Assembly (NCBI GenBank): GCA_030407315.1 | Contig: JALQPE010000086.1 | Location: 1 to 64,000, forward strand | Direction: 5' to 3' | Source: Asparagopsis taxiformis | Lineage: Eukaryota > Rhodophyta > Florideophyceae > Bonnemaisoniales > Bonnemaisoniaceae | DNA length: 64,000 nucleotides | In this document: in pieces, positions 1 to 64,000 of the stretch | How positions within the stretch are numbered: the first letter of the stretch is position 1 | Layout: each line of letters starts with the position of its first letter | Made by a program: the position numbers and the translations under genes | Notes under the pieces: model-generated | What the model was told of the DNA's origin: nothing | Databases searched by the model: none | The model's input: the letters and a program-made list of their open reading frames with translations, nothing else

Positions 1-2235
1 GGTGGGGCTCCGAGTACAGACGATAGGCTGCCAATCACCGCGACACATAGACTACCCCGTAGAGTATTTCACTTGCGAAGCCTCGTATACCCAATTGTAG
101 AACAGAGCTCAGATGTGAATATGAGACTCTGACCACCCTTGCGCTGTCCCTGTGGAAATTTCAGCTACCGTGTCTTCGATTTCTTCCTGACGGAACATCG
201 TAACCAGAGTTTCCTCTGCCAGAACAGACGCCTAGTATTGTACGGCGGGTCAGTGAGTACCAACGGAGCACCTTCCCGGATTTGCGGCTTTCGAGGATTG
301 TCAACAGCGTCATAGTTTCTTCAAAATGTCTCTGAAGCTGCAGTTGAAAGTATGCAGGACAGATCCTTTCATGTTGTCCATTTCTGGAGGAATCAACACT
401 TCATCTTCTGCACGCATGGATTTTATATCAGCTCTGGCCGCTTCGGCGGTACCGCTGTTACCGCTATTCCTGCTCGAGCTTCCTGCACCAGAAGGGCTTT
501 CATCTAGTCGTCTGCGTTTAGCATTCGGGCTCGTTCCGTTCCCGCCGGGCGGAGAATCCCGTACTGGAGAAGCTGTTCTCTCAGTGTCTCCGAACAGCTC
601 CTCATTAGGGTCGGGCGTTGATTGTGGCTCTTCTGTGAGGCTGAATGCCGTGAGTTGCCTTTCAACCATACCCAGAGCCCGAATAGTCGTAAACCTCCCA
701 GCATCCGGGGAACCAGTCGACGCCTGGAAGCCCTGTAGGAAAGGTATTGCTCGCGGTGAAGAAACGGTTTGGTCGAACAATTCTTTGTGCCGACAGATCG
801 TCATTATGTGCTCCCAGAAGGACGTTGCGCAGAGGCGCATCTGAGCATCTTGCAGCAGCGTACGATGGACAGCCGCACTCGAGATGCTTGCCGAGTGCTG
901 CACTCTTCGAACAGCTCCTCTGCCGTGCAACAAAGTCTTCAGCTCTCGAAGCGGTGCGAAGCCCCTATTTTCCGAGTCCAGGACGTGGTACGTGAATACT
1001 CTCTGGTCGTACAGAAGGTACGGTTGCAAGAGCTCCTCGGTATTGGTAGCCCCTAGCGACTTTGCCAATACATCCCATGACTTCAGAATCACATGAATAC
1101 CATATCCAAGACGCTGGGCAGTCCACGGACTATCCTTCTTGAGAAGCGGCGTGGGTCTATTCGAAGACCTCGTTCTTGTACGTGAGCGTGGCCGGGATTC
1201 TGCCTGCAACTTCCAGTCTCGGTTCATTTGTATCAATGCCATGAGAAATACAACCCTCTCGAAAGTTGTGGTAAGTCTCGGAGTTGTCCAGCTATCTTGA
1301 TGCGAAGCGCGTTCCTGGGTCTGTGAAACGAAGAATTGACATGCTAGTGATTGTCTTGAGAAGGCATCTAGACCAATGGCGGACTGGGAGAAGTTATGCT
1401 CGGTGTAGAACTCTTTCTGAACTGGAAGTGGTGGTCCAGGACTCTGAGAGTTTTTGAGTGGATCCTCTGCTGATTGCTCATCACGCTCATGGACAAACAC
1501 GGGAATAAAGAAGGATACGGATAAATCCAGCAACCCACAGCTCGTGGGGAATAGATCCCATACCCGTGTGTCTATATCTACACTACCATCTTCACCAGCA
1601 GAAATGGTGAAGTTTCGGACTGCTTGCACAATGTTAAAGGTGTGACGATGGTAGGCATACGAGAACCATTTATCCAGAACGATTGAAGCATTCGCTGGCA
1701 GGTCAAACTTGTACATACTGCTCACAGCCCTTCGAAACGCTGTGAGCGAACGTTCTGCAAGGGGCACATGATCCTCTTTCTTCTCAGCTTCATGCCAACA
1801 GTCTCGCATGTGAGCGACTATTGCTACACTTTCGTAGAACGGAATAATCCTTTCCCTCTTCAGGAGATGAAAGAGAATAGAGGCAAGCGTATGTGGTTTG
1901 GTAGTAATAGATTCGTAGCTCATGCGAAGTAAATATCTCGATGTGTTCCGTCGGGGGCGCGACCACACCTCCTCGCACACGTCCATGCCTCCCACCAAGG
2001 TTACGTCACCATTGTCCGCAATGCTACCGTACAGATAGAGACGTTCGAAATCCAGATGCACTACGGATGTGACATCGGAGGCTGGGGTGCTAGCCCCTGC
2101 GATAGCAGGAATTGAAACAACGCGAGCGGGATCAACCCATAGAATGGTTCCGTTTCCGTACTTGTCAGATGGATGCATCGGCCCATCTTCGCTGTACGTT
2201 TCGACAAGCCCGTGCCGGGGTTGTGGCTGCGCCAT
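1..2235 (-). pseudogene. DNA methyltransferase (beta-class), element 1 copy, broken and truncated by window edge
   Basis: The frame starts with ATG at 2235 (MAQPQPRHGL...), matching the start of the element 2 copy at 31602. The first roughly 640 residues are a long conserved N-terminal region that I do not recognise, ending in a Ser/Pro-rich basic linker. The catalytic DPPY motif follows near 251-262 but in a different frame. One extra base near 313-316 and another near 232 break the frame, and an early stop follows near 110. The C-terminal methyltransferase half and any SET domain would lie left of the window. The product would have been an N6-adenine or N4-cytosine DNA methyltransferase. 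Compared with element 2, the gene points away from the transposase end. It is a pseudogene unless the indels are sequencing errors. Confidence 0.75.
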
Positions 2236-2612
2236 TTCAGGGGATGCTCGGGAACGAGGGAGAAGAGAGAATGCGATAGATTGGTAGAGAAGATTGCAAT
2301 GCAATCCGGCACATGTGCCTGACAGGACGGCAAGGAGATTTTTCCGCGCGCCCGCAAAATTTGAAATTGGAATTTATGGAAGCCCCGATTTCTGACGAGG
2401 GGTCGCGGGATGATGAAAGAGTTTGGAGTTTTGTTGTTGAAGATTGGTGAAGGAGTGCAATGTTTTGAACGGGTATGCAGCTTGGGCGCATTCTGTATCA
2501 TGACAGTGCATTAAACAAAATCTCCACAACCTTGAGCCAGCTTCACTAATAATACAGAGACACTGCACCTAAATTCAAGCCCCATTAGCTACAGACGGTC
2601 GCCAGACTAGTC

Positions 2613-2731
2613 TAAAATTTGGTAATTTTTTGGGCTCAAAAATTACTGCAGTAAAAACTGATCTAGAAATGCACTTTGCTAGATCAGTTTTTACTGCAGT
2701 ATTTTTGAGCCCAAAAAATTACCAAATTTTA
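2613..2731. repeat. Hairpin H1 (CTGCAG/GATC family)
   Basis: A 119-bp palindrome. Each arm runs AAATTTGGTAATTTTTTGGG, CTCAAAAATT, ACTGCAGT, AAAAACTGATCTAG, around a short loop. It lies upstream of the methyltransferase start of element 1. Confidence 0.85.
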
Positions 2732-3148
2732 TGCCCCACTCGTAGTGACCGTATGGCTCGTACTCCGTCCTACTTTGTACCAGCGACCATATGCCATGGA
2801 ACACTCACCACCACGAGTAAGCACCACGTGGGCAGCACCTTCTATAGTTCGGTGCAATTATGTTTATCGACTATTGGTGCACAACTGTCTGGATGCATCA
2901 CGATGACTAGATGTTCAAGATTGTATGAGGAGAGAAGTAGACGGACATAGATGCACGTCATGGTAATACAGGTTCGGTTTTGAACAGAGCTGCAATGCGC
3001 CGTCAATGTTCGTCAACGACCATCCAGCGAAGAAGCGTAGCATTTGGAATGTTTAGAAACATCAGTAAAGCATGGAATGCATGAACTTGACGTAGCCTGG
3101 GGCAGGAGCGGTTGTCCAAATCTGGAACAGGTGGGCGCCGGATGGGTC
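2732..3148 (+). repeat. Hairpin-bounded 417-bp spacer, inverted copy of 7622-8036
   Basis: The sequence between H1 and H2 is the near-exact reverse complement of the sequence between H3 and H4, giving the ParB cassette of element 1 inverted flanks of about 0.6 kb each. No convincing coding sequence is visible in it. Confidence 0.85.
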
Positions 3149-3249
3149 TAAAATTTGGTAATTTTTTGGGCTCAAAAATAGAGCAAAGTGCACTTGGCTA
3201 GATCAGTTTTTACTGCAGTAATTTTTGAGCCCAAAAATTACCAATTTTA
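3149..3249. repeat. Hairpin H2, one arm shortened
   Basis: Same family as H1. The left arm has lost the ACTGCAGT-GATC segment, while the right arm keeps it. It lies 260 bp downstream of the dioxygenase stop; 3250-3509 shows no gene. Confidence 0.8.
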
Positions 3250-3509
3250 GGACCTGAATAGCAGCTGGAAAACACAAAGTAGAGGTACTGCTGAGGTCGG
3301 GAGCGCTCTTAGCTCATGGATACGCACTCGTTAGTCTGGGTTGAGAGGAAAACAATATCGTAGATCACAGAATGTCACAAGTTGTCAGTAAGCAATGGGA
3401 AGAGTATACTGTTAGTATATAGTATACTATGCTACAGGTGAAGCAATGGAGGAACATTAAGAAAACAATAGAAACTTTAGTTGAGAGCAACCTATAGGTG
3501 AAATCCTAC

Positions 3510-4685
3510 CTACTCAACTGTGATGTAATCTTCACTACTATCCGGTACCTCATCGTCCGACTCAAAGTCGTGTGCGAACTCGTAAGGTTTCGGCAGACGA
3601 TTGGGGTCGTCACTCTGCACCGGTGCGTAGACGAGATCATTGACTAGCTCGGAAGAATCACGTACAGCCATGCTATGGACTCGAATGTGATGACCGTATT
3701 GTACTCCAGTCTTAGAAATTTTGTCCTTCACGAAGTCGTAATCCTGCCATCCCGCACCAGCGTGCTCTACGTCACCACGAGTCACGAGAACAGAGAAGGG
3801 TGGAATCCAAACCAATTTTGGATGGAGATGGGGCCAGATGGCCAGGAAGGCATCACGAGGGGCGTTGAGGAAGGCATGACTCCGCGGTCGTACCAGAATT
3901 GGGGACCCAACTGCACCAGTAGCTATGAAAGAATAGTCTGGGTCTGGTGCAGGGGTCCCACAATAGCGGTTCGGTTCCTCGCGTGGCGGTCCTGGGTACG
4001 TGAAGTCGAGATGCGGGATCTGACGAGTACAGTTGGAACCCGTCAGGAGCATCCGAAGTCCTGTCCTCCCAAAGCGCAGCTTGGAGCCTTTCTTGAATCC
4101 GTTCAAAGATGAAACGGAATCCTCCAAGTGCAACATTTCCGCTATAATTGCGAGGATGACATCCACGGAAACCTTGTCATGAGCCAGCGACATGGATTGC
4201 TCCCCGTCGAGGTCTTCAATGACAGCCGAGCGGGGGGTCATGTACCGCTGGCGAGACGCGCCACCCCGGGCATCCTGGGCAGCTGAACCGGAGTTCAGAA
4301 TCGTGCCCCACGCCCCTTCCACATTGTCATCGAACTTTTGGGCAAACCCAGAGAGCAGTTCGTGGATTGCAGACCGTACATCGGAAGCTCCTAGTATGTC
4401 TTCGAGGACGATGTATCCATCGAAATCAATACTAGCCCTTGCCCGCTCCCAATAAACAATCCTCTCCTCGGATGTACCACCAGCCGCGGAGTTGATATCC
4501 TCCCTGATCTCCTCCACCTCCCCACTCGTCATGATGAACCCAGAGCGGTGTTCAGGATGGAGCAGACCCGAAATTGAACGCACGAACGTAGCAGCTTGGG
4601 CAAGCGTGGTCTGCTCCGTGAGAAAGGAAGGTGGCGGTGGCTGCTCGTCCTCATACCTGTGTACCCGGAACCCCTTGGAAGTCAC
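3510..4685 (-). CDS. 2OG-Fe(II) dioxygenase, PhyH-like fold, element 1 cargo
   Basis: An open frame of 391 codons whose first codon is GTG. The frame is open further upstream (acidic ...GETPTKTK...), so it is probably the C-terminal part of a longer cassette protein rather than a separate gene. Residues 85-115 (DGYIVLEDILGASDV) resemble the N-terminal helix of phytanoyl-CoA dioxygenase-like proteins. The double-stranded beta-helix shows HxD at H225-D227 (IPHLDF), a distal His at H308 (GDVEHAG) and an Arg at R335 (HHIRVHS) for 2-oxoglutarate. These residues predict oxidation or hydroxylation of a substrate using Fe(II), O2 and 2-oxoglutarate. The substrate is unknown. A nucleic acid or histone target is inferred from the neighbouring ParB, methyltransferase and SET modules. 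The tail is acidic (SDDEVPDSSEDYITVE). Confidence 0.75.
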   Translation of the reverse strand: MTSKGFRVHRYEDEQPPPPSFLTEQTTLAQAATFVRSISGLLHPEHRSGFIMTSGEVEEIREDINSAAGGTSEERIVYWERARASIDFDGYIVLEDILGASDVRSAIHELLSGFAQKFDDNVEGAWGTILNSGSAAQDARGGASRQRYMTPRSAVIEDLDGEQSMSLAHDKVSVDVILAIIAEMLHLEDSVSSLNGFKKGSKLRFGRTGLRMLLTGSNCTRQIPHLDFTYPGPPREEPNRYCGTPAPDPDYSFIATGAVGSPILVRPRSHAFLNAPRDAFLAIWPHLHPKLVWIPPFSVLVTRGDVEHAGAGWQDYDFVKDKISKTGVQYGHHIRVHSMAVRDSSELVNDLVYAPVQSDDPNRLPKPYEFAHDFESDDEVPDSSEDYITVE

Positions 4686-4714
4686 CTTCGTCTTTGTAGG
4701 GGTTTCGCCGTCTT

Positions 4715-5485
4715 CTATCTCACCTTCACGCTCCTTTTCGCCAGATGAGGGTGGCTGTGCAGGAAGCGGAAGGGAGACAGGGGAGAAGACGGGCTACCGA
4801 GAGCGATGAGTTGCTCTGCGATAGCGGCACTTCTGGTCTTGGACCGAGTCATCCGAGTCGGAGGAGGAGTGGTCGGCTCTCTCCTCTTTTCTCCCCGCCG
4901 CGGTGTTCCAGAGGCAGTTTTCTTGGCTGGTTCCCGGGATATGGGCGCCTTCCCTCCCATCGTACTCCGCGGAGCCTCACCGGTCTGCTTATCCTTTTCT
5001 TCAGCAGACTCGGTAGAGGACGCGTCCTTTTCAAAAGGATTGTACGCATCACCTTCCCACGCTTCTTGTAACGTGACCCCTGCAGGAGGGGTCCAAGAAG
5101 GGGGGTCATCCGGTTGACGGCCATCGTAGCACTCACGGGAGCAGACGAACACCATGTCTCGCTCACCGTTGTTGAGGTACTTGATGGGGATGAGGTGATA
5201 TACTCGAGGATATCCTCCGTCGCACAGGTTGTGTACTGGCTTAATGTTGCACGCTGTGCATTTGTGCACAGCGGCATAGCCGGGGAAGCGACAGTGTGAT
5301 CCAAGCGAGCAGGGAAAGGGGCGTGGCGTAGTTTCATCGGGCGGAATGCGCACAGAGCGTGAAACTACTGTCCCCCCACCACCCCCCTGCGGTTGAGAAG
5401 CTTCAACCGAGGTTTCGGGGTTCTGCTGTTCCGTGGCGATAGCAGAGTCGGGAACAGGAGCAGACGTGGGTGGGGAGACGGCCAT
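4715..5485 (-). CDS. Cys/His zinc-binding (PHD-like) module, element 1 cargo
   Basis: An open frame from ATG 5485 (MAVSPPTSAP). A Pro/Gly-rich lead is followed by a compact Cys/His block near residues 55-125: C-x5-C (CSLGSHC), CTAC, HNLC and VCSREC. The spacing resembles a PHD or related treble-clef finger, but I cannot assign the family. A basic region (RMTRSKTRSAAIAEQLIALGS) and an out-of-frame tail follow. The element 2 copy (23918-24724) conserves every Cys and His, so the module was under selection. It overlaps the ParB frame by about 80 bp in another phase, and its end lies about 30 bp before the dioxygenase frame. Comparing copies suggests all three were once one polypeptide, separated now by indels in C-rich runs. 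An alternative is separate overlapping ORFs. Confidence 0.6.
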   Translation of the reverse strand: MAVSPPTSAPVPDSAIATEQQNPETSVEASQPQGGGGGTVVSRSVRIPPDETTPRPFPCSLGSHCRFPGYAAVHKCTACNIKPVHNLCDGGYPRVYHLIPIKYLNNGERDMVFVCSRECYDGRQPDDPPSWTPPAGVTLQEAWEGDAYNPFEKDASSTESAEEKDKQTGEAPRSTMGGKAPISREPAKKTASGTPRRGEKRREPTTPPPTRMTRSKTRSAAIAEQLIALGSPSSPLSPFRFLHSHPHLAKRSVKVR

Positions 5486-7045
5486 GGGGGAGCGGGGGGG
5501 GTGAGTCGGGTTTGAGAGGGGGAGGGGGAGGAGAGTTGGGTTTGGAGGGGGAAGGGGGAGGAGAGTTGGGCTTCGAGGGGGAAGGGGCGCGGGCTGTTGA
5601 GTCCGGCTTGGCTTGGGAGTCAGGAGGAGAAATGTCCATCGGATTGATTTCGTCCTCAGGAAGGGGTTGTGAGGGAAGGGGAACGGGGAGAGGTTCCATG
5701 ATATTCTCCCCGAATTGGGTCGGAGAGCGAGCCTGCCGAGTCACCTGTGATGGTGACTTCGGAGGAGTGGCTGATGCCACAGGGGCAGGAGCAGGAACGC
5801 TCTCTGCCGCTTTCTCGCTCTCCTTCCCCACATCTTTTGCGCCTTGACTGGCCGCAGTGGCAAGCACTGCATCGCCAGATGCTCCGGGAGGAGGGGGCGG
5901 AGTCTCACGATCCGGTGCAATGTTGAAACGTTGCAGGATGACGGTTCGGAAATCTTCTCGGCGACGCTCGTGGTTCTTCTCCTGTTTTGGCACAGGTTCT
6001 TCTTCATATTGAACCATGCGCTTGAACACGATTTCCAGGTCGGGATCATGTCCGTTCCATCCGGTTCGAGGTCCTCCAGGTCTGCCAGCTCGTCCGTAGT
6101 CATCCCAACCTTGGGTGCGACTTCACGGATTACCAGGTAGAAATCTCTGATGTAATTGAGATACACCCTGAGCTGGAGACCTGGGATGCGACCAAAGGAC
6201 TGGAGCAATTTCACAGAGCGGTAGTGAATGCACCTAACCATCAGCTCACTGGCACGGTCCTCAGCCTTTGTGAACGCGGTGTCCTTCAGCACTAGAAGGC
6301 TGATTCCAACCTCATTTTCCTTCCTACCAGAGGCCATCTTGTACGCCTCGTACGTGCGTGGTGAACGTCTCATGTTCAGAGCCACATTGACGATAGACGT
6401 CACCGTACTCTTCCTGAGTATGCCACTGAAGTGACGCTGGAAGAACCAGTTGCACAGCTGCGAAGCTGTCATACTGGAGAGTTTCCTTTCCCCTTCCTTC
6501 GCGTACTTCAAGTTGCAGTTGTATATGCTGATGATAGCATGAATACGGTCGCGGATGGTGGTCGGTAAAACCGTGTGCACCAGTTCGTTCAGCCGCTGAC
6601 TCAGGTAGAGCACGTCTTCCATCGTCATGGCTTGTCCATCTGGCCTGAACGCTTCCTGAACAGGAACGCTGTCCACAATAGAAGCCAGACGTTCAACTCC
6701 TTCCGCTTTGGCTCGGACAAGAGCGCCACGACGATGGAGACCATCCGCGATGTAGAAGCGTGTTTCGTCGGACTCGTGGGCTAGACCAACGACAGTCACG
6801 GAGCCCACGGAAGAGGTCTGAAAGCCTTCAAGAACCATCTTCTGAAACAACACATCTACATGCGACTCATCAACCTCGCGCGATGTTTCTTCCGTGACAT
6901 GAATGTCCGCAATCGGAAGTGTCATCTGCCGGAACTCGTAGTTCGCAAGCGTGCTACCAGCCCGGGGCATCGCGGGGACTGTCAGCTCCCGAGCTGGAGC
7001 GCGGGAAGATGCAGCTGCGAGACGAGAGCGTTGACGATGAAACAT
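5403..7045 (-). pseudogene. ParB/Srx-superfamily domain protein, element 1 copy, one frameshift
   Basis: Start ATG at 7045 (MFHRQRSRLA). The N-terminal domain has a ParB-like arrangement: ...LPIADIHVTEETSREVD..., then a substrate loop with ADGLHRRGALVRAK, which matches the ParB N-terminal DGxHRRxA-type motif. In bacteria this domain binds CTP or acts as a nuclease or partition protein; its role here is unknown. A helical middle section (MTASQL...FQRHFSGILRKSTVTSIVNVALNMRRSPRTYEAYKMASG written here with gaps) could include an HTH. A frameshift near 6030 (after IPTWKS) moves the frame to the second half, which ends in Pro/Ser/Lys repeats (SPSKPNSPPP). The element 2 copy is continuous across this point, which shows it is a break. 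Confidence 0.7.
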
Positions 7046-7499
7046 GTTTGTGGGTGGGATAAACAAGCTCTTGAACTCTGAACGGTGTATAGAGGTGAAG
7101 TGGGCACGAAAAGGGCAGGGAGTGAAGAGAAAGAGAGGGCACGGGAGAGCAAGGATTGAAGAGAGAGAGAGGGATGGGACACTGTCACTGTGGGAGACAG
7201 ATGGATGCAAAGCGGGAGAAGCAGAGAGAGATGCGAAGAGCGAAGCTTGGAAAGCAGGGGGAGTTGGGCTGAAGCAGGGAGATGCACGATCTGAATTGCC
7301 TTTGAGGTGCTGGAGTACTACAAGGAGTAGTAGATGAGTAGCAGAGGAGAGTGACAGGAAATCGTGTAGACGTAACGTTTGGAAGGTTAACTGAAGGGGT
7401 GCGAATAAATTCGCGCCCACGCGCCAAAAGACTCACCGGTTGCGTTCAAATCAATCAGTACCCAATGAACAGTCGTGAAGAGAGTACAAGAAGGGGCGT
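7046..7499. other. Leader region upstream of ParB gene, element 1
   Basis: About 450 bp with purine-rich runs (GAGAGAGAGAGGGA) near 7120-7175. No convincing gene. Presumed promoter and 5' leader of the minus-strand cassette. The equivalent stretch in element 2 (26323-26827) is also GA-rich. Confidence 0.4.
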
Positions 7500-7621
7500 G
7501 AAATTTGGTAATTTTTTGGGCACAAAAATTACTGCAGTAAAAACTGATCTAGCCAAGTGCACTTTGCTAGATCAGTTTTTACTGCAGTAATTTTTGAGCC
7601 CAAAAAATTACCAAATTTTAG
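7500..7621. repeat. Hairpin H3
   Basis: Full-length member: AAATTTGGTAATTTTTTGGG arms, ACTGCAGT and CTGATCTAG/CTAGATCAG cores. It bounds the 5' side of the ParB cassette of element 1. Confidence 0.85.
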
Positions 7622-8036
7622 ACCCATCCGGCGCCCACCTGTTCCAGATTTGGACAACCGCTCCTGCCCCATGCTACGTCAAGTTCATGCATTCCATGCT
7701 TTACTGATGTTTCTAAACATTCCAAATGCTACGCTTCTTCGCTGGATGGTTGTTGACGAACATTGACGGCGCATTGCAGCTCTGTTCAAAACCGAACCTG
7801 TATTACCATGACGTGCATCTATGTCCGTCTACTTCTCTCCTCATACAATCTTGAACATCTAGTCATCGTGATGCATCCAGACAGTTGTGCACCAATAGTC
7901 GATAAACATAATTGCACCGAACTATAGAAGGTGCTGCCCACGTGGTGCTTACTCGTGGTGGTGAGTGTCCCATGGCATAAGGTCGCTGGTACAAAGTAGG
8001 ACGGAGTACGAGCCATACGGTCACTACGAGTGGGGC
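7622..8036 (-). repeat. Spacer between H3 and H4, inverted copy of 2732-3148
   Basis: Near-exact reverse complement of 2732-3148. No gene supported. Confidence 0.85.
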
Positions 8037-8081
8037 ATAAAATTTGGTAATTTTTGTGCCCAAAAAATTACCAAATTTTAG
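8037..8081. repeat. Hairpin H4, minimal form lacking the CTGCAG/GATC core
   Basis: The arms AAAATTTGGTAATTTTT and its inverse meet directly at GTGCCC. It separates the ParB cassette from the transposase module. Confidence 0.8.
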
Positions 8082-8158
8082 ACTAGTCTGGAACTTCTCC
8101 GTGCCACTCCATGGAGTATAGTGTTTGCACTGAGTGCTCTGTCTGCAGTTGCGAAGCT

Positions 8159-8222
8159 GCAAGAAACACTGTCGAGTAGTGAAGGAGAGGCATCTCCTTC
8201 ACTACTTGACAGTGTTTCTTGC
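8159..8222. repeat. Perfect 30-bp-stem hairpin, unrelated sequence (H5)
   Basis: GCAAGAAACACTGTC..., 30 bases, then loop GGCA, then the exact inverse ending ...GACAGTGTTTCTTGC. It is not related in sequence to the other hairpins and is absent at the corresponding place in element 2. Confidence 0.8.
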
Positions 8223-8525
8223 TAAGTAAACACTATAGGATGAATTACGATTCTGGTAAAAACTATGTCATTCTTTGAAGTTTTCAGTCTTCATGTATAC
8301 TCATCAGTACTTTGCACTATTTCCTGGCTTCCATGGAAATAGAGAACATGTTCTCTGCAACGACTGTAACGGTCAGCTCTGAGATCTCCCCTTCCAATTT
8401 CGTTCTTCTACAGATTGATAGACTATAGAGATTTGTATCCTCATAATATAGAGGCGTACAGCGTTTCCCTCCCTTCCAAACAGCTGTTTGCACCTAGGTG
8501 CTACCTCAATCCAGGTTATCGAGAT

Positions 8526-11500
8526 ATGGCTAGACCGAGAAAGTCTAGGAATGGCCCGAGGCTCCGTTTCAACTATGTAGCCCCTGTCCGCAATCGGACT
8601 AGACGCTCGACATCCAGAACAGTCTCAAATCCTTTTGCCGTTCAGGAAATGGACTGCAATACACCAGAAACCCATCATCCTCGCCCGGCAACAGAGTATG
8701 GTAGCACTTCGAACCCTCCCCATGCTCCCATAGCTACCAATTCCCAGATCCAGTCCTCCCTTCCCTCGCCTTCACAGGATATCTTCAGACCTGGGAGCAA
8801 TTCTGTGGATACCACCCTCCCTTTGACGTACGCCAATAGTGGGCAGCAGAACAATATACTCAAGTATACTTCTGGAACAATTGTTCCAGAAGTTCAAAAA
8901 GCTTGTATTACTCCTAGCGACGATGATTTGTACTATCCTCCGGCAGAGACCCCGTCACTTCTGCTGCGACAGTTCCTAAACTGTGCCATCCCGCTGCTTC
9001 CGACCATCATGAGAACGTCACCGCAACAAACGACTCCGATTCGGATGACAACGACCTGTTTCTACAGGAGGAGGCAGAAGCGAAGCTCCTAATCTCTTCT
9101 CCCCTTATCATGAACACGTCCAATCCAGACAAAGCTCGCAATTACATGACAGAATGGACAACGTTGTACGCTGTCGCCAAACTGACAGGGTCGACGAAAT
9201 GCACCGCAGCAAACCTTCAGGAAGATCGCGTGTTGTTCGATTTCGCTAGACAAGGTTCCACGAACAAACACGTTCAGCGAAGTCTAACCCATTATTCGAC
9301 AATTATGCGGAAGGTGAGACCGTGGCTTTTCTTCAACGCATGGTTACGTTCGGAAACCGTATACTTCCCTGTAAACGCAGAGCGTAGTGCAGCTCGTGTT
9401 GCCTCTTCTGCAATTCTACGAAGAAGCAAGATCGAACAAAACAAAGCTAGTCAATCAGCACCTGTACTTATCGTTCCACCAAGCGAATATGCACGAGCAG
9501 ACATTACTGCACCACATATATTCGACCTTGCGTGGCGTGATAACACACAATTGGATGCTTCCGACTCAGATGACATACTAAGTTTACATGGTAACGTGTG
9601 CAAGTCGAAGCTAGGAAAATTCAGAGAGTACTCCTTAAAAGGACAACACTACACGATGAGGGCGGAGGCGGTAAAAGACGGCTTTCCCGTTTCTGCTTTC
9701 GGTGGTAGTATTGTGGAGCTTCGAGTGATATCAGGGCAGCACGCCTCTTCTCTAGATCCTACTCTCAGTTCCCTTTTCCAACATGAATCACTATCTTCCA
9801 GCCATGAGTCGTTCAAAGCTATCACATCTTCTTCATGGATAAACTCCGGTGCCACATTTCATAGTAGGCTTTCGGTCTCCCCGCATTCATATGGGTCCGC
9901 CTTCATCCTTCAGAAAGAGTCGTTCCGGGAATATGCTCGGCCGGGTGATCACCTGACAGTTTTATCACCCAGTCCTGAGTGTAACCCTACTCAAAATTGT
10001 GGTATACAGTTCTTCATTGGGCTTGTCGTCAGCTCTCCCGGACCGCCAGGCCCATCACAAAAACTGCTCTTTCTCGTCAACTCTGAAGGGCATTACAAAG
10101 TTGTCGGCGGAACTCGTGCAATCAATAATGTCAAGTTATTGAAACCAGGCACGAGCCCCAGCCCCTTTCATCCTACACATCTCCGTGGGGTTCTCAGCTG
10201 CGGTACCACATACTACGTCTATCCATTTCTTTTATACTGCGATGACTTCAATGAAGCCTCTGGTAAGAAAGGGAGTGCTGGAGGATGCTATATGCTCCCA
10301 ATGGGTCTTCCGCTGGACTGTCGCCGGAACAGTTCTGCTGTGCGCGTTATCGGTGTCACAGGTCCTGGTGTTAGTACAAACCATATCCTTCGACATATCT
10401 CTAGAGACATTATTCAAGGATGTACGTCGGGGTTTCGTGATGTCGATCCAGACGGCAATGAATGTCTAATTTTCCTGGACTTTATTGGTTTCGTATCGGA
10501 TTATCCTGCCTGTTCTCATGTGCTGGATGTCATGGGGCACAACGCAGACTGCCCATGCCATTTGTGTTTCTTTGTAAGAGGGGGGAAATATGGGAAGAAC
10601 TCGCAGTTTGGCTACGACACCCGTTTACATTCGAGCTCTGATACACACTTTCGCACATCCGAGCGAACAGCTGCTGTTCAGTCATCGGAAAGTTCTGCAA
10701 ACATCTTGAAGTATCTGGGTTTGAGAACAGTGCAAAATATCACAGACACTCCATTGCATCTCATTGAAAGACTACTTCATGAAGCTAGGTCCAAAGGGCT
10801 GGTTCCAACCGGGACACCACTCGGAAACGATAGTCTACGAATCCCTGTCGTACCTGCTATTCTGGACCCATACCGTTCGACGTTTGTTGGAATTGACCAT
10901 CTCCTCCACGGACTGGCAAAGGATGCTCTGGACAATGCTTTTTCAAGCTTGCCTAATGATGGTGTGAGAAGGCTGGCTGACAGGTTCATGGTGGATGCCC
11001 TCCTTGTATTGGGTCTCGCAAATCAGAACAAGATATATAACTTCAACGCAGGTGAAACTCATACAATGGGAATCTCGGACAGATTTGCAGTTCTCCTCGT
11101 CGCCGAACACTGCTTCAGGTCTTCTCTGAAATTCCAATCGCAGACTACAAGGTCATCCGAAGGTAGCGGTTCAAGGTCACTCCAGGCTTCTGAAGAGCAA
11201 CGCCATCTGTCTCTCGAACTTGTTCGTCTCCTGTCCTCTATATCTGCAGCTACATACTTCCTACCACGAAAACATATCGACGGTTCTGAGGCAGTACAGA
11301 GAGCTACAGGGAATTCTGCGCACAACGGTCTCCGTCGTCTGCAGCAGCTATCGAAAGAATATGCTACTCTAGTGGATGACCTGCTCAAGACTGTTCCTAC
11401 CAGACAGCGGAGCACAGCGGTCTCGAAGAAACGGAAGATGCAGACAGAAGGTATAGTAACGAATGATAATGACCACATTGAGATGGAAAACAAGACTGCT

Positions 11501-12562
11501 GGATTCCGGGCAAGGAAGATTCTTGACAATAAGCCAAACTTGCACCGTCTCATTGAGGCATTTGAACACACTGTTCCTCTGCTCGGACACGCTCGCCAGG
11601 TAGCTGAGCTATCATTCGAAGCAACACATCAACAAATGAAACGAGGTCTAGAGCATTCCGGAGGTGCTGACAGACAGTTGGATGCTATGTTAGCGGCACT
11701 CGGAAACTATTGGAAAGGAAGCCTCCATCTTGCTTTGAAAAGTTTCTCCAATTCTACTCCAGCATCTGTGAAGAGACAACGTTCTAAACGGTTTCTCCTT
11801 CGTGTTCTATTCGGACGGGAGCACTGTAAATCCATGGAGAACCTCCCGGCTAGTACGCTGCATGACCTCTGTCAAGAACCCCTTCTCGAACATTTGAATA
11901 GGTCTTCTTTACCATTCTTCTCTTCTCCATATTCATATTACTCGTGGACAGGAGTTCCCTCTTCATTACCACAGCAGGATTTTTCCTGTGGGCAGAATTC
12001 GGATGCAGTCATGCTTCGTGGAAAACCATGCAAGGGAGCACGTCTCAGTTCTGCCCACCCTGCCTTTGCAGCTTCGCCCTCTGCTGCGTCTCGGGACTTT
12101 TCAAAGCCACAAGAAATAGCTTCTGGCTGTGTAGTACAAGCTTGCTACTCAGCTTCCCCGTCTTCTAGAATTCTACAGAAGACCTGTTCGCCTTCTTTTT
12201 GGGCTGTTACCACCGTGTTTGACCTGACTATTGATGGAAACATTGCTTCACCGGGAAACGTTTGCATACACGAATCTCACCAGGAAAACCTGTCTCCACC
12301 ACACGCTATTGTTCTTCCAGTTATCAAGCAGAAGTCCTCCCCCACTACGTTTGCTCCGAACACCGATTCCGGCTCCTGGTTTCTCCCTCTCACTTCAGGA
12401 GTTCGTAAGGTTGGTCTCCTCCACAATTGTAGCCCTTCATTATGTTCTGTGGAGCAAGGCACTTCGAATGGAGGAATTACGCATGGAGGTCCTTCGTTTA
12501 TGGATGGTGGTTCCTTCTCTATTTTTGCAAGAGCAGATGGATATCCGCCAAGGACTGCATGA
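8526..12562 (+). pseudogene. CACTA-like DDE transposase, element 1 copy, N-terminal frameshift
   Basis: ATG at 8526 (MARPRKSRNG) aligns with the element 2 start. The frame runs to about 8960, after which the homologous sequence (NDLFLQEEAEAKLL) continues in another phase into the 1,150-codon frame from ATG 9110. The N-terminal break would prevent a full-length product, although a protein starting at ATG 9110 would keep the whole catalytic domain. From codon 9110 onward it shares the DDE core described for the element 2 copy, and it is identical in protein sequence to element 2 from about 10168 to the stop. Confidence 0.8.
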
Positions 12563-12830
12563 TACTCTAGGGTCTAGTACATAAGCTTCTCTACCATATT
12601 ACTTCCCGTAAACAAACTTCCTCATATTGTAGCGTTTCCGTCACATACATCCACCTTGACATTGGCCATACTTATGTCCCTTGTCCCAAAAACTGTCAGA
12701 CACTATGTTATATTTTATGTAACCATCTCTAATTCCTCGTCTATACCCCATTCATGCTTCTTCCAGAGCTTATCCATTCCTTGAACTGCCTCAAGCCTGA
12801 ACCAGCTTCCTCAGGGCGGAACGTACCACA

Positions 12831-12836
12831 ATAAAA
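12831..12836 (+). promoter_or_regulatory. Poly(A) signal AATAAA after element 1 transposase
   Basis: AATAAA lies about 270 bp after the transposase stop. A mirror copy lies on the minus strand near 17849-17854 for element 2. Confidence 0.5.
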
Positions 12837-12858
12837 TTAAAGGCAAATTAAGTTTTTT

Positions 12859-12919
12859 TTACTGCAGTAAAAACTGATCTACCAAATGCATCTTCCTAGA
12901 TCACTTTTTACTGCAGTAA
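12859..12919. repeat. Hairpin H6, core only
   Basis: TTACTGCAGTAAAAACTGATC and its inverse around a 15-base loop, without the AAATTTGG outer arms. Mirror copy at 17766-17826. Confidence 0.75.
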
Positions 12920-13005
12920 CTAGTCATTTTTTCTAATTTTTCATCATTGGCTCCTCAGCCTGCAATACACGTTTCCGCTCACAAGCGTGCAGCTCCACGC
13001 CAGCT

Positions 13006-13045
13006 GTAATGAAATAGAACACTACCTAGTGTTCTATTTCATTAC
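13006..13045. repeat. Perfect 19-bp-stem hairpin
   Basis: GTAATGAAATAGAACACTA, loop CC, exact inverse. Mirror copy at 17640-17679 in element 2. Confidence 0.75.
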
Positions 13046-13196
13046 GTATTCATGACGAGTCCATCTCGAGTCCATGACGTGTCCATGACGTGTTCATAGA
13101 TCATCGATGATTTGTTTCTGATTTGTCAGTACGAAAAGCGCGCGCTTTCTCACTACGCAAGTGAAATACGCGACCTCTGGGCTCACTCTGCAGCAG

Positions 13197-13204
13197 TATT
13201 TAAG
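13197..13204 (+). promoter_or_regulatory. TATA-like box before a short ORF
   Basis: TATTTAAG lies 40 bp before ATG 13244. Mirror copy on the minus strand near 17481-17488. Confidence 0.35.
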
Positions 13205-13243
13205 GCTTGCGTCACGCTAAGCGCCATCGTCATCGCCTGTCGC

Positions 13244-13354
13244 ATGGAGCACACCACCTACGCAGGATGGGGCGGCGGAGTGCAACCACATCCCTGCGGA
13301 TGTGATTGTGCCCCGCCGCCTCCATCCTACGATAAGGTTTTCCAGCTCATTTAG
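13244..13354 (+). CDS. Possible 36-aa Gly/Pro/Cys-rich peptide or first exon in the transposon end
   Basis: ATG 13244 to TAG 13354 encodes MEHTTYAGWGGG... with CGCDC and PPPPS. It follows a TATA-like box and spans an imperfect hairpin (13266-13330). Downstream (13400-13750) are intron-like signals: a GTATGT donor at about 13620, CACTAAC branch motifs at about 13519 and 13675, and pyrimidine-tract AG acceptors at about 13562 and 13710. The ORF may therefore be the first exon of a small spliced gene, or the signals may be chance. Element 2 carries the mirror copy (17331-17441, minus). Confidence 0.3.
   Translation: MEHTTYAGWGGGVQPHPCGCDCAPPPPSYDKVFQLI
13266..13330. repeat. Imperfect GC-rich hairpin
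   Basis: AGGATGGGGCGGCGG ... CATCC | GGATG ... CCCCGCCGCCTCCATCCT can form a stem of about 30 bp with mismatches. Mirror copy near 17355-17419. Confidence 0.6.
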
Positions 13355-14049
13355 TCTTTTAGCCATTCCTCCCATTCTCTTTTTCTGCGGTTCTTCGTTG
13401 TTCTTCTGCTAACATACTTTTCTGCCTTTCCTACTTTCTGTTTCGTCTTTCTCCAGGGCTACTGTCATTACTACGTTTTCTCACTTCTAATCGAGCTTTT
13501 GGCATACCGTTTCCAGCACTAACCACTGTGTCATCCACTTCTTTCCATCTCTGTGCCAGCAGAAGTTTCTGAGTTCTCTACAATCCGCTTACTCAAGCTC
13601 TGGCTCCACTATCAACGGTATGTTCTCTCGCTTCTAGTCATGCTTCTAGCGTTGATGAAGTTACATTCCTAGCACTAACCATTGATTCATCTATTCTTTT
13701 CCTTCCAGGTGCCAACAGAAATTTCTGGCTTCCCCTCACCTCTCTTTTCATGCCTATATGTATTTGTAGTTACTTTATGTAGAGCTGTGTTTTGCCGTTT
13801 AGTATCTGCCATGGTGGCATAGTTCATAGTTCCGTAGTGCAGTGTACAGATGATCTTCATGTCGTTAAACTTTTGGCGTTAGCTGCCCATTTACCTATTC
13901 CATATCCACTACACCATATCGTAAATCTTGCGTACCCGGCACTGGCTGCAACCTAGTCTAATTCATCGTCCCTATGCCGATTTCCATTCTACCTAGATAT
14001 CGTTTCAGTCAGACCTATCCGTCCTGCAGTTTCTCCGCAAAAGTGCGAT

Positions 14050-14886
14050 GTGCCGCCCATTCTACCTTTCAGTTTCTACCCAGAGCGCCCACCGGTGCAA
14101 CCACTCTACCCAGTGGACATGGTCCACGCCCACTCGACGGTACAACCACTCTACCCAGTGGACATGGACCACGCCCACCCGACGGTACAACTGCTCTACC
14201 CAGTGGACATGGACCACGCCCACCCGACGGTACAACTACTCTACCCAGTGAACATGGTCCACGCCAACCCGACGGTACAACTACTACATCCAGTGGAAGT
14301 GAACCGTACCCATTACGTGAACCGTACCCATTACAGTGCTCCACGGTGGAATAATACCAGTGTCACGAGCAGGTGTTATAATAGAATATATCCGGGCTTT
14401 ACACAGTACTGTAGTTTGGAAACTAACCGCGCTTTGCCTTGGGCCGTACATGCCCAGTCAATGGTCCCTTTCCAGATTATCGTTTGGCCAGTTCCACAAG
14501 TCAGCTTGGTCACGTCCCATAAGCAAAAAGTCACCTACTCTGGAATTGTTCCAATGAATACAATAATTATAGTTTGGTCACCGTCCATTCAGCGAGTGCT
14601 GCTTACGCCTGGTTTCAGACACCGGACCGTCACGGTGTGCCCATTATATTTTATAGTTTATTTCTACGAATCGCTCTGCACCTTCCACCACATATCGCAG
14701 TCACGGTGCACCCCATATCTAACTACACCCATATACAGTACTGGTTCCATTCCAACAGTCCGTGCCTGCGTGACTTGGCCCGTTCTAGTCAACCCACCGT
14801 CCTGCTCATATATGGACGTTGTTCATTTCCATCCCTACGTGTCCTTCCGTACATGGTTCAGCCATCACCTCACGGCCACACCATAG
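14050..14886 (+). other. Open frame across the subterminal repeats, coding status doubtful
   Basis: A 278-codon frame containing (P)TVQLLYPVDMDHAH-type repeats translated from the 45-bp array. It stays open in both element copies (278 and 276 codons; the 6-bp indel keeps the frame). No known domain. The composition (many H, Y, V, T, P) looks like translated repeat DNA. I keep it as an open frame rather than a gene. Confidence 0.25.
14094..14305 (+). repeat. Subterminal 45-bp tandem array, element 1
   Basis: Four full units of GGTACAACNACTCTACCCAG..., 45 bp each, start at 14094, 14139, 14184 and 14229, plus a partial fifth. Subterminal repeats are typical transposase-binding regions of CACTA elements. 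Short ACGGTAC/CACGGTG-like motifs continue to about 14880. Confidence 0.8.
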
Positions 14887-15060
14887 TTCTGCTTGGTTCC
14901 TGCCTACTGTAAAACAAAATCGCCGTGCTGGTCTCAGCCCATGATTTTTTACATTTTTTTCGATGGGCCTTATCCAAACCTTGGGGATGGGCGTTCCGCT
15001 AAAATATGGTGACTAGTTCTACTGTACAATACGGCATTTTCCATGGAATATTCTCTATTT

Positions 15061-15074
15061 TTGCTTATCCTGTG
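15061..15074 (-). repeat. Terminal inverted repeat, right end of element 1
   Basis: TTGCTTATCCTGTG is the exact reverse complement of the left end of element 2 and is identical to the right end of element 2. Confidence 0.85.
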
Positions 15075-15615
15075 GGAGGCTGTCTTTGGTCAGCATTTCG
15101 TTCAAGGGGTGCGCAATTGCGGCATACCCTTTGATGAATCGTCGAAAGACGCCACAGCTTCAGAGGAAGGATCGCATTTGCGTAGGCGTTTGCGGAAAGA
15201 TCGCGTCAGCGATAGCCGAAGTGGCGTTCTGTGCAACAGCTAGCTTTCCTGGCATCACGACATGCCCCAGGTAGTCGACCTTCTTTTCGAAGAAATGACA
15301 CTTTGTCAACTTCAGGGTGACACCTGCCTCCCGTAGGAGGGAGAGTACTTGGTCCACATGGTGGAGATGTTCGGCCTCGTCCCGAGAGAATACGATCACA
15401 TCGTCTAAGTAAATCAGACAGGTCTGCCAGCGAACGCTGCTAAGAATAATGTCGATGGCACGCTGAAACGTTGCCGGTGCATTCTTCAAGCCAAAAGGCA
15501 ATCGTTTGAAACGATATGTCCCCAAATGGGAGGTGAATGCCGTTTTGTCACGGTCGTCCTGTGCAACAGGGATCTGCCAGTAACCAGAGTTACAATCCAA
15601 TGTGGTGAATACCTG
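15075..15615 (-). pseudogene. Gypsy reverse transcriptase fragment between the two giant elements
   Basis: Minus-strand translation gives VFTTLDCNSGYWQIPVAQDDRDKTAF, then YLDD (LIYLDDVIVFS), then DYLGHVV...; an in-frame TGA (15160-15162) precedes VFRRFIKGYAAIAHPLNEMLTKD (shown in parts across 15075-15160). It is the direct continuation of the frame at 37394-37534, interrupted by element 2. Element 1 interrupts it again at the left side. Confidence 0.9.
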
Positions 15616-15629
15616 CACAGGATAAGCAA
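15616..15629 (+). repeat. Terminal inverted repeat, left end of element 2
   Basis: CACAGGATAAGCAA is preceded by the TG of the target duplication (15614-15615). Confidence 0.88.
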
Positions 15630-17765
15630 AAATAGAGAATATTCCATGGAAAATGCCGTATTGTACAGTAGAACTAGTCACCATATTTTAGCGGAACGCC
15701 CATCCCCAAGGTTTGGATAAGGCCCATCGAAAAAAATGTAAAAAATCATGGGCTGGGACCAGCAAGGCGATTTTGTTTTACAGTAGGCAGGAACCAGGCA
15801 GAACTATGGTGTGGCCGTGAGGTGATGGCTGAACCATGTACGGAAGGACACGTAGGGATGGAAATGAACAACGTCCATATATGAGCAGGACGGTGGGTTG
15901 ACTAGAACGGGCCAAGTCACGCAGGCACGGACTGTTGGAATGGAACCAGTACTGTATATGGGTATAGTTAGATATGGGGTGCACCGTGACTGCGATATGT
16001 GGTGGAAGGTGCAGAGCGATTCGTAGAAATAAACTATAAAATATAATGGGCACACCGTGACGGTCCGGTGTCTGAAACCAGGCGTAAGCAGCACTCGCTG
16101 AATGGACGGTGACCAAACTATAATTATTGTATTCATTGGAACAATTCCAGAGTAGGTGACTTTTTGCTTATGGGACGTGACCAAGCTGACTTGTGGAACT
16201 GGCCAAACGATAATCTGGAAAGGGACCATTGACTGGGCATGTACGGCCCAAGGCAAAGCGCGGTTAGTTTCCAAACTACAGTACTGTGTAAAGCCCGGAT
16301 ATATTCTATTATAACACCTGCTCGTGACACTGGTATTATTCCACCGTGGAGCACTGTAATGGGTACGGTAATGGGTACGGTTCACTTCCACTGGATGTAG
16401 TAGTTGTACCGTCGGGTTGGCGTGGACCATGTTCACTGGGTAGAGTAGTTGTACCGTCGGGTGGGCGTGGTCCATGTCCACTGGGTAGAGCAGTTGTACC
16501 GTCGGGTGGGCGTGGTCCATGTCCACTGGGTAGAGTGGTTGTACCGTCGAGTGGGCGTGGACCATGTCCACTGGGTAGAGTGGTTGCACCGGTGGGCGCT
16601 CTGGGTAGAAACTGAAAGGTAGAATGGGCGGCACATCGCACTTTTGCGGAGAAACTGCAGGACGGATAGGTCTGACTGAAACGATATCTAGGTAGAATGG
16701 AAATCGGCATAGGGACGATGAATTAGACTAGGTTGCAGCCAGTGCCGGGTACGCAAGATTTACGATATGGTGTAGTGGATATGGAATAGGTAAATGGGCA
16801 GCTAACGCCAAAAGTTTAACGACATGAAGATCATCTGTACACTGCACTACGGAACTATGAACTATGCCACCATGGCAGATACTAAACGGCAAAACACCAG
16901 CTCTACATAAAGTAACTACAAATACATATAGGCATGAAAAGAGAGGTGAGGGGAAGCCAGAAATTTCTGTTGGCACCTGGAAGGAAAAGAATAGATGAAT
17001 CAATGGTTAGTGCTAGGAATGTAATTTCATCAACGCTAGAAGCATGACTAGAAGCGAGAGAACATACCGTTGATAGTGGAGCCAGAGCTTGAGTAAGCGG
17101 ATTGTAGAGAACCCAGAAACTTCTGCTGGCACAGAGATGGAAAGAAGTGGATGACACAGTGGTTAGTGCTGGAAACGGTATGCCAAAAGCTCGATTAGAA
17201 GTGAGAAAACGTAGTAATGACAGTAGCCCTGGAGAAAGACGAAACAGAAAGTAGGAAAGGCAGAAAAGTATGTTAGCAGAAGAACAACGAAGAACCGCAG
17301 AAAAAGAGAATGGGAGGAATGGCTAAAAGACTAAATGAGCTGGAAAACCTTATCGTAGGATGGAGGCGGCGGGGCACAATCACATCCGCAGGGATGTGGT
17401 TGCACTCCGCCGCCCCATCCTGCGTAGGTGGTGTGCTCCATGCGACAGGCGATGACGATGGCGCTTAGCGTGACGCAAGCCTTAAATACTGCTGCAGAGT
17501 GAGCCCAGAGGTCGCGTATTTCACTTGCGTAGTGAGAAAGCGCGCGCTTTTCGTACTGACAAATCAGAAACAAATCATCGATGATCTATGAACACGTCAT
17601 GGACACGTCATGGACTCGAGATGGACTCGTCATGAATACGTAATGAAATAGAACACTAGGTAGTGTTCTATTTCATTACAGCTGGCGTGGAGCTGCACGC
17701 TTGTGAGCGGAAACGTGTATTGCAGGCTGAGGAGCCAATGATGAAAAATTAGAAAAAATGACTAG
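15630..17765. other. Left terminal region of element 2, mostly non-coding
   Basis: About 2.1 kb between the terminal repeat and hairpin H7. It holds the 45-bp array, the mirror copies of the 19-bp-stem hairpin (17640-17679) and GC-rich hairpin, the short Cys-rich ORF (17331-17441, minus) and intron-like signals, all matching 12925-15060. No other gene seen. Confidence 0.6.
16385..16590 (-). repeat. Subterminal 45-bp tandem array, element 2
   Basis: Mirror of 14094-14305. Right-hand unit ends at 16590. Confidence 0.8.
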
Positions 17766-17826
17766 TTACTGCAGTAAAAAGTGATCTAGGAAGATGCATT
17801 TGGTAGATCAGTTTTTACTGCAGTAA
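17766..17826. repeat. Hairpin H7, core only (mirror of H6)
   Basis: TTACTGCAGTAAAAAGTGATC ... GATCAGTTTTTACTGCAGTAA, downstream of the element 2 transposase stop. Confidence 0.75.
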
Positions 17827-18122
17827 AAAAAACTTAATTTGCCTTTAATTTTATTGTGGTACGTTCCGCCCTGAGGAAGCTGGTTCAGGCTTGAGGCAGT
17901 TCAAGGAATGGATAAGCTCTGGAAGAAGCATGAATGGGGTATAGACGAGGAATTAGAGATGGTTACATAAAATATAACATAGTGTCTGACAGTTTTTGGG
18001 ACAAGGGACATAAGTATGGCCAATGTCAAGGTGGATGTATGTGACGGAAACGCTACAATATGAGGAAGTTTGTTTACGGGAAGTAATATGGTAGAGAAGC
18101 TTATGTACTAGACCCTAGAGTA

Positions 18123-21100
18123 TCATGCAGTCCTTGGCGGATATCCATCTGCTCTTGCAAAAATAGAGAAGGAACCACCATCCATAAACGAAGGACCTCC
18201 ATGCGTAATTCCTCCATTCGAAGTGCCTTGCTCCACAGAACATAATGAAGGGCTACAATTGTGGAGGAGACCAACCTTACGAACTCCTGAAGTGAGAGGG
18301 AGAAACCAGGAGCCGGAATCGGTGTTCGGAGCAAACGTAGTGGGGGAGGACTTCTGCTTGATAACTGGAAGAACAATAGCGTGTGGTGGAGACAGGTTTT
18401 CCTGGTGAGATTCGTGTATGCAAACGTTTCCCGGTGAAGCAATGTTTCCATCAATAGTCAGGTCAAACACGGTGGTAACAGCCCAAAAAGAAGGCGAACA
18501 GGTCTTCTGTAGAATTCTAGAAGACGGGGAAGCTGAGTAGCAAGCTTGTACTACACAGCCAGAAGCTATTTCTTGTGGCTTTGAAAAGTCCCGAGACGCA
18601 GCAGAGGGCGAAGCTGCAAAGGCAGGGTGGGCAGAACTGAGACGTGCTCCCTTGCATGGTTTTCCACGAAGCATGACTGCATCCGAATTCTGCCCACAGG
18701 AAAAATCCTGCTGTGGTAATGAAGAGGGAACTCCTGTCCACGAGTAATATGAATATGGAGAAGAGAAGAATGGTAAAGAAGACCTATTCAAATGTTCGAG
18801 AAGGGGTTCTTGACAGAGGTCATGCAGCGTACTAGCCGGGAGGTTCTCCATCGATTTACAGTGCTCCCGTCCGAATAGAACACGAAGGAGAAACCGTTTA
18901 GAACGTTGTCTCTTCACAGATGCTGGAGTAGAATTGGAGAAACTTTTCAAAGCAAGATGGAGGCTTCCTTTCCAATAGTTTCCGAGTGCCGCTAACATAG
19001 CATCCAACTGTCTGTCAGCACCTCCGGAATGCTCTAGACCTCGTTTCATTTGTTGATGTGTTGCTTCGAATGATAGCTCAGCTACCTGGCGAGCGTGTCC
19101 GAGCAGAGGAACAGTGTGTTCAAATGCCTCAATGAGACGGTGCAAGTTTGGCTTATTGTCAAGAATCTTCCTTGCCCGGAATCCAGCAGTCTTGTTTTCC
19201 ATCTCAATGTGGTCATTATCATTCGTTACTATACCTTCTGTCTGCATCTTCCGTTTCTTCGAGACCGCTGTGCTCCGCTGTCTGGTAGGAACAGTCTTGA
19301 GCAGGTCATCCACTAGAGTAGCATATTCTTTCGATAGCTGCTGCAGACGACGGAGACCGTTGTGCGCAGAATTCCCTGTAGCTCTCTGTACTGCCTCAGA
19401 ACCGTCGATATGTTTTCGTGGTAGGAAGTATGTAGCTGCAGATATAGAGGACAGGAGACGAACAAGTTCGAGAGACAGATGGCGTTGCTCTTCAGAAGCC
19501 TGGAGTGACCTTGAACCGCTACCTTCGGATGACCTTGTAGTCTGCGATTGGAATTTCAGAGAAGACCTGAAGCAGTGTTCGGCGACGAGGAGAACTGCAA
19601 ATCTGTCCGAGATTCCCATTGTATGAGTTTCACCTGCGTTGAAGTTATATATCTTGTTCTGATTTGCGAGACCCAATACAAGGAGGGCATCCACCATGAA
19701 CCTGTCAGCCAGCCTTCTCACACCATCATTAGGCAAGCTTGAAAAAGCATTGTCCAGAGCATCCTTTGCCAGTCCGTGGAGGAGATGGTCAATTCCAACA
19801 AACGTCGAACGGTATGGGTCCAGAATAGCAGGTACGACAGGGATTCGTAGACTATCGTTTCCGAGTGGTGTCCCGGTTGGAACCAGCCCTTTGGACCTAG
19901 CTTCATGAAGTAGTCTTTCAATGAGATGCAATGGAGTGTCTGTGATATTTTGCACTGTTCTCAAACCCAGATACTTCAAGATGTTTGCAGAACTTTCCGA
20001 TGACTGAACAGCAGCTGTTCGCTCGGATGTGCGAAAGTGTGTATCAGAGCTCGAATGTAAACGGGTGTCGTAGCCAAACTGCGAGTTCTTCCCATATTTC
20101 CCCCCTCTTACAAAGAAACACAAATGGCATGGGCAGTCTGCGTTGTGCCCCATGACATCCAGCACATGAGAACAGGCAGGATAATCCGATACGAAACCAA
20201 TAAAGTCCAGGAAAATTAGACATTCATTGCCGTCTGGATCGACATCACGAAACCCCGACGTACATCCTTGAATAATGTCTCTAGAGATATGTCGAAGGAT
20301 ATGGTTTGTACTAACACCAGGACCTGTGACACCGATAACGCGCACAGCAGAACTGTTCCGGCGACAGTCCAGCGGAAGACCCATTGGGAGCATATAGCAT
20401 CCTCCAGCACTCCCTTTCTTACCAGAGGCTTCATTGAAGTCATCGCAGTATAAAAGAAATGGATAGACGTAGTATGTGGTACCGCAGCTGAGAACCCCAC
20501 GGAGATGTGTAGGATGAAAGGGGCTGGAGCTCGTTCCTGGTTTCAATAACTTGACATTATTGGTTGCACGAGTTCCGCCGACAACTTTGTAATGCCCTTC
20601 AGAGTTGACGAGAAAGAGCAGTTTTTGTGATGGGCCTGGCGGTCCGGGAGAGCTGACGACAAGCCCAATGAAGAACTGTATACCACAATTTTGAGTAGGG
20701 TTACACTCAGGATTGGGTGATAAAACTGTCAGGTGATCACCCGGCCGAGCATATTCCCGGAACGACTCTTTCTGAAGGATGAAGGCGGACCCATATGAAT
20801 GCGGGGAGACCGAAAGCCTGCTATGAAATGCGGCACCAGAGTTAATCCACGAAGAAGATGTGAGAGCTTTGAACGACTCATGGCTGGAAGATAGTGATTC
20901 CTGTTGGAAAAGGGAACTGAGAGTAGGATCTAGAGGAGAGGCGTGCCGCCCTGATATCACTCGAAGCTCCACAATACTACCCCCGAAAGCAGGAACCGGA
21001 GAGCCATCCTTATCCTCCTCTGCCCTCAGAGTATAGTTTTGTCCTTTCAAAGAGTACTCTCTGAATTTTCCTATCCTGGATGTACACACATTACCATGGA

Positions 21101-22169
21101 AACTTAGTAACTCATCCGAGTCGGAAGCATCCAATTGTGTGTTATCACGCCACGCAAGGTCGAATATTTGTGGCGTAGTAATGTCTGCTCGTGCATATTC
21201 GCTTGGTGGAACGATAAGTACAGGTGCTGATTGGCCTGTTGTTGCTCGTTCGACGCGGCTTCTTCGTAGAATTGCGGAGGAAGCTACACGGGCTGCACTG
21301 CGCTCTACGTTTACAGGAAAATAAACGGTTTCTGAACGCAACCATGCATTGTAGAATAGCCACGGTCTCACCTTACGCACTATTGTCGAATAATGAGGCA
21401 GACCTTGCTGAACATGTTTATTCGTTGAGCCTTTTCTCGCGAAATCGAACAAAACACGATCTTCCTGCAAGCTAGCGGCAGTACTTTTTGTGGAGCCTGT
21501 CAGCTTTGCGACAGTATACAGCGTAGTCCATTGTGTCATGTAATTGCGAGCTTTGTCTGGATTGGACGTGTTCATGATAAAGGGAGAAGAGATTAGGAGC
21601 TTCGCTTCTGCCTCCTCCTGTAGTAGCAGGTCTTTATCATTCGACACGGTATCATGTTCTGAGAATACATCATCGGGTTCGTCAGAACTATCGTGATGGA
21701 ATTCAGTAGGAACTGTCGCAACAGCAGAAGCAGGTTCACTCCTAGAAGGAAGTATCATATCACAATGGTCGGGAATGGTGGATAGGTTTTCAACTGCTGG
21801 AGGTGGCAGGGTGTTTCCCTCTTCGCTTTTGGCGTACTCCATAGAGACGGTGGTATCCATGGGTACCAGAGCAATAGAATGCAAGCTATTGTTCCCAGTT
21901 GTAGACGTATCCAGGACAGGAGAGGAAGGGGGTGTTGCATCTGGGAGCCGGTGGTTGATAGCATTTGGATTCTGGGGAATGTTCAAAGTGCTGTCATGGT
22001 CTATTTGTGGGGGAGGAAGAGGGTTTTGAATTGGTCTCCAGCCCATGTGATGGACGGAGAAAGGGTCAGAAACTGTTCTGGTAGTCGAACGCCGAGCCCG
22101 ATTACGACCAGGGTATACATTGTTGTATCGTAGTCGTAGGCCAGTCCTAGACTTTCTCGGTCTTGCCAT
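18123..22169 (-). CDS. CACTA-like DDE transposase, element 2, intact
   Basis: ATG 22169 (MARPRKSRTG) gives about 1,348 aa. In-frame ATGs exist upstream to 22259, but homology to element 1 begins at MARP, so this start is preferred. The N-terminal 200 residues are basic then acidic and low-complexity. The catalytic region shows YPFLLYCDDFNEASG (candidate first Asp near residue 575), FVSDYPAC (second Asp near 660), the zinc-like HNADCPCHLC (near 680) and a helical C-terminal part with AELSFEATHQQMKR (candidate Glu near 1030). This order matches CMC/CACTA-type RNase-H-fold transposases. It should excise and integrate the element by acting on the CACAGGATAAG ends and subterminal repeats. It is the only undamaged large module shared by both elements. 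Confidence 0.85.
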   Translation of the reverse strand: MARPRKSRTGLRLRYNNVYPGRNRARRSTTRTVSDPFSVHHMGWRPIQNPLPPPQIDHDSTLNIPQNPNAINHRLPDATPPSSPVLDTSTTGNNSLHSIALVPMDTTVSMEYAKSEEGNTLPPPAVENLSTIPDHCDMILPSRSEPASAVATVPTEFHHDSSDEPDDVFSEHDTVSNDKDLLLQEEAEAKLLISSPFIMNTSNPDKARNYMTQWTTLYTVAKLTGSTKSTAASLQEDRVLFDFARKGSTNKHVQQGLPHYSTIVRKVRPWLFYNAWLRSETVYFPVNVERSAARVASSAILRRSRVERATTGQSAPVLIVPPSEYARADITTPQIFDLAWRDNTQLDASDSDELLSFHGNVCTSRIGKFREYSLKGQNYTLRAEEDKDGSPVPAFGGSIVELRVISGRHASPLDPTLSSLFQQESLSSSHESFKALTSSSWINSGAAFHSRLSVSPHSYGSAFILQKESFREYARPGDHLTVLSPNPECNPTQNCGIQFFIGLVVSSPGPPGPSQKLLFLVNSEGHYKVVGGTRATNNVKLLKPGTSSSPFHPTHLRGVLSCGTTYYVYPFLLYCDDFNEASGKKGSAGGCYMLPMGLPLDCRRNSSAVRVIGVTGPGVSTNHILRHISRDIIQGCTSGFRDVDPDGNECLIFLDFIGFVSDYPACSHVLDVMGHNADCPCHLCFFVRGGKYGKNSQFGYDTRLHSSSDTHFRTSERTAAVQSSESSANILKYLGLRTVQNITDTPLHLIERLLHEARSKGLVPTGTPLGNDSLRIPVVPAILDPYRSTFVGIDHLLHGLAKDALDNAFSSLPNDGVRRLADRFMVDALLVLGLANQNKIYNFNAGETHTMGISDRFAVLLVAEHCFRSSLKFQSQTTRSSEGSGSRSLQASEEQRHLSLELVRLLSSISAATYFLPRKHIDGSEAVQRATGNSAHNGLRRLQQLSKEYATLVDDLLKTVPTRQRSTAVSKKRKMQTEGIVTNDNDHIEMENKTAGFRARKILDNKPNLHRLIEAFEHTVPLLGHARQVAELSFEATHQQMKRGLEHSGGADRQLDAMLAALGNYWKGSLHLALKSFSNSTPASVKRQRSKRFLLRVLFGREHCKSMENLPASTLHDLCQEPLLEHLNRSSLPFFSSPYSYYSWTGVPSSLPQQDFSCGQNSDAVMLRGKPCKGARLSSAHPAFAASPSAASRDFSKPQEIASGCVVQACYSASPSSRILQKTCSPSFWAVTTVFDLTIDGNIASPGNVCIHESHQENLSPPHAIVLPVIKQKSSPTTFAPNTDSGSWFLPLTSGVRKVGLLHNCSPSLCSVEQGTSNGGITHGGPSFMDGGSFSIFARADGYPPRTA

Positions 22170-22392
22170 GTCTCGATGACAGACAATATGCAGGCTCTGA
22201 TATGTGTGTGAGGGACCGCGTGTAGGCCTTGCTGTAGTGAGCATAGAAACGAAACACACAGATGTAAAGCTGTAGAAAGGGAGAACATGAATAAGTCGAC
22301 CGTTACAGTCTAATAGTTTAACTATGACCTTGCTCAGTTGAACATACGACTATACTACCCATAAACAGAAATCATTCATGGAACGGGAGATG

Positions 22393-22516
22393 TTGAAATT
22401 TGATAATTTTTTTCGCTCCGAAATTACTGCAGTAAAAAGTGATCTAGGTTGGTGCACTTTGCTAGATCGCTTTTTACTGCAGTAATTTCGGAGCGAAAAA
22501 AATTACCAAATTTTAG
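22393..22516. repeat. Hairpin H9
   Basis: Full-length member with outer arm TTTTTTTCGCTCCGAAATT, ACTGCAGT and GTGATCTAG/CTAGATCGC. It shares its arm type with H10, which bounds the other side of the ParB cassette. 22517-22739 shows no gene. Confidence 0.85.
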
Positions 22517-22739
22517 GACCTCAACGCCAGGGGTCCAGCGCCCTTCGCGACTTGCGGAGGCACACTGGTTGCAACTAGTATACTACCATTCTTTACCTTG
22601 CCATGCACGAGAAGGGGAGAGGGCAGAGGACTATCAACGGAAGGAGATTCTGACAAACTACAAGTAGACTATAGGAATGTGGGAGAACATGGAAACAAGA
22701 GAAATATCAGTTTAGAGCATGTTATAGTTAATATGCTAT

Positions 22740-23921
22740 CTATTCAACTGTAATATACTCTTCGCTACTACTTTCCTCTTCCTTATCACTATCCGACACG
22801 TAGTCGTGATCGAAATCGTAGGGCTCCGGCAGAGCATTGGGGTCGTCACCCAGCCCTGGCGCGTAAACTAGGTCGTTGACGAGCTCGGAGGAGACACGCG
22901 CAGCCATTGTGTGGACCCGAATATGGTGACCATACGGCATTCCAGTGTTGGAAAGCCTGGTCTTCACGAAATCGTGGTCCTGCCATCCTGGACCTGCATG
23001 TTCCAAGTCTCCACGAGAGACAAAAACAGAGAACGGAGGTATCCAGACCAACTTGGGAACGAGGTGGGGCCAGACGTCCAGGAAGGCCTTGCGTGGGGAG
23101 TTGAGGAAGGTATGGCTGCGAGGTCGTACCAGAATCGGGGAACCCACTGCACCAGTTGCAATGAATGCATAGTCAGGATCTGGTGCAGGTTTACCGTAGT
23201 ATCGGTTGGGTTCCCCTGGCGGTGGACCGGGGTATGTGAAGTCCAGATGAGGTATCTGACGATCACAGCCCGACCCTGTGAGCAGCATCCGAAGACCTGT
23301 TCTACCGAACCTGAGCTTGGAGCCTTCCTTGAATCCCTTCAATGACGAAACGGAATCTTCTAAGTGGAGCTTTTCTGCTATAATAGCGAGCAGAACATCC
23401 ACAGAGACCTTATCGTGAGCTATTGGACCAGACGCAAGCGTGTCCAGGTCTTCGACAACGGCCTTGCAGGGGGTCATGTACCGCTGCCGAGACGGCCCCC
23501 CTTCTGCATCCTTACCTCAAGAACCGGAATTCAGAATCGAAATCCACGCACCTTCCTCGTCTTCCGAGAACTTCTTCGCAAAGGCTGCCAGAAGGTCGTG
23601 GATACTAGACCGCACTTCCTTAGCTCCTAGTATGTTCTCCAGGACAACATATCCATCAGAATCAATACTAGCCCTTGCCCGCTCGAAATACACAGCCCTC
23701 TCGATGGACGAAGAACCAGCCATGGAGTCAATATCCTCCCTCAGTTCCTCCACCTCCCCTTCCGTCAAGTAGAACCCAGAGCGGTGTTCAGGATGAAGTA
23801 GGCTCGAAACTGAACGGACGAACGATTCAGCTTCGGCCACGGAAGTATTCTCGAGGAGGTGGGGAGGTGGACTCGGCTGTTCGTCCTCGTACCGGTGGAC
23901 CAGAAACCCCTTCGAAGTCAC
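22740..23921 (-). pseudogene. 2OG-Fe(II) dioxygenase, element 2 copy, in-frame stop
   Basis: Homologous throughout to 3510-4685, and conserves HxD (IPHLDF), the distal His (GDLEHAGPGW) and the Arg (HHIRVHT). A TGA at 23517-23519 interrupts the frame after NSGS; reading resumes in the same phase. The upstream open frame (GEGEEEEETPTKSK) connects towards the zinc module. The break lies before the catalytic core, so read-through or a downstream start could still give a core domain, but it is most simply a decaying copy. Confidence 0.75.
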
Positions 23922-24724
23922 CTTCGATTTCGTGGGGGTTTCTTCCTCCTCCTCACCCTCACCTTCATTGTCACGCTCCTTCTCACCCGAAGACGGGGTT
24001 GACCAGGAAGCGGAAGGGAGGGAGGAGGGGAAGAAGTGCTGCCAAGAGCGATGAGCTGCTCTGCAACGGCAGCACTTCTGGTCTTCGACCGAGTAACACG
24101 GGCCGGAAGCGGACTAAAGGTATCGTCCCTTTTCCTCTCTTCCCCTCGGCGGGTACTCTTGGAGGGCTTCTTGACCTTGCCCAGAGATATGGGAGTCTTC
24201 TCTCCTACGGTGCTCCTCTTGTCCTTGACACCCGCTTCACCCTTGTCCTGTTCCACCGACTCGGTCGTTGAGCCTCCTTTGCGAAAAGGATTGAACTCAT
24301 CCCCATCCCACGCTTCTTGTAACGTGACCCCTGCAGGAGGGGTCCAAGAAGGGGGGTCATTGGGTTGACGACCATCATAGCACCGACGGGAGCAGACGAA
24401 GACCATGTCTCGCTCACCTTGATTCAGGTACTTGATGGGGATGAGATGGTGGACGCGGGGATAGTCGCACAGGTTGTGAACTGGCTTAGAGTTGCACGCT
24501 GTGCATTTGTGCACAGCGGCAGAGCCAGGAAAGCGACAGTGCGGTCCAAGAGAGCAAGGGAAGGGGCGTGGAGTAGTTTCGTCGGCCGGAATGCGAATGG
24601 CACGCGAAACGGGATACTCCGCACCACCCCCCAGCGGTTCAGAGACTTCCGCAGTTTCGGGGTTCTGCTGTTCCCCCATAGGAGTGGGGGGAACTGGAGC
24701 AGGGGAGGGTGGTGACACAGCCAT
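23918..24724 (-). CDS. Cys/His zinc-binding (PHD-like) module, element 2 cargo
   Basis: ATG 24724 (MAVSPPSPAP). Conserves CSLGPHC, CTAC, HNLC and VCSRRC, as in element 1. A basic segment (ARVTRSKTRSAAVAEQLIALGS) follows. The last part is out of frame relative to the conserved acidic SSGEKERDNEGEG stretch, showing a one-base break near 24010. The N-terminal part overlaps the ParB frame. It is likely the middle of a ParB-zinc-dioxygenase polypeptide; a chromatin- or DNA-reading role is inferred from the finger type only. Confidence 0.6.
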   Translation of the reverse strand: MAVSPPSPAPVPPTPMGEQQNPETAEVSEPLGGGAEYPVSRAIRIPADETTPRPFPCSLGPHCRFPGSAAVHKCTACNSKPVHNLCDYPRVHHLIPIKYLNQGERDMVFVCSRRCYDGRQPNDPPSWTPPAGVTLQEAWDGDEFNPFRKGGSTTESVEQDKGEAGVKDKRSTVGEKTPISLGKVKKPSKSTRRGEERKRDDTFSPLPARVTRSKTRSAAVAEQLIALGSTSSPPPSLPLPGQPRLRVRRSVTMKVRVRRRKKPPRNRR

Positions 24725-26322
24725 AGGAGACTTGGGGGAGAAGATGGAGCCCGGGCAGCGGAGGGTGTTGAGACAGCCATGGGAGACTGAGCAGGAGAGG
24801 GATGAGGAGAAGGGGTGGTGGGATTGGCAGGAGGGGTGGTAGGATTGGCAGGAGGGGTGGTGGGTTTGGCAGGAGGGGTGGTGGGATTGCCTGAGGACCC
24901 GGGAGCATTCTGCTGCGTTTGTTCAGGTGGAACAGCAGCAGAAATGTCCAAGGGACCAGTTTCATCCTCTGGGAGGGGCTCAGAGGGAAGGGGGACAGGG
25001 AGAGGCTCGATGATAGTTTCTCCGAACTGTGTCGGAGAACGATCCTTGCCAGGCACTTGCGATGGTGATCCTGGCGGAGGGACAGGTGCAGGAGGAGCAC
25101 TCGTTGAAGCCCTCGCACCCTCCTCCATTACCACGTCATTGGCGGGAGTGGTATTCGCAGCAGAGTCCAACGGCTCAGTACGAGGAGGATTCTGTTGCTT
25201 CGGTGCAACATTGAAACGATGCTGGATGACCGAACGGAAATCTTCTATACGAAGATCTTGGTTCTCCGTTCTCTTCGGCACCGGCTCCTCCTCGTACTGA
25301 ACCATACGCTTGAACACGGATTTCCAGGTCGGGATCATTTCCTTTCCATCCGGTTCAAGGTCTTCCAGGTCTGCCAATTGCTCCGTACTGAGGTCAACCA
25401 TGGGTGCTAGTTCACGGATGACCTCGTAGAAATCTCTAACGTAATTGAGATATGTACGGAGCTGGAGACCTGGGATACGTCCAAACGAATGCATCAGCAG
25501 CACAGACCGGTAGTGAAGGCATTTGACCATCAATTCACTAGCACGGTCTTCAGCCTTCGTGAATGCTGTGTCTTTTAGGACCAGAAGGCTGATGCCGACC
25601 TCGTTCTCCTTCCTCCCGGAAGCCATCTTGTAGGCTGCGTACGTGCGAGGCGAACGTCGCATATTCATAGCTACATTGACGATGGACGTCACGGTACTCT
25701 TCCGGAGGATGCCAGAAAAATGACGTTGGAAGAACCAATTAGACAGCTGCGAAGCCGTCATGTTGGCCAGATTCCTATCCCCAGGTTGAGCGTACTTGAG
25801 GTTGCAATTGTATATGCTAATGATAGCATGTATACGATCCCGGATGGTGGTTGGCAAAACAGTGTGAACAAGCTCATTCAACCGCTGACTGAGGTAAAGG
25901 ACATCCTCCATAGTCATTGGCGCACCATCCGGCCTCAAGGCTTCCTGGACAGGAACGTTGTCCACAACGGAAGCTAAACGCTCAACCTGTTCCTCCTTCG
26001 CCCGCACGAGAGCTCCACGACGATGAAGACCGTCCGCTATGTAGTAGCGTGTTCCATCGGGCCCAAATGGTAGATTTACCACAGTCATGGAGCCCACAGA
26101 AGAGGTCTGAAAGCCTTCGAGAACCATCTTCTGGAACAGCACTTCAACATGAGAGACATCAACCTCGCGGGATGTTTCTTCCGTGACATGAATGTCAGCG
26201 ATCGGAAGTTTCGTTTCCCTGAACAGGTAGTTCGAAAGCGAGGTGCCAGTGCGGGACATGGCAGGGATGGTGAGCTCTCGAGCTGCACTGGTGGTCGACA
26301 GAGGGATAGTACGCGGAGGCAT
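24424..26322 (-). CDS. ParB/Srx-superfamily domain protein, element 2 cargo
   Basis: ATG 26322 (MPPRTIPLST). The ParB-like domain spans roughly residues 30-190, with LPIADIHVTEETSREVD, ADGLHRRGALVRAK and a helical segment; it is uninterrupted, unlike the element 1 copy. The linker has PTTPPANPTTPPAN-type repeats. The frame then drifts out of phase with the zinc module near 24740 (C-run), so the last roughly 100 codons are probably not native. Bacterial ParB-fold proteins act in DNA partition, CTP-dependent clamping or nuclease activity, and related domains occur in phage-like and transposon cargo. Here its role is unknown; DNA binding is an inference. Adjacent in the same direction: zinc module and dioxygenase. 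Confidence 0.7.
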   Translation of the reverse strand: MPPRTIPLSTTSAARELTIPAMSRTGTSLSNYLFRETKLPIADIHVTEETSREVDVSHVEVLFQKMVLEGFQTSSVGSMTVVNLPFGPDGTRYYIADGLHRRGALVRAKEEQVERLASVVDNVPVQEALRPDGAPMTMEDVLYLSQRLNELVHTVLPTTIRDRIHAIISIYNCNLKYAQPGDRNLANMTASQLSNWFFQRHFSGILRKSTVTSIVNVAMNMRRSPRTYAAYKMASGRKENEVGISLLVLKDTAFTKAEDRASELMVKCLHYRSVLLMHSFGRIPGLQLRTYLNYVRDFYEVIRELAPMVDLSTEQLADLEDLEPDGKEMIPTWKSVFKRMVQYEEEPVPKRTENQDLRIEDFRSVIQHRFNVAPKQQNPPRTEPLDSAANTTPANDVVMEEGARASTSAPPAPVPPPGSPSQVPGKDRSPTQFGETIIEPLPVPLPSEPLPEDETGPLDISAAVPPEQTQQNAPGSSGNPTTPPAKPTTPPANPTTPPANPTTPSPHPSPAQSPMAVSTPSAARAPSSPPSLLWLCHHPPLLQFPPLLWGNSRTPKLRKSLNRWGVVRSIPFRVPFAFRPTKLLHAPSLALLDRTVAFLALPLCTNAQRATLSQFTTCATIPASTISSPSST

Positions 26323-26542
26323 GTTGTTTTTGCCGAGTGGGTAGCGCGGAAGTGTAGTGAGAAAGAGAGGGGGATAGGAGAATAGAGATGGTTGAGGAGA
26401 GATAGACTGTCGCTTTAGAGAGACAGTGGGAGGGAGAGTGTGGTGGATAGTGCCAGAGAGATTGGCAATGAAGTGGTAGAGAGGATCCCTGAAAGGTTGG
26501 CAGAGAGAGGTAGGTAGAGGTGGAGAGATTGGTGTAGGGAGT

Positions 26543-26575
26543 GAAAGAGAGAAAGAGAGAGAGAGAGAGAGCGGA
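26543..26575. repeat. GA-rich simple repeat
   Basis: A run of GAGAGAGA-type repeats in the leader upstream of the ParB gene. Confidence 0.6.
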
Positions 26576-26827
26576 ACAGTGCGTCTCGTAGGGGGAAGTC
26601 CTCGATCGGGATTGCTTTTCAGGTGCAGAAGAAGCAGAGAGAGTAGCAGATGAGTAGGAGCCGAGAAAGAAGAAGTGGATGGTCGTGTAAGGTATGCACT
26701 TGAAGGTTGTCCAAACAGGACCGTGGGACAGCGCAATATAACAACTAATGCGCATAATATCCGCCGGTTGCGTCCTAATCAATCAGAACTCATATTGAAC
26801 GGTCATGGAGAGAATGGAGGATGGGCA

Positions 26828-26950
26828 TTAAATTTGGTAATTTTTTTCGCTCTGAAATTACTGCAGTAAAAAGTGATCTAGCTTTGTGCACTTAGGTAGA
26901 TCACTTTTTACTGCAGTAATTTCAGAGCGAAAAAAATTTCCAAATTTTAA
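26828..26950. repeat. Hairpin H10
   Basis: Arm TTTTTTTCGCTCTGAAATT, cores ACTGCAGT and GTGATCTA/TAGATCAC. Partner of H9 around the ParB cassette. Confidence 0.85.
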
Positions 26951-27100
26951 GCGCATCTTGAGCTGACCCGTGGCGCCTTTTCGGCGACTGCTCTAGCCCG
27001 CACTAAACGCGACCGTTGCTTCGATGATTTTATTGAGCAAAACAGAATGGCTTACGTTTACTTTCTACAATAAACGGTCTTTGGCGCAGCTTCACTGTGT
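26951..27100 (+). repeat. Inverted repeat flanking spacer, left copy
   Basis: Reverse complement of about 27700-27847 (shared GGCGCC...TTTTCGGCGACTG, CAATAAACGGTCTTTG), with small differences. Confidence 0.75.
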
Positions 27101-27333
27101 CTATCAAGTTGTATGCGTCACTGCCAATGTGCCCATTTCAGCTGGCTCAGAGTAATTCATCGAGTACGGACACGAAATACTGTTCTGTGTAACCAGCACC
27201 CTGTCAGGAGAAATGTTGAGAAGTAAATGTTTTCCCATCTTCCTTTACACCCTGTTCATAGAATTCAAATAAGTGTATGCGAGACAGGATGTAAATCCTT
27301 GCACAGGTCCCCTAAACGACGTAAAATACGAGC
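27100..27333 (+). pseudogene. Inverted duplicate of the SET gene 3' end
   Basis: Plus-strand translation gives YQVVCVTANVPISAGSE, a stop, then FIEYGHEI, matching the end of the SET gene at 28118-28210. The downstream flank (AGGGGACCTGTGCAAGG near 27985-28010) is also duplicated in inverse order. It records a rearrangement around the H11-H12 unit. Confidence 0.8.
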
Positions 27334-27378
27334 GTAAAATTTGGTAATTTCAGAGCCAAAAAAATTACCAAATTTTAC
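27334..27378. repeat. Hairpin H11, minimal form
   Basis: GTAAAATTTGGTAATTTC | AGAGCC and inverse; lacks the CTGCAG/GATC core. Arm type (GGCTCTGAAA) matches H12. Confidence 0.75.
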
Positions 27379-27847
27379 AGTATAGCTTGTGGCGCCTGTG
27401 GCACTTGCCTTGCACATCTCCCCTCATACCGCGGACCAATACCCTCTGTTTCGGGCATCTCAACCATCGGAACGGAAGCCAGCGAGCAATGCAATGTAGT
27501 TGTTCCTCTACTTTTCCATCGCTATATTCACCCGGATGTACATGAACTAATCTAAATGCACCGTATGGTAATGCACGAAGCATGACCACGAATACATGTT
27601 CTGGTCTGTCCCTCCCTTAGTGGAGCTACTTGCGCTTGCGAGCAAACAATCGTGACACCCACAAGGTGTGGTACAGAACCATCATACACAGTCGAGCTGC
27701 GTCAAAGACCGTTTATTGTAGAAAGTAAACGTAAGCCATACCATTTTGCTTAATGACATCATTGAAGCAACGGTCGTGTTGAGTGCAGACTAGAGCTCAG
27801 ACTAGAGCAGTCGCCGAAAAGGCACCACAGGCGCCACAAGCTATACT
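27379..27847. other. Spacer between H11 and H12
   Basis: About 470 bp. Its right part (27700-27847) is the inverted copy of 26951-27100. The rest holds no convincing gene. Confidence 0.5.
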
Positions 27848-27971
27848 GTAAAATTTGGTAATTTTTTTGGCTCTGAAATTACTGCAGTAAAAAGCGATCT
27901 ACCTAAGTGCACAAGCTAGATCGCTTTTTACTGCAGTAATTTCACAGCCAAAAAAATTACCAAATTTTACG
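27848..27971. repeat. Hairpin H12
   Basis: Arm TTTTTTTGGCTCTGAAATT, cores ACTGCAGT and GCGATCTA/TAGATCGC. Lies about 150 bp after the SET gene stop. Confidence 0.85.
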
Positions 27972-28117
27972 CTCGTATTTTACGTCGTTTAGGGGACCTG
28001 TGCAAGGATTTCCCTCCTGGCTCACATACACGTACTTGAACTACAATTCTATGAACAGAGTTTAAAGGAAGATGGGAAAACATTTACTTCTCAACATTTC
28101 TCCAGACAGGGTACTGG

Positions 28118-28622
28118 TTATACGGAAAAGTATTCGTGTCCGTACTCGATGAATAACTCTGAGCCAGCTGAAATGGGCACATTGGCAGTGACGCATACAA
28201 CTTGATAGGTTGATACAGAGGTCTCATCAAGAACTTCTTGTATGGGGGAAGAGAAACTAACATTAGCAGAACGCGACGGACGCTCAGTTCCCTCCGCTGG
28301 GTCCACAAACGTTGGGTCGTTGATTTTCGATGCCGCACAATACTCGAATGGAACAATGAAGATTGGACTTGCAGACGTGGATGGCATCAGACATTTCACA
28401 TTTGCATCCTTAATTTGAACAGCGTACTTCTGGAAACGCTCAATCGAGAAGGAAGTAGGTCCAGTACCGAAAGTCTTCAACTTCGCCTTGTACAAATCCT
28501 TGTAAACCACAGACCCGAAATAGTACCCTACGATATCTCCAGGATCAATATCCACTCTTGCAAACAGACCGTCACCAGCCGAAGGAATCGTTGACGCTGC
28601 GACGTATACATTGTGTGCCATC
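28118..28622 (-). CDS. SET-domain protein methyltransferase, element 2 cargo
   Basis: ATG 28622 (MAHNVYVAAS) begins the domain; the same frame is open upstream to about 28930 and may be fused to the methyltransferase. Motifs in order: STIPSAGDGLFA (cofactor-binding GxG-like turn), GDIVGYYFGSV, then RSANVSF at the position of the usual RxxNHS pseudoknot motif, and GSELFIEYGHEYF matching the C-terminal GEELxxxYG...Y motif. SET proteins methylate lysines, usually on histones, using S-adenosylmethionine. The altered NHxC-like motif (ANVSF) leaves activity uncertain. No pre-SET or post-SET cysteines are seen. It lies directly downstream of the DNA methyltransferase on the same strand. Confidence 0.75.
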
Positions 28623-28806
28623 GCGTCTATTGACAGCAGGGTTTTAATATCCACGGTAGACAACAAACCCAGCAGCGATTGTGGCCACTTATCAATGGGT
28701 TGGTCTGTCAACTCCTTGTGCTGGTCCGGAATGCACCAGATGCCAGTAAGAAAGCTGATGAGGTGGGGCGGAAGTTTGGTTGAAATGGGCACTTTTGAGG
28801 TTGTCT

Positions 28807-31602
28807 TCAATGATGAACTCTCTTCCGAAGTTCCCAGACGAGCAGAAGCCAGCTGCTGTAGGGCAGTCGTGGACTGCTGGGCAAAGTTCCAATAGAGACC
28901 TGGTGGAGAAATGCGACGTTGACTCTAGGAAGAGACAGTTCGTAGCAATCCTTGAACTTCTCACACCCGACAAACCTCCTGTACTGACCATGGTGCATTG
29001 TCAGGCATGCAACAGCAGTGGAGAAAGTTCCAGCAAACATGTCAACAACCAGGTCGCCCTGGTTTGAGAAACGCCCAATGAGCTCTTGCATGAGAGCGAC
29101 GGTCTTCTGCTCGGGGCGCAACGTAACCTTCTTCTTGTCCTTGTCCATATATTTCACCGTCTCCGACGCAGTGATCCGCGGGATGTTGTCGATGACATTT
29201 GTCCAAGCCTTGAATCTAGAAGGTATGTATCCGGCATTTCGGTAATTAACCATCCCCCAGCCTTCTCTCCCCTTGCCGAGCTTGGTGGCATGTACGACCA
29301 ACTCCACCATATTCAACAAACTTGTCGTGATACGATACGGGGGGATGTGAAATGTGTCGGACTCCGAGTACACACAATAGGCTGCGAATCAACGGCAAAC
29401 ATAGGATAGCCGGCAGAGTACTTCACTTTGCGGAGCTCGTAAACCCAATTGTAGAACAGAGCAGCAGATGTGAATATGAGACATGACCACCCTTGCGCGT
29501 CACCTTGGAAATTTCAGCTACCGTGTCTTCGATTTCTTCCTGACGGAGGACATCATAACCAGAGTTTCCTCTGCCGGACATACGCCTAGTATTGTACGGC
29601 GGGTCAGTGAGGACCAACTGAGCACCTTCCCGGATTTGCGGCTTACCAGGATTGTCAACGGCGTCGTAGTTTTTCAGAAGGTCTCGGAAACTACAGTTGA
29701 ATGTATGTAGGAAACATCCTTTCATGTCCTCCAGTTCCGCAGGAATTAACACTTCCTCTTCGACCCGCATGGAGTTCACATCAGCTTCGTTTGGACCGGT
29801 GCTGCTGCTAGCCGGGTTAGCCCCTGAGCTTGCTGCACCGATCGTACTGACCTCTAGACGCCTACGCTTATTCGGGTTCGCGGCCACGGCTTCCGACACC
29901 TGTCGGGTTACCGAAGATTCCCGCACTGGAGAAGCTGTCGTCTCCATTTCTCTGAACAGCTCCTCATTTGGGTCGGGCGTTGTTGATTGCGGCTCTTCTG
30001 TGAGGCTGAACGCTGTGAGCTGCCTTTCCACCATCGCCAGTGCCGGAATAGTCGTGAACCTCCCGGAAACCGGGAAACCGGGGGACGGCTGGAAGCTCTG
30101 TATGAACGGTATATCTTGCGGAGCCGAGACAGATAGGTCGAACAATTTGTCATTGCGACATATTGCCATTAAGTGTTCCCAGAATGACTTTGCACAGAGG
30201 CGCATCTGAGCGTCTTGCAGCAGCGTACGATGGACAGCAGCACTTGAAATGCTTGCCGAGTGTTGCACTCTTCGAACAGCTCCTCTGCCATGCAACAAGG
30301 TCTTCAGCTCTCGAAGCGGTGAAAAGCCCCTATTTTCCGAGTCCAGGACGTGGTACGTAAACAGTCTCTGGTCGTAAAGAAGGTAAGGTTGTAGGAGCTC
30401 TTCTGCACCGCCTGACCCCAAGGATTTTGCCAACTCATCCCATGCTGCCAGAACCTGATGAACCCCATATCCCAGACGCTGTGCCGTAAAAGGACTGTCC
30501 TTTTTGATTAGCGCTGTCAATCTAGCCGCAGACCTGGTTCTTGTCCGTTGTCGTGGGCGCGTTTCTACTCGCAACTTCCAGTCTCGATCCATCTGAATCA
30601 ATCCCATGAGAAATACAACTTTCCGGAAAGACGGGGAATATCTTGGAGTTGCCCAGTTACCATGATCTGTAGCCCTTTCCTGAACGTGTGAAACAAAGAA
30701 TTGACAAGCCAGAGTTTGCCTGGAGTACGCATCTCGTCCAATAGCTGTCCTTTCCTGTGTGTTATGGTTTTGGTATTCATAGAACACTGGACCTGAGGGA
30801 CGAGGACTCTGGGAGGTTTTCGTTGAAATTTCCACACCCCTTGGCTCATCACGCTCATTGATGTACACCGGAATAAAGAACGATACCGACAAATCCTGCA
30901 TCCCACAGCTGGTAAGAAACAGATCCCATACTCTAGTATCAAGCTCTGTATTGCCATCATCACCAGTACTCGTGAAGTTCCGCACTGATTGCACAATGTT
31001 AAACGTGTGGCGGTGGTACGCATATGAAAACCACCTGTCAACGATTACGATGGCTTCTAGAGATGGTAGATTGAATCTGTACAGACTGCCCACAGCCCTT
31101 CGGAACGCTGAGAGTGAACGTTCTTCGAGTGGAACGTTATCTTCGTCCTTCTCTCTATTATGCCAGCAGTCCCGCATGTAAGCTACAATTGACACACTTT
31201 CGTAGAACGGAATTGTCCTTTCGCTCTCCAGAATGTGATACAGAATCAAGGCAAGCGTATGCGGTTTCGTGGAAATAGACTCATAGCACATGCGGAGTAA
31301 ATACCTTGAAGTCTTGGTTCGGGGGCGTGACAATACCTCTTCGCACACGTCCATACCTCCAACCAGGGTAACGTCCCCGTTTTCCGCTATGGTACCGTAC
31401 AGATAGAGAGCATCGAAGTTTAGGTGCGTTCCGCGGGGAATATCAGAGGCAGGAGTGGCAGCCCTTCAATCGCTGGAATTGAAACAACGCGCGCCGGATC
31501 CACCCAGAGAATTGTTCCGTCTCCGTACAAATCATGCGGTTCTGTTGGTCCATTTTCGCTGCGTGTTACGACGAGCCCATGTCGCCGTCGTACTTCCGCC
31601 AT
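28807..31602 (-). pseudogene. Beta-class DNA methyltransferase, element 2 copy, several frame breaks
   Basis: ATG 31602 (MAEVRRRHGL). A break near 31465 precedes MDVCEEVLS; the N-terminal region of about 550 residues is conserved with element 1 but unassigned. Catalytic motif LVLTDPPYNT lies at 29588-29617. A one-base deletion near 29478 and another break near 29375 separate it from the C-terminal half: RPEQKTVALMQELIG, GDLVVDMFAGTFSTA (29020-29050) and RRFVGCEKF. The order DPPY before FxG is the beta class, which methylates adenine N6 or cytosine N4 in DNA. A further phase change near 28910 leads into the frame that continues to the SET domain, suggesting an ancestral DNA-methyltransferase/SET fusion. 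Whether the breaks are decay or indel errors cannot be told here. Confidence 0.78.
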
Positions 31603-31958
31603 TACTTGTGAGGTGAAGAGAAAAGGGAGAGCAGGGAGAATGGAAAAAGATGAGTGGGGAAAGTTTTCGACGATCAAAGGGCGGACTGGAAGTCCACGCC
31701 CTCCAAAGTCCACGCGGCGCCAATAAATTCGAAATCGGAAATTCTGGAACCGACACGCCGCCGATATCTCGCGAGGGGACGTGAGGATGGCGACAGAAGC
31801 CAGAGTTGTATTGCAGGGATTAGAGTAGGGGTTTGTACTAGTTTGGAAGGGGTGCGTAAGTCGCTTGCACTCTGTGCCAGTAAACTAACTTCAACGAGCG
31901 CGAATGGCAAGGAGATAGTAGAGAAATAATAGTAGCAAGACTCGTTCTCGATTCACAA
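31603..31958. other. Leader of the methyltransferase/SET cassette
   Basis: About 350 bp, no gene seen. Presumed promoter of the minus-strand cassette. Confidence 0.35.
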
Positions 31959-32000
31959 TTGAAATTTGGTAATTTCAGAATAAAAAATTTCCAAATGTAA
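31959..32000. repeat. Hairpin H13, minimal and diverged
   Basis: TTGAAATTTGGTAATTTCAGA and the partial inverse AAAAAATTTCCAAATG; no CTGCAG core. Confidence 0.65.
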
Positions 32001-32540
32001 AGCACCGCTCTAATCGTTCATGCTTTATTCCAGAACTAACCAACTGAAACGTCTGACTAGTTTATGGAACGATAATCATCAGATTCTTCTTTTACGAATA
32101 AATCTTGCTGGGAATTCCTAGTTTTGGATATCGATCGTTAAACTAGTCTAGACTTTTAACTAACTTCGCGGACGTCCTACGATACATTCCAGCGCATGAT
32201 GATGGCGTCGTACTGCTGTTCAGCATGCTGACAAGTGCACTAGTGTGTAAAATTGCGCAATGTTATACATGTGTGCTGCAGAGTAAGGGGGCTATCACTT
32301 GCTCTGCTTATTGCACTCTGCGCATATTGGAATGCACAGAGCAAAAAAGTTAGCTTTGCTGTCGTTAACATTGCGGGGCACCAATGTGCTCTGCTACGTA
32401 CAAATTCCCGGTCGTGTATTACCAAAGTATACGGCCGAAAAGCTCACCGAGTTTCCCAGTGCCGCACCTTCACAGTCTCTGAGCAGAATAAGCGGTGGTA
32501 AAATACTAGATCATGTATTGTTGGCCGTCATGGTTTGTAG
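32001..32540. other. Spacer between H13 and H14
   Basis: 540 bp. Short open frames only; no supported gene. Confidence 0.4.
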
Positions 32541-32668
32541 AGTTGAAATTTGGTAATATTTACGGTCTGAAATTACTGCAGTAAAAAGCGATCTAGCAAA
32601 GTGCACAATGGTAGATCGCTTTTTACTGCAGCAATTTCAGACCATAAAAATTACCAAATTTCAACTCT
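32541..32668. repeat. Hairpin H14
   Basis: AGAGTTGAAATTTGGTAAT ... inverse, arm ACGGTCTGAAATT, cores ACTGCAGT (right arm ACTGCAGC) and GCGATCTAG/TAGATCGC. Separates the methylation cassette from the convergent gene pair. Confidence 0.85.
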
Positions 32669-32893
32669 AGCCTACATTGCTGGTTTCACTGCTTCTCAGT
32701 ATGCCGAGGACCGTTACAGCCCTCATATTTCGTAACGGCACTACCATTGCACTTGTCCGTTACATGATTGGTCTGCTTACGACAGACATTTCCCTCGAGT
32801 CTTTCTATTTATCTTTCTCGTTGGATAATCAATTTGCTCGTGCACCTCAATTCTCCTCTCCCGGACGTGGAACATCCCATCATTTGAGCTGAA

Positions 32894-34576
32894 ATGCGAG
32901 ATGAATTATCATTGTCAAGGTTTGCAAAGTTTGAGGAACAGTTTGCATCCCTCGAACAGTATATGCGCGACTCCCTTTCGTCCATTGAAATGGAGCTTGC
33001 TTGCATTCGGTACATGACCTCGGCTGCTGCAGGGACAAACACTGTACCTTCAGTAGTTCTCGAGGAGAGATCAAGAAAATCAGGTCAAATTACCACTCTA
33101 GTGTCCTCTTTGTTCAACAATAGGCATGTGACATCTAGATTCGTCGCTTTCAGAACCGTTGCAGAGCTTACCAAAACTTCAGTGGATCCAAGTTTGCTCA
33201 GGAACTTGAATGCAAGGTCTGAAGAAACCCCGCAAGAGAAGTCCTGCACAACATTGCTACTTGCTGCATTGTCGTTTTCGCAGACTTCCAGTTCTAATCC
33301 AGAGGTAAGACAATCCAAGAAATCTCTAATTGGCACGGCGGTTGGGAAACGGCATATATTCTTAAAACGCTCTATTGTCGGAACAGCATTTATTTCGATG
33401 GCGAATGACAGAATTGTACGATGGAAGGACTCGGCCACCAGGAATGCCGGTATCCTGGACCCCGGCGAAGAAGAGGACTTGAACAGCAATACTATCTCAA
33501 GAGATTATGCACTACGCAATGCAACAATTGTGCCCATCGATAAACCATCTTGGCTGCACATTTCGCAGCGCGCTCTTTTCCATGCCATGGATATTTCGAT
33601 GCCCACGGAGGCGGAACGCAACATAGAACAGTCCACGAGTTTGCAGGTTGGATCTTCAAAGCGTCGGCGACTGTCTGGTTCGAAAGGAGAAGCACGCCGT
33701 GCATCTACATCCTCCTCTTCGTCTTCCGCTATGCCCAACCTGTCACCGTCAGATATACAGTCCATTCCGATCATTACCTCTGCTCTACGGCAGCTCACCC
33801 AGTTCTTCAACAGTTCCCGTAAGCAAATGAAAATGGAATTGGTCAAGCAAGCATTCTTCCTCATCCACCGAGATATGAAGGCAAATATTGCTGTTCCACT
33901 TGACTCTGATGTGTCCACGTCGGACATGTGTCCACTTGACTCAATTCCGACAACTTTGAAAGCTTACGGAACAGGAGAAGACGCTCTAGAAGTGTATTCA
34001 AGAAATGATTCTACCTTCTCAAATTTCATTCTCAGTCGTCCCGAGCTTCACGTTCAGGTTACTTACAAAGTTCAGGTAAGCGGCGGTATCGTTAATGGAA
34101 ACATTACAACTGCGCAGAATCCAGTGGAGAAATTGGCTGTATGTTCATTCTCTTTTCTTACTTTAGCTATGATATTGTTATGCAGTTTCTGCCAATGCAC
34201 ACAACTGGAGATGCTTTGTCATGAGCCCCATGCCATTCAAGCTTGTTATCGGATAGCAATATGTCTCCAAGGTTTATTCAATGCGGCCCTCAGCAAGTTA
34301 CCTACACCTCAGTTCGGGAAAGATGGATTCCCTTTGCGAGTTTCATGGGGACATCTAGAGCTGCGGGACTACCTCATGGGAGGTGATTGCCTGTTCGGAA
34401 TCATCCGAAAGAAGAGAAATCTCACTGCTGAAGAATACGAGTCTGTACGTTTCGATTCAAGCATCGTACAAACCGAACCTTCCTTTGAAAACTCGGCAGA
34501 CAGGCGCATTTCCAATCCTGATTGCGTCCCTCTACAGGAGGATGACGAGCTTGGTATTTCTCTAATTGATGTGTAG
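32894..34576 (+). CDS. Unknown element 2 gene A, 560 aa
   Basis: An uninterrupted frame from ATG 32894 (MRDELSLSRF) to the TAG at 34574-34576. Not recognised. Visible features: an N-terminal amphipathic helix (FAKFEEQFASLEQYMRDSL), a nuclear-signal-like basic block (SSKRRRLSGSKGEARR) followed by a Ser run, and an acidic C-terminus. A hydrophobic stretch (residues about 415-435, VCSFSFLTLAMILLCSF) coincides with intron-like signals (GTATGT at 34139, CTTACTTTAG at 34166, GCAG at 34185), but no donor/acceptor pair keeps the frame. ATTAAA near 34676 could be its poly(A) signal. It is the only plus-strand gene of element 2, convergent with the next gene at a distance of 132 bp. It could be an accessory DNA-binding transposition protein; that is a guess from position. 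Confidence 0.65.
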   Translation: MRDELSLSRFAKFEEQFASLEQYMRDSLSSIEMELACIRYMTSAAAGTNTVPSVVLEERSRKSGQITTLVSSLFNNRHVTSRFVAFRTVAELTKTSVDPSLLRNLNARSEETPQEKSCTTLLLAALSFSQTSSSNPEVRQSKKSLIGTAVGKRHIFLKRSIVGTAFISMANDRIVRWKDSATRNAGILDPGEEEDLNSNTISRDYALRNATIVPIDKPSWLHISQRALFHAMDISMPTEAERNIEQSTSLQVGSSKRRRLSGSKGEARRASTSSSSSSAMPNLSPSDIQSIPIITSALRQLTQFFNSSRKQMKMELVKQAFFLIHRDMKANIAVPLDSDVSTSDMCPLDSIPTTLKAYGTGEDALEVYSRNDSTFSNFILSRPELHVQVTYKVQVSGGIVNGNITTAQNPVEKLAVCSFSFLTLAMILLCSFCQCTQLEMLCHEPHAIQACYRIAICLQGLFNAALSKLPTPQFGKDGFPLRVSWGHLELRDYLMGGDCLFGIIRKKRNLTAEEYESVRFDSSIVQTEPSFENSADRRISNPDCVPLQEDDELGISLIDV

Positions 34577-34708
34577 TTTGATTAGAAACTTTATATCGGT
34601 ATGGTTCATTAGTAGTTCTAGGAAAAGTTCCCAACGCTCAACTAGTTATGCTTTGCAATGCATGCATCATCTGTATTAAAGTATTTCTCATTCATCCAAC
34701 TGCTGGCA

Positions 34709-36403
34709 TCATTTAATGTACTTCTCTGCCTTTTTCTCTGACGCACTATACCCTACTACGTCGTTCACTACATCTTCTGTTATCAACTTGTCTATACGAC
34801 AAGGTTCTTCCACACCACGGAATACGACGTACGGCATATGCACTCTCAGAGATCCCCACAATACATCCCCTGCCTTTCCTCTCTTTCTTTGCATCGCAGG
34901 CTCCCATTCTATACGGAAACATTTGTTTCCTTCGCTTTTCCACCCTTCCAGACTCCCTTCACCGTCGCTCCTCCCGTGCAAATCACATGTCAAAGGACAT
35001 TTCTGCAGCTCCATTCCGTGCACGTATTCACCTTGGACCACAGAACTACTTTTTCGAATTAGACACCACACGTTTGATGTTGTTTCCACAGTGCAGAATG
35101 AGCTACTGCCAATTGCAACAGATGTCGACTGAGCTTCCATGATTCCCGAGCACAATATCGTACCAAACAACCGCAAACCACATGACCTCGCCGAACCGTT
35201 CATGTAACTACACTCTTCATTGTCCTCCTCTTCCGAGTTGCTGATATTACGCCTGTGAACCAGACACTCGGTTCGCCATCGGTGCCCCAATCCTAGCAGA
35301 TCTGATAGTGTTGCAAAACTGGAACACGTAATGTTCAAAGCTTCCCCACCAGTTCCAGCCACTGCCGCGTGAAGCCCTGGGTAAACTTTGTAATACCCCC
35401 CTCCATAGATTTCTGCTGTTCCCTTTAGCATTTCCCGGAATAACTCAGTGCTCAATGAGATGGGAATCTGCACCGGTCCGCTAATAGCCGTTCCACTTGT
35501 ACAGGCACCGTCAATCTCACTATGTGGGTAGCCGCCACCTGAGTTTGACAAAGTGCTTCGATTAACCTGTTCCACAACTTTCTCTACCGCACGCTGTAAG
35601 AGCATCAATAAAACCTTACCAGCTGATACTGTTGATCCACAATTTCGAACCATTCCGTTCCAACCAAGCCGACACTCGCTACCATTTCCAGAAAGCATTA
35701 TATTTTCTAGTGTTCTCAGCCTTGTCTCCATACCACCGTGTGTGTTGGCGTCAAGTGCTGATTCCACTTTTTGATTCTTCCTCTGCGGTGATATCCCTTC
35801 AGATTCTCCATCTGATTGTTCATGAAATTCTACTCCCACCGCTTCGTAGTCCACAACCTCTCTGTTGCTCCTTCGCCACTGTGTCGGTGGCTGACCCCCG
35901 GACATTAACTTACTTCCCATCAGAAATTTTACATGTTCGTAGGAAACACAAGGGTAATTCCTTTCAGAGATAGCATCATATAACAATCTGCCTTCCGCAA
36001 CCACCATTTCATCGTGCCTTGGCTTCACAGCATCCGAGTACCGCCACTTCGATACTTCCATCACTGCAATATCCTTTTCCTCTGTCGTCAACCTCACAAT
36101 TGCATCACTCACATCCTGTCTATTGTGCTCCACCACACCAGGCGTGTACACGCCATCTCCTCTGTCTACATCGATGCGGTCTCCCACTGACGGCTTACCA
36201 CTGCAAACAGGATACTGCTCAGGAAGTTTGATTTCCACAACAGTAGCCTTCCACCATATTGCGTCATCACCCACTTGGAACCACAGGTCTATTTGCGTTC
36301 CGACACAGGGAAGTGCATCTACGGCCGCTGCTCGCTCACGCTCACGGCCAGCTTTCGCTTTTTCGCTCTGTCGCCTAATTCGCAATGATTCACGCCTAGT
36401 CAT
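34709..36403 (-). CDS. Unknown element 2 gene B, 564 aa, Tudor/Agenet-like N-terminus
   Basis: An uninterrupted frame from ATG 36403 (MTRRESLRIR). The first 28 residues are a basic, charged helix. Residues 36-105 contain two short beta-rich pieces (VGDDAIWWKATVVEI and GDRIDVDRGDGVYTPGVVEH) of the kind seen in Tudor or Agenet domains, which read methylated residues. This match is by eye and weak. The rest is unassigned, with several Cys residues and an acidic SEEEDNEEC block. A TATAAAAA box lies about 120 bp upstream on the minus strand. If the Tudor-like reading is right, it fits the chromatin-modification theme of the cargo. Confidence 0.65.
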   Translation of the reverse strand: MTRRESLRIRRQSEKAKAGRERERAAAVDALPCVGTQIDLWFQVGDDAIWWKATVVEIKLPEQYPVCSGKPSVGDRIDVDRGDGVYTPGVVEHNRQDVSDAIVRLTTEEKDIAVMEVSKWRYSDAVKPRHDEMVVAEGRLLYDAISERNYPCVSYEHVKFLMGSKLMSGGQPPTQWRRSNREVVDYEAVGVEFHEQSDGESEGISPQRKNQKVESALDANTHGGMETRLRTLENIMLSGNGSECRLGWNGMVRNCGSTVSAGKVLLMLLQRAVEKVVEQVNRSTLSNSGGGYPHSEIDGACTSGTAISGPVQIPISLSTELFREMLKGTAEIYGGGYYKVYPGLHAAVAGTGGEALNITCSSFATLSDLLGLGHRWRTECLVHRRNISNSEEEDNEECSYMNGSARSCGLRLFGTILCSGIMEAQSTSVAIGSSSFCTVETTSNVWCLIRKSSSVVQGEYVHGMELQKCPLTCDLHGRSDGEGSLEGWKSEGNKCFRIEWEPAMQRKRGKAGDVLWGSLRVHMPYVVFRGVEEPCRIDKLITEDVVNDVVGYSASEKKAEKYIK

Positions 36404-36523
36404 AGTTCCTCCACGAAATAAAGATACTACAACGCACTATCTGCAATTTTGTTCAGGACAAGTCTTCGTCAACTTCTTCACCAGATACTACTTCACCCAT
36501 GTCTGTAACGTCCAATTTTTCAT

Positions 36524-36531
36524 TTTTATAG
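36524..36531 (-). promoter_or_regulatory. TATA box for gene B
   Basis: TATAAAAA on the minus strand, about 120 bp upstream of ATG 36403. Confidence 0.5.
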
Positions 36532-37377
36532 TATGATACGAAATCACTACCATGTTCCCTACTGCCATACAAGTTGTCAAACACACTACTACTGCGTTCA
36601 AGATACTAGTCACGCTTAAAGCCAGGGCGAAACTCACTATTCCGGTCAATCCTGTGCATGCGGGGAGTGACTTCATTAAAAATTTTAGCGACCGCGATAA
36701 TAACTATGCCGTAGTATCTGTGCTAAAAATCTACATAGATGGTTCCATTCTGTACGAAGTAATACTAGAAAAACTAAACTCAAGTACAATTGTCTACTCT
36801 TTCCACCATACCCTACCTATGGTACAACAATGGCCATATCGAGATTAGCTAGTTAACGTCATACACTTTGCATTTCGCCTCTTCCATATGATATCATATT
36901 CCTCATGGACGCCCAAAACGTGACGCCATCGAAGGGTATGGCGCGTTGGAACCAGTCCATCACGCTAGCCTCACTACACTGCTACGATTGCCATCCGTAC
37001 TACAGACCGGCATAACCATCCAAGTTCATGGTTCGAGTCCAACATGGTACTGTCATACATATGGCTCCCCCGTTCCGTCATTCCACCATGAAAATTATAA
37101 AAATCGTGGAATATGCCACCTCCGGTCACCGTCATGACCAACGCGACGTGTCTTTGTCCTTTCCATTGTTATTTTTCCGTACAGTAGTGGAAAATTCCAC
37201 CATGTCACGCTGCTTATACCCACTCCCACGGCGCAGTTTCATTCCACTATATTCTTTACGGTATTTCCACTACTTATCTATGGCACGGCGCCGGTAATTT
37301 CTGGGATTTTTTGATGGTTTGTCATTCCACTAATTTCTAATGGTCCAGACCATAAAATTTACTGGTTTTTCAAAAAA
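36532..37377. other. Right terminal region of element 2
   Basis: About 850 bp with no supported gene. Repeated ATTCCAC/TTCCACTA motifs (37080-37330) on one strand may be subterminal transposase sites. It does not carry the 45-bp array of the other end. Confidence 0.45.
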
Positions 37378-37391
37378 TTGCTTATCCTGTG
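37378..37391 (-). repeat. Terminal inverted repeat, right end of element 2
   Basis: TTGCTTATCCTGTG is followed by TG (37392-37393), the second copy of the target duplication, and then the upstream part of the Gypsy reverse transcriptase (minus strand). Confidence 0.88.
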
Positions 37392-37393
37392 TG

Positions 37394-38839
37394 AGCATCT
37401 CCGAGGGAGTCAATACAATCATCCATTCGTGGAAGGGGGTACACATCATTGACAGTGATGTCGTTAAGACCCCTATAGTCGACGCAAAAGCGTAATTTAC
37501 CATCCTTCTTCGGGACAAGAACCACTGGGCTAGCCTATTCGGAGGTCGATGGTTCGATCACTCCTTTTTCCAGGATGCTGGTTATTTCCTTACGGGCAAT
37601 CTCTCGACGAGCGGGTCCCATCCGGTAGGGTTGTTGCCGTCGAGGCTTACTTCCTTCGATAATATCGATTCGGTGTTCCGTAGCGCGGATGTCCCCTAGG
37701 GATCCATCCCACATAGACTCGAGTCGAGATAGCATGCTAAGGATGCGTTCCCTTAACGGGGTTTGACCAAGGTGGTCTAGAGAGACTTCTTGCTTCCAAC
37801 TTGATGGTTGTGTGGCCTCGGCCTCTTGCTCCTGATGGAGAGTAGTCACCATAGTGGAGGCCTCTTGGGAGGAAGGGGTAGAACGGCTGAGAGCCATGGG
37901 GCGCATTGGCCGTTCGGGTCCCCGAAGGGCATAGCCGATAACTGTCCCCTTTGGGAGGTACTTGTCGGATGTACCGAAGTTAGTTGAAATAGTCAGGAAT
38001 TCCTGTCGCGGGAAGACTTCCGCAACCCCATTCGGGATAGAGACGCGATGTCGTTGAAGGATCCGATCTCTCGGTGTGAGTATACTCAAGCCGCCACCGG
38101 CGCATACAACAGTATTTGTTACTTGACTCCGTGGAGGAACATTCACACTTTGTGACAATCGAATGCCATGAGGCTGTCGGTCTAAGTTAATCCCATTTGA
38201 GGGTCGCGAGGCATCCACGTAGCACGAAAGGGTGGGGGATGTTTTACGCGTAGGCGACATCACTAGGATAGCTATCGACCCGCCGTCGTGAATATCAATT
38301 CGTTGGGCCCGGCACCTAATTGCATCTACGTGGGTATTCATTGCCCCAGTTCCCAAGATGAGGGGTACGGCCAACTTAGGCGCGACGAAGAATTCTTCCT
38401 CAAAGGACTTGTGGCCTAACTGTAATGACAGTACTATCTTGCCTTTAATCCGAAGAGGATTGCCGTTAGCATCGGCCAGTTGCGGAACTTTCCCCGTCTG
38501 GACTTGAAATTGTTCCCAGTTGCTGGGTAAGCTCCTTTCATGGATGACCGATGGTCCGGACCCGGTGTCCATTACCATACGCATAGGCGTGAGAATTGAC
38601 GGATCGAGTCCGATGGAACCCATTACTACGTAATGGGCGGCCTTAAGCAGGCATGAGGCTTTCGGCCTTGAGGTTTGAGTCCCTGTGGGGGTACCCGAAA
38701 GGGTTGGTGTCTGGAAAAGACTTTGGTCCCTAGAGGGAGTTGCGGCCTTTTCCTGCGGAAGTGGTTGTGGTGAGATGTCCACCGAGTAGCGTAATCGCTC
38801 CACCTCCTGACGGGAGTGCGACACCTCACTCCCCGTCAT
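37394..38839 (-). pseudogene. Gypsy A pol: aspartic protease and start of reverse transcriptase
   Basis: ATG 38839 overlaps a stop (TAATG at 38837-38841). Protease active site MDTGSGPSV; domain end GTGAMNTHVDAIRCRAQ. A linker (TEHRIDI...QQPYRMGPARREIA) leads to the reverse transcriptase. A TAG at 37535-37537 replaces the Trp of the conserved [15 protein letters not shown] block; the frame is then open through [12 protein letters not shown] and [15 protein letters not shown] to the transposon junction. Confidence 0.88.
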
Positions 38840-38852
38840 TAGTTTTCCGACG

Positions 38853-39114
38853 ACCCCTATAAGAAAAGGAATATGTACCCCTGATATGCTTTAGATGAAC
38901 CAATGGTGTACGTGATATCTCTACTGTACGCAAGAGATACTTCGCTGATGTCCGGGAGATGAGCGTATGGACATCTCCCGTCCATCATTGGTGTATCGCT
39001 ATGCGGCCATCAGCTGAAGAGCAAATGATCCTTATCCGTACATCAGAGGAACACCATGCATGTCATAGGTACATCATGCGGCCATCTTTGGTACATCTTT
39101 AAGGCTTACTGGGG
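38853..39114 (+). repeat. 262-bp inverted repeat in gag, left copy
   Basis: Begins ACCCCTATAAGAAAAGG and ends ...AAGGCTTACTGGGG. Near-exact reverse complement of 39885-40144. Non-coding. Confidence 0.88.
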
Positions 39115-39884
39115 ACGTGTCGGAGTCGTCGGAGGTTTCCAAGGCGTCGGCAACGTCTTGAGCCGTTACGGAAGATCCGTTACGTTCTAAAACGTCTCGC
39201 CTCAGAGGGCCCGATTTGGGATGATTTTCGTCATCGGCGAACGCAACCATGCGTGTTGGAGGGTTTGACCGTTGGAGAACGGCTTTAGGGTAATCTCTTT
39301 TCCGGTTGAACCGGTCGGACTGGCGCTGTTGGCGGCGCATAACCTGTTCCGGTTCTTGCTGATAGGCGTAGTTCGCAAAGGCGAAGTAAGTTCCCACAGA
39401 GGGCGGTAAATAAGGGAAAGTGTATAACACGTGCCCTGGTTGGCGACAGCCAGAGCATCTCCAAGTAACTGCCCCTTCAGGGATCATAGTCTCAGCAAGC
39501 TTGAGATGTTCTCCCGTTAGGGTAGGGGCCTGCATTGGCGCGCCCATTGGGTTCCCGGTAGGGGAAGGTAAGGTCGGCGGCGGGGTCCGCGGTATCACAG
39601 CTGGTTCTCCGGGTACGGTAGCGAGCAACGCTTTGCGTTTACGATCCGCGATTTCCCGAGTAGGGTAGGCCTTAGGTTTCGCGGGTAGCGATGCTCGTAA
39701 AGAGTCCCCGAGTCCTTTAGCAAGGTTACGGACAGCAAGAAAATCTTCTCCGCCACTCCGGCCTATAGTCACCTTGACGGTGTGTTTAACCTCTGGGCGT
39801 AGGCCCTTGAGGTATTAGTTGACCAAGTCTCTTTCCGAGAAGACATTCGCACACAGGAGAGCAGCGTCCTGCAGTCTGTCTGCC
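39115..39884 (-). pseudogene. Gypsy A gag core and nucleocapsid
   Basis: Minus strand: ALLCANVFSEKDLVN, TAA stop, then YLKGLRPEVKHTVKVTI (typical retrotransposon gag), and further down CSGCRQPGH, a CCHC knuckle that has lost its last Cys. The order gag N-term, core, pol is preserved on both sides of the inverted repeats. Confidence 0.75.
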
Positions 39885-40144
39885 CCAGTAAGCCTTAAAG
39901 ATGTACCAAAGATGGCCGCATGATGTACCTATGACATGCATGGTGTTCCTCTGATGTACGGATAAGGATCATTTGCTCTTCAGCTGATGGCCGCATAGCG
40001 ATACACCAATGATGGACGGGAGATGTCCATACGCTCATCTCCCGGACATCAGCGAAGTATCTCTTGCGTACAGTAGAGATATCACGTACATCATTGGTTC
40101 ATCTAAAGCATATCAGGGGTACATATTCCTTTTCTTATAGGGGT
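39885..40144 (-). repeat. 260-bp inverted repeat in gag, right copy
   Basis: Inverse of 38853-39114, differing at a few bases. Together they bracket the gag core (39115-39884). No clear target duplication. Confidence 0.88.
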
Positions 40145-40176
40145 TTAGCGAATTCGGCTTTGACCTGATTCCAGGT

Positions 40177-40488
40177 TTACGCTAGGAACTCGGCGTCCCG
40201 ATCTTGGATGGCTTCTCGGCTGGCGGCCATCAGCTTTGGCTCGACCGGTTCCATGACGGTTTCGACCGTAGCGTCTACGATTTCCGCCCTGCGGTCTTGA
40301 ACAGTCTTCTCGACGACGGTGCTGAATTCAGCCTTGAACTCTTCCACCCGTTCGTTGAAGATTCGGTCGGCTCGGTCTTGCAGGGTGTTAATCACCACGC
40401 CTTCTTCGGCGATCAGATCCGAGTCGGATAAGTCGCTGGCAGGCGCCATGTCCTCACTAGAGGGTCCCGTTGTAGGGTTACGATGCAT
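40177..40488 (-). pseudogene. Gypsy A gag N-terminus
   Basis: ATG 40488 (MHRNPTTGPS), 103 codons, acidic coiled-coil-like. It stops just before the inverted repeat at 40144. It lies 78 bp downstream of the LTR, as expected for gag. Confidence 0.6.
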
Positions 40489-40565
40489 CGTGAAGATGAT
40501 TGTGAAGGAAAATTTCTCTCAAAGAGACTTACCCGAGGGTACAAGGTTCTAGGTCTAGAGACCAA

Positions 40566-41061
40566 TGTAGCAGGTAGAAAATCCGCTAGAGCGGCAAACC
40601 ACCCGACAGGTGTCCCGAGCCTCGGTAGAAGAAGTGGTAGAGCAGATGAACCTTATAGGTACCCGGCGGGTAGTCTCGTAAGAGAGAAGGTATCGCTACC
40701 CGGAGGGGGGTTGTGCGATTATAGCGCTCACGCGAGGTGCGTATTAATGGAGCAAAGTGACGTAATCCGTCGAGCTATTGGCTAACCCTAAGGTTTTCCC
40801 GGAGAGGGGTTGAACAATAGGTATGCGAACACTGTTCCAGTGGGTCGTAATTCCACTTGAGTTTACGTTACTCTAGAAACCGTTCCTACTGGCTATTCCA
40901 GTGGCAGTTTTATACTAAGTCTACTGTAAGCTAGGGTTAGTGGTTAGGAATAAATATCCAGTTAGTGACCAATCAGAACCCAATTACTGGCGCTCGCCTA
41001 CCCGCGAGGTCATTGCCAATAGGCTTACATTGTAATGTATGGCTGATTAGCCTAAGTTACA
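40566..41061 (-). repeat. LTR of Gypsy A (5' LTR, 496 bp)
   Basis: On the minus strand it starts TGTAACTTAGG (41061) and ends CTACCTGCTACA (40566). A TATA box lies at 40908-40914 (TATAAAA, minus). TTGGTCTCTAGACC follows as a candidate primer-binding site. Related to the LTR at 47042-47543, which is in the opposite orientation. Confidence 0.8.
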
Positions 41062-41085
41062 ATTTGCCCCTTGTGGGGTCTTGGC
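41062..41085 (-). other. Polypurine-tract-like sequence before LTR
   Basis: Minus strand ACCCCACAAGGGGCAAAT directly precedes the LTR start. The same string precedes the LTR at 47042. It implies a second internal region once adjoined this LTR. Confidence 0.5.
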
Positions 41086-41254
41086 CGGGGCCGATAGGCC
41101 CGGGTGGGGTTATTTGTCAGCCTTAGCTTGTCCCAAGTATAGGAAACACGCCAGTTGGCTGGTGCCTTCTGATTTGCACATCCCTTAAGTGGGTACCCAA
41201 TAGGGAAGCGACACGGCTCGATCAGCGAGGACCGCCAGGCGGTACGACAGGTGC

Positions 41255-42536
41255 TACGCGTAGTAACCATCGTGGTTAGTTCGTACGCGACGAAGACGAA
41301 GAGTGCAACGAGCACGAAGACGAGAGCCACGCGGGCAAGACGAAACAAGAGAACGTAAGGAACGGAAGTAGCCAGGAGTACCCAGCGGGGGAAAGAGGTG
41401 AGGGAGAACGGAAAGGCAACGGCCTGGATGACGATGGTGAGAGGAAGGATGAGCGAAGATCGCTATCACGTTAAGCCGCAGCTTAAATAACCTTCGGACG
41501 ACCGTTGTCGTAATGCCCGCTGGCAGATTCACGAAAGGGCCGCGGCCTACGCACGTATCACGCTGAATTGAAGCACACCCGCGTGGTGGAATTGGACACT
41601 GCATTCGATTGCAGGAAACGCCTAAGCGAGGCATTGACGAACGATTCCAACGGGCGGGCCTCGATGATTACGAAAGAGCCGGAGCGCACGCGCGCGCTCC
41701 GGCGCCGTGCCGAACCGATCAGCCAACCGGGCCGCGTACGTTTAAGCGAGATTTTCCGGGACAACTGCCACGTCCGCAGTTGTATCCGAAAAGGCGCCAC
41801 GGCCCCGTGTCTCAGGCGCGTCCTGACAGGCCTCGCGTGGCCGGGACGTCCAGGTGTGGGGGTGGGGCTGTGTAGTATACGTGGCAATTCCGAAATTGCA
41901 AACATTTACGATTTCCGCGGAATTCGAATTTCGGCGGACACGACCGGCGACAGCAATGCACGAACATTGCTGGCGCATGTGCGCGCGCAACCGGCACACG
42001 TGTGCAACGAACGTACTGGCAACGGCCACCGGACCAACGGGTCCCTACGTGCGACCCACAAGGTCCTTTCCCATTCGGGGACGTTACGAGCAGTGTTTAC
42101 ACTGTAAAGCGATGCCATCGTGGCTAAATAGGAATTGGCATCGTGCCGGGAGGGAAAGGGGACAATTATCGAACGGGCAACGGCTCTAGTCTACGACTGA
42201 CTTCTACGTTACGTATTACGTTTCCGCCTAACGAGGTTTCGTCTCCGTCGAGCTGCGCACTCCCTACCCATCGCCGCACGTGAGGCTGATCACGTGTAGT
42301 GCCTACGGGCTTGGTTGAGAGCGCCTCCGGTGACGTGCCACCTCGTCCGTTAACGTAATCCTCGCGTGGATTGTTGCGTCGTGACGCTCGTGTCTACTCG
42401 CTAACCTTCTACTCTACCTTTCTACCTACCAATACAGTCAAACACCAGCGGGTGGCACTGTTCGTTCGTTTCGTTAAGGACAGCGTGTCCGTAGCTCGTA
42501 CCAGCTACTCTAGAACTAACTACCACAACCATCCAC
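41255..42536 (-). repeat. 1.27-kb sequence shared inversely with 53271-54545
   Basis: Reverse complement of the region upstream of the gag-like gene at 54522. Contains a TATTTAAG box (about 41486-41493, minus) and the first codons of the same ORF (MVTTRST near 41258-41278, minus). Probably a retroelement LTR/promoter with truncated coding start. Confidence 0.75.
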
Positions 42537-42749
42537 AATATCTCCCGTTCTCCTCTCATATTGGTTGATCTCCCGCTACCCGCTCCTCGTAGTTACCCTT
42601 CATTTTGCCCCTCCTAGTCCATATAAACTACCCTCCGCTCCCTACCTCAGGGGTTCGGAGGGCACCTTCGACCGGAACACTTCTCCCGAGTTGTTCCTTA
42701 ACCCCCACAGCCAACGGTCGGAGCAGTGCAATGCACTGTGATTGACGCA
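42537..42749. other. No gene seen
   Basis: Short TE-derived-looking stretch between the shared segment and the degenerate repeats. Confidence 0.3.
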
Positions 42750-43200
42750 GAAAGTTGACGATCTGAGAACAGATATTGTGCAGACAATGTTAACAAAGTG
42801 CACACAATGGAGGTACGTTGGATTGTCGTAAGGTACGTGGAACTACTACAAGAGGGATTACAGATACTGCGCAGACAATGTTAGCAATGTGCAGGTGTGG
42901 TGGAGTGCGCAGCAATACTGCACAAGGGATCATAGATACAAGTATCTATTACCATTATTGTTTTCACAGCTGTACACACAATAATGGCGATGTGCGGGAA
43001 ATGTTAGCGACGTGCAGTTGCAGTGAAGTGCGCGGCGATACTGCGAGAGTAATCATATATAAAATGCTAGCAACCTGCCCATAATGAGTTCCAGTGGGTG
43101 TGCGGCAATACTGCGGGAGGAATCACATATACTGTGCACAGAATGTTAGCAACGTGCAGGTGCGGTGGGGTGCTCGGCGATACTGCGACAGGGATCACAG
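42750..43200 (+). repeat. Degenerate tandem repeats (AATGTTAGCAACGTGCAG type)
   Basis: Five or more units of roughly 75-130 bp sharing AATGTTAGCAACGTGCAGG, GCGGCGATACTGCG and GGGATCACAGATA-type blocks. One more unit lies at about 44277-44345. Confidence 0.7.
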
Positions 43201-45039
43201 GTTGTAGGACTTCTTTCTCGCTGCGAAGCGATAGAATTCTCCAGAAACGGAGTATCGCAAGCGACAACGAGAAAAGTCTCGATCCAGCAAGTACGCTGTA
43301 GAAATGATCTCCAATCGGCGGTGATCAGCCGGACTCCGAAAGGAGGAGAATGAGTAATACTCGAGGATCGAGTCCTGCAACGGCCTTCGATTAAGAAGTC
43401 GGTAGAGTGGTAGAGCGGGTCTTCCACGACATTCCTCCGACCAGGAGTATTTCGGTCTGCCGTCCCCAACCTACTTAAAGGTTAGCTGGGCTCACGAATC
43501 CTCCGAACCGAGTATCTCCCTGTGCGAGTCGGACCGGATGGGGTGCGCGACTGCCAGCACCGGATCTGGTCTTACTACCTCGCAGTAGGAGTCCCCTGCA
43601 CATCCGTGACTCGGCGTCACGGCGCGTCGCGGTGTGTTGTGCGGTTTACGCGCGACGGAACACGATTGGGAATCGTAGATCTACTCTGGCGAGAGAGGTT
43701 GCGCGCTGAAGAGCTGTTGTAAGGCGCTTTCCAGGCGAATAGGATGTAGTCCACAATAGTGCTGACTTTATTGTAACCGTTGCGGTGAGTCACCGTAATA
43801 AATACGTTAACGTCGGATCTCGGTTGGCCAGGACTGATGGTCCCGGCCAAACAGTGGGGTGGACCTTGTGGTCCCTACAAATTCCCCACTACACTGACAC
43901 TTTTCGTATACTTCTACTACAGTAAACTAATATTGACACTATATCTAACAGTGTCGCTACTAGTCTAGAATGACGTGTACGCGCGCCGGCGTACACATGT
44001 GGAAAGGCTCGCGTCCCTGCTGTCGCCCCGCGCTACTACACGTGTCCGTGAATTGAAGTTACGATTGGCGCCAACCCTTCGTGATCCATCGCTCGCTGCG
44101 CCCGTTACCTTAGTTACCGACCTTTCGGCCACGTCCCGTACGCACTGGCGACCCTTCAGCGAACTACTTCAGCTCGTTAGCTGTTTTCATTGCATATTAA
44201 TTTTCATTCGCCCCTTCCTGCGAGGCGCAGTGTCCCACACAGGTACTTTGCACGTGATTTTCTCAATTTGCGCGAGATGTTAGCAACGCGCCGACAATGG
44301 AGGTGCAGTGGGTGTGGTGAGAGGCAGTGATACTGCAAAAGGGATTGCGTTCCAAGTTTCCAATCGCGCCTGGCTTCCACTTAGCCTTATCCTCCCGACT
44401 GCATTACAGTGAACCGCCGCAGCCGCCAATCTGATCCCGATTATCACATCGCCGACCCGTCTCGTTAACCCAGTCCGAAACGTTACTAGACCCCTACCGG
44501 AGAATTGTGATAATTTTCTATCATTTCACTCTCTGGATCGGGAGGATGAGTTCCATTTCAACACAAATTGAACTGTAAGGGGATACCTGCGAGCTTCAAT
44601 GGCCATTCATGGCGGGGGTGAACTCGGATATGACACTCCACTAGTCAGTTTTGTCAAAAACCTTGTAATATGTCGCGTACTGCCTCAGCTCTTCAAACCA
44701 TTTACTTGACGTGATTTGAACGAACATTGGTGTGGTAATTTATTTATTCCCGGATTTAATACCCGATAGTGAGTGTCTCTCACTGAATTTGAACTGTGAC
44801 ATGCGAACAATGTATCTAGAATACTTAAATATATCTCTCAGAGAGTTCTGTTTGATAGTCCTCTTTTTCAGCTCTTTATTAGATTATGACACGATAGTGC
44901 TTCAAAATCCCATCGCAAAAATCCATTGGAAATATTCATACAGTTTCATATGTGATGTACAGTGCCCCCGAGATATTATCTTATCGAATAGACCAATCAT
45001 TGTAGTGCAATGCCCGAGCTGTCGATTCGACTTAGGGTA
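43201..45039. other. Intergenic mosaic without a supported gene
   Basis: Contains short ORFs with no recognisable domain and an LTR-like end (CCTTGTGGTCCCTACAAATTCCCC near 43865). An AT-rich stretch spans 44640-45010. Confidence 0.35.
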
Positions 45040-45239
45040 GTGAGCCGATTCGGCTAAGCACCGCGAGGTGTTCGAGCCCTCCTGTCTCGGTAGTCAAGCT
45101 CAGGTTAGAGGTGGTAGAGCTAAGGCGGATCGCCTGCTTGACTGTGGGTTGTAAGGCCACACAGACGATACGTCGAGAATCTTGGTTCAAGTGATACTGC
45201 TATGCAGGTGAGAGGTTGGCTTGTCAGGCCAACCCTAAA

Positions 45240-45990
45240 GGGGTATAAGGGATGGCGCAACACTGGATCAGTGGTACACTGAAGCGGTAGTGTGTGACGG
45301 TGATACACCGGATGTCAACTGACACTTAGTGTGTGAGGGGAGTGACCAACGGTCGAGAAGGAGAAGAAGGGGAGCTGATACAGCGTGAATGGTGGTCCAC
45401 CAAGTAGGCGAGGGTACCAGGTAGGGGGAAAAGGGTGAGAGGGCACGTGTACCACTGGTGGCACGTGCAGGGAAGAGACCCTGAAAGGGTAGAGGAGAAG
45501 CTGGTACAGCGAAACGGCGATGCCGGAGGCGCTGATACAGCGGCAAGAGTAAGGCCTGACTTGTGCCACGCACTATAGCCACAGGCGGAGTAGGCAAACA
45601 GTTACTGCGATCCGCAGGATGGGAGCGAAGCGACACGATCAGGTCCGGTGGTACACCAAGAGGCTGAAGACTCCTGATAGAGGGGCACGCGCGCCACAGG
45701 CTGCGCGTGGTAAGGGATAATGCTGATACAGCGGGTGGAGTGCCAAGGGCAAACGCTGGATCAGCGACGAACGGGTACCGGAAGGGTGCCAAGTACTATA
45801 GCCAAGGGAGAAGCAGGCTGACTCAGACGGCGAAACGCACCTTGGGAGCAAAATGACAACCGAACTTCCGGTGACTTTACAATCGAAGAACTGGGCGATC
45901 CGCCGTCGAATAAATACTATGTTACAGAACGGTGGTCAGCCCTAAGTGAACTTCTACGGTTGTCAGTGGATAGGCTAAATACTGGTACAG
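45240..45990 (+). repeat. Dispersed CTGATACAGCG-type repeat region
   Basis: CTGRTACAGCG or a variant recurs at about 45264, 45375, 45510, 45532, 45732 and 45760, within purine-rich context. A degenerate minisatellite; open frames across it look like translated repeats. Confidence 0.55.
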
Positions 45991-46149
45991 TAGGGCGGTC
46001 GGAAAAACCCTAAGTGGCCGGGGCGACCGGTGTGGTAAACCCACTGTTAGTGTAGTATACAACAGTTAGTGCTGGTGTAAAACTTCAGTGTACCACTGAG
46101 TCCAAGTGTACTGCGTTCAGTGATTCACTGTGGACGGGTAAAGAATCCA

Positions 46150-46680
46150 AAATGTGGTGGGAATTAAAGTTTCAAAAATATATGCAAAATATTTGGTGTT
46201 TCACCGTACAAGGCGGTTCGCCACGTGGCATTGCACCACACTCCCCCCTTCTCAAAACGGAGGCCAATGGTCGTTGGGATATGCCGCCTTGACTTTTTCT
46301 GAGCTGGGCCAATTGCCACAATGGGTTTGGTGCGGTCGACCCGGTACGGGCATAAAGTTGATCTGCTGTGGTGTGGCCGTTGGCATGCATGGCTGGAGGA
46401 ACTCCGAAGGAAGTAACAATTTGGCCCGTATTTGATCAAATAAAAATCTGTCTTTTTTTGGCCAACTTGCGCCGGTATCGCCATGATTTGATCAAAATAA
46501 AATTTCCAAAATTTTTTTGATTTGGCTGGCCACTACCGCCGCCGGCGGTCAGGTAATTTCTGCGATTTTTTTTGGTGTATTTTTTTTTCGTGATCAAACC
46601 TGATCACGCAGCAGGTTGTGCTCGGGCCATGAGTAGGTGGGGGTTTGCCGCCATGACACACATGCATTGCGTGTGAAAGC
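46150..46680. other. AT-rich region with TGATCAAA motifs, possible transposon end
   Basis: Repeated TTGATCAAAT, the palindrome CGTGATCAAACCTGATCACG and GGTAATTTCTGCGATTTTTTT, the last resembling GGTAATTTCTGGGATTTTTTG at 37289-37309 inside the right end of element 2. Possibly a remnant of a related DNA transposon. Confidence 0.35.
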
Positions 46681-46689
46681 ACTGCTGAT

Positions 46690-46960
46690 TCAGCCAGGTA
46701 TTGTGCGGTTGAGGACCGACCCCGGTATGGAAATTCTACGGCGCCTATAGTACGCGATGACCTGGCTACGCGGTACGTGTTCGGGTGGTTCCCATGTATC
46801 ATCCTTTGAGGAGTAACCATACCAGCGGACTCTGAACCGGAGAACACCATCCAGCTCACCGTGATTCACGATATGGTCAATGATGTCATACCACACGGTG
46901 GTCTGCCCTGGTGGGGTCGTGTCAACATCCTATTGGATGACCCCGGTTCGGGAATGACCA
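46690..46960 (-). pseudogene. Chromodomain fragment of a chromovirus integrase
   Basis: Minus strand VWYDIIDHIVNHGELDG, LRFRVRWYGYSSKDDTWEP and VIAYYRRRR: a typical chromodomain C-terminal to Gypsy integrases. The rest of pol is missing. Confidence 0.8.
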
Positions 46961-47041
46961 ATAGAAACAGCCTCGCTGTATCTCGCCCAAGTCAAGGGAA
47001 TGGACCTCCTGGGGCAACTCAAGACCCCACAAGGGGCAAAT

Positions 47042-47543
47042 TTTAACTAAGCTGACTCAGCTAACTTTACACTGTAACACTAACAGTTGGTGATCTCGCG
47101 GGCTCCCGCAGTCGCCATAATCAGGGATCTGATTGGTGCACCTAAGGATATTTATTCCTAACTGTCTACCTACCCTAACTGTTTACAGTAACTTAGACTA
47201 GTATAAAACGCCTCTGGATTAGCCAGAGTGCTTAACCTTTTAGAGGTAACGTAAACTCACGTGGAATTTACGACTCCACTGAACAGTGTTTGCATCGCTC
47301 TTTTCTATCCTTCTAGGACGAATTAGCTTTAGCTATACAGCTCGACGGGTTACGTCTTTCTGCTCCATCAATACGCACTCCGTGCGTGAGCACCCCCAAC
47401 CTTCACCCGGCATACCCGGAAGACCATTCGTGGTATACTCGCCATTGGCGGTTGACGCAAGATTCGCTTGCTCTACCACGCTACCGAAACTCGGGACACC
47501 TGTAGGGTGGTTTTGCCGCTTTGCGGATTTTCTACCTACTACA
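47042..47543 (+). repeat. LTR of Gypsy A family, plus orientation
   Basis: 502 bp. Starts TTTAAC (TG end mutated), ends CTACTACA; TATAAAA at 47202-47208. Preceded by the purine tract ACAAGGGGCAAAT. The end of Gypsy B pol runs into its right end. No primer-binding site follows it. Confidence 0.75.
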
Positions 47544-50500
47544 AATGACACAGCTCTCCACGCATTCCTCATCTTGAGTTGATACAACGTCTTGCGCTCC
47601 GGCCGGCGGACTCATTGCGGATTCCGCGCCGCTCGCGTTTGCGTCAACGTCCATCATGGCTGGTTCAGCATTTGTTGGGAAGTTGATCAGGGTACCTCCA
47701 GGTATGGATGTACTGTTGAAGTGGGCGAACCGCCATGCGTCTTCGGAAGTTTCTTCGTCACCCACAGGGTGTTCTTCCTCTGCGGCTCTGTAACTTACGT
47801 GTTGCGAGGTTTCTTGCGTCGATGGTTCATCACTGTATCGTGTGTCTTGCGGAGGGTCAGGGACTATTACCTCAGACGTGATGTCATAGGGTGGTGGGGG
47901 TGACTCGACAACCCTATCCCGAGAGATTCTCTCCTCACCTCTTCCAATCCGGAGTACTACTGTGTCCTTGTCTAGGGACACCACCCGATACGGGCCTTCT
48001 GCAACGGGGGACAACTTGCGGTGTCCATCCCTACCGTGATGTTCCTTGCGCACGAAGACGTGCGAGCCTGGTGCCAGGTTCTGGCTGACAGGGCGTACCC
48101 TTGCGTTGAAGTTGCGTTGATAACGCTTTTGCTCCTTGCTAATGGATTTGCGAGCACTCGATACGAGGTTGTGCAACCATACCTTCCATCGTTGAAGGTA
48201 TGACTTGGGCGCTTCGCCAATGGTACCTCCCGGCTCGGGCGCAAGTACCAGAGAGGATGGGGGACGGGACAGTACCAACTCAAAGGGTGTGCAGCTGGTG
48301 ACCCTATGCACCTGTGTGTTGTATGAATAGGTGATGACGTCTGTGAACAAGTCCCAATCCTTAGGATAATCAGAGACATAGGTGCGTATCGCCGACAATA
48401 AGGTACGGTTGTACCTCTCCACCTGACCATTGGTCTGTGGGTGGTAAGTTGTCGTGAAGAGATTCTCTACTCCGAGTATGCGGCATACATGCTGGAAGAA
48501 ACGGGAGGTAAACTGCTTCCCATTATCGGACAACAACCAAACTGGTGGTCCATATGCCATAACCCAATGGGTGACGAATGCTTTGGCGACCGCTTCGGCA
48601 GTGATGGTCTTCATCGGGACTGTCCTTACCAATTTGGAGAAGCGGTCGGATATTACAAGAAGGAAGCGGTTACCGCGTGGTGTCTTGATCAACTCGCCCA
48701 ACAGGTCAATGGCCACGAACTCCAGCGGAGAGGAAGCGGGGAACAAGCGCAGTTCCTTTTGGTGTTGGCGAAGGCGCACTCGATTGCGTGCACACTGAAC
48801 ACAGTTCTTGGATACTGCATAGCAGTCAACAGCCATGGAGGGCCAATAGAAATTCCTTCGCAAGTACTGATACAGTCTTCGTCCACCGGGATGCCCGGAA
48901 ATTTTGCTGTAGTGTGCAATGCGTAACACGCGTGGCTGTAGCGAAGTCGGTACGACAATCTGATGCTCACCCGATGCGGTTCGCAGAAGGATACCCTCAT
49001 CATCAACCATGAAGGACCGTTGGTTGACGTCACCCTGCTCCATCTTTGACCGGATGTCTGTGCATAATGCATCGCGTTGCTGTTCCAGGAGGATCTCCGA
49101 ATGAGTGATAGGGGTCAAGGCCGGTTCGGCGATACCCTCGGAGGCCAACAAAAGCTTGTCGGAGAATTCATACTCGTCAAGTATGTCCGAGGTCGAAGTT
49201 TCTTCCTCGTCAGCCAGTTCGGCAAGGGACACGCAAGGGTCCGTGGTGAAGCATGGGATCTCATCGTCGATGGGAGATATAGTCTCGCTGAATGTCTTCA
49301 GCCTTGACAAAGCATCGTCTTGGGTGGTCTTGAGCCCCTTCTTGTATTGAATCTCGAAGTTGAACTCACTGAGGCGGAGCCTCCACCGCATGAGTCTACC
49401 GGAAGGTTCGGATATTCCCATGAGCCATCTAAGCGATGCATGGTCGGAGTGTACAGTAAATTTCACTCCTTGTAAGTATGGGCGCAGGGTCTGCAGTGCC
49501 CATACAACAGCAAGGCACTCCTTTTCCGAAGTTGAGTAATTGCGTTCCGCAGGGTTCAATGAACGAGACCAGAGCCCAATGGGTTTCCGGTCACCCTCTG
49601 GGTATTCCTGACACAGGACGGCACCAATCTGGTGATCACTTGCGTCTGTGTCGATGGAGAGTGGGATACCCAAGCGTGGTAAAGCGAGCACAGGTGGTGA
49701 TAGGATAGCCTGGACCAGGTTTGCGAAGGCTGCTGATTCAGCTTTACCGAACGGTTCCAGCTTAGTGGGCATGCCTTTCTTCAGTAAGGCGTTGAGTGGT
49801 CCAGCGATGCGAGCAAAGTTAGGGACGAACCGTCGGTAAACATTGCAAAGGCCGAGGAAGGACCTAAGCTCAGTCAGAGTGGTCGGATGCTGGACATCTC
49901 GAAGGCTTTTCGTATGGGCCTCGTTGATGGTGAGCCTACCAGGCTTGATTACATGTCCAAGGTATTTCACCGTATCGGTACACCACTCACACTTCCTTAG
50001 CTTGAGGGAGATGCCGGAACGGCGTAGGGTACCGAGTATCTTGTCGACATCCTTTATGTGTGTGTCAAAGTCCTTCCAGAAGATGATGATGTCATCGAGG
50101 TATACCAAACATGTACGCCATGCGTACCGATTGAGGAGTATGTCCAATGTTCTCTGGAACGTCGCAGGTGCATTCATGATCCCAAAGGGCATTCGCTTAA
50201 AGCGGTATGTGCCTGCGTGGCTTGTGAAAGTTGTCTTGTCGCGATCCGCGGCCGCGACGGGTATCTGCCAGTATCCCCAGTTGGCATCCAGCGTGGAGAA
50301 TATAGTAGCTTCTCCCAGGGAGTCTATGCAGTCATCCATCCTTGGGAGGGGGTAAGTACTTCGGACTGTCATGGAGTTCAGCTTCCTGTAGTCAACGCAG
50401 AATCGATACGATCCGTCGGCCTTCGGGGCGATCACCACGGGTGAAGCCCACTCTGTTTCTGCGGGTTCAATGACATCGGCGTCAATCATCCTTCCAATTT

Positions 50501-51755
50501 CTTCTTCGACGAACCGTCGGCCTTGAGGACCGGTACGGTATGGGCGCTGCATAGAAGGCTGTGATCCAGGCTTGAGTTCGATTCGGTGATCCACCGCGTT
50601 GATCTTCCCAAGCTTCCCGTCCCAGAGCTCATCATACTTGGTCAACATCTGACGGAAGCGTTCGCGATTCGCGATTGGGATATGTGAGAGGTCCAGTTGA
50701 GCCGCGGTAGGCTTTGAGGCATCAGTCCAGGAGTCGGACTTTCCGGTTTGCTCTGGGCTTTTCGCAACTGGTTGTCCTTCCGCAGTAGGGGATACCTGTG
50801 CCAGGTCTGGCGTCATGCCAACCACGTCGGCTAAGGAAAATGGTGTCTCAGTAACCTGAGTCGGGTGTGGCAGTGCAACAGCGACATTCTGGTTCCTGAC
50901 GATCCTTCGAGGGATGTCTGAGGTGTTTGCAACAAGGATACGAAACGCGACATTGGGTAACACAGAAGCGATGCCATTGGCACAGGCAAGTGAGTGAAGC
51001 TCGAAGAGCTTCGGGAGTGGCTGGACAACAATATTTCCATGACGTTTCGTCGATACCTTGACCCAGGCTTGAGACTGTGCCGGTACGGTGAGTGTTTCGG
51101 CAGCCTTGATATTCGGCGAGACTCTTCCACTTGTGTCGGGGTCTCGCATATCTTTTGGGAGAGGGGGACCGCTGCGTCTTGATGCGTTACGCAGTGGACG
51201 TCGAACGATCAGGACCGATGAACCATCGTCTAGCTCCACGATCTTTTGACTTGGGCGTATAGCGGAAACAAAACGGTCACAGAAATCAGCACCTAGTATT
51301 GCTGGTGCAGCAAGGGTCTTACAGACAATGAATTCGATTCGAGAAGAAAAATTTCCAAGCCGTACCGGCAATTTTATCGTACCCAGCAACTGAAGAGGCT
51401 TATTGTTGGCATCGCATATATCTGGTAAGGGACCTTGACGGATGACCGCTTCGATACCATTCAGCTCGTCGCTGCGGATGAAGTTAGGGCCTGCACCAGT
51501 GTCCAATATGGAAAGAATACGACGAATCGTCGAAGTGCTTGACCCAATGTCCGTGTATACCTTATAGTTGCGACGGGTCAGGACAAAGATCCGACCTGGG
51601 TTCTTCGGTGACGACTTGACTCGATTCCATGGTCTTGTGAGGGAGTTGAAGGAAGGGACATCATTATTCTTTCTAGTAATGATCTTCGGTACGAAGGGGG
51701 TGGAGTGGGAGGCGGCAGTGATTGTATCACTGTCCTTTGATGAGACCTCCTTCAT
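47532..51755 (-). CDS. Gypsy B pol polyprotein, intact
   Basis: 1,407 codons from ATG 51755. Domains in order: aspartic protease (ILDTGAGPNFI, about 90), reverse transcriptase (WASPVVIAPKADGSYRFCVDY; active site LVYLDDIIIF near 560), RNase H (SIDTDASDHQIGAVL; EKECLAVVWAL), integrase zinc region (HYSKISGHPGGRRLYQYLR...NCVQCAR) and catalytic core (DLLGEL, LLSDNGKQF, YHPQTNGQVERYNR), then a GPYRVV tail. No chromodomain; instead a roughly 120-residue acidic tail. ATG overlaps the gag stop as TAATG. No breaks seen, so the copy may be young. The C-terminal codons run into a foreign LTR, so the native 3' end is lost. Confidence 0.93.
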   Translation of the reverse strand: MKEVSSKDSDTITAASHSTPFVPKIITRKNNDVPSFNSLTRPWNRVKSSPKNPGRIFVLTRRNYKVYTDIGSSTSTIRRILSILDTGAGPNFIRSDELNGIEAVIRQGPLPDICDANNKPLQLLGTIKLPVRLGNFSSRIEFIVCKTLAAPAILGADFCDRFVSAIRPSQKIVELDDGSSVLIVRRPLRNASRRSGPPLPKDMRDPDTSGRVSPNIKAAETLTVPAQSQAWVKVSTKRHGNIVVQPLPKLFELHSLACANGIASVLPNVAFRILVANTSDIPRRIVRNQNVAVALPHPTQVTETPFSLADVVGMTPDLAQVSPTAEGQPVAKSPEQTGKSDSWTDASKPTAAQLDLSHIPIANRERFRQMLTKYDELWDGKLGKINAVDHRIELKPGSQPSMQRPYRTGPQGRRFVEEEIGRMIDADVIEPAETEWASPVVIAPKADGSYRFCVDYRKLNSMTVRSTYPLPRMDDCIDSLGEATIFSTLDANWGYWQIPVAAADRDKTTFTSHAGTYRFKRMPFGIMNAPATFQRTLDILLNRYAWRTCLVYLDDIIIFWKDFDTHIKDVDKILGTLRRSGISLKLRKCEWCTDTVKYLGHVIKPGRLTINEAHTKSLRDVQHPTTLTELRSFLGLCNVYRRFVPNFARIAGPLNALLKKGMPTKLEPFGKAESAAFANLVQAILSPPVLALPRLGIPLSIDTDASDHQIGAVLCQEYPEGDRKPIGLWSRSLNPAERNYSTSEKECLAVVWALQTLRPYLQGVKFTVHSDHASLRWLMGISEPSGRLMRWRLRLSEFNFEIQYKKGLKTTQDDALSRLKTFSETISPIDDEIPCFTTDPCVSLAELADEEETSTSDILDEYEFSDKLLLASEGIAEPALTPITHSEILLEQQRDALCTDIRSKMEQGDVNQRSFMVDDEGILLRTASGEHQIVVPTSLQPRVLRIAHYSKISGHPGGRRLYQYLRRNFYWPSMAVDCYAVSKNCVQCARNRVRLRQHQKELRLFPASSPLEFVAIDLLGELIKTPRGNRFLLVISDRFSKLVRTVPMKTITAEAVAKAFVTHWVMAYGPPVWLLSDNGKQFTSRFFQHVCRILGVENLFTTTYHPQTNGQVERYNRTLLSAIRTYVSDYPKDWDLFTDVITYSYNTQVHRVTSCTPFELVLSRPPSSLVLAPEPGGTIGEAPKSYLQRWKVWLHNLVSSARKSISKEQKRYQRNFNARVRPVSQNLAPGSHVFVRKEHHGRDGHRKLSPVAEGPYRVVSLDKDTVVLRIGRGEERISRDRVVESPPPPYDITSEVIVPDPPQDTRYSDEPSTQETSQHVSYRAAEEEHPVGDEETSEDAWRFAHFNSTSIPGGTLINFPTNAEPAMMDVDANASGAESAMSPPAGAQDVVSTQDEECVESCVICSR

Positions 51756-53164
51756 TAGTTTCCCGAATCGGGGGTGGCATTGGCAGTTGAATCCTGCCGG
51801 CTGTTATCCTTAGGATGTGAGCAGCCCATTACCGAAGGTGCTTTGGAAGGGTTACCCTTATCCTCTTGTGCCTGCTGATCCAGATTCAGGGCGGAGCGTA
51901 CTCGGTGATACGATGTAGCCGGTACAGAGAGCTTCAAAGACGGAGAGAGGCCCTCGTAGTTGACCAGAACCTGGCGAATCTCGCGGAGTGGCAACACACA
52001 TTGCGGGGATATGTGCCCTGGCTTGTAGCACTCGTGGCATATAATTTGCTGTGACCTCTGATCCAGAGAAGGGTTACCATTCCGGTTAACGGTAGGGGAC
52101 TGACGATCAACCCATCCTGGGCGACTGCGGATACCCTGGGGCATGTGGGGGATCTTTGGAGCCTGTACTAAGCGATTCGCTTGATTGTTCGTGACAAAGG
52201 TAGGGTCCACCGATACCGATTCGGTAGGGTATGTTGTGGACGATCCGCCCTCGAAATGAATCCCACCTTGTATCATATTGACTTGGTCCAAAGGGCTATG
52301 ATCACTCCGAGTTGGATTGAAATCGGAGGTGGATGAAGAATGGATGTCTTCGCTTGACTGAATCAGTCCAACTGTACGCAGCTTTGGACGGCCCTCATGT
52401 CTAGGGGAAAGTACAACTCGCTTGTCGCGTGCGCGAACCGCGCTTCCTTCCGCTTCTGCATACTGCACAACGTCCAAATAAGTTGAACGGCGGTGTGACT
52501 CACGGTGTCGGGCGACAATAGTCCTGATCGCGGAGTTCAGGCCGTCGATGTATAAGGTGATGACTTCTTCCGGCGAGTGTACATTACCACAACTATTGAT
52601 GGCCTGGTTCAGGCGTGTAGCATACTCGCGTTCCGACTCATCGAGCTTCTGTCGCGTGTCGCGCAAATCGCTAATAGCGTTGCTAATGTGCTGTGACTGC
52701 GCATAGTTCCGGAGAAGATATTGTACTGCTTCAGGCCAGCTGGAGACCCCACCTTCCTCAGGTGAAACCATCTCCACTCCTGATTCATATTGACTCTGGG
52801 CAAACCCGGAGAGAAACGAAGGTAAGGCAATGAAAGCTTGTGCCTCCGACATCTCTTGAATATTCGCTTCTCGCACGAATCGTGCCAAGAAATCAAGAAC
52901 CATGATGGGGTCTGATCCAGAAAAGTGATGCTTGCTCAACTTGAGTTCCATCCTCTTGATTAAGTCACGGACCTTACCGGTGCTACGGGAAGAGCGACCC
53001 TGCGATGTATCATCGAGACGGTAGGTTCGATACGACAACACATGATCATAGAGAGGGTTGGTCGGCCGAATCTCTTTCAAACCGGCGAATCGAGGGCCTA
53101 TCTTTCGTGATACTCCATGGGAGCGGCGGGTCTTAGGCGGACGATCGGGCTTCCTTGGGCGCAT
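51755..53164 (-). CDS. Gypsy B gag, intact
   Basis: ATG 53164 (MRPRKPDRPP) is the first ATG; the frame is open upstream to a GTG at 53314 that falls in a sequence shared with another locus. Capsid-like helices (DPIMVLDFLARFV, ALPSFLSGFAQSQYE, YATRLNQAINSCG) and a perfect CCHC zinc knuckle, CHECYKPGHISPQC. The stop TAA (51755-51757) overlaps the pol ATG, suggesting coupled termination-reinitiation. Confidence 0.9.
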   Translation of the reverse strand: MRPRKPDRPPKTRRSHGVSRKIGPRFAGLKEIRPTNPLYDHVLSYRTYRLDDTSQGRSSRSTGKVRDLIKRMELKLSKHHFSGSDPIMVLDFLARFVREANIQEMSEAQAFIALPSFLSGFAQSQYESGVEMVSPEEGGVSSWPEAVQYLLRNYAQSQHISNAISDLRDTRQKLDESEREYATRLNQAINSCGNVHSPEEVITLYIDGLNSAIRTIVARHRESHRRSTYLDVVQYAEAEGSAVRARDKRVVLSPRHEGRPKLRTVGLIQSSEDIHSSSTSDFNPTRSDHSPLDQVNMIQGGIHFEGGSSTTYPTESVSVDPTFVTNNQANRLVQAPKIPHMPQGIRSRPGWVDRQSPTVNRNGNPSLDQRSQQIICHECYKPGHISPQCVLPLREIRQVLVNYEGLSPSLKLSVPATSYHRVRSALNLDQQAQEDKGNPSKAPSVMGCSHPKDNSRQDSTANATPDSGN

Positions 53165-53270
53165 TATGAATGCATGTTGTTCTGATCCTGAGGACCGGGG
53201 TGAATTTTCCGATTCGGATGTCGACTCTGGAGAGTCATAAGAACTGCGAGATCCTCGCTGATGCTCGATG

Positions 53271-54545
53271 TGGAACAACGTTAGTTCTAGATAGCTGGTA
53301 CGAGCTACGGACACGCTGTCCTTACGAAACGAAACGAGCAGTCCACCCGCTGGTGTTTGACTGTATTGTTAGAACGGTAGAAGGTAGAGTGGTTAGCGAG
53401 TAGACACGAGCGTCACGACGCAACAATCCACGCGAGGATTACGTTAGCACACGAGGTGGTACGTCACCGGAGGCGCTCTCGACCAAGCCCGGAGGCACTA
53501 CACGCAATCAGCCTTACGTGCGGCGATGGGTAGGGAGTACGCAGCTCGACGGAGACGAAGCCTCGTTAGGCCAAACGTAAACGTAAACGTAGAAGTCAGT
53601 CGTAGACTAGAGCCGTCGCTCGATCGTTGTCTTGTCCCCTTTCCCTCCCGGCACGATGCCAATACCTATATGGCCACGATGGCATCGCTTTACAGTGTAA
53701 ACACTGCTCGTAACGTCCCCGAATGGGAAGGGACCTTGTGGGTCACACGTAGGGACCCGTTGGTCCGTTGGCCGTTGCCAATACGTTCGTTGCACACGTG
53801 TGCAGGTTGCGCGCGCGCATGCGCCAGCAATGTTCGTTCATTGCTGTCGCCGGTCGTATCCGGCGAAATTCGAATTCCGCGGAAAACGTAAATATTTGCA
53901 ATTTCGGAATTGCCACGTATACTACACAGCCCCACCCCCACACGTGGACGTCCCGGCCACGCGAGGCCCGTCAGGACGCGCCTGAGACACGGGGCCGTGG
54001 CGCCTTTTCGGGTACAACTGCGGACGTGGCAGTTGTCCCGAAAAATCTCGTTGAAACGTACATGGCCCGGTTGGCTGATCGGATCGCCACGGCGCCGGAG
54101 CGCGCGCGTGCGCTCCGGCTCTTTCGTAATCATCGCGGCCCGCCCGTTGGCGTCGTACGTCAATGCCTCGCTTAGGCGTTTTCCTGCAACGGATGCAGTG
54201 TCCAATTCCACCACGCGGGTGTGCGTCAATTCAGCGCGATACGAGCGCAGGCCGCGGCCTTTTCGTGAATCTGCCAGCGGGCATGTCGACAACGGTCGTC
54301 CGAAGGATATTTAAGCGGCGGCTTAACGTGATAGCGATCGTCGCTCACCCTTCCTCTCACCGTCGTCATCCAGGCCGTTGCCTTCTTCGTTCTCCCTTAT
54401 CCTCTTCCCCCGCTGGGTACTACTACCTCCGTTCCTTTCGTTCTCTTGTTCCGTTTTGCCCGCGTGGCTCTCGTCGTCGTGCTCGTTGCACTCGTCGTAA
54501 TTATCGTGTACAGCGTAACCACGATGGTTACGACTCGCAGTACCG
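53271..54545 (+). repeat. LTR/promoter-like segment shared inversely with 41255-42536
   Basis: About 1.27 kb, high similarity to the inverse of 41255-42536. TATTTAAG at about 54309 precedes the GC-rich gag-like gene. It abuts the start of Gypsy B gag, whose own 5' LTR is therefore unclear. Confidence 0.75.
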
Positions 54546-56774
54546 ATACCAACACCCCGCGGCCCGCCGGCTCTGCTGGAGGTGGAGCGAGAACCCCTTC
54601 GCAGGGCGCTCCCTCCCTCGTCGGGGCCGGTGCGCCGCCAGCGACGGAAGCGTCCGTCGCGCCCGCCCCATCCGTGAGGGCGGGTGAAGCCGTTGCTCCC
54701 CAGGCCGTCGCCTCTTCGTCTCGCCCCATGGCTCCGTCTCGCCTGGTGGCTTCCGTGACGCCTGCCGAGGCTGCTAGGGCCGTCGCCCCACGTGATGATG
54801 ACGCAACGGCGTCCGACTCGGGGAATTCGTCACCCGTCATTCCGGATGCCGCGGCCCCGTCGACGGGTGTAGCCGCGATGGCAGCGGCCGCTCGTTCGCG
54901 TCGTGCTGTGGCGGCGGCCCGCACGGGCGTGCCTCGTCGTGATAGCTCGCCGCGTTCTCCTCGCCAGGACCCCTCGCCGGAGGGTGGTGACCCCGTTGGG
55001 ACGGTCGGCACCGCCTCACGTGGCGGTGCGGCGCTAAACGTAGGCGTCCTGACCCACGCCGTGGGCGCGGCGGCGCGGCGCGTGGGCTGCGTTGCCCCGC
55101 GTGGGTATCACGGATGACGATCTCGCCACGTTGGCCAGAGATCGTCTGGACGCCCGCGCGGTCGTCGACTATATGCGTTCCGCCGAAGATACGTGGGGGC
55201 GAGCAGCCGGGCGTCGTTTCGCCAACGGGCCGCCGGGATCGGAACGTTACCAGATCCCGGCGTCGATACGTTGCGACCGCTCGTGGTTGCGTGACGTCAA
55301 CGACGCGATCTACGTCGACCGTATGGACGCATACTTATGGAAGGGGACGCCCGAGGAACCGCCGTTCATCTCGGTGGCGTCCGTATTCGTATGTCCGCGG
55401 ACACTTTCCGAAAGGCAACGTGCCGAATGGAAGACTGCTCTTTCGTTGAGCGTCATCTCCAAAAGCGTCGTGTCGTACGATGACCACTTCGCTCTCCGCC
55501 ACGTGAACGCGGACGACTATCGTGTGTCGCACGCGTCAGCTCCGTGGGTCGTCCCGAGCGAGCTCTACTTCCCGCCGTTGCCGGAAGTAGTCGAGGAGTT
55601 TCCGTACCCCCGTGGGTCGTCCACGTTATTACCACGCGTGGTACATTATTTCACCGATGCCGTGAAGGACGCGCCTGCCCCCGTGAAGGAACGTTTCCTT
55701 ATGGCCGTGGACATCGAACACGCAGCGATGCTCGCGTGCTCGCTATTCGTGGAACGTCGTGTGTTCGGGCGCGCGTGCCTACTGCCGGAGTCCACGTTGG
55801 ACTTCCTGGCCGATTACGAGATGCTTCGTGCAATCCCGGTTGACGGTTCCGACACGTTTGTCTCCGTCACCAGCGCGTTGGCTGAGGTTCGCGGCGCCCT
55901 TGCGTTGGGGCCGGAGTATCGGGTTATACGTCCCGATTACGCAAGCGGCGATAACCAGGAGTTCGTCTCCGTTCGTAGCGATGGGGCTTACGTGCCGCGG
56001 GTCGCTTCCCGTTCCGAACGCTGTCGTGGCAATCGTGCCGGTTATTTCGGCGGGCTCGGGGGCAACGAGCGCCCCCGAGGGACACGTTCTGGCCGCCGTG
56101 GCCATCAAAACGAAGCGCCGCGTGCGCCGGATCCTCGAGAGGTCGTGCCACGCGAGGCTACGGAAGGGGGCAACGTTGCCCAGGTCGTTCGTCCGAATGT
56201 GGCCACGCCGGCCGAACGCGCGCCACGCTTCGTGAGCCTGGACGACCGCGTTTCTGATGAGGATGCCCGTCGGCTTCTCGGTACGTCGATGTCCGCCCCG
56301 CCTCGTGCGGACGGCTGGGTTATTCGTTCCCTCATCTCGTCCGTGGCTCGCGCAGCCGAAGAGTTCAGGGCCCAGACGTTGGACCTGACTGCCCGCTTGG
56401 CAACGGAACGCGCGATTTCGGAGCGTCTCGCCGCGGCGACTCGTAGTTACGCGCCGCCCGTTGGCGTTCGTAATGAACCGTACGGTTACGCGAGTGGCGG
56501 CGGCTTCGGCGACCCCGTCGGGTATGGTCACGCAGCGGCGTACCTGCCACGCGACCCCGCTCCGGCGCGCCCTTCGGATACGCGCAGTCACGGGACTGCG
56601 GATCCTTACGCTAGGGATCCCGCGTCTCGTCGCGAGCGAGCCCCCGTGGTCACGCAGACCGTCGATCCGTACGCGCCGGGCTTCGTTCAGCCCAGTCGCA
56701 GCCGCAGCCACGATAGCCGCGGCGAAGGCCCTGGTCCGTATGACCCTGCGGGCAAGCGTTCTCGTCGCTACTAG
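54522..56774 (+). pseudogene. GC-rich gag-like gene of unknown type, one frameshift
   Basis: ATG 54522 (MVTTRSTDTN). An Ala/Pro/Thr-rich disordered N-terminus is followed, after a phase change near 55100, by a 500-residue frame (RVGITDDDLATLARDRLDA...) to a stop at 56774. The central part has no motif I recognise. The C-terminus is Arg/Ser/Gly-rich (PSRSRSHDSRGEG, AGKRSRRY), suggesting RNA binding. No protease or reverse transcriptase follows. It could be the gag of a non-autonomous retroelement or a captured gene. Confidence 0.45.
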
Positions 56775-57129
56775 GTCGTTCCTAGGTTAGTTCGTAGGCC
56801 ACGTCGGCTCTAGCATCGTATTGCTTCGTAAACTTCGTCTTGTTTCTTTGCGTAATCGCATGGCTCCGTTGAGCTTCGTAATTTGCGTTTGGCAGGTCGT
56901 CTGCAGAAGAGGAGGGGTTTAGCGTTAAGCCCCTCCCCACAATTTTTTTGTTGTGGCGTCTACCCCGTCGGGTGTCGTATGGCTTACGTAGCCCGTGCTT
57001 CGAGTTCGCGGCGACGCGTGCCCGTTGGCAGGTTCGTAGCACACGCAATTATTCGGCAAAGCGGCGGCGCGTAGCGGCGGCTTTTCACTGCGAGTGGTAC
57101 GTTAACCTCGATCTTAGAGCCCGTTGGCG
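56775..57129. other. No gene seen, GC-rich
   Basis: Begins a run of CCCCGTCGGGTGTCG-containing sequence related to the tandem repeats that follow. Confidence 0.4.
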
Positions 57130-57830
57130 TGCGTATCATTTAGTAACTAACTCGAAAATCGTTTCCACCGTCGTTTCTCGTTCGGATAACCCCGTCGGGT
57201 GTCGAATTTCGTTGAGCATTCGAGCTCCTTAGCGCGTAGCACATCGGTGCCAATTTTAATTTGCTCCGATGAGCTTGGCGGAAAATTCGTCGAACATCAG
57301 ACCGACGCGCACGTGAGTCGGTTTGACGTTCTACGCCGTGGCGTGTACGCAGTAATTCGTCGCAGTACGTTGCGGTTTCGTTGACAACGTGGTGGCCGGC
57401 GGGCTTGGCTTTTCGTATAGCCGTTGACGTCATTAGCGCCGTCGCGCTTCGCGTTGCCGCGGCTTCACGTTGGCCAGTGGCGATATCATTTTGTAACTAT
57501 CTCGGAGTTCGTTTCCGCCGTCGTCCCTCGTGCGGATAACCCCGTCGGGTGTCGAATTCCGTTGAGCATTCGAGCTCTCTGGCACGTAGCACGTCGGTGC
57601 CAATTTAATTCGCTCCGGTGAGCCGGACGAAAAATTCGCTAAGCGTCAGGCCGACTCGCGCGTGAGTTGGCTTGACGTTTCACGCCGTTGCGTGTACGCG
57701 GCAGTGCGTCGTGGTTCCCTAGACAACGTTTTTGCCGGCGGGCTTGGCTTTTCGTATAGCCGTTAACGTTATTAGCGCCGTCGCGCTTCGCGTTTGCCGC
57801 GGCTTCACGTTAGCCGGTGGCGCAATCGTT
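57130..57830 (+). repeat. Two tandem copies of a roughly 350-bp unit
   Basis: Anchors: CCCCGTCGGGTGTCGAATT at about 57189 and 57542; GGCGGGCTTGGCTTTTCGTA at about 57398 and 57734; GTGCCAATTT at about 57246 and 57598. A weaker partial unit lies near 56965. Confidence 0.75.
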
Positions 57831-59062
57831 GCGATAGTCCACTTCGCGTGGTAGCGACGTTCGCTGCGGCGTCCGAGGAGCGTTTCGTTAGCTCATTCGT
57901 TATGTGGTGTGACGTGCACCTGGGCATACGTAATGCTCGCCCTCTACGCCGTTGCGTAATTTCGTTTATTCGCCTTGCGAACCCGACGGGGACGCGATTG
58001 ACGGGGTCGTTTCGCATGCCCGCGGGCGTTTGAGGCTGCCTCGTGAGCCAAGTTCGTCGGCAGACGTTGCCTTCAGCTGTGCCGTTTACGTTGGCTACCG
58101 CTTGGACGCCGTTGCGTATTCGTGTTTCGTTACGTGCGTTCGACTGGCCGGCGGGCTTTTCGCTTCCGCGCGTCGTTCGTTATGCCCGCGTGGCAGGACA
58201 CCGTTGTGTCGTTCCGTGGTTGCCGTACGTGGCTACCGCGTTCGGCGTCGTGCCTCACGGTGGCGATACGGTTCGCCGCCCGTCGTCGCGGCCTCGTTGG
58301 CTCGTCGTTCGCACGCTTTACTCGCGCGTTTCGTGCGCTGAGACCCGTTGGTCTAATTCGTCGGCTAACGTATAGCTTCGTTCCGCTTCGTGCGGGGAGT
58401 TTCGTAACGAGGCCGTTGCCATCTTCGTTGGGGACGCGTCCGTCCTACGTCGTTTCTCCGCCTTCCGGCGTCACGTTGCCGTTAGCTCGCGAGCTGTTTG
58501 GCGTTGACCTCGTTGGTCGATGCGACTCGTTGTCAGCGGTTGTCCACGGGGACGTACGATGGCTCACGTGACATGCCGAAATTACGAAATTTTCGGGGCA
58601 CGCGTGTCCCGAGATTTGGCCGGATTAGCGCACTGTAATCGGCCCGATTTTTCGTACCGTGCGTCCATGGCCCGCTGGCCCACGTATAATTTTTCGCGCG
58701 AAAAATCTGACGTGTTGTCCGTCCGTGGCCCGTGGTGTCGTCACCTTTGCCCGTGGGACGGTCAACACTGTCGAGCCAGTCGTGGCTCTTCACATCGTGT
58801 GAATCGTCCGCGCGTGGACTCGTCGTCCAATCTTTCGTTGGCGCTCGTGCCTCCACCATCGTATGGTGTCGAAAACGAAAAGAGCGACGGCTCTAGCACG
58901 CATCGCGCCCCCCCAACGCAAGGGTGGACGTCCCGGCCACTCGTTGTGCCTTCGCTTCTCGTTCGTGCGGCTCGTCGCCTTCGTTTGTTGCATCGTGCAA
59001 CGTCGCGCACGCGTGCGCTTAACCCGACGCTCGTGTGCGTTTTCGGGGGCCGTCGTGGCCTT
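57831..59062. other. GC-rich non-coding region, likely 3' end/LTR of Gypsy D
   Basis: No gene with support. A G-rich run (TTGGGGGGGCGCGA, minus strand, 58904-58917) followed by TGCGTGC could be the polypurine tract and LTR start of element D. Confidence 0.35.
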
Positions 59063-62000
59063 TCACGTTGTTGCTCGTCGCACGCGTGCGAAGTATCGAG
59101 AGACGCTCTCTTCAGATACGTTCCGGCGGGGCTCCCACGTAGGGTTACGATACCCGACCCACTTCACGAGGAAGTCTAGGGTGCCGTCATCGTTTACGCG
59201 ATGGTTTAGTAGGTCGTCTACTACATACGCCGGACCATCGCGGTTCTTGTCGAGGTCTGCCTCGGTGGCATCGTATGGCTCCGGCGGGGGCGCGTTCGCC
59301 GGCGTTGGCGCGTACGCAACGCGGTCCGAGTTGACACGTTCAACTACGTCTCCTCGTTGGATGACGAACGTTCGTACGTCGTTACGTAGTACGCGGAACG
59401 GTCCCAACGCGTGGTTGCCGAGCTTCGTGCCCTTCGTGGTCCCGTCCGTCGGGTCGATGAATACGTATTCTCCCGCGCGGATGTTTCGATTCGAGACACG
59501 GACTCGCTTGTCGAAATTTCGTTTGTAACGTGCCTGCGCGGCCTTCAGCGTTCGATACGCGTTATCCATCGTTGTGGCGAGCTCACGAACGTAAGTGGCT
59601 CGCCCTCCCCCGTCGGGTAGTTCGCGGTTCGTTACCGACGTGTGTAGCGCCAACGGTGGCGGTGGATTCGTGAGAATCAAATCGAAGGGCGTCGTGCCCG
59701 TGCTCGAATGCACATGCGTGTTGTACGCAAACGTTAACGCCGATGCGTATCGATCCCAGTCGTTCTGGTTTTCGTTCACGTAATTGCGCAGCATCGCCAG
59801 GATCGTCCTGTTGTAGCGCTCCACCTGCCCGTTCGTTTGGGGGTGGTACGTCGACGTAAAGACGTTCGTCACGCCGATTTCGTTGCAGACGCGCTGGAAA
59901 AACTTAGCAGCGAACTGCTTTCCGTTGTCGCTTATGAGCGTCCGTGGGGGTCCATACGAGAAGACCCACGCGTTGACGAACGCGCTCGCCACGTTGGCGG
60001 AATCGATATTTCGTAGAGGTACGACTCTAGTCAGCTTCGTGAAGCGGTCCGTTATCACGAGGATAAATCGGTTACCACGCGTGGTCTTCGTAAGCGGACC
60101 TAGTATGTCGATACATAGGTCTCGCAGCGGCTCCGTAGCCGGAAATAAACGTAACGGGTTCGTCCGTTTGCGAAGCTTCACGCGGTTCTTCGCACATCCA
60201 ACGCAGTTTCGTACCGTTGCATGGATGTCGGCGGCCATCGCGGGCCAGTAGTACGTCCTCCGTAGGGTATAGTACATACGCGTTTGCCCGGGATGTCCAG
60301 CGAGGACGTGGTGGTGCGTTAACTCCAGCAGCCGCGGCCGTAACGAAGCCGGCACAACGATTTGTGTACGTTCCTCATCGTGAGGGTTCCGGCGTCGGAG
60401 TAGGCCATCGTGGCCTTCGAAGAATGCAGCGTCCTGCGTCTCGGACTGTCGTGTCAGTATCGTTTGACAGAACGCGTCCTCGCGTTGAGCTTCGATAAGC
60501 TCGTCCCTCGTAATGGGAAGCTGAACGTCAGCTGGTGGCACGCGTGCCGAATCGTCTTCGGCAGCGCGCTGTTCGTCGAGGAAATCCGGTTCCTCGTCGA
60601 GAACGTCATCGAGCGTCGCGTCGCGGTTGAACTCGAAGCCATCGTGGCCAGCCGTCGTGGCCGATGTTCGTTCATCACGAGTCTCGTTCGACGGGTCGTC
60701 GTGACCCCTGGCATTCGTTGCCTTTTTACGTACGGACGTCGTTCGTCCTTGCCCATTTCGTGTGGGTTGTCGCCGACTGCGAGTCGTCACGAGGACTGCG
60801 TCCCCGTACGATGGTACGTCATCGTCGACGGGTCGACCGTCGTCATACGTAGATATCACGCGTGATAAAGCGTCAGGTACCTGGTGCACGCGCCCAGGCC
60901 TGTACGTAACTTCGAAATCGAATTCGGCAACGCGTAGCCTCCATCGTAGTAGTCGTCCGGACGCGTCCGTTAACGTCATCAGCCAACGTAAGGCTTCGTG
61001 ATCCGTACGTACGGTAAATCGCTGACCCTCTACGTAGGGTCGGAGCGACGTTATCGCCCAGACGACGGAGTAACACTCGCGCTCCGTTGCCGAGTAACCG
61101 CGTTCGGTTTCGTTGAGGGTCTTCGACCAGTACCCAATCGGCACCCATTCGTTGGGCTTGTCCTCGTTCTGCTGCTGGAGCAACGTAGCTCCCAGCTGAT
61201 ACGCCGACGCGTCGGTATCGATCATGAACGGACGTCCCGCCTTCGGAAGGTGCAATACTGGTGGCGACACCAGTATTGTCTTCAACGTTTCGAACGCATT
61301 CGTTTGCGCGTTAGTTGGATTCGTCCAATCGGGGGAGGCGTCCTTCTTCAACATCGTGTTGAGTGGCCGAGCGATCTCGGCATACGCCTTTACGAAACGG
61401 CGGTAAACGTTGGCCGCGCCCAAAAACGATCGACATTGCGTCTTGTCGCGTGGGAACGTAGCCGTACGAAAGGCTTCCTTGTTCCGTGCTGCAACGTGCA
61501 GCTTCCCTGGGGTAATCACGTGCCCCAGGTAGTCAACTCGTGGTTGAAAGAACGAGCACTTCGTGAGCTTTAACGTTACTCCCGCTGCGCGTAGCAGGGA
61601 AAGCACCTGGTCAACGTGACCCAGGTGAGACTCGAGGTCTTTCGAAAAGACGATTACGTCGTCTAAGTAGACCAGGCACGATTGCCAACGTACTCCGGAG
61701 AGGATGATGTCCAACGTCCGCTGAAACGTAGCGGGGGCATTTCGTAGCCCGAATGGCATTCGCACGTAGCGATACGTTCCCATGAAAGACGTAAACGTTG
61801 TCTTATCACGGTCCTCGGCGGAGACGGGCACTTGCCAGTAACCGGCGTTACAATCGAGTGTCGTGAAGATGGCGGCGTCGCCCAACGAATCGAGGCAGTC
61901 TTCCATACGAGGAAGCGGGTACGAATCAGCGATCGTTTTCGCGTTCAAACGTCTGTAGTCGACACAGAAACGTAAGGATCCGTCCTTCTTCGGCACCAAC

Positions 62001-63652
62001 ACGATTGGTGACGCCCATTCGCTGGACGCGGGTTCGATAACCCCTTCGTTGAGCATCTTCGTGATCTGCTCCTCGGCTATCGTACGTAGAGCCGGACCCT
62101 GACGATAGGGCATTGAACGTATGGGCCGCGTGCCCGGTTCGAGTTCGATTCGATGCTCCGTAGCATTGATTTCGCCGAGGCGTCCGCTCGTCCACATTGA
62201 CGAATGTGTAGCTAGCATCTCGTTGATGCGCTTTCGTAAATCCTCGTCGTCGAGGTGCGACAAATCGATTGTCGACTGCCAATCCGTGGCGGGGTCGTTC
62301 CCCTTTTCGTTGACCAACGGGTCTGGCGTTGCGTCGCCCAACCCGTTCGTAGTTGTCCGCGTCGTCGCGTCGACTAGCGGTAGGTTCAAAACCTTCGCGA
62401 GGGCTTCGCCGCCCTCACGCTTGAGTGGGACGATTCCCAACGGGGAGCGTACCGCGTACGCAATCGTCGCGCCTTTCGGCAATTCGCGGTCCTTCTTCGT
62501 GAAGTTCGACACGATAATAGAGAACGTCTCTCTCGGTCCTACGTCGACCACTCCGTTGGCTATGCGCAGCCCATGCCGGAATTGCACCGACGCTTTCGGC
62601 TCGAGGAACACGAGTCCGGTCGCATCCGTCGTCACGTTGACGGTCCGCTGCGACATCGCCGGTACACGCGTGTACTTCGTCAGGCGAACCGAGAACGTTC
62701 GGCTCGGCCTATTCGAGGCCGCGTTACGCTCGCGGCGTCTCGGGTGTTCCACGTTTGGATTCGTCTCTTCCCCCTCCTCGTACGGAGTCGTCGTATCGCC
62801 CTCCGCGATAATGGGTATCGTATCCCCCCGATGGAGGTCGATTGTCTGCGCTCGACAGCGTATAGCATCGACATGCTTCGACATGAACGACGTACCCATT
62901 ATAACGGGAACAGCCAGCGTGTTGGCTACGAAGAATTTTACGCGGAACAGCGAGTTCCCCAACCTGACACGAAGCAGGATGGCGCCTTCGATAGGCAAAC
63001 GTCGCCCGTTGGCGTCTCCGAGCTTCGGCAGCTCTTCGTCACGTAGACAGCGGTCGACCCAGTCGTAGGGTAGTAAACTTGTTCGTATCAAGTTGTAGCC
63101 GCTGCACGTATCCATCGCGATGGTAATCGCCCTCATCACGTTGAGGTCTAGTCCGATCGTTCCGGACACGATATAATGCTTCGACGCAAGTAGGCACGTA
63201 TGCCCGTCGAGGACCAACGGTTCGGTCCTGACCGGCGCGCGGTCTACGTCTTCGTTAGCGGTTCGTCGCTTCGTCGTGTGAGCCCGTATGGCTTCTTTTG
63301 CGTCGACACGCTTCGTATAAGCCGCGTGTTTGGCTTTCTCGCGCTCGGAAGCGTCGTGCTTCCGGGTAGCGCGTCTCGCTCGTCTGCGAGGCTTCCTCTT
63401 CGTGTGAGGTTCGTTCGTCCCGTCGGACTTCGTTTCTTCCCCCACGTCGGGTGTCGTGTGACTCGAGTTGGCCTTCGCGGCCGTGAGCTTTACGTAACTC
63501 TCGTTCGTCGGTGAGCCTGCGGAGGACCAATCATCGACGTCGGTCGTCCCCCTTTTACGTAAGGGTTCAGGCGATGTGGGTGGCTCGTGGCCTACATCGC
63601 CTGGTCGTTTCCCGGCGCGGGGCCGTTCGACACGTCGTCGTCGTGAGCCCAC
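59063..63652 (-). CDS. Gypsy D (chromovirus) pol polyprotein
   Basis: An open frame of 1,529 codons beginning with GTG at 63652 inside the end of gag. Domains: protease with MDTCSGYN (usual Gly changed to Cys; FMSKHVDAIRCRAQ as in Gypsy A), reverse transcriptase ([44 protein letters not shown]), RNase H (IDTDASAYQLGATLL), integrase zinc region (HHVLAGHPGQTRMYYTLR...NCVGCAK), core (DILGPL, LISDNGKQF, YHPQTNGQVERYNR) and a C-terminal chromodomain (YVVDDLLNHRV...LVKWVGYRNPTWEP). No internal break. The gag-pol overlap of about 60 bp without a suitable ATG suggests frameshifting or a fused product. Confidence 0.92.
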   Translation of the reverse strand: MGSRRRRVERPRAGKRPGDVGHEPPTSPEPLRKRGTTDVDDWSSAGSPTNESYVKLTAAKANSSHTTPDVGEETKSDGTNEPHTKRKPRRRARRATRKHDASEREKAKHAAYTKRVDAKEAIRAHTTKRRTANEDVDRAPVRTEPLVLDGHTCLLASKHYIVSGTIGLDLNVMRAITIAMDTCSGYNLIRTSLLPYDWVDRCLRDEELPKLGDANGRRLPIEGAILLRVRLGNSLFRVKFFVANTLAVPVIMGTSFMSKHVDAIRCRAQTIDLHRGDTIPIIAEGDTTTPYEEGEETNPNVEHPRRRERNAASNRPSRTFSVRLTKYTRVPAMSQRTVNVTTDATGLVFLEPKASVQFRHGLRIANGVVDVGPRETFSIIVSNFTKKDRELPKGATIAYAVRSPLGIVPLKREGGEALAKVLNLPLVDATTRTTTNGLGDATPDPLVNEKGNDPATDWQSTIDLSHLDDEDLRKRINEMLATHSSMWTSGRLGEINATEHRIELEPGTRPIRSMPYRQGPALRTIAEEQITKMLNEGVIEPASSEWASPIVLVPKKDGSLRFCVDYRRLNAKTIADSYPLPRMEDCLDSLGDAAIFTTLDCNAGYWQVPVSAEDRDKTTFTSFMGTYRYVRMPFGLRNAPATFQRTLDIILSGVRWQSCLVYLDDVIVFSKDLESHLGHVDQVLSLLRAAGVTLKLTKCSFFQPRVDYLGHVITPGKLHVAARNKEAFRTATFPRDKTQCRSFLGAANVYRRFVKAYAEIARPLNTMLKKDASPDWTNPTNAQTNAFETLKTILVSPPVLHLPKAGRPFMIDTDASAYQLGATLLQQQNEDKPNEWVPIGYWSKTLNETERGYSATERECYSVVWAITSLRPYVEGQRFTVRTDHEALRWLMTLTDASGRLLRWRLRVAEFDFEVTYRPGRVHQVPDALSRVISTYDDGRPVDDDVPSYGDAVLVTTRSRRQPTRNGQGRTTSVRKKATNARGHDDPSNETRDERTSATTAGHDGFEFNRDATLDDVLDEEPDFLDEQRAAEDDSARVPPADVQLPITRDELIEAQREDAFCQTILTRQSETQDAAFFEGHDGLLRRRNPHDEERTQIVVPASLRPRLLELTHHHVLAGHPGQTRMYYTLRRTYYWPAMAADIHATVRNCVGCAKNRVKLRKRTNPLRLFPATEPLRDLCIDILGPLTKTTRGNRFILVITDRFTKLTRVVPLRNIDSANVASAFVNAWVFSYGPPRTLISDNGKQFAAKFFQRVCNEIGVTNVFTSTYHPQTNGQVERYNRTILAMLRNYVNENQNDWDRYASALTFAYNTHVHSSTGTTPFDLILTNPPPPLALHTSVTNRELPDGGGRATYVRELATTMDNAYRTLKAAQARYKRNFDKRVRVSNRNIRAGEYVFIDPTDGTTKGTKLGNHALGPFRVLRNDVRTFVIQRGDVVERVNSDRVAYAPTPANAPPPEPYDATEADLDKNRDGPAYVVDDLLNHRVNDDGTLDFLVKWVGYRNPTWEPRRNVSEESVSRYFARVRRATT

Positions 63653-64000
63653 GAAGCTCGTTCGTCATCGTGACTCGTTTCCACCTCGAGTGGTGTTTCG
63701 TCAGCGGAGGTCGTCACGTAGACTCCGCTGCGGCCATTACGCTGGCCATTTCGTTCGTTCGCCCACGGGCGGGGGTCACGTCGGTCATTACGAAAGTCTC
63801 CGCGGCGCCTGTCGAAGGGCCTTCCCCCGTCACGATTGGGGTTTCGGAGTATCGTAGGCGGCGTGCCGTACCTCCGCGGGGTCACGTTCCCTCGCTCATC
63901 AGGTCGTTCCTGGTGACGCTTGGCCATTCGTTGGCGGAAGTACTCAGCCTGACGTGGGTTGCTCTTCACGTGGAAGAGGTAGTACTTGTACGCGAAAAAG
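63592..64000 (-). CDS. Gypsy D gag, C-terminal end, partial
   Basis: Minus strand, open to the window edge: FAYKYYLFHVKSNPRQAEYF, then a basic Arg/Asp/Asn-rich tail, stop at 63592. The motif resembles FAFANYAYQQEPEQ downstream of the knuckle in Gypsy A gag, supporting its identity. Confidence 0.7.
   Translation of the reverse strand, partial: FFAYKYYLFHVKSNPRQAEYFRQRMAKRHQERPDERGNVTPRRYGTPPTILRNPNRDGGRPFDRRRGDFRNDRRDPRPWANERNGQRNGRSGVYVTTSADETPLEVETSHDDERASWAHDDDVSNGPAPGNDQAM

Follow-up and report, generated by a model that had tools for sequence, protein, structure and literature searches.

The window considered here is a stretch of 64,000 nucleotides in which five modules had been predicted between positions 22740 and 31602 as cargo of one mobile element, namely a DNA methyltransferase, a SET domain, a 2OG-Fe(II)-type dioxygenase, a ParB-like domain and a PHD-like zinc module. 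Whether transposons set their own epigenetic state can be tested directly at such a locus, by sequencing native reads from intact copies. All five modules are present on the minus strand, with SET domain and methyltransferase recognized by Pfam. They are organized as two fused genes, an arrangement that the original prediction had missed.

Mobility and class of element A

The modules are part of element A, a complete DNA transposon of 21,776 bp (15616–37391) whose ends both coincide with copy boundaries. The left terminal inverted repeat, CACAGGATAAGCAA (15616–15629, plus strand), comprises 14 bp and is perfectly matched by the 14-bp right repeat (37378–37391, minus strand). Exact matches to the left repeat occur 225 times in the genome, as opposed to 0 times for the reversed control. 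On both sides the element is bordered by the 2-bp target duplication TG (15614–15615 and 37392–37393), and matching dinucleotide flanks are found in five of six two-ended copies, the exception being the copy on C1847, which measures about 22.7 kb. When element A is removed computationally, a Ty3-type pol frame is restored, and the genome contains this empty site at another location. Terminal inverted repeats, a target duplication and a clean empty site, which together characterize cut-and-paste DNA transposons, are all found in element A. Two genome searches, window included, gave at least 40 near-full-length copies each of element A and of its relative, element B; copies of element A are recent and of high identity, and the copy on C1824 extends to 36 kb due to an insertion inside it. 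Element A has been active recently and transposes as a single unit, duplicating 2 bp of its target. That the modules belong to one mobile element, as proposed, is borne out by its termini, its duplicated target, the empty site and the copies, with the amendment that the window copy is interrupted and its cargo forms two fused genes.

A transposase-like frame of 1408 codons (18123–22349, minus strand) contains the motifs CDDFN, SDYPAC, CHLC and SFEATH, which are kept in a paralogue that is 61–75% identical piecewise. This frame has no Pfam match up to an E-value of 10 and no match in a PDB sequence search. In the CMCT clade (CACTA/EnSpm, Plavaka) the catalytic signature is D, D and E, and the interval from the second D to the E contains C(2)C and H(3-4)H, whereas the histidine spacing in element A is H-x7-H; membership of CACTA is not established. 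Plavaka elements end in TGT..ACA or CATCA..TGATG and generate target duplications of 2–3 bp, according to the portion of PMC12730594 considered. Element A does not fit Plavaka: its termini CACAGG..CCTGTG disagree and the 2-bp duplication alone agrees. Two further frames are found in element A, one of 562 codons (32888–34576, plus strand), stop-free in seven of the eight A loci compared, and one of 575 codons (34709–36436, minus strand), stop-free in 10 of 11 loci compared, partly in pieces. An Rfam search of the window gave 0 matches.

Two fused cargo genes

The first cargo gene (22740–26305, minus strand) encodes a ParB-like domain, a proline-rich linker, a PHD-like module and a dioxygenase. 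It is interrupted in the window copy and forms one frame of 1278 codons in the copy at locus L046; the same fusion is a single frame in the relative P0001. By sequence, the ParB-like region (about 25315–26280, minus strand) is only weakly similar to PHROG ParB (E 0.068 for L046 and 7.8e-5 for P0001). Its structure model, with a mean pLDDT of 61 and a core of about 65–88, gave a best Foldseek E-value of 8.2e-5 and a TM-score of about 0.6 with a sulfiredoxin target. The best 40 Foldseek rows are titled ParB/Noc/KorB/Spo0J or sulfiredoxin, with an uncharacterised protein as sole exception. In addition, the conserved DGxHR fits the GxHR motif of the superfamily, so that modelled fold and motif together place the region in the ParB/sulfiredoxin superfamily. 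The zinc module (about 24370–24570, minus strand) contains eight Cys/His residues, whose C4HC3 order, aligned by eye, is conserved in element A, element B and P0001. The ligand spacing is unusual, a Pfam search gave no match, and membership of the PHD fingers is not established.

In the dioxygenase region (22740–23921, minus strand), HxD, distal His and Arg are invariant across the aligned diverged relatives, down to 23% identity. Based on this HxD...H...R signature, the domain is predicted to be of the 2OG-Fe(II) type. Pfam searches up to an E-value of 10 gave no match for L046, P0001, P0002 or the element B dioxygenase frame, and an AlphaFold2 model calculated from four sequences had a mean pLDDT of 32 and did not show the double-stranded beta-helix expected of 2OG-Fe(II) oxygenases. 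A PDB sequence search with profile A3 returned nitric-oxide synthases at E 1.7 or worse, and the P0002 dioxygenase segment gave no match. No relationship was found to KDZ transposons or to TET/JBP oxygenases, whose association the original prediction had named as a precedent: KDZ membership was rejected as the transposase-like frame lacks any Pfam match at E 10, and TET/JBP identity as none of the four dioxygenase sequences matches Tet_JBP at E 10. PE-type TET/JBP proteins furthermore require HxE, and HxD is present in five of five aligned sequences. A genome search with the Tet_JBP profile gave 0 matches, though the positive control was equally silent. The dioxygenase of the window copy has a premature stop (23517–23519), which is absent from the eight other copies among the nine loci read there.

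The second cargo gene (28118–31608, minus strand) joins methyltransferase and SET domain. It is frameshifted in the window copy and corresponds to one protein of 1157 amino acids in a relative; the interval 29201–29700 contains a length difference that is absent from 37 of 39 other copies among the matches listed. The catalytic DPPY motif (29594–29605, minus strand) lies in an ORF spanning 29423–31465, the C-terminal part of the N6_N4 methyltransferase domain with the FAG motif at 28807–29373 (minus strand; PF01555, E 4.6e-11), and the SET domain at 28118–28810 (minus strand; PF00856, E 2.5e-6). Both matches of the window ORFs exceed the Pfam cut-offs. Relative to the cut-off of 26.7 bits, PF01555 scores 52.5 in P0004 (residues 657–878) and 41.3 in L046; for PF00856, with a cut-off of 22.4 bits, L046 scores 26.5, P0004 25.9 and P0005 23.6. 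Profile searches accordingly gave a mixed answer to the predicted domain content: SET and methyltransferase score above the cut-offs, the ParB-like match is weak, and dioxygenase and PHD-like module are unmatched. Unbroken, single-frame versions of the methyltransferase-SET and/or dioxygenase fusions exist in L046, P0001, P0004 and P0005, and the A-type protein P0003 ends at 762 amino acids without a SET domain. SET methyltransferases usually have an NHS/NHC motif and a catalytic tyrosine. In the cargo protein the Tyr of EYG is present, and NVS occupies the NHS/NHC position.

The catalytic DPPY precedes the SAM-binding FAG, which is the beta-class order; motif order and PF01555 match together place the enzyme among the DPPY-type N6_N4 DNA methyltransferases of the beta class. 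The DPPY motif and the best NCBIfam and PDB matches, which are adenine-specific and lie under the NCBIfam cut-offs, may point to adenine as target. Dam methylation times transposition in IS10. Similarly, methylation at the ends of element A could determine when the transposase binds or when excision coupled to replication takes place, and the oxygenase would reset this mark. An adenine-type methyltransferase inside an active cut-and-paste-type element with recent, highly identical copies is consistent with this explanation, but it leaves SET domain and PHD-like module superfluous and no recognition site was identified, which makes it improbable.

Element B, relatives and selection

Element B (1–15074) is truncated by the contig start and has a terminal repeat in common with element A (15061–15074). 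It contains the N-terminal part of a methyltransferase gene (310–2373, minus strand), a ParB/PHD-like/dioxygenase gene (3510–7045, minus strand), split into three frames in the window copy, and a transposase-like frame (8927–12562, plus strand). The dioxygenase, PHD-like, ParB-like and methyltransferase genes of both elements share about 75% DNA identity, with order and orientation changed. At a dS of 0.64–0.99, dN/dS between A and B amounts to 0.107 for ParB, 0.256 for the PHD-like module, 0.182 for the dioxygenase and 0.221 for the N-terminal part of the methyltransferase. These values show that two predicted multi-domain proteins are under purifying selection between the lineages A and B, which rules out chance ORFs and argues that the cargo is not passenger DNA. 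That the cargo has no role for the element is highly improbable: both window copies are broken and P0003 lacks SET, as might be expected of passengers, but all four cargo stretches tested are under purifying selection, intact frames exist in L046, P0001, P0004 and P0005, and the cargo recurs in element B and in diverged lineages. The original prediction had considered the case of intact relatives without the modules; element B, P0001, P0004 and P0005 are not cargo-less.

The two genes also travel together. Among the matches listed, a methyltransferase lies on the same strand, 6.06–6.42 kb away, for 22 of 40 dioxygenase rows, and 18 of 40, short contigs included, have no methyltransferase partner within reach; at least nine contigs are common to the transposase-dioxygenase and the dioxygenase-methyltransferase lists. 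A profile search with query A1 returned P0001 as sole relative, and query A1 found no relative in IMG/VR, where query A5 identified one locus with 37% identity over residues 826–898. Searches of bacterial and archaeal genomes gave no relatives.

Diverged relatives of the cargo recur at other loci read. At one of these, L026, a ParB ORF that resembles GmrSD_N weakly (E 3.2e-4, under the cut-off) precedes a DPPY methyltransferase, and insertions of element A are found within the cargo-bearing loci L025 and L026. This constellation could reflect competition resembling restriction-modification, in which the methyltransferase marks the element, ParB targets the unmarked DNA of rivals with nuclease or NTPase activity and the oxygenase blocks or makes marks. 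For mobile elements of prokaryotes, the portion of PMC5512222 considered describes GmrSD systems as well as ParB-methylase proteins that have nicking activity, and methyltransferase genes are plentiful in the genome. Such a role is nevertheless unlikely, since ParB in elements A and B is fused to PHD-like module and dioxygenase rather than to the methyltransferase, neither HNH nor another nuclease domain was detected, and SET and PHD-like modules indicate chromatin, not restriction.

Possible role of the cargo

In the genome, all 150 scored PF01555 matches lie above the cut-off. Contamination as their origin was rejected because several methyltransferases share contigs (C401, C134 and C215) with copies of A or B. 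A C5-methyltransferase (PF00145), found in 10 of 14 control genomes, was not detected here in an exon-by-exon search, a mode of reading on account of which its absence is not taken as proven; the same method recovers PF01555. This result weakens 5mC as substrate of the dioxygenase. Together with the missing Tet_JBP match and the adjoining PHD-like module, it would also fit an oxygenase acting on protein or RNA within a mainly histone-modifying complex to which a DNA methyltransferase is attached. The ParB-like fusion and the conserved pairing with a DNA methyltransferase favor DNA instead, and action on protein or RNA appears quite unlikely.

The predicted marking activities of the large fused proteins suggest that some mobile elements carry control of their own DNA or chromatin marks. 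We give an even chance to the favored reading, namely that element A, as a recently active transposon, possesses its own chromatin-marking kit for self-marking and anti-silencing. The transposase would cut and paste the element, while the methyltransferase-SET protein, recruited to element DNA, would deposit 6mA (or 4mC) and its SET domain would methylate a lysine of histone or transposase, so that a mark on DNA is coupled to one on protein. The ParB-PHD-dioxygenase protein might bind or slide on element DNA via ParB, use the zinc module to read the state of histones and oxidize a methylated base, either 5mC of the host or the element's own 6mA. As a result, copies would stay expressed and transposable in the face of host silencing. 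Anti-silencing is supported by mobility as a unit, co-travelling modules, single-frame fusions, selection, catalytic residues and precedent. Points against it are the excess of CpG mutation, the undetected C5-methyltransferase, P0003 lacking SET, NVS in the SET domain and a dioxygenase left nameless by profiles. In element A, C>T singletons occur at 32 of 14,158 copy-sites in CpG context and at 58 of 58,941 outside it (odds ratio 2.3, p 4e-4), and its CpG observed/expected ratio is 0.83 versus 0.96–1.64 in four Ty3 stretches; CpG mutation is in excess, not protected.

Possible, albeit doubtful, is a foreign, element-borne epigenetic system in which the methyltransferase-SET protein writes N6/N4 DNA methylation, coupled through SET to histones, and the ParB-PHD-2OG protein reads and erases this mark. 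Dozens of lineages would then have distributed methyltransferases over hundreds of loci, and the methylome would be written mainly by the mobile parasites of the genome. The fusions of putative writers and erasers provide new material for biochemistry.

Transposons with a single captured epigenetic enzyme were known before, and no published element with the present module set was found. What is new is a DNA methyltransferase-SET protein joined with a dioxygenase-ParB-PHD set in one element, maintained in both lineages although the genes were rearranged. TET+ DNA transposons of fungi (Kojima 2025, PMC12730594) likewise carry a 2OG-Fe(II)-type dioxygenase, for which anti-silencing was proposed without experimental proof. 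As far as the consulted text of that paper goes, their enzymes are TET/JBP proteins (PU, AG and PE types), with HxE in the PE type, whereas the dioxygenase of element A has HxD, no Tet_JBP match and a fusion to ParB and zinc module; the same text contains no transposon-borne DNA methyltransferase such as that of element A, and the paper nowhere mentions ParB. HarbingerS and MuDR elements of Phytophthora, cited therein, resemble element A in bearing a SET gene on a DNA transposon, but only in A is SET fused to an N6/N4 DNA methyltransferase. Captured DNA methyltransferases also occur in retrotransposons of dinoflagellates and charophytes, with hundreds of copies in Symbiodinium (de Mendoza 2018, PMC5890265); these are C5 enzymes, and SET, ParB or oxygenase do not appear in the abstract. 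The giant-virus mariner (Bao and Jurka 2013, PMC3627910) is, like element A, a cut-and-paste transposon with a DNA methyltransferase, yet it has a Tc/mariner transposase and a restriction-type endonuclease partner, and the text uses neither the term ParB nor the term SET domain. Polyvalent proteins of phages and conjugative elements (PMC5512222) similarly combine ParB-like modules with adenine methylases within large multi-domain chains; they are prokaryotic, and the considered text uses the terms 2OG and SET domain 0 times. Bdelloid rotifers offer another eukaryotic case of a bacterial-type N6/N4 methyltransferase joined to a chromatin domain. According to the part of PMC8885841 considered, this N4CMT is a host protein with a chromodomain rather than transposon cargo; it places 4mC on transposons and has been connected with silencing.

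Ends and mobility of element A

The five-module region is part of a longer repeat, element A, copies of which stop sharply at positions 15616 and 37391. A perfect 14-bp inverted repeat, CACAGGATAAGCAA, bounds it on both sides and has 225 exact matches in the genome searched (141.5 Mb, 3,156 contigs), compared with none for the reversed control. A matching 2-bp duplication flanks five of the six copies in which both ends were read (TG in the window and on contig C1844, TC on C1986 and C1824, TT on C1837); the sixth, on C1847, is without one. When the window flanks are joined without element A and one duplication, a Ty3-type pol frame runs uninterrupted, whereas keeping both duplication copies breaks it. 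Ty3-type elements, one of which appears to end in a chromodomain-like stretch at its C-terminus, would fit a fungus or another eukaryote as the source. The joined 100-base site occurs unchanged, as an empty site, at five places in the genome, and at ≥97% identity at no fewer than 40 places among the matches listed. Element A moves as a single unit, and the terminal repeats, 2-bp duplications, restored pol frame and empty sites bear out the original prediction that the modules lie inside one mobile element.

Each of the four parts of element A that were searched has at least 30–40 near-full-length copies of 95–100% identity among the matches listed; for two parts the last entries are shorter, and some entries may represent the second haplotype of one locus. 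Of the 40 dioxygenase copies considered among the matches listed, from which two matches of 41 bases were left out, 22 are followed by the methyltransferase on the same strand at a distance of 6.06–6.42 kb; the other 18 have no partner among the matches listed, where short contigs may hide partners. At least 13 transposase–dioxygenase and 20 methyltransferase–right-end links were likewise found among the matches listed.

Architecture of the two fusion genes

In the window, the ParB-PHD-dioxygenase gene (22740–26305, minus strand) contains a premature stop at 23517–23519 that is absent from eight other copies, and its counterpart in the related element B (1–15074) is divided among three frames. 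On C1847, a single 1278-codon frame (L046:3101–6937) comprises a ParB-like domain, a proline-rich linker, a PHD-like zinc module and the dioxygenase. The metagenome protein P0001 (1167 aa, 55% identity) has the same architecture; P0002, which aligns with 21% of the query at 25% identity (E 4.2e-6), retains motifs of both ParB and the dioxygenase but has no zinc module. For a model of the ParB region (mean pLDDT 61), Foldseek rows 1–40 are by title ParB-family proteins or sulfiredoxins, except 2hwj. The HxD, H and R of the dioxygenase are invariant across five aligned sequences; this domain gave neither a profile match nor a usable predicted fold.

The methyltransferase-SET gene (28118–31608, minus strand) has frame breaks in the window copy of A, and over 29201–29700 its length differs from that of 37 out of 39 further copies among the matches listed. 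At the C1847 locus, a single 423-codon frame contains the C part of the methyltransferase together with SET, each above the Pfam cut-off; a full-length A-type frame was not seen among the copies. P0003 matches 97% of the N-terminal methyltransferase part of the window copy at 100% identity and stops at 762 aa without SET; therefore, truncated A versions exist. Both domains are present in the complete protein P0004 (1157 aa), judged by eye near-identical to the element B ORF at 310–2373, and, each above cut-off, in P0005 (1165 aa, 56% identity to the query). The SET region of B lies beyond the contig start, and that of the B-type protein was taken from P0004. The closest solved structures are DpnA for the methyltransferase (E 2.5e-6) and SETD7 for SET (E 0.003); the top NCBIfam match of the methyltransferase, PRK11524 (1.2e-8), is below its cut-off. 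Intact copies or relatives of the window's broken genes thus exist.

Element B and diverged relatives

A and B are both inserted in one Ty3-type pol gene, head to head and with 541 bp (15075–15615) between them. The terminal repeats on C730 have spacing identical to that of this pair, which therefore has there a second haplotype or segmental duplicate. The terminal repeat of A also ends B, beside the B transposase, and in six B copies the other repeat is found 6.78–6.85 kb past the methyltransferase. Relative to the transposase, both cargo genes are oppositely oriented in A and B; the common gene set therefore survived rearrangement. With stop codons skipped and frameshifted parts handled piecewise, dN/dS between A and B is 0.107 for ParB, 0.256 for PHD, 0.182 for the dioxygenase, 0.221 for the N part of the methyltransferase and 0.226 for the transposase. 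The dS of the cargo is 0.64–0.99, compared with only 0.088 in the transposase part, an approximately tenfold difference that points to A and B having undergone exchange or conversion.

The transposase frame has no profile match. Its CDDFN, SDYPAC-CHLC and SFEATH motifs are kept in a paralogue (piecewise 61–75% identity) and resemble the CMCT signature as given in the available text of PMC12730594, but the histidine spacing differs. A 575-codon frame (34709–36436, minus strand), without a Pfam match, opens with a stretch that is Tudor- or Agenet-like by eye. Both elements contain mutually related palindromic repeats of ~120–140 bp (2613–2731, 7498–7620, 22387–22522, 26820–26957, 27848–27970 and 32538–32669), which may be small non-autonomous elements.

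Translated searches of the flanking sequences examined revealed diverged relatives at 25–33% identity. Locus L019 combines a DPPY methyltransferase with a related N-terminal region and a SET-like start at the C-terminus, assigned from its similarity to P0004 (31%, E 4e-9); a Pfam SET match is missing because the locus ends inside SET. This methyltransferase type recurs in L042, and its N-terminal part in L020. In L025, a dioxygenase with HTD..H..R is followed by a ParB-like ORF, and in L026 a ParB-like ORF by a DPPY methyltransferase. Copies of A are inserted in these last two loci (L025:1–4862, L026:932–3855), interrupting the ParB-side frame and the methyltransferase frame. In L045 (2–4046), a DPPY methyltransferase adjoins an 892-codon ORF with DUF7869 (E 3.4e-48), possibly representing another mobile element. 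L019, L042, L045 and L026 all exceed the cut-off of the N6_N4 methyltransferase profile PF01555. Genome-wide, 2,605 first-look candidates were obtained with this profile. The 150 matches that were scored are all over the cut-off, 145 of them without internal stop; 79 share a score of 65.6 bits, as expected of an amplified family. Methyltransferase-bearing repeats thus appear pervasive in the genome.

Possible role of the cargo

An element with this module set was not found in the open-licence literature, a scope outside which subscription papers and Repbase reports fall. In the available text of the sources, the closest precedents are DNA transposons of fungi that bear TET and, cited in the same work, elements that bear SET (PMC12730594), retrotransposons carrying DNMT (PMC5890265), Mariner elements carrying a methyltransferase (PMC3627910), polyvalent proteins of prokaryotes (PMC5512222) and N4CMT of rotifers (PMC8885841).

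Most likely, the cargo would be a kit for self-marking or for countering silencing. Its methyltransferase-SET protein would couple marking of DNA to marking of protein, and the ParB-PHD-dioxygenase protein may locate on DNA, read chromatin and oxidise a base. An exon-by-exon search, in which introns may hide a match, found no C5 DNA methyltransferase (PF00145) in the genome; the profile matched in 10 of 14 bacterial and archaeal control genomes. Among A copies, C>T singletons are in excess at CpG (32/14,158 versus 58/58,941 at other sites; odds ratio 2.3, p 4e-4), and CpG o/e is 0.83 in A compared with 0.96–1.64 in four stretches of Ty3 sequence from the window. These figures suggest present or past cytosine methylation of A, not protection. 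Both the absent PF00145 matches and the CpG signal pull against a simple 5mC-eraser version of the kit, and they also pull against each other. According to the available part of PMC11040006, CcTet acts on 6mA besides 5mC; if, as the bold reading has it, the predicted dioxygenase acted likewise on 6mA, it would pair with the methyltransferase as eraser and writer.
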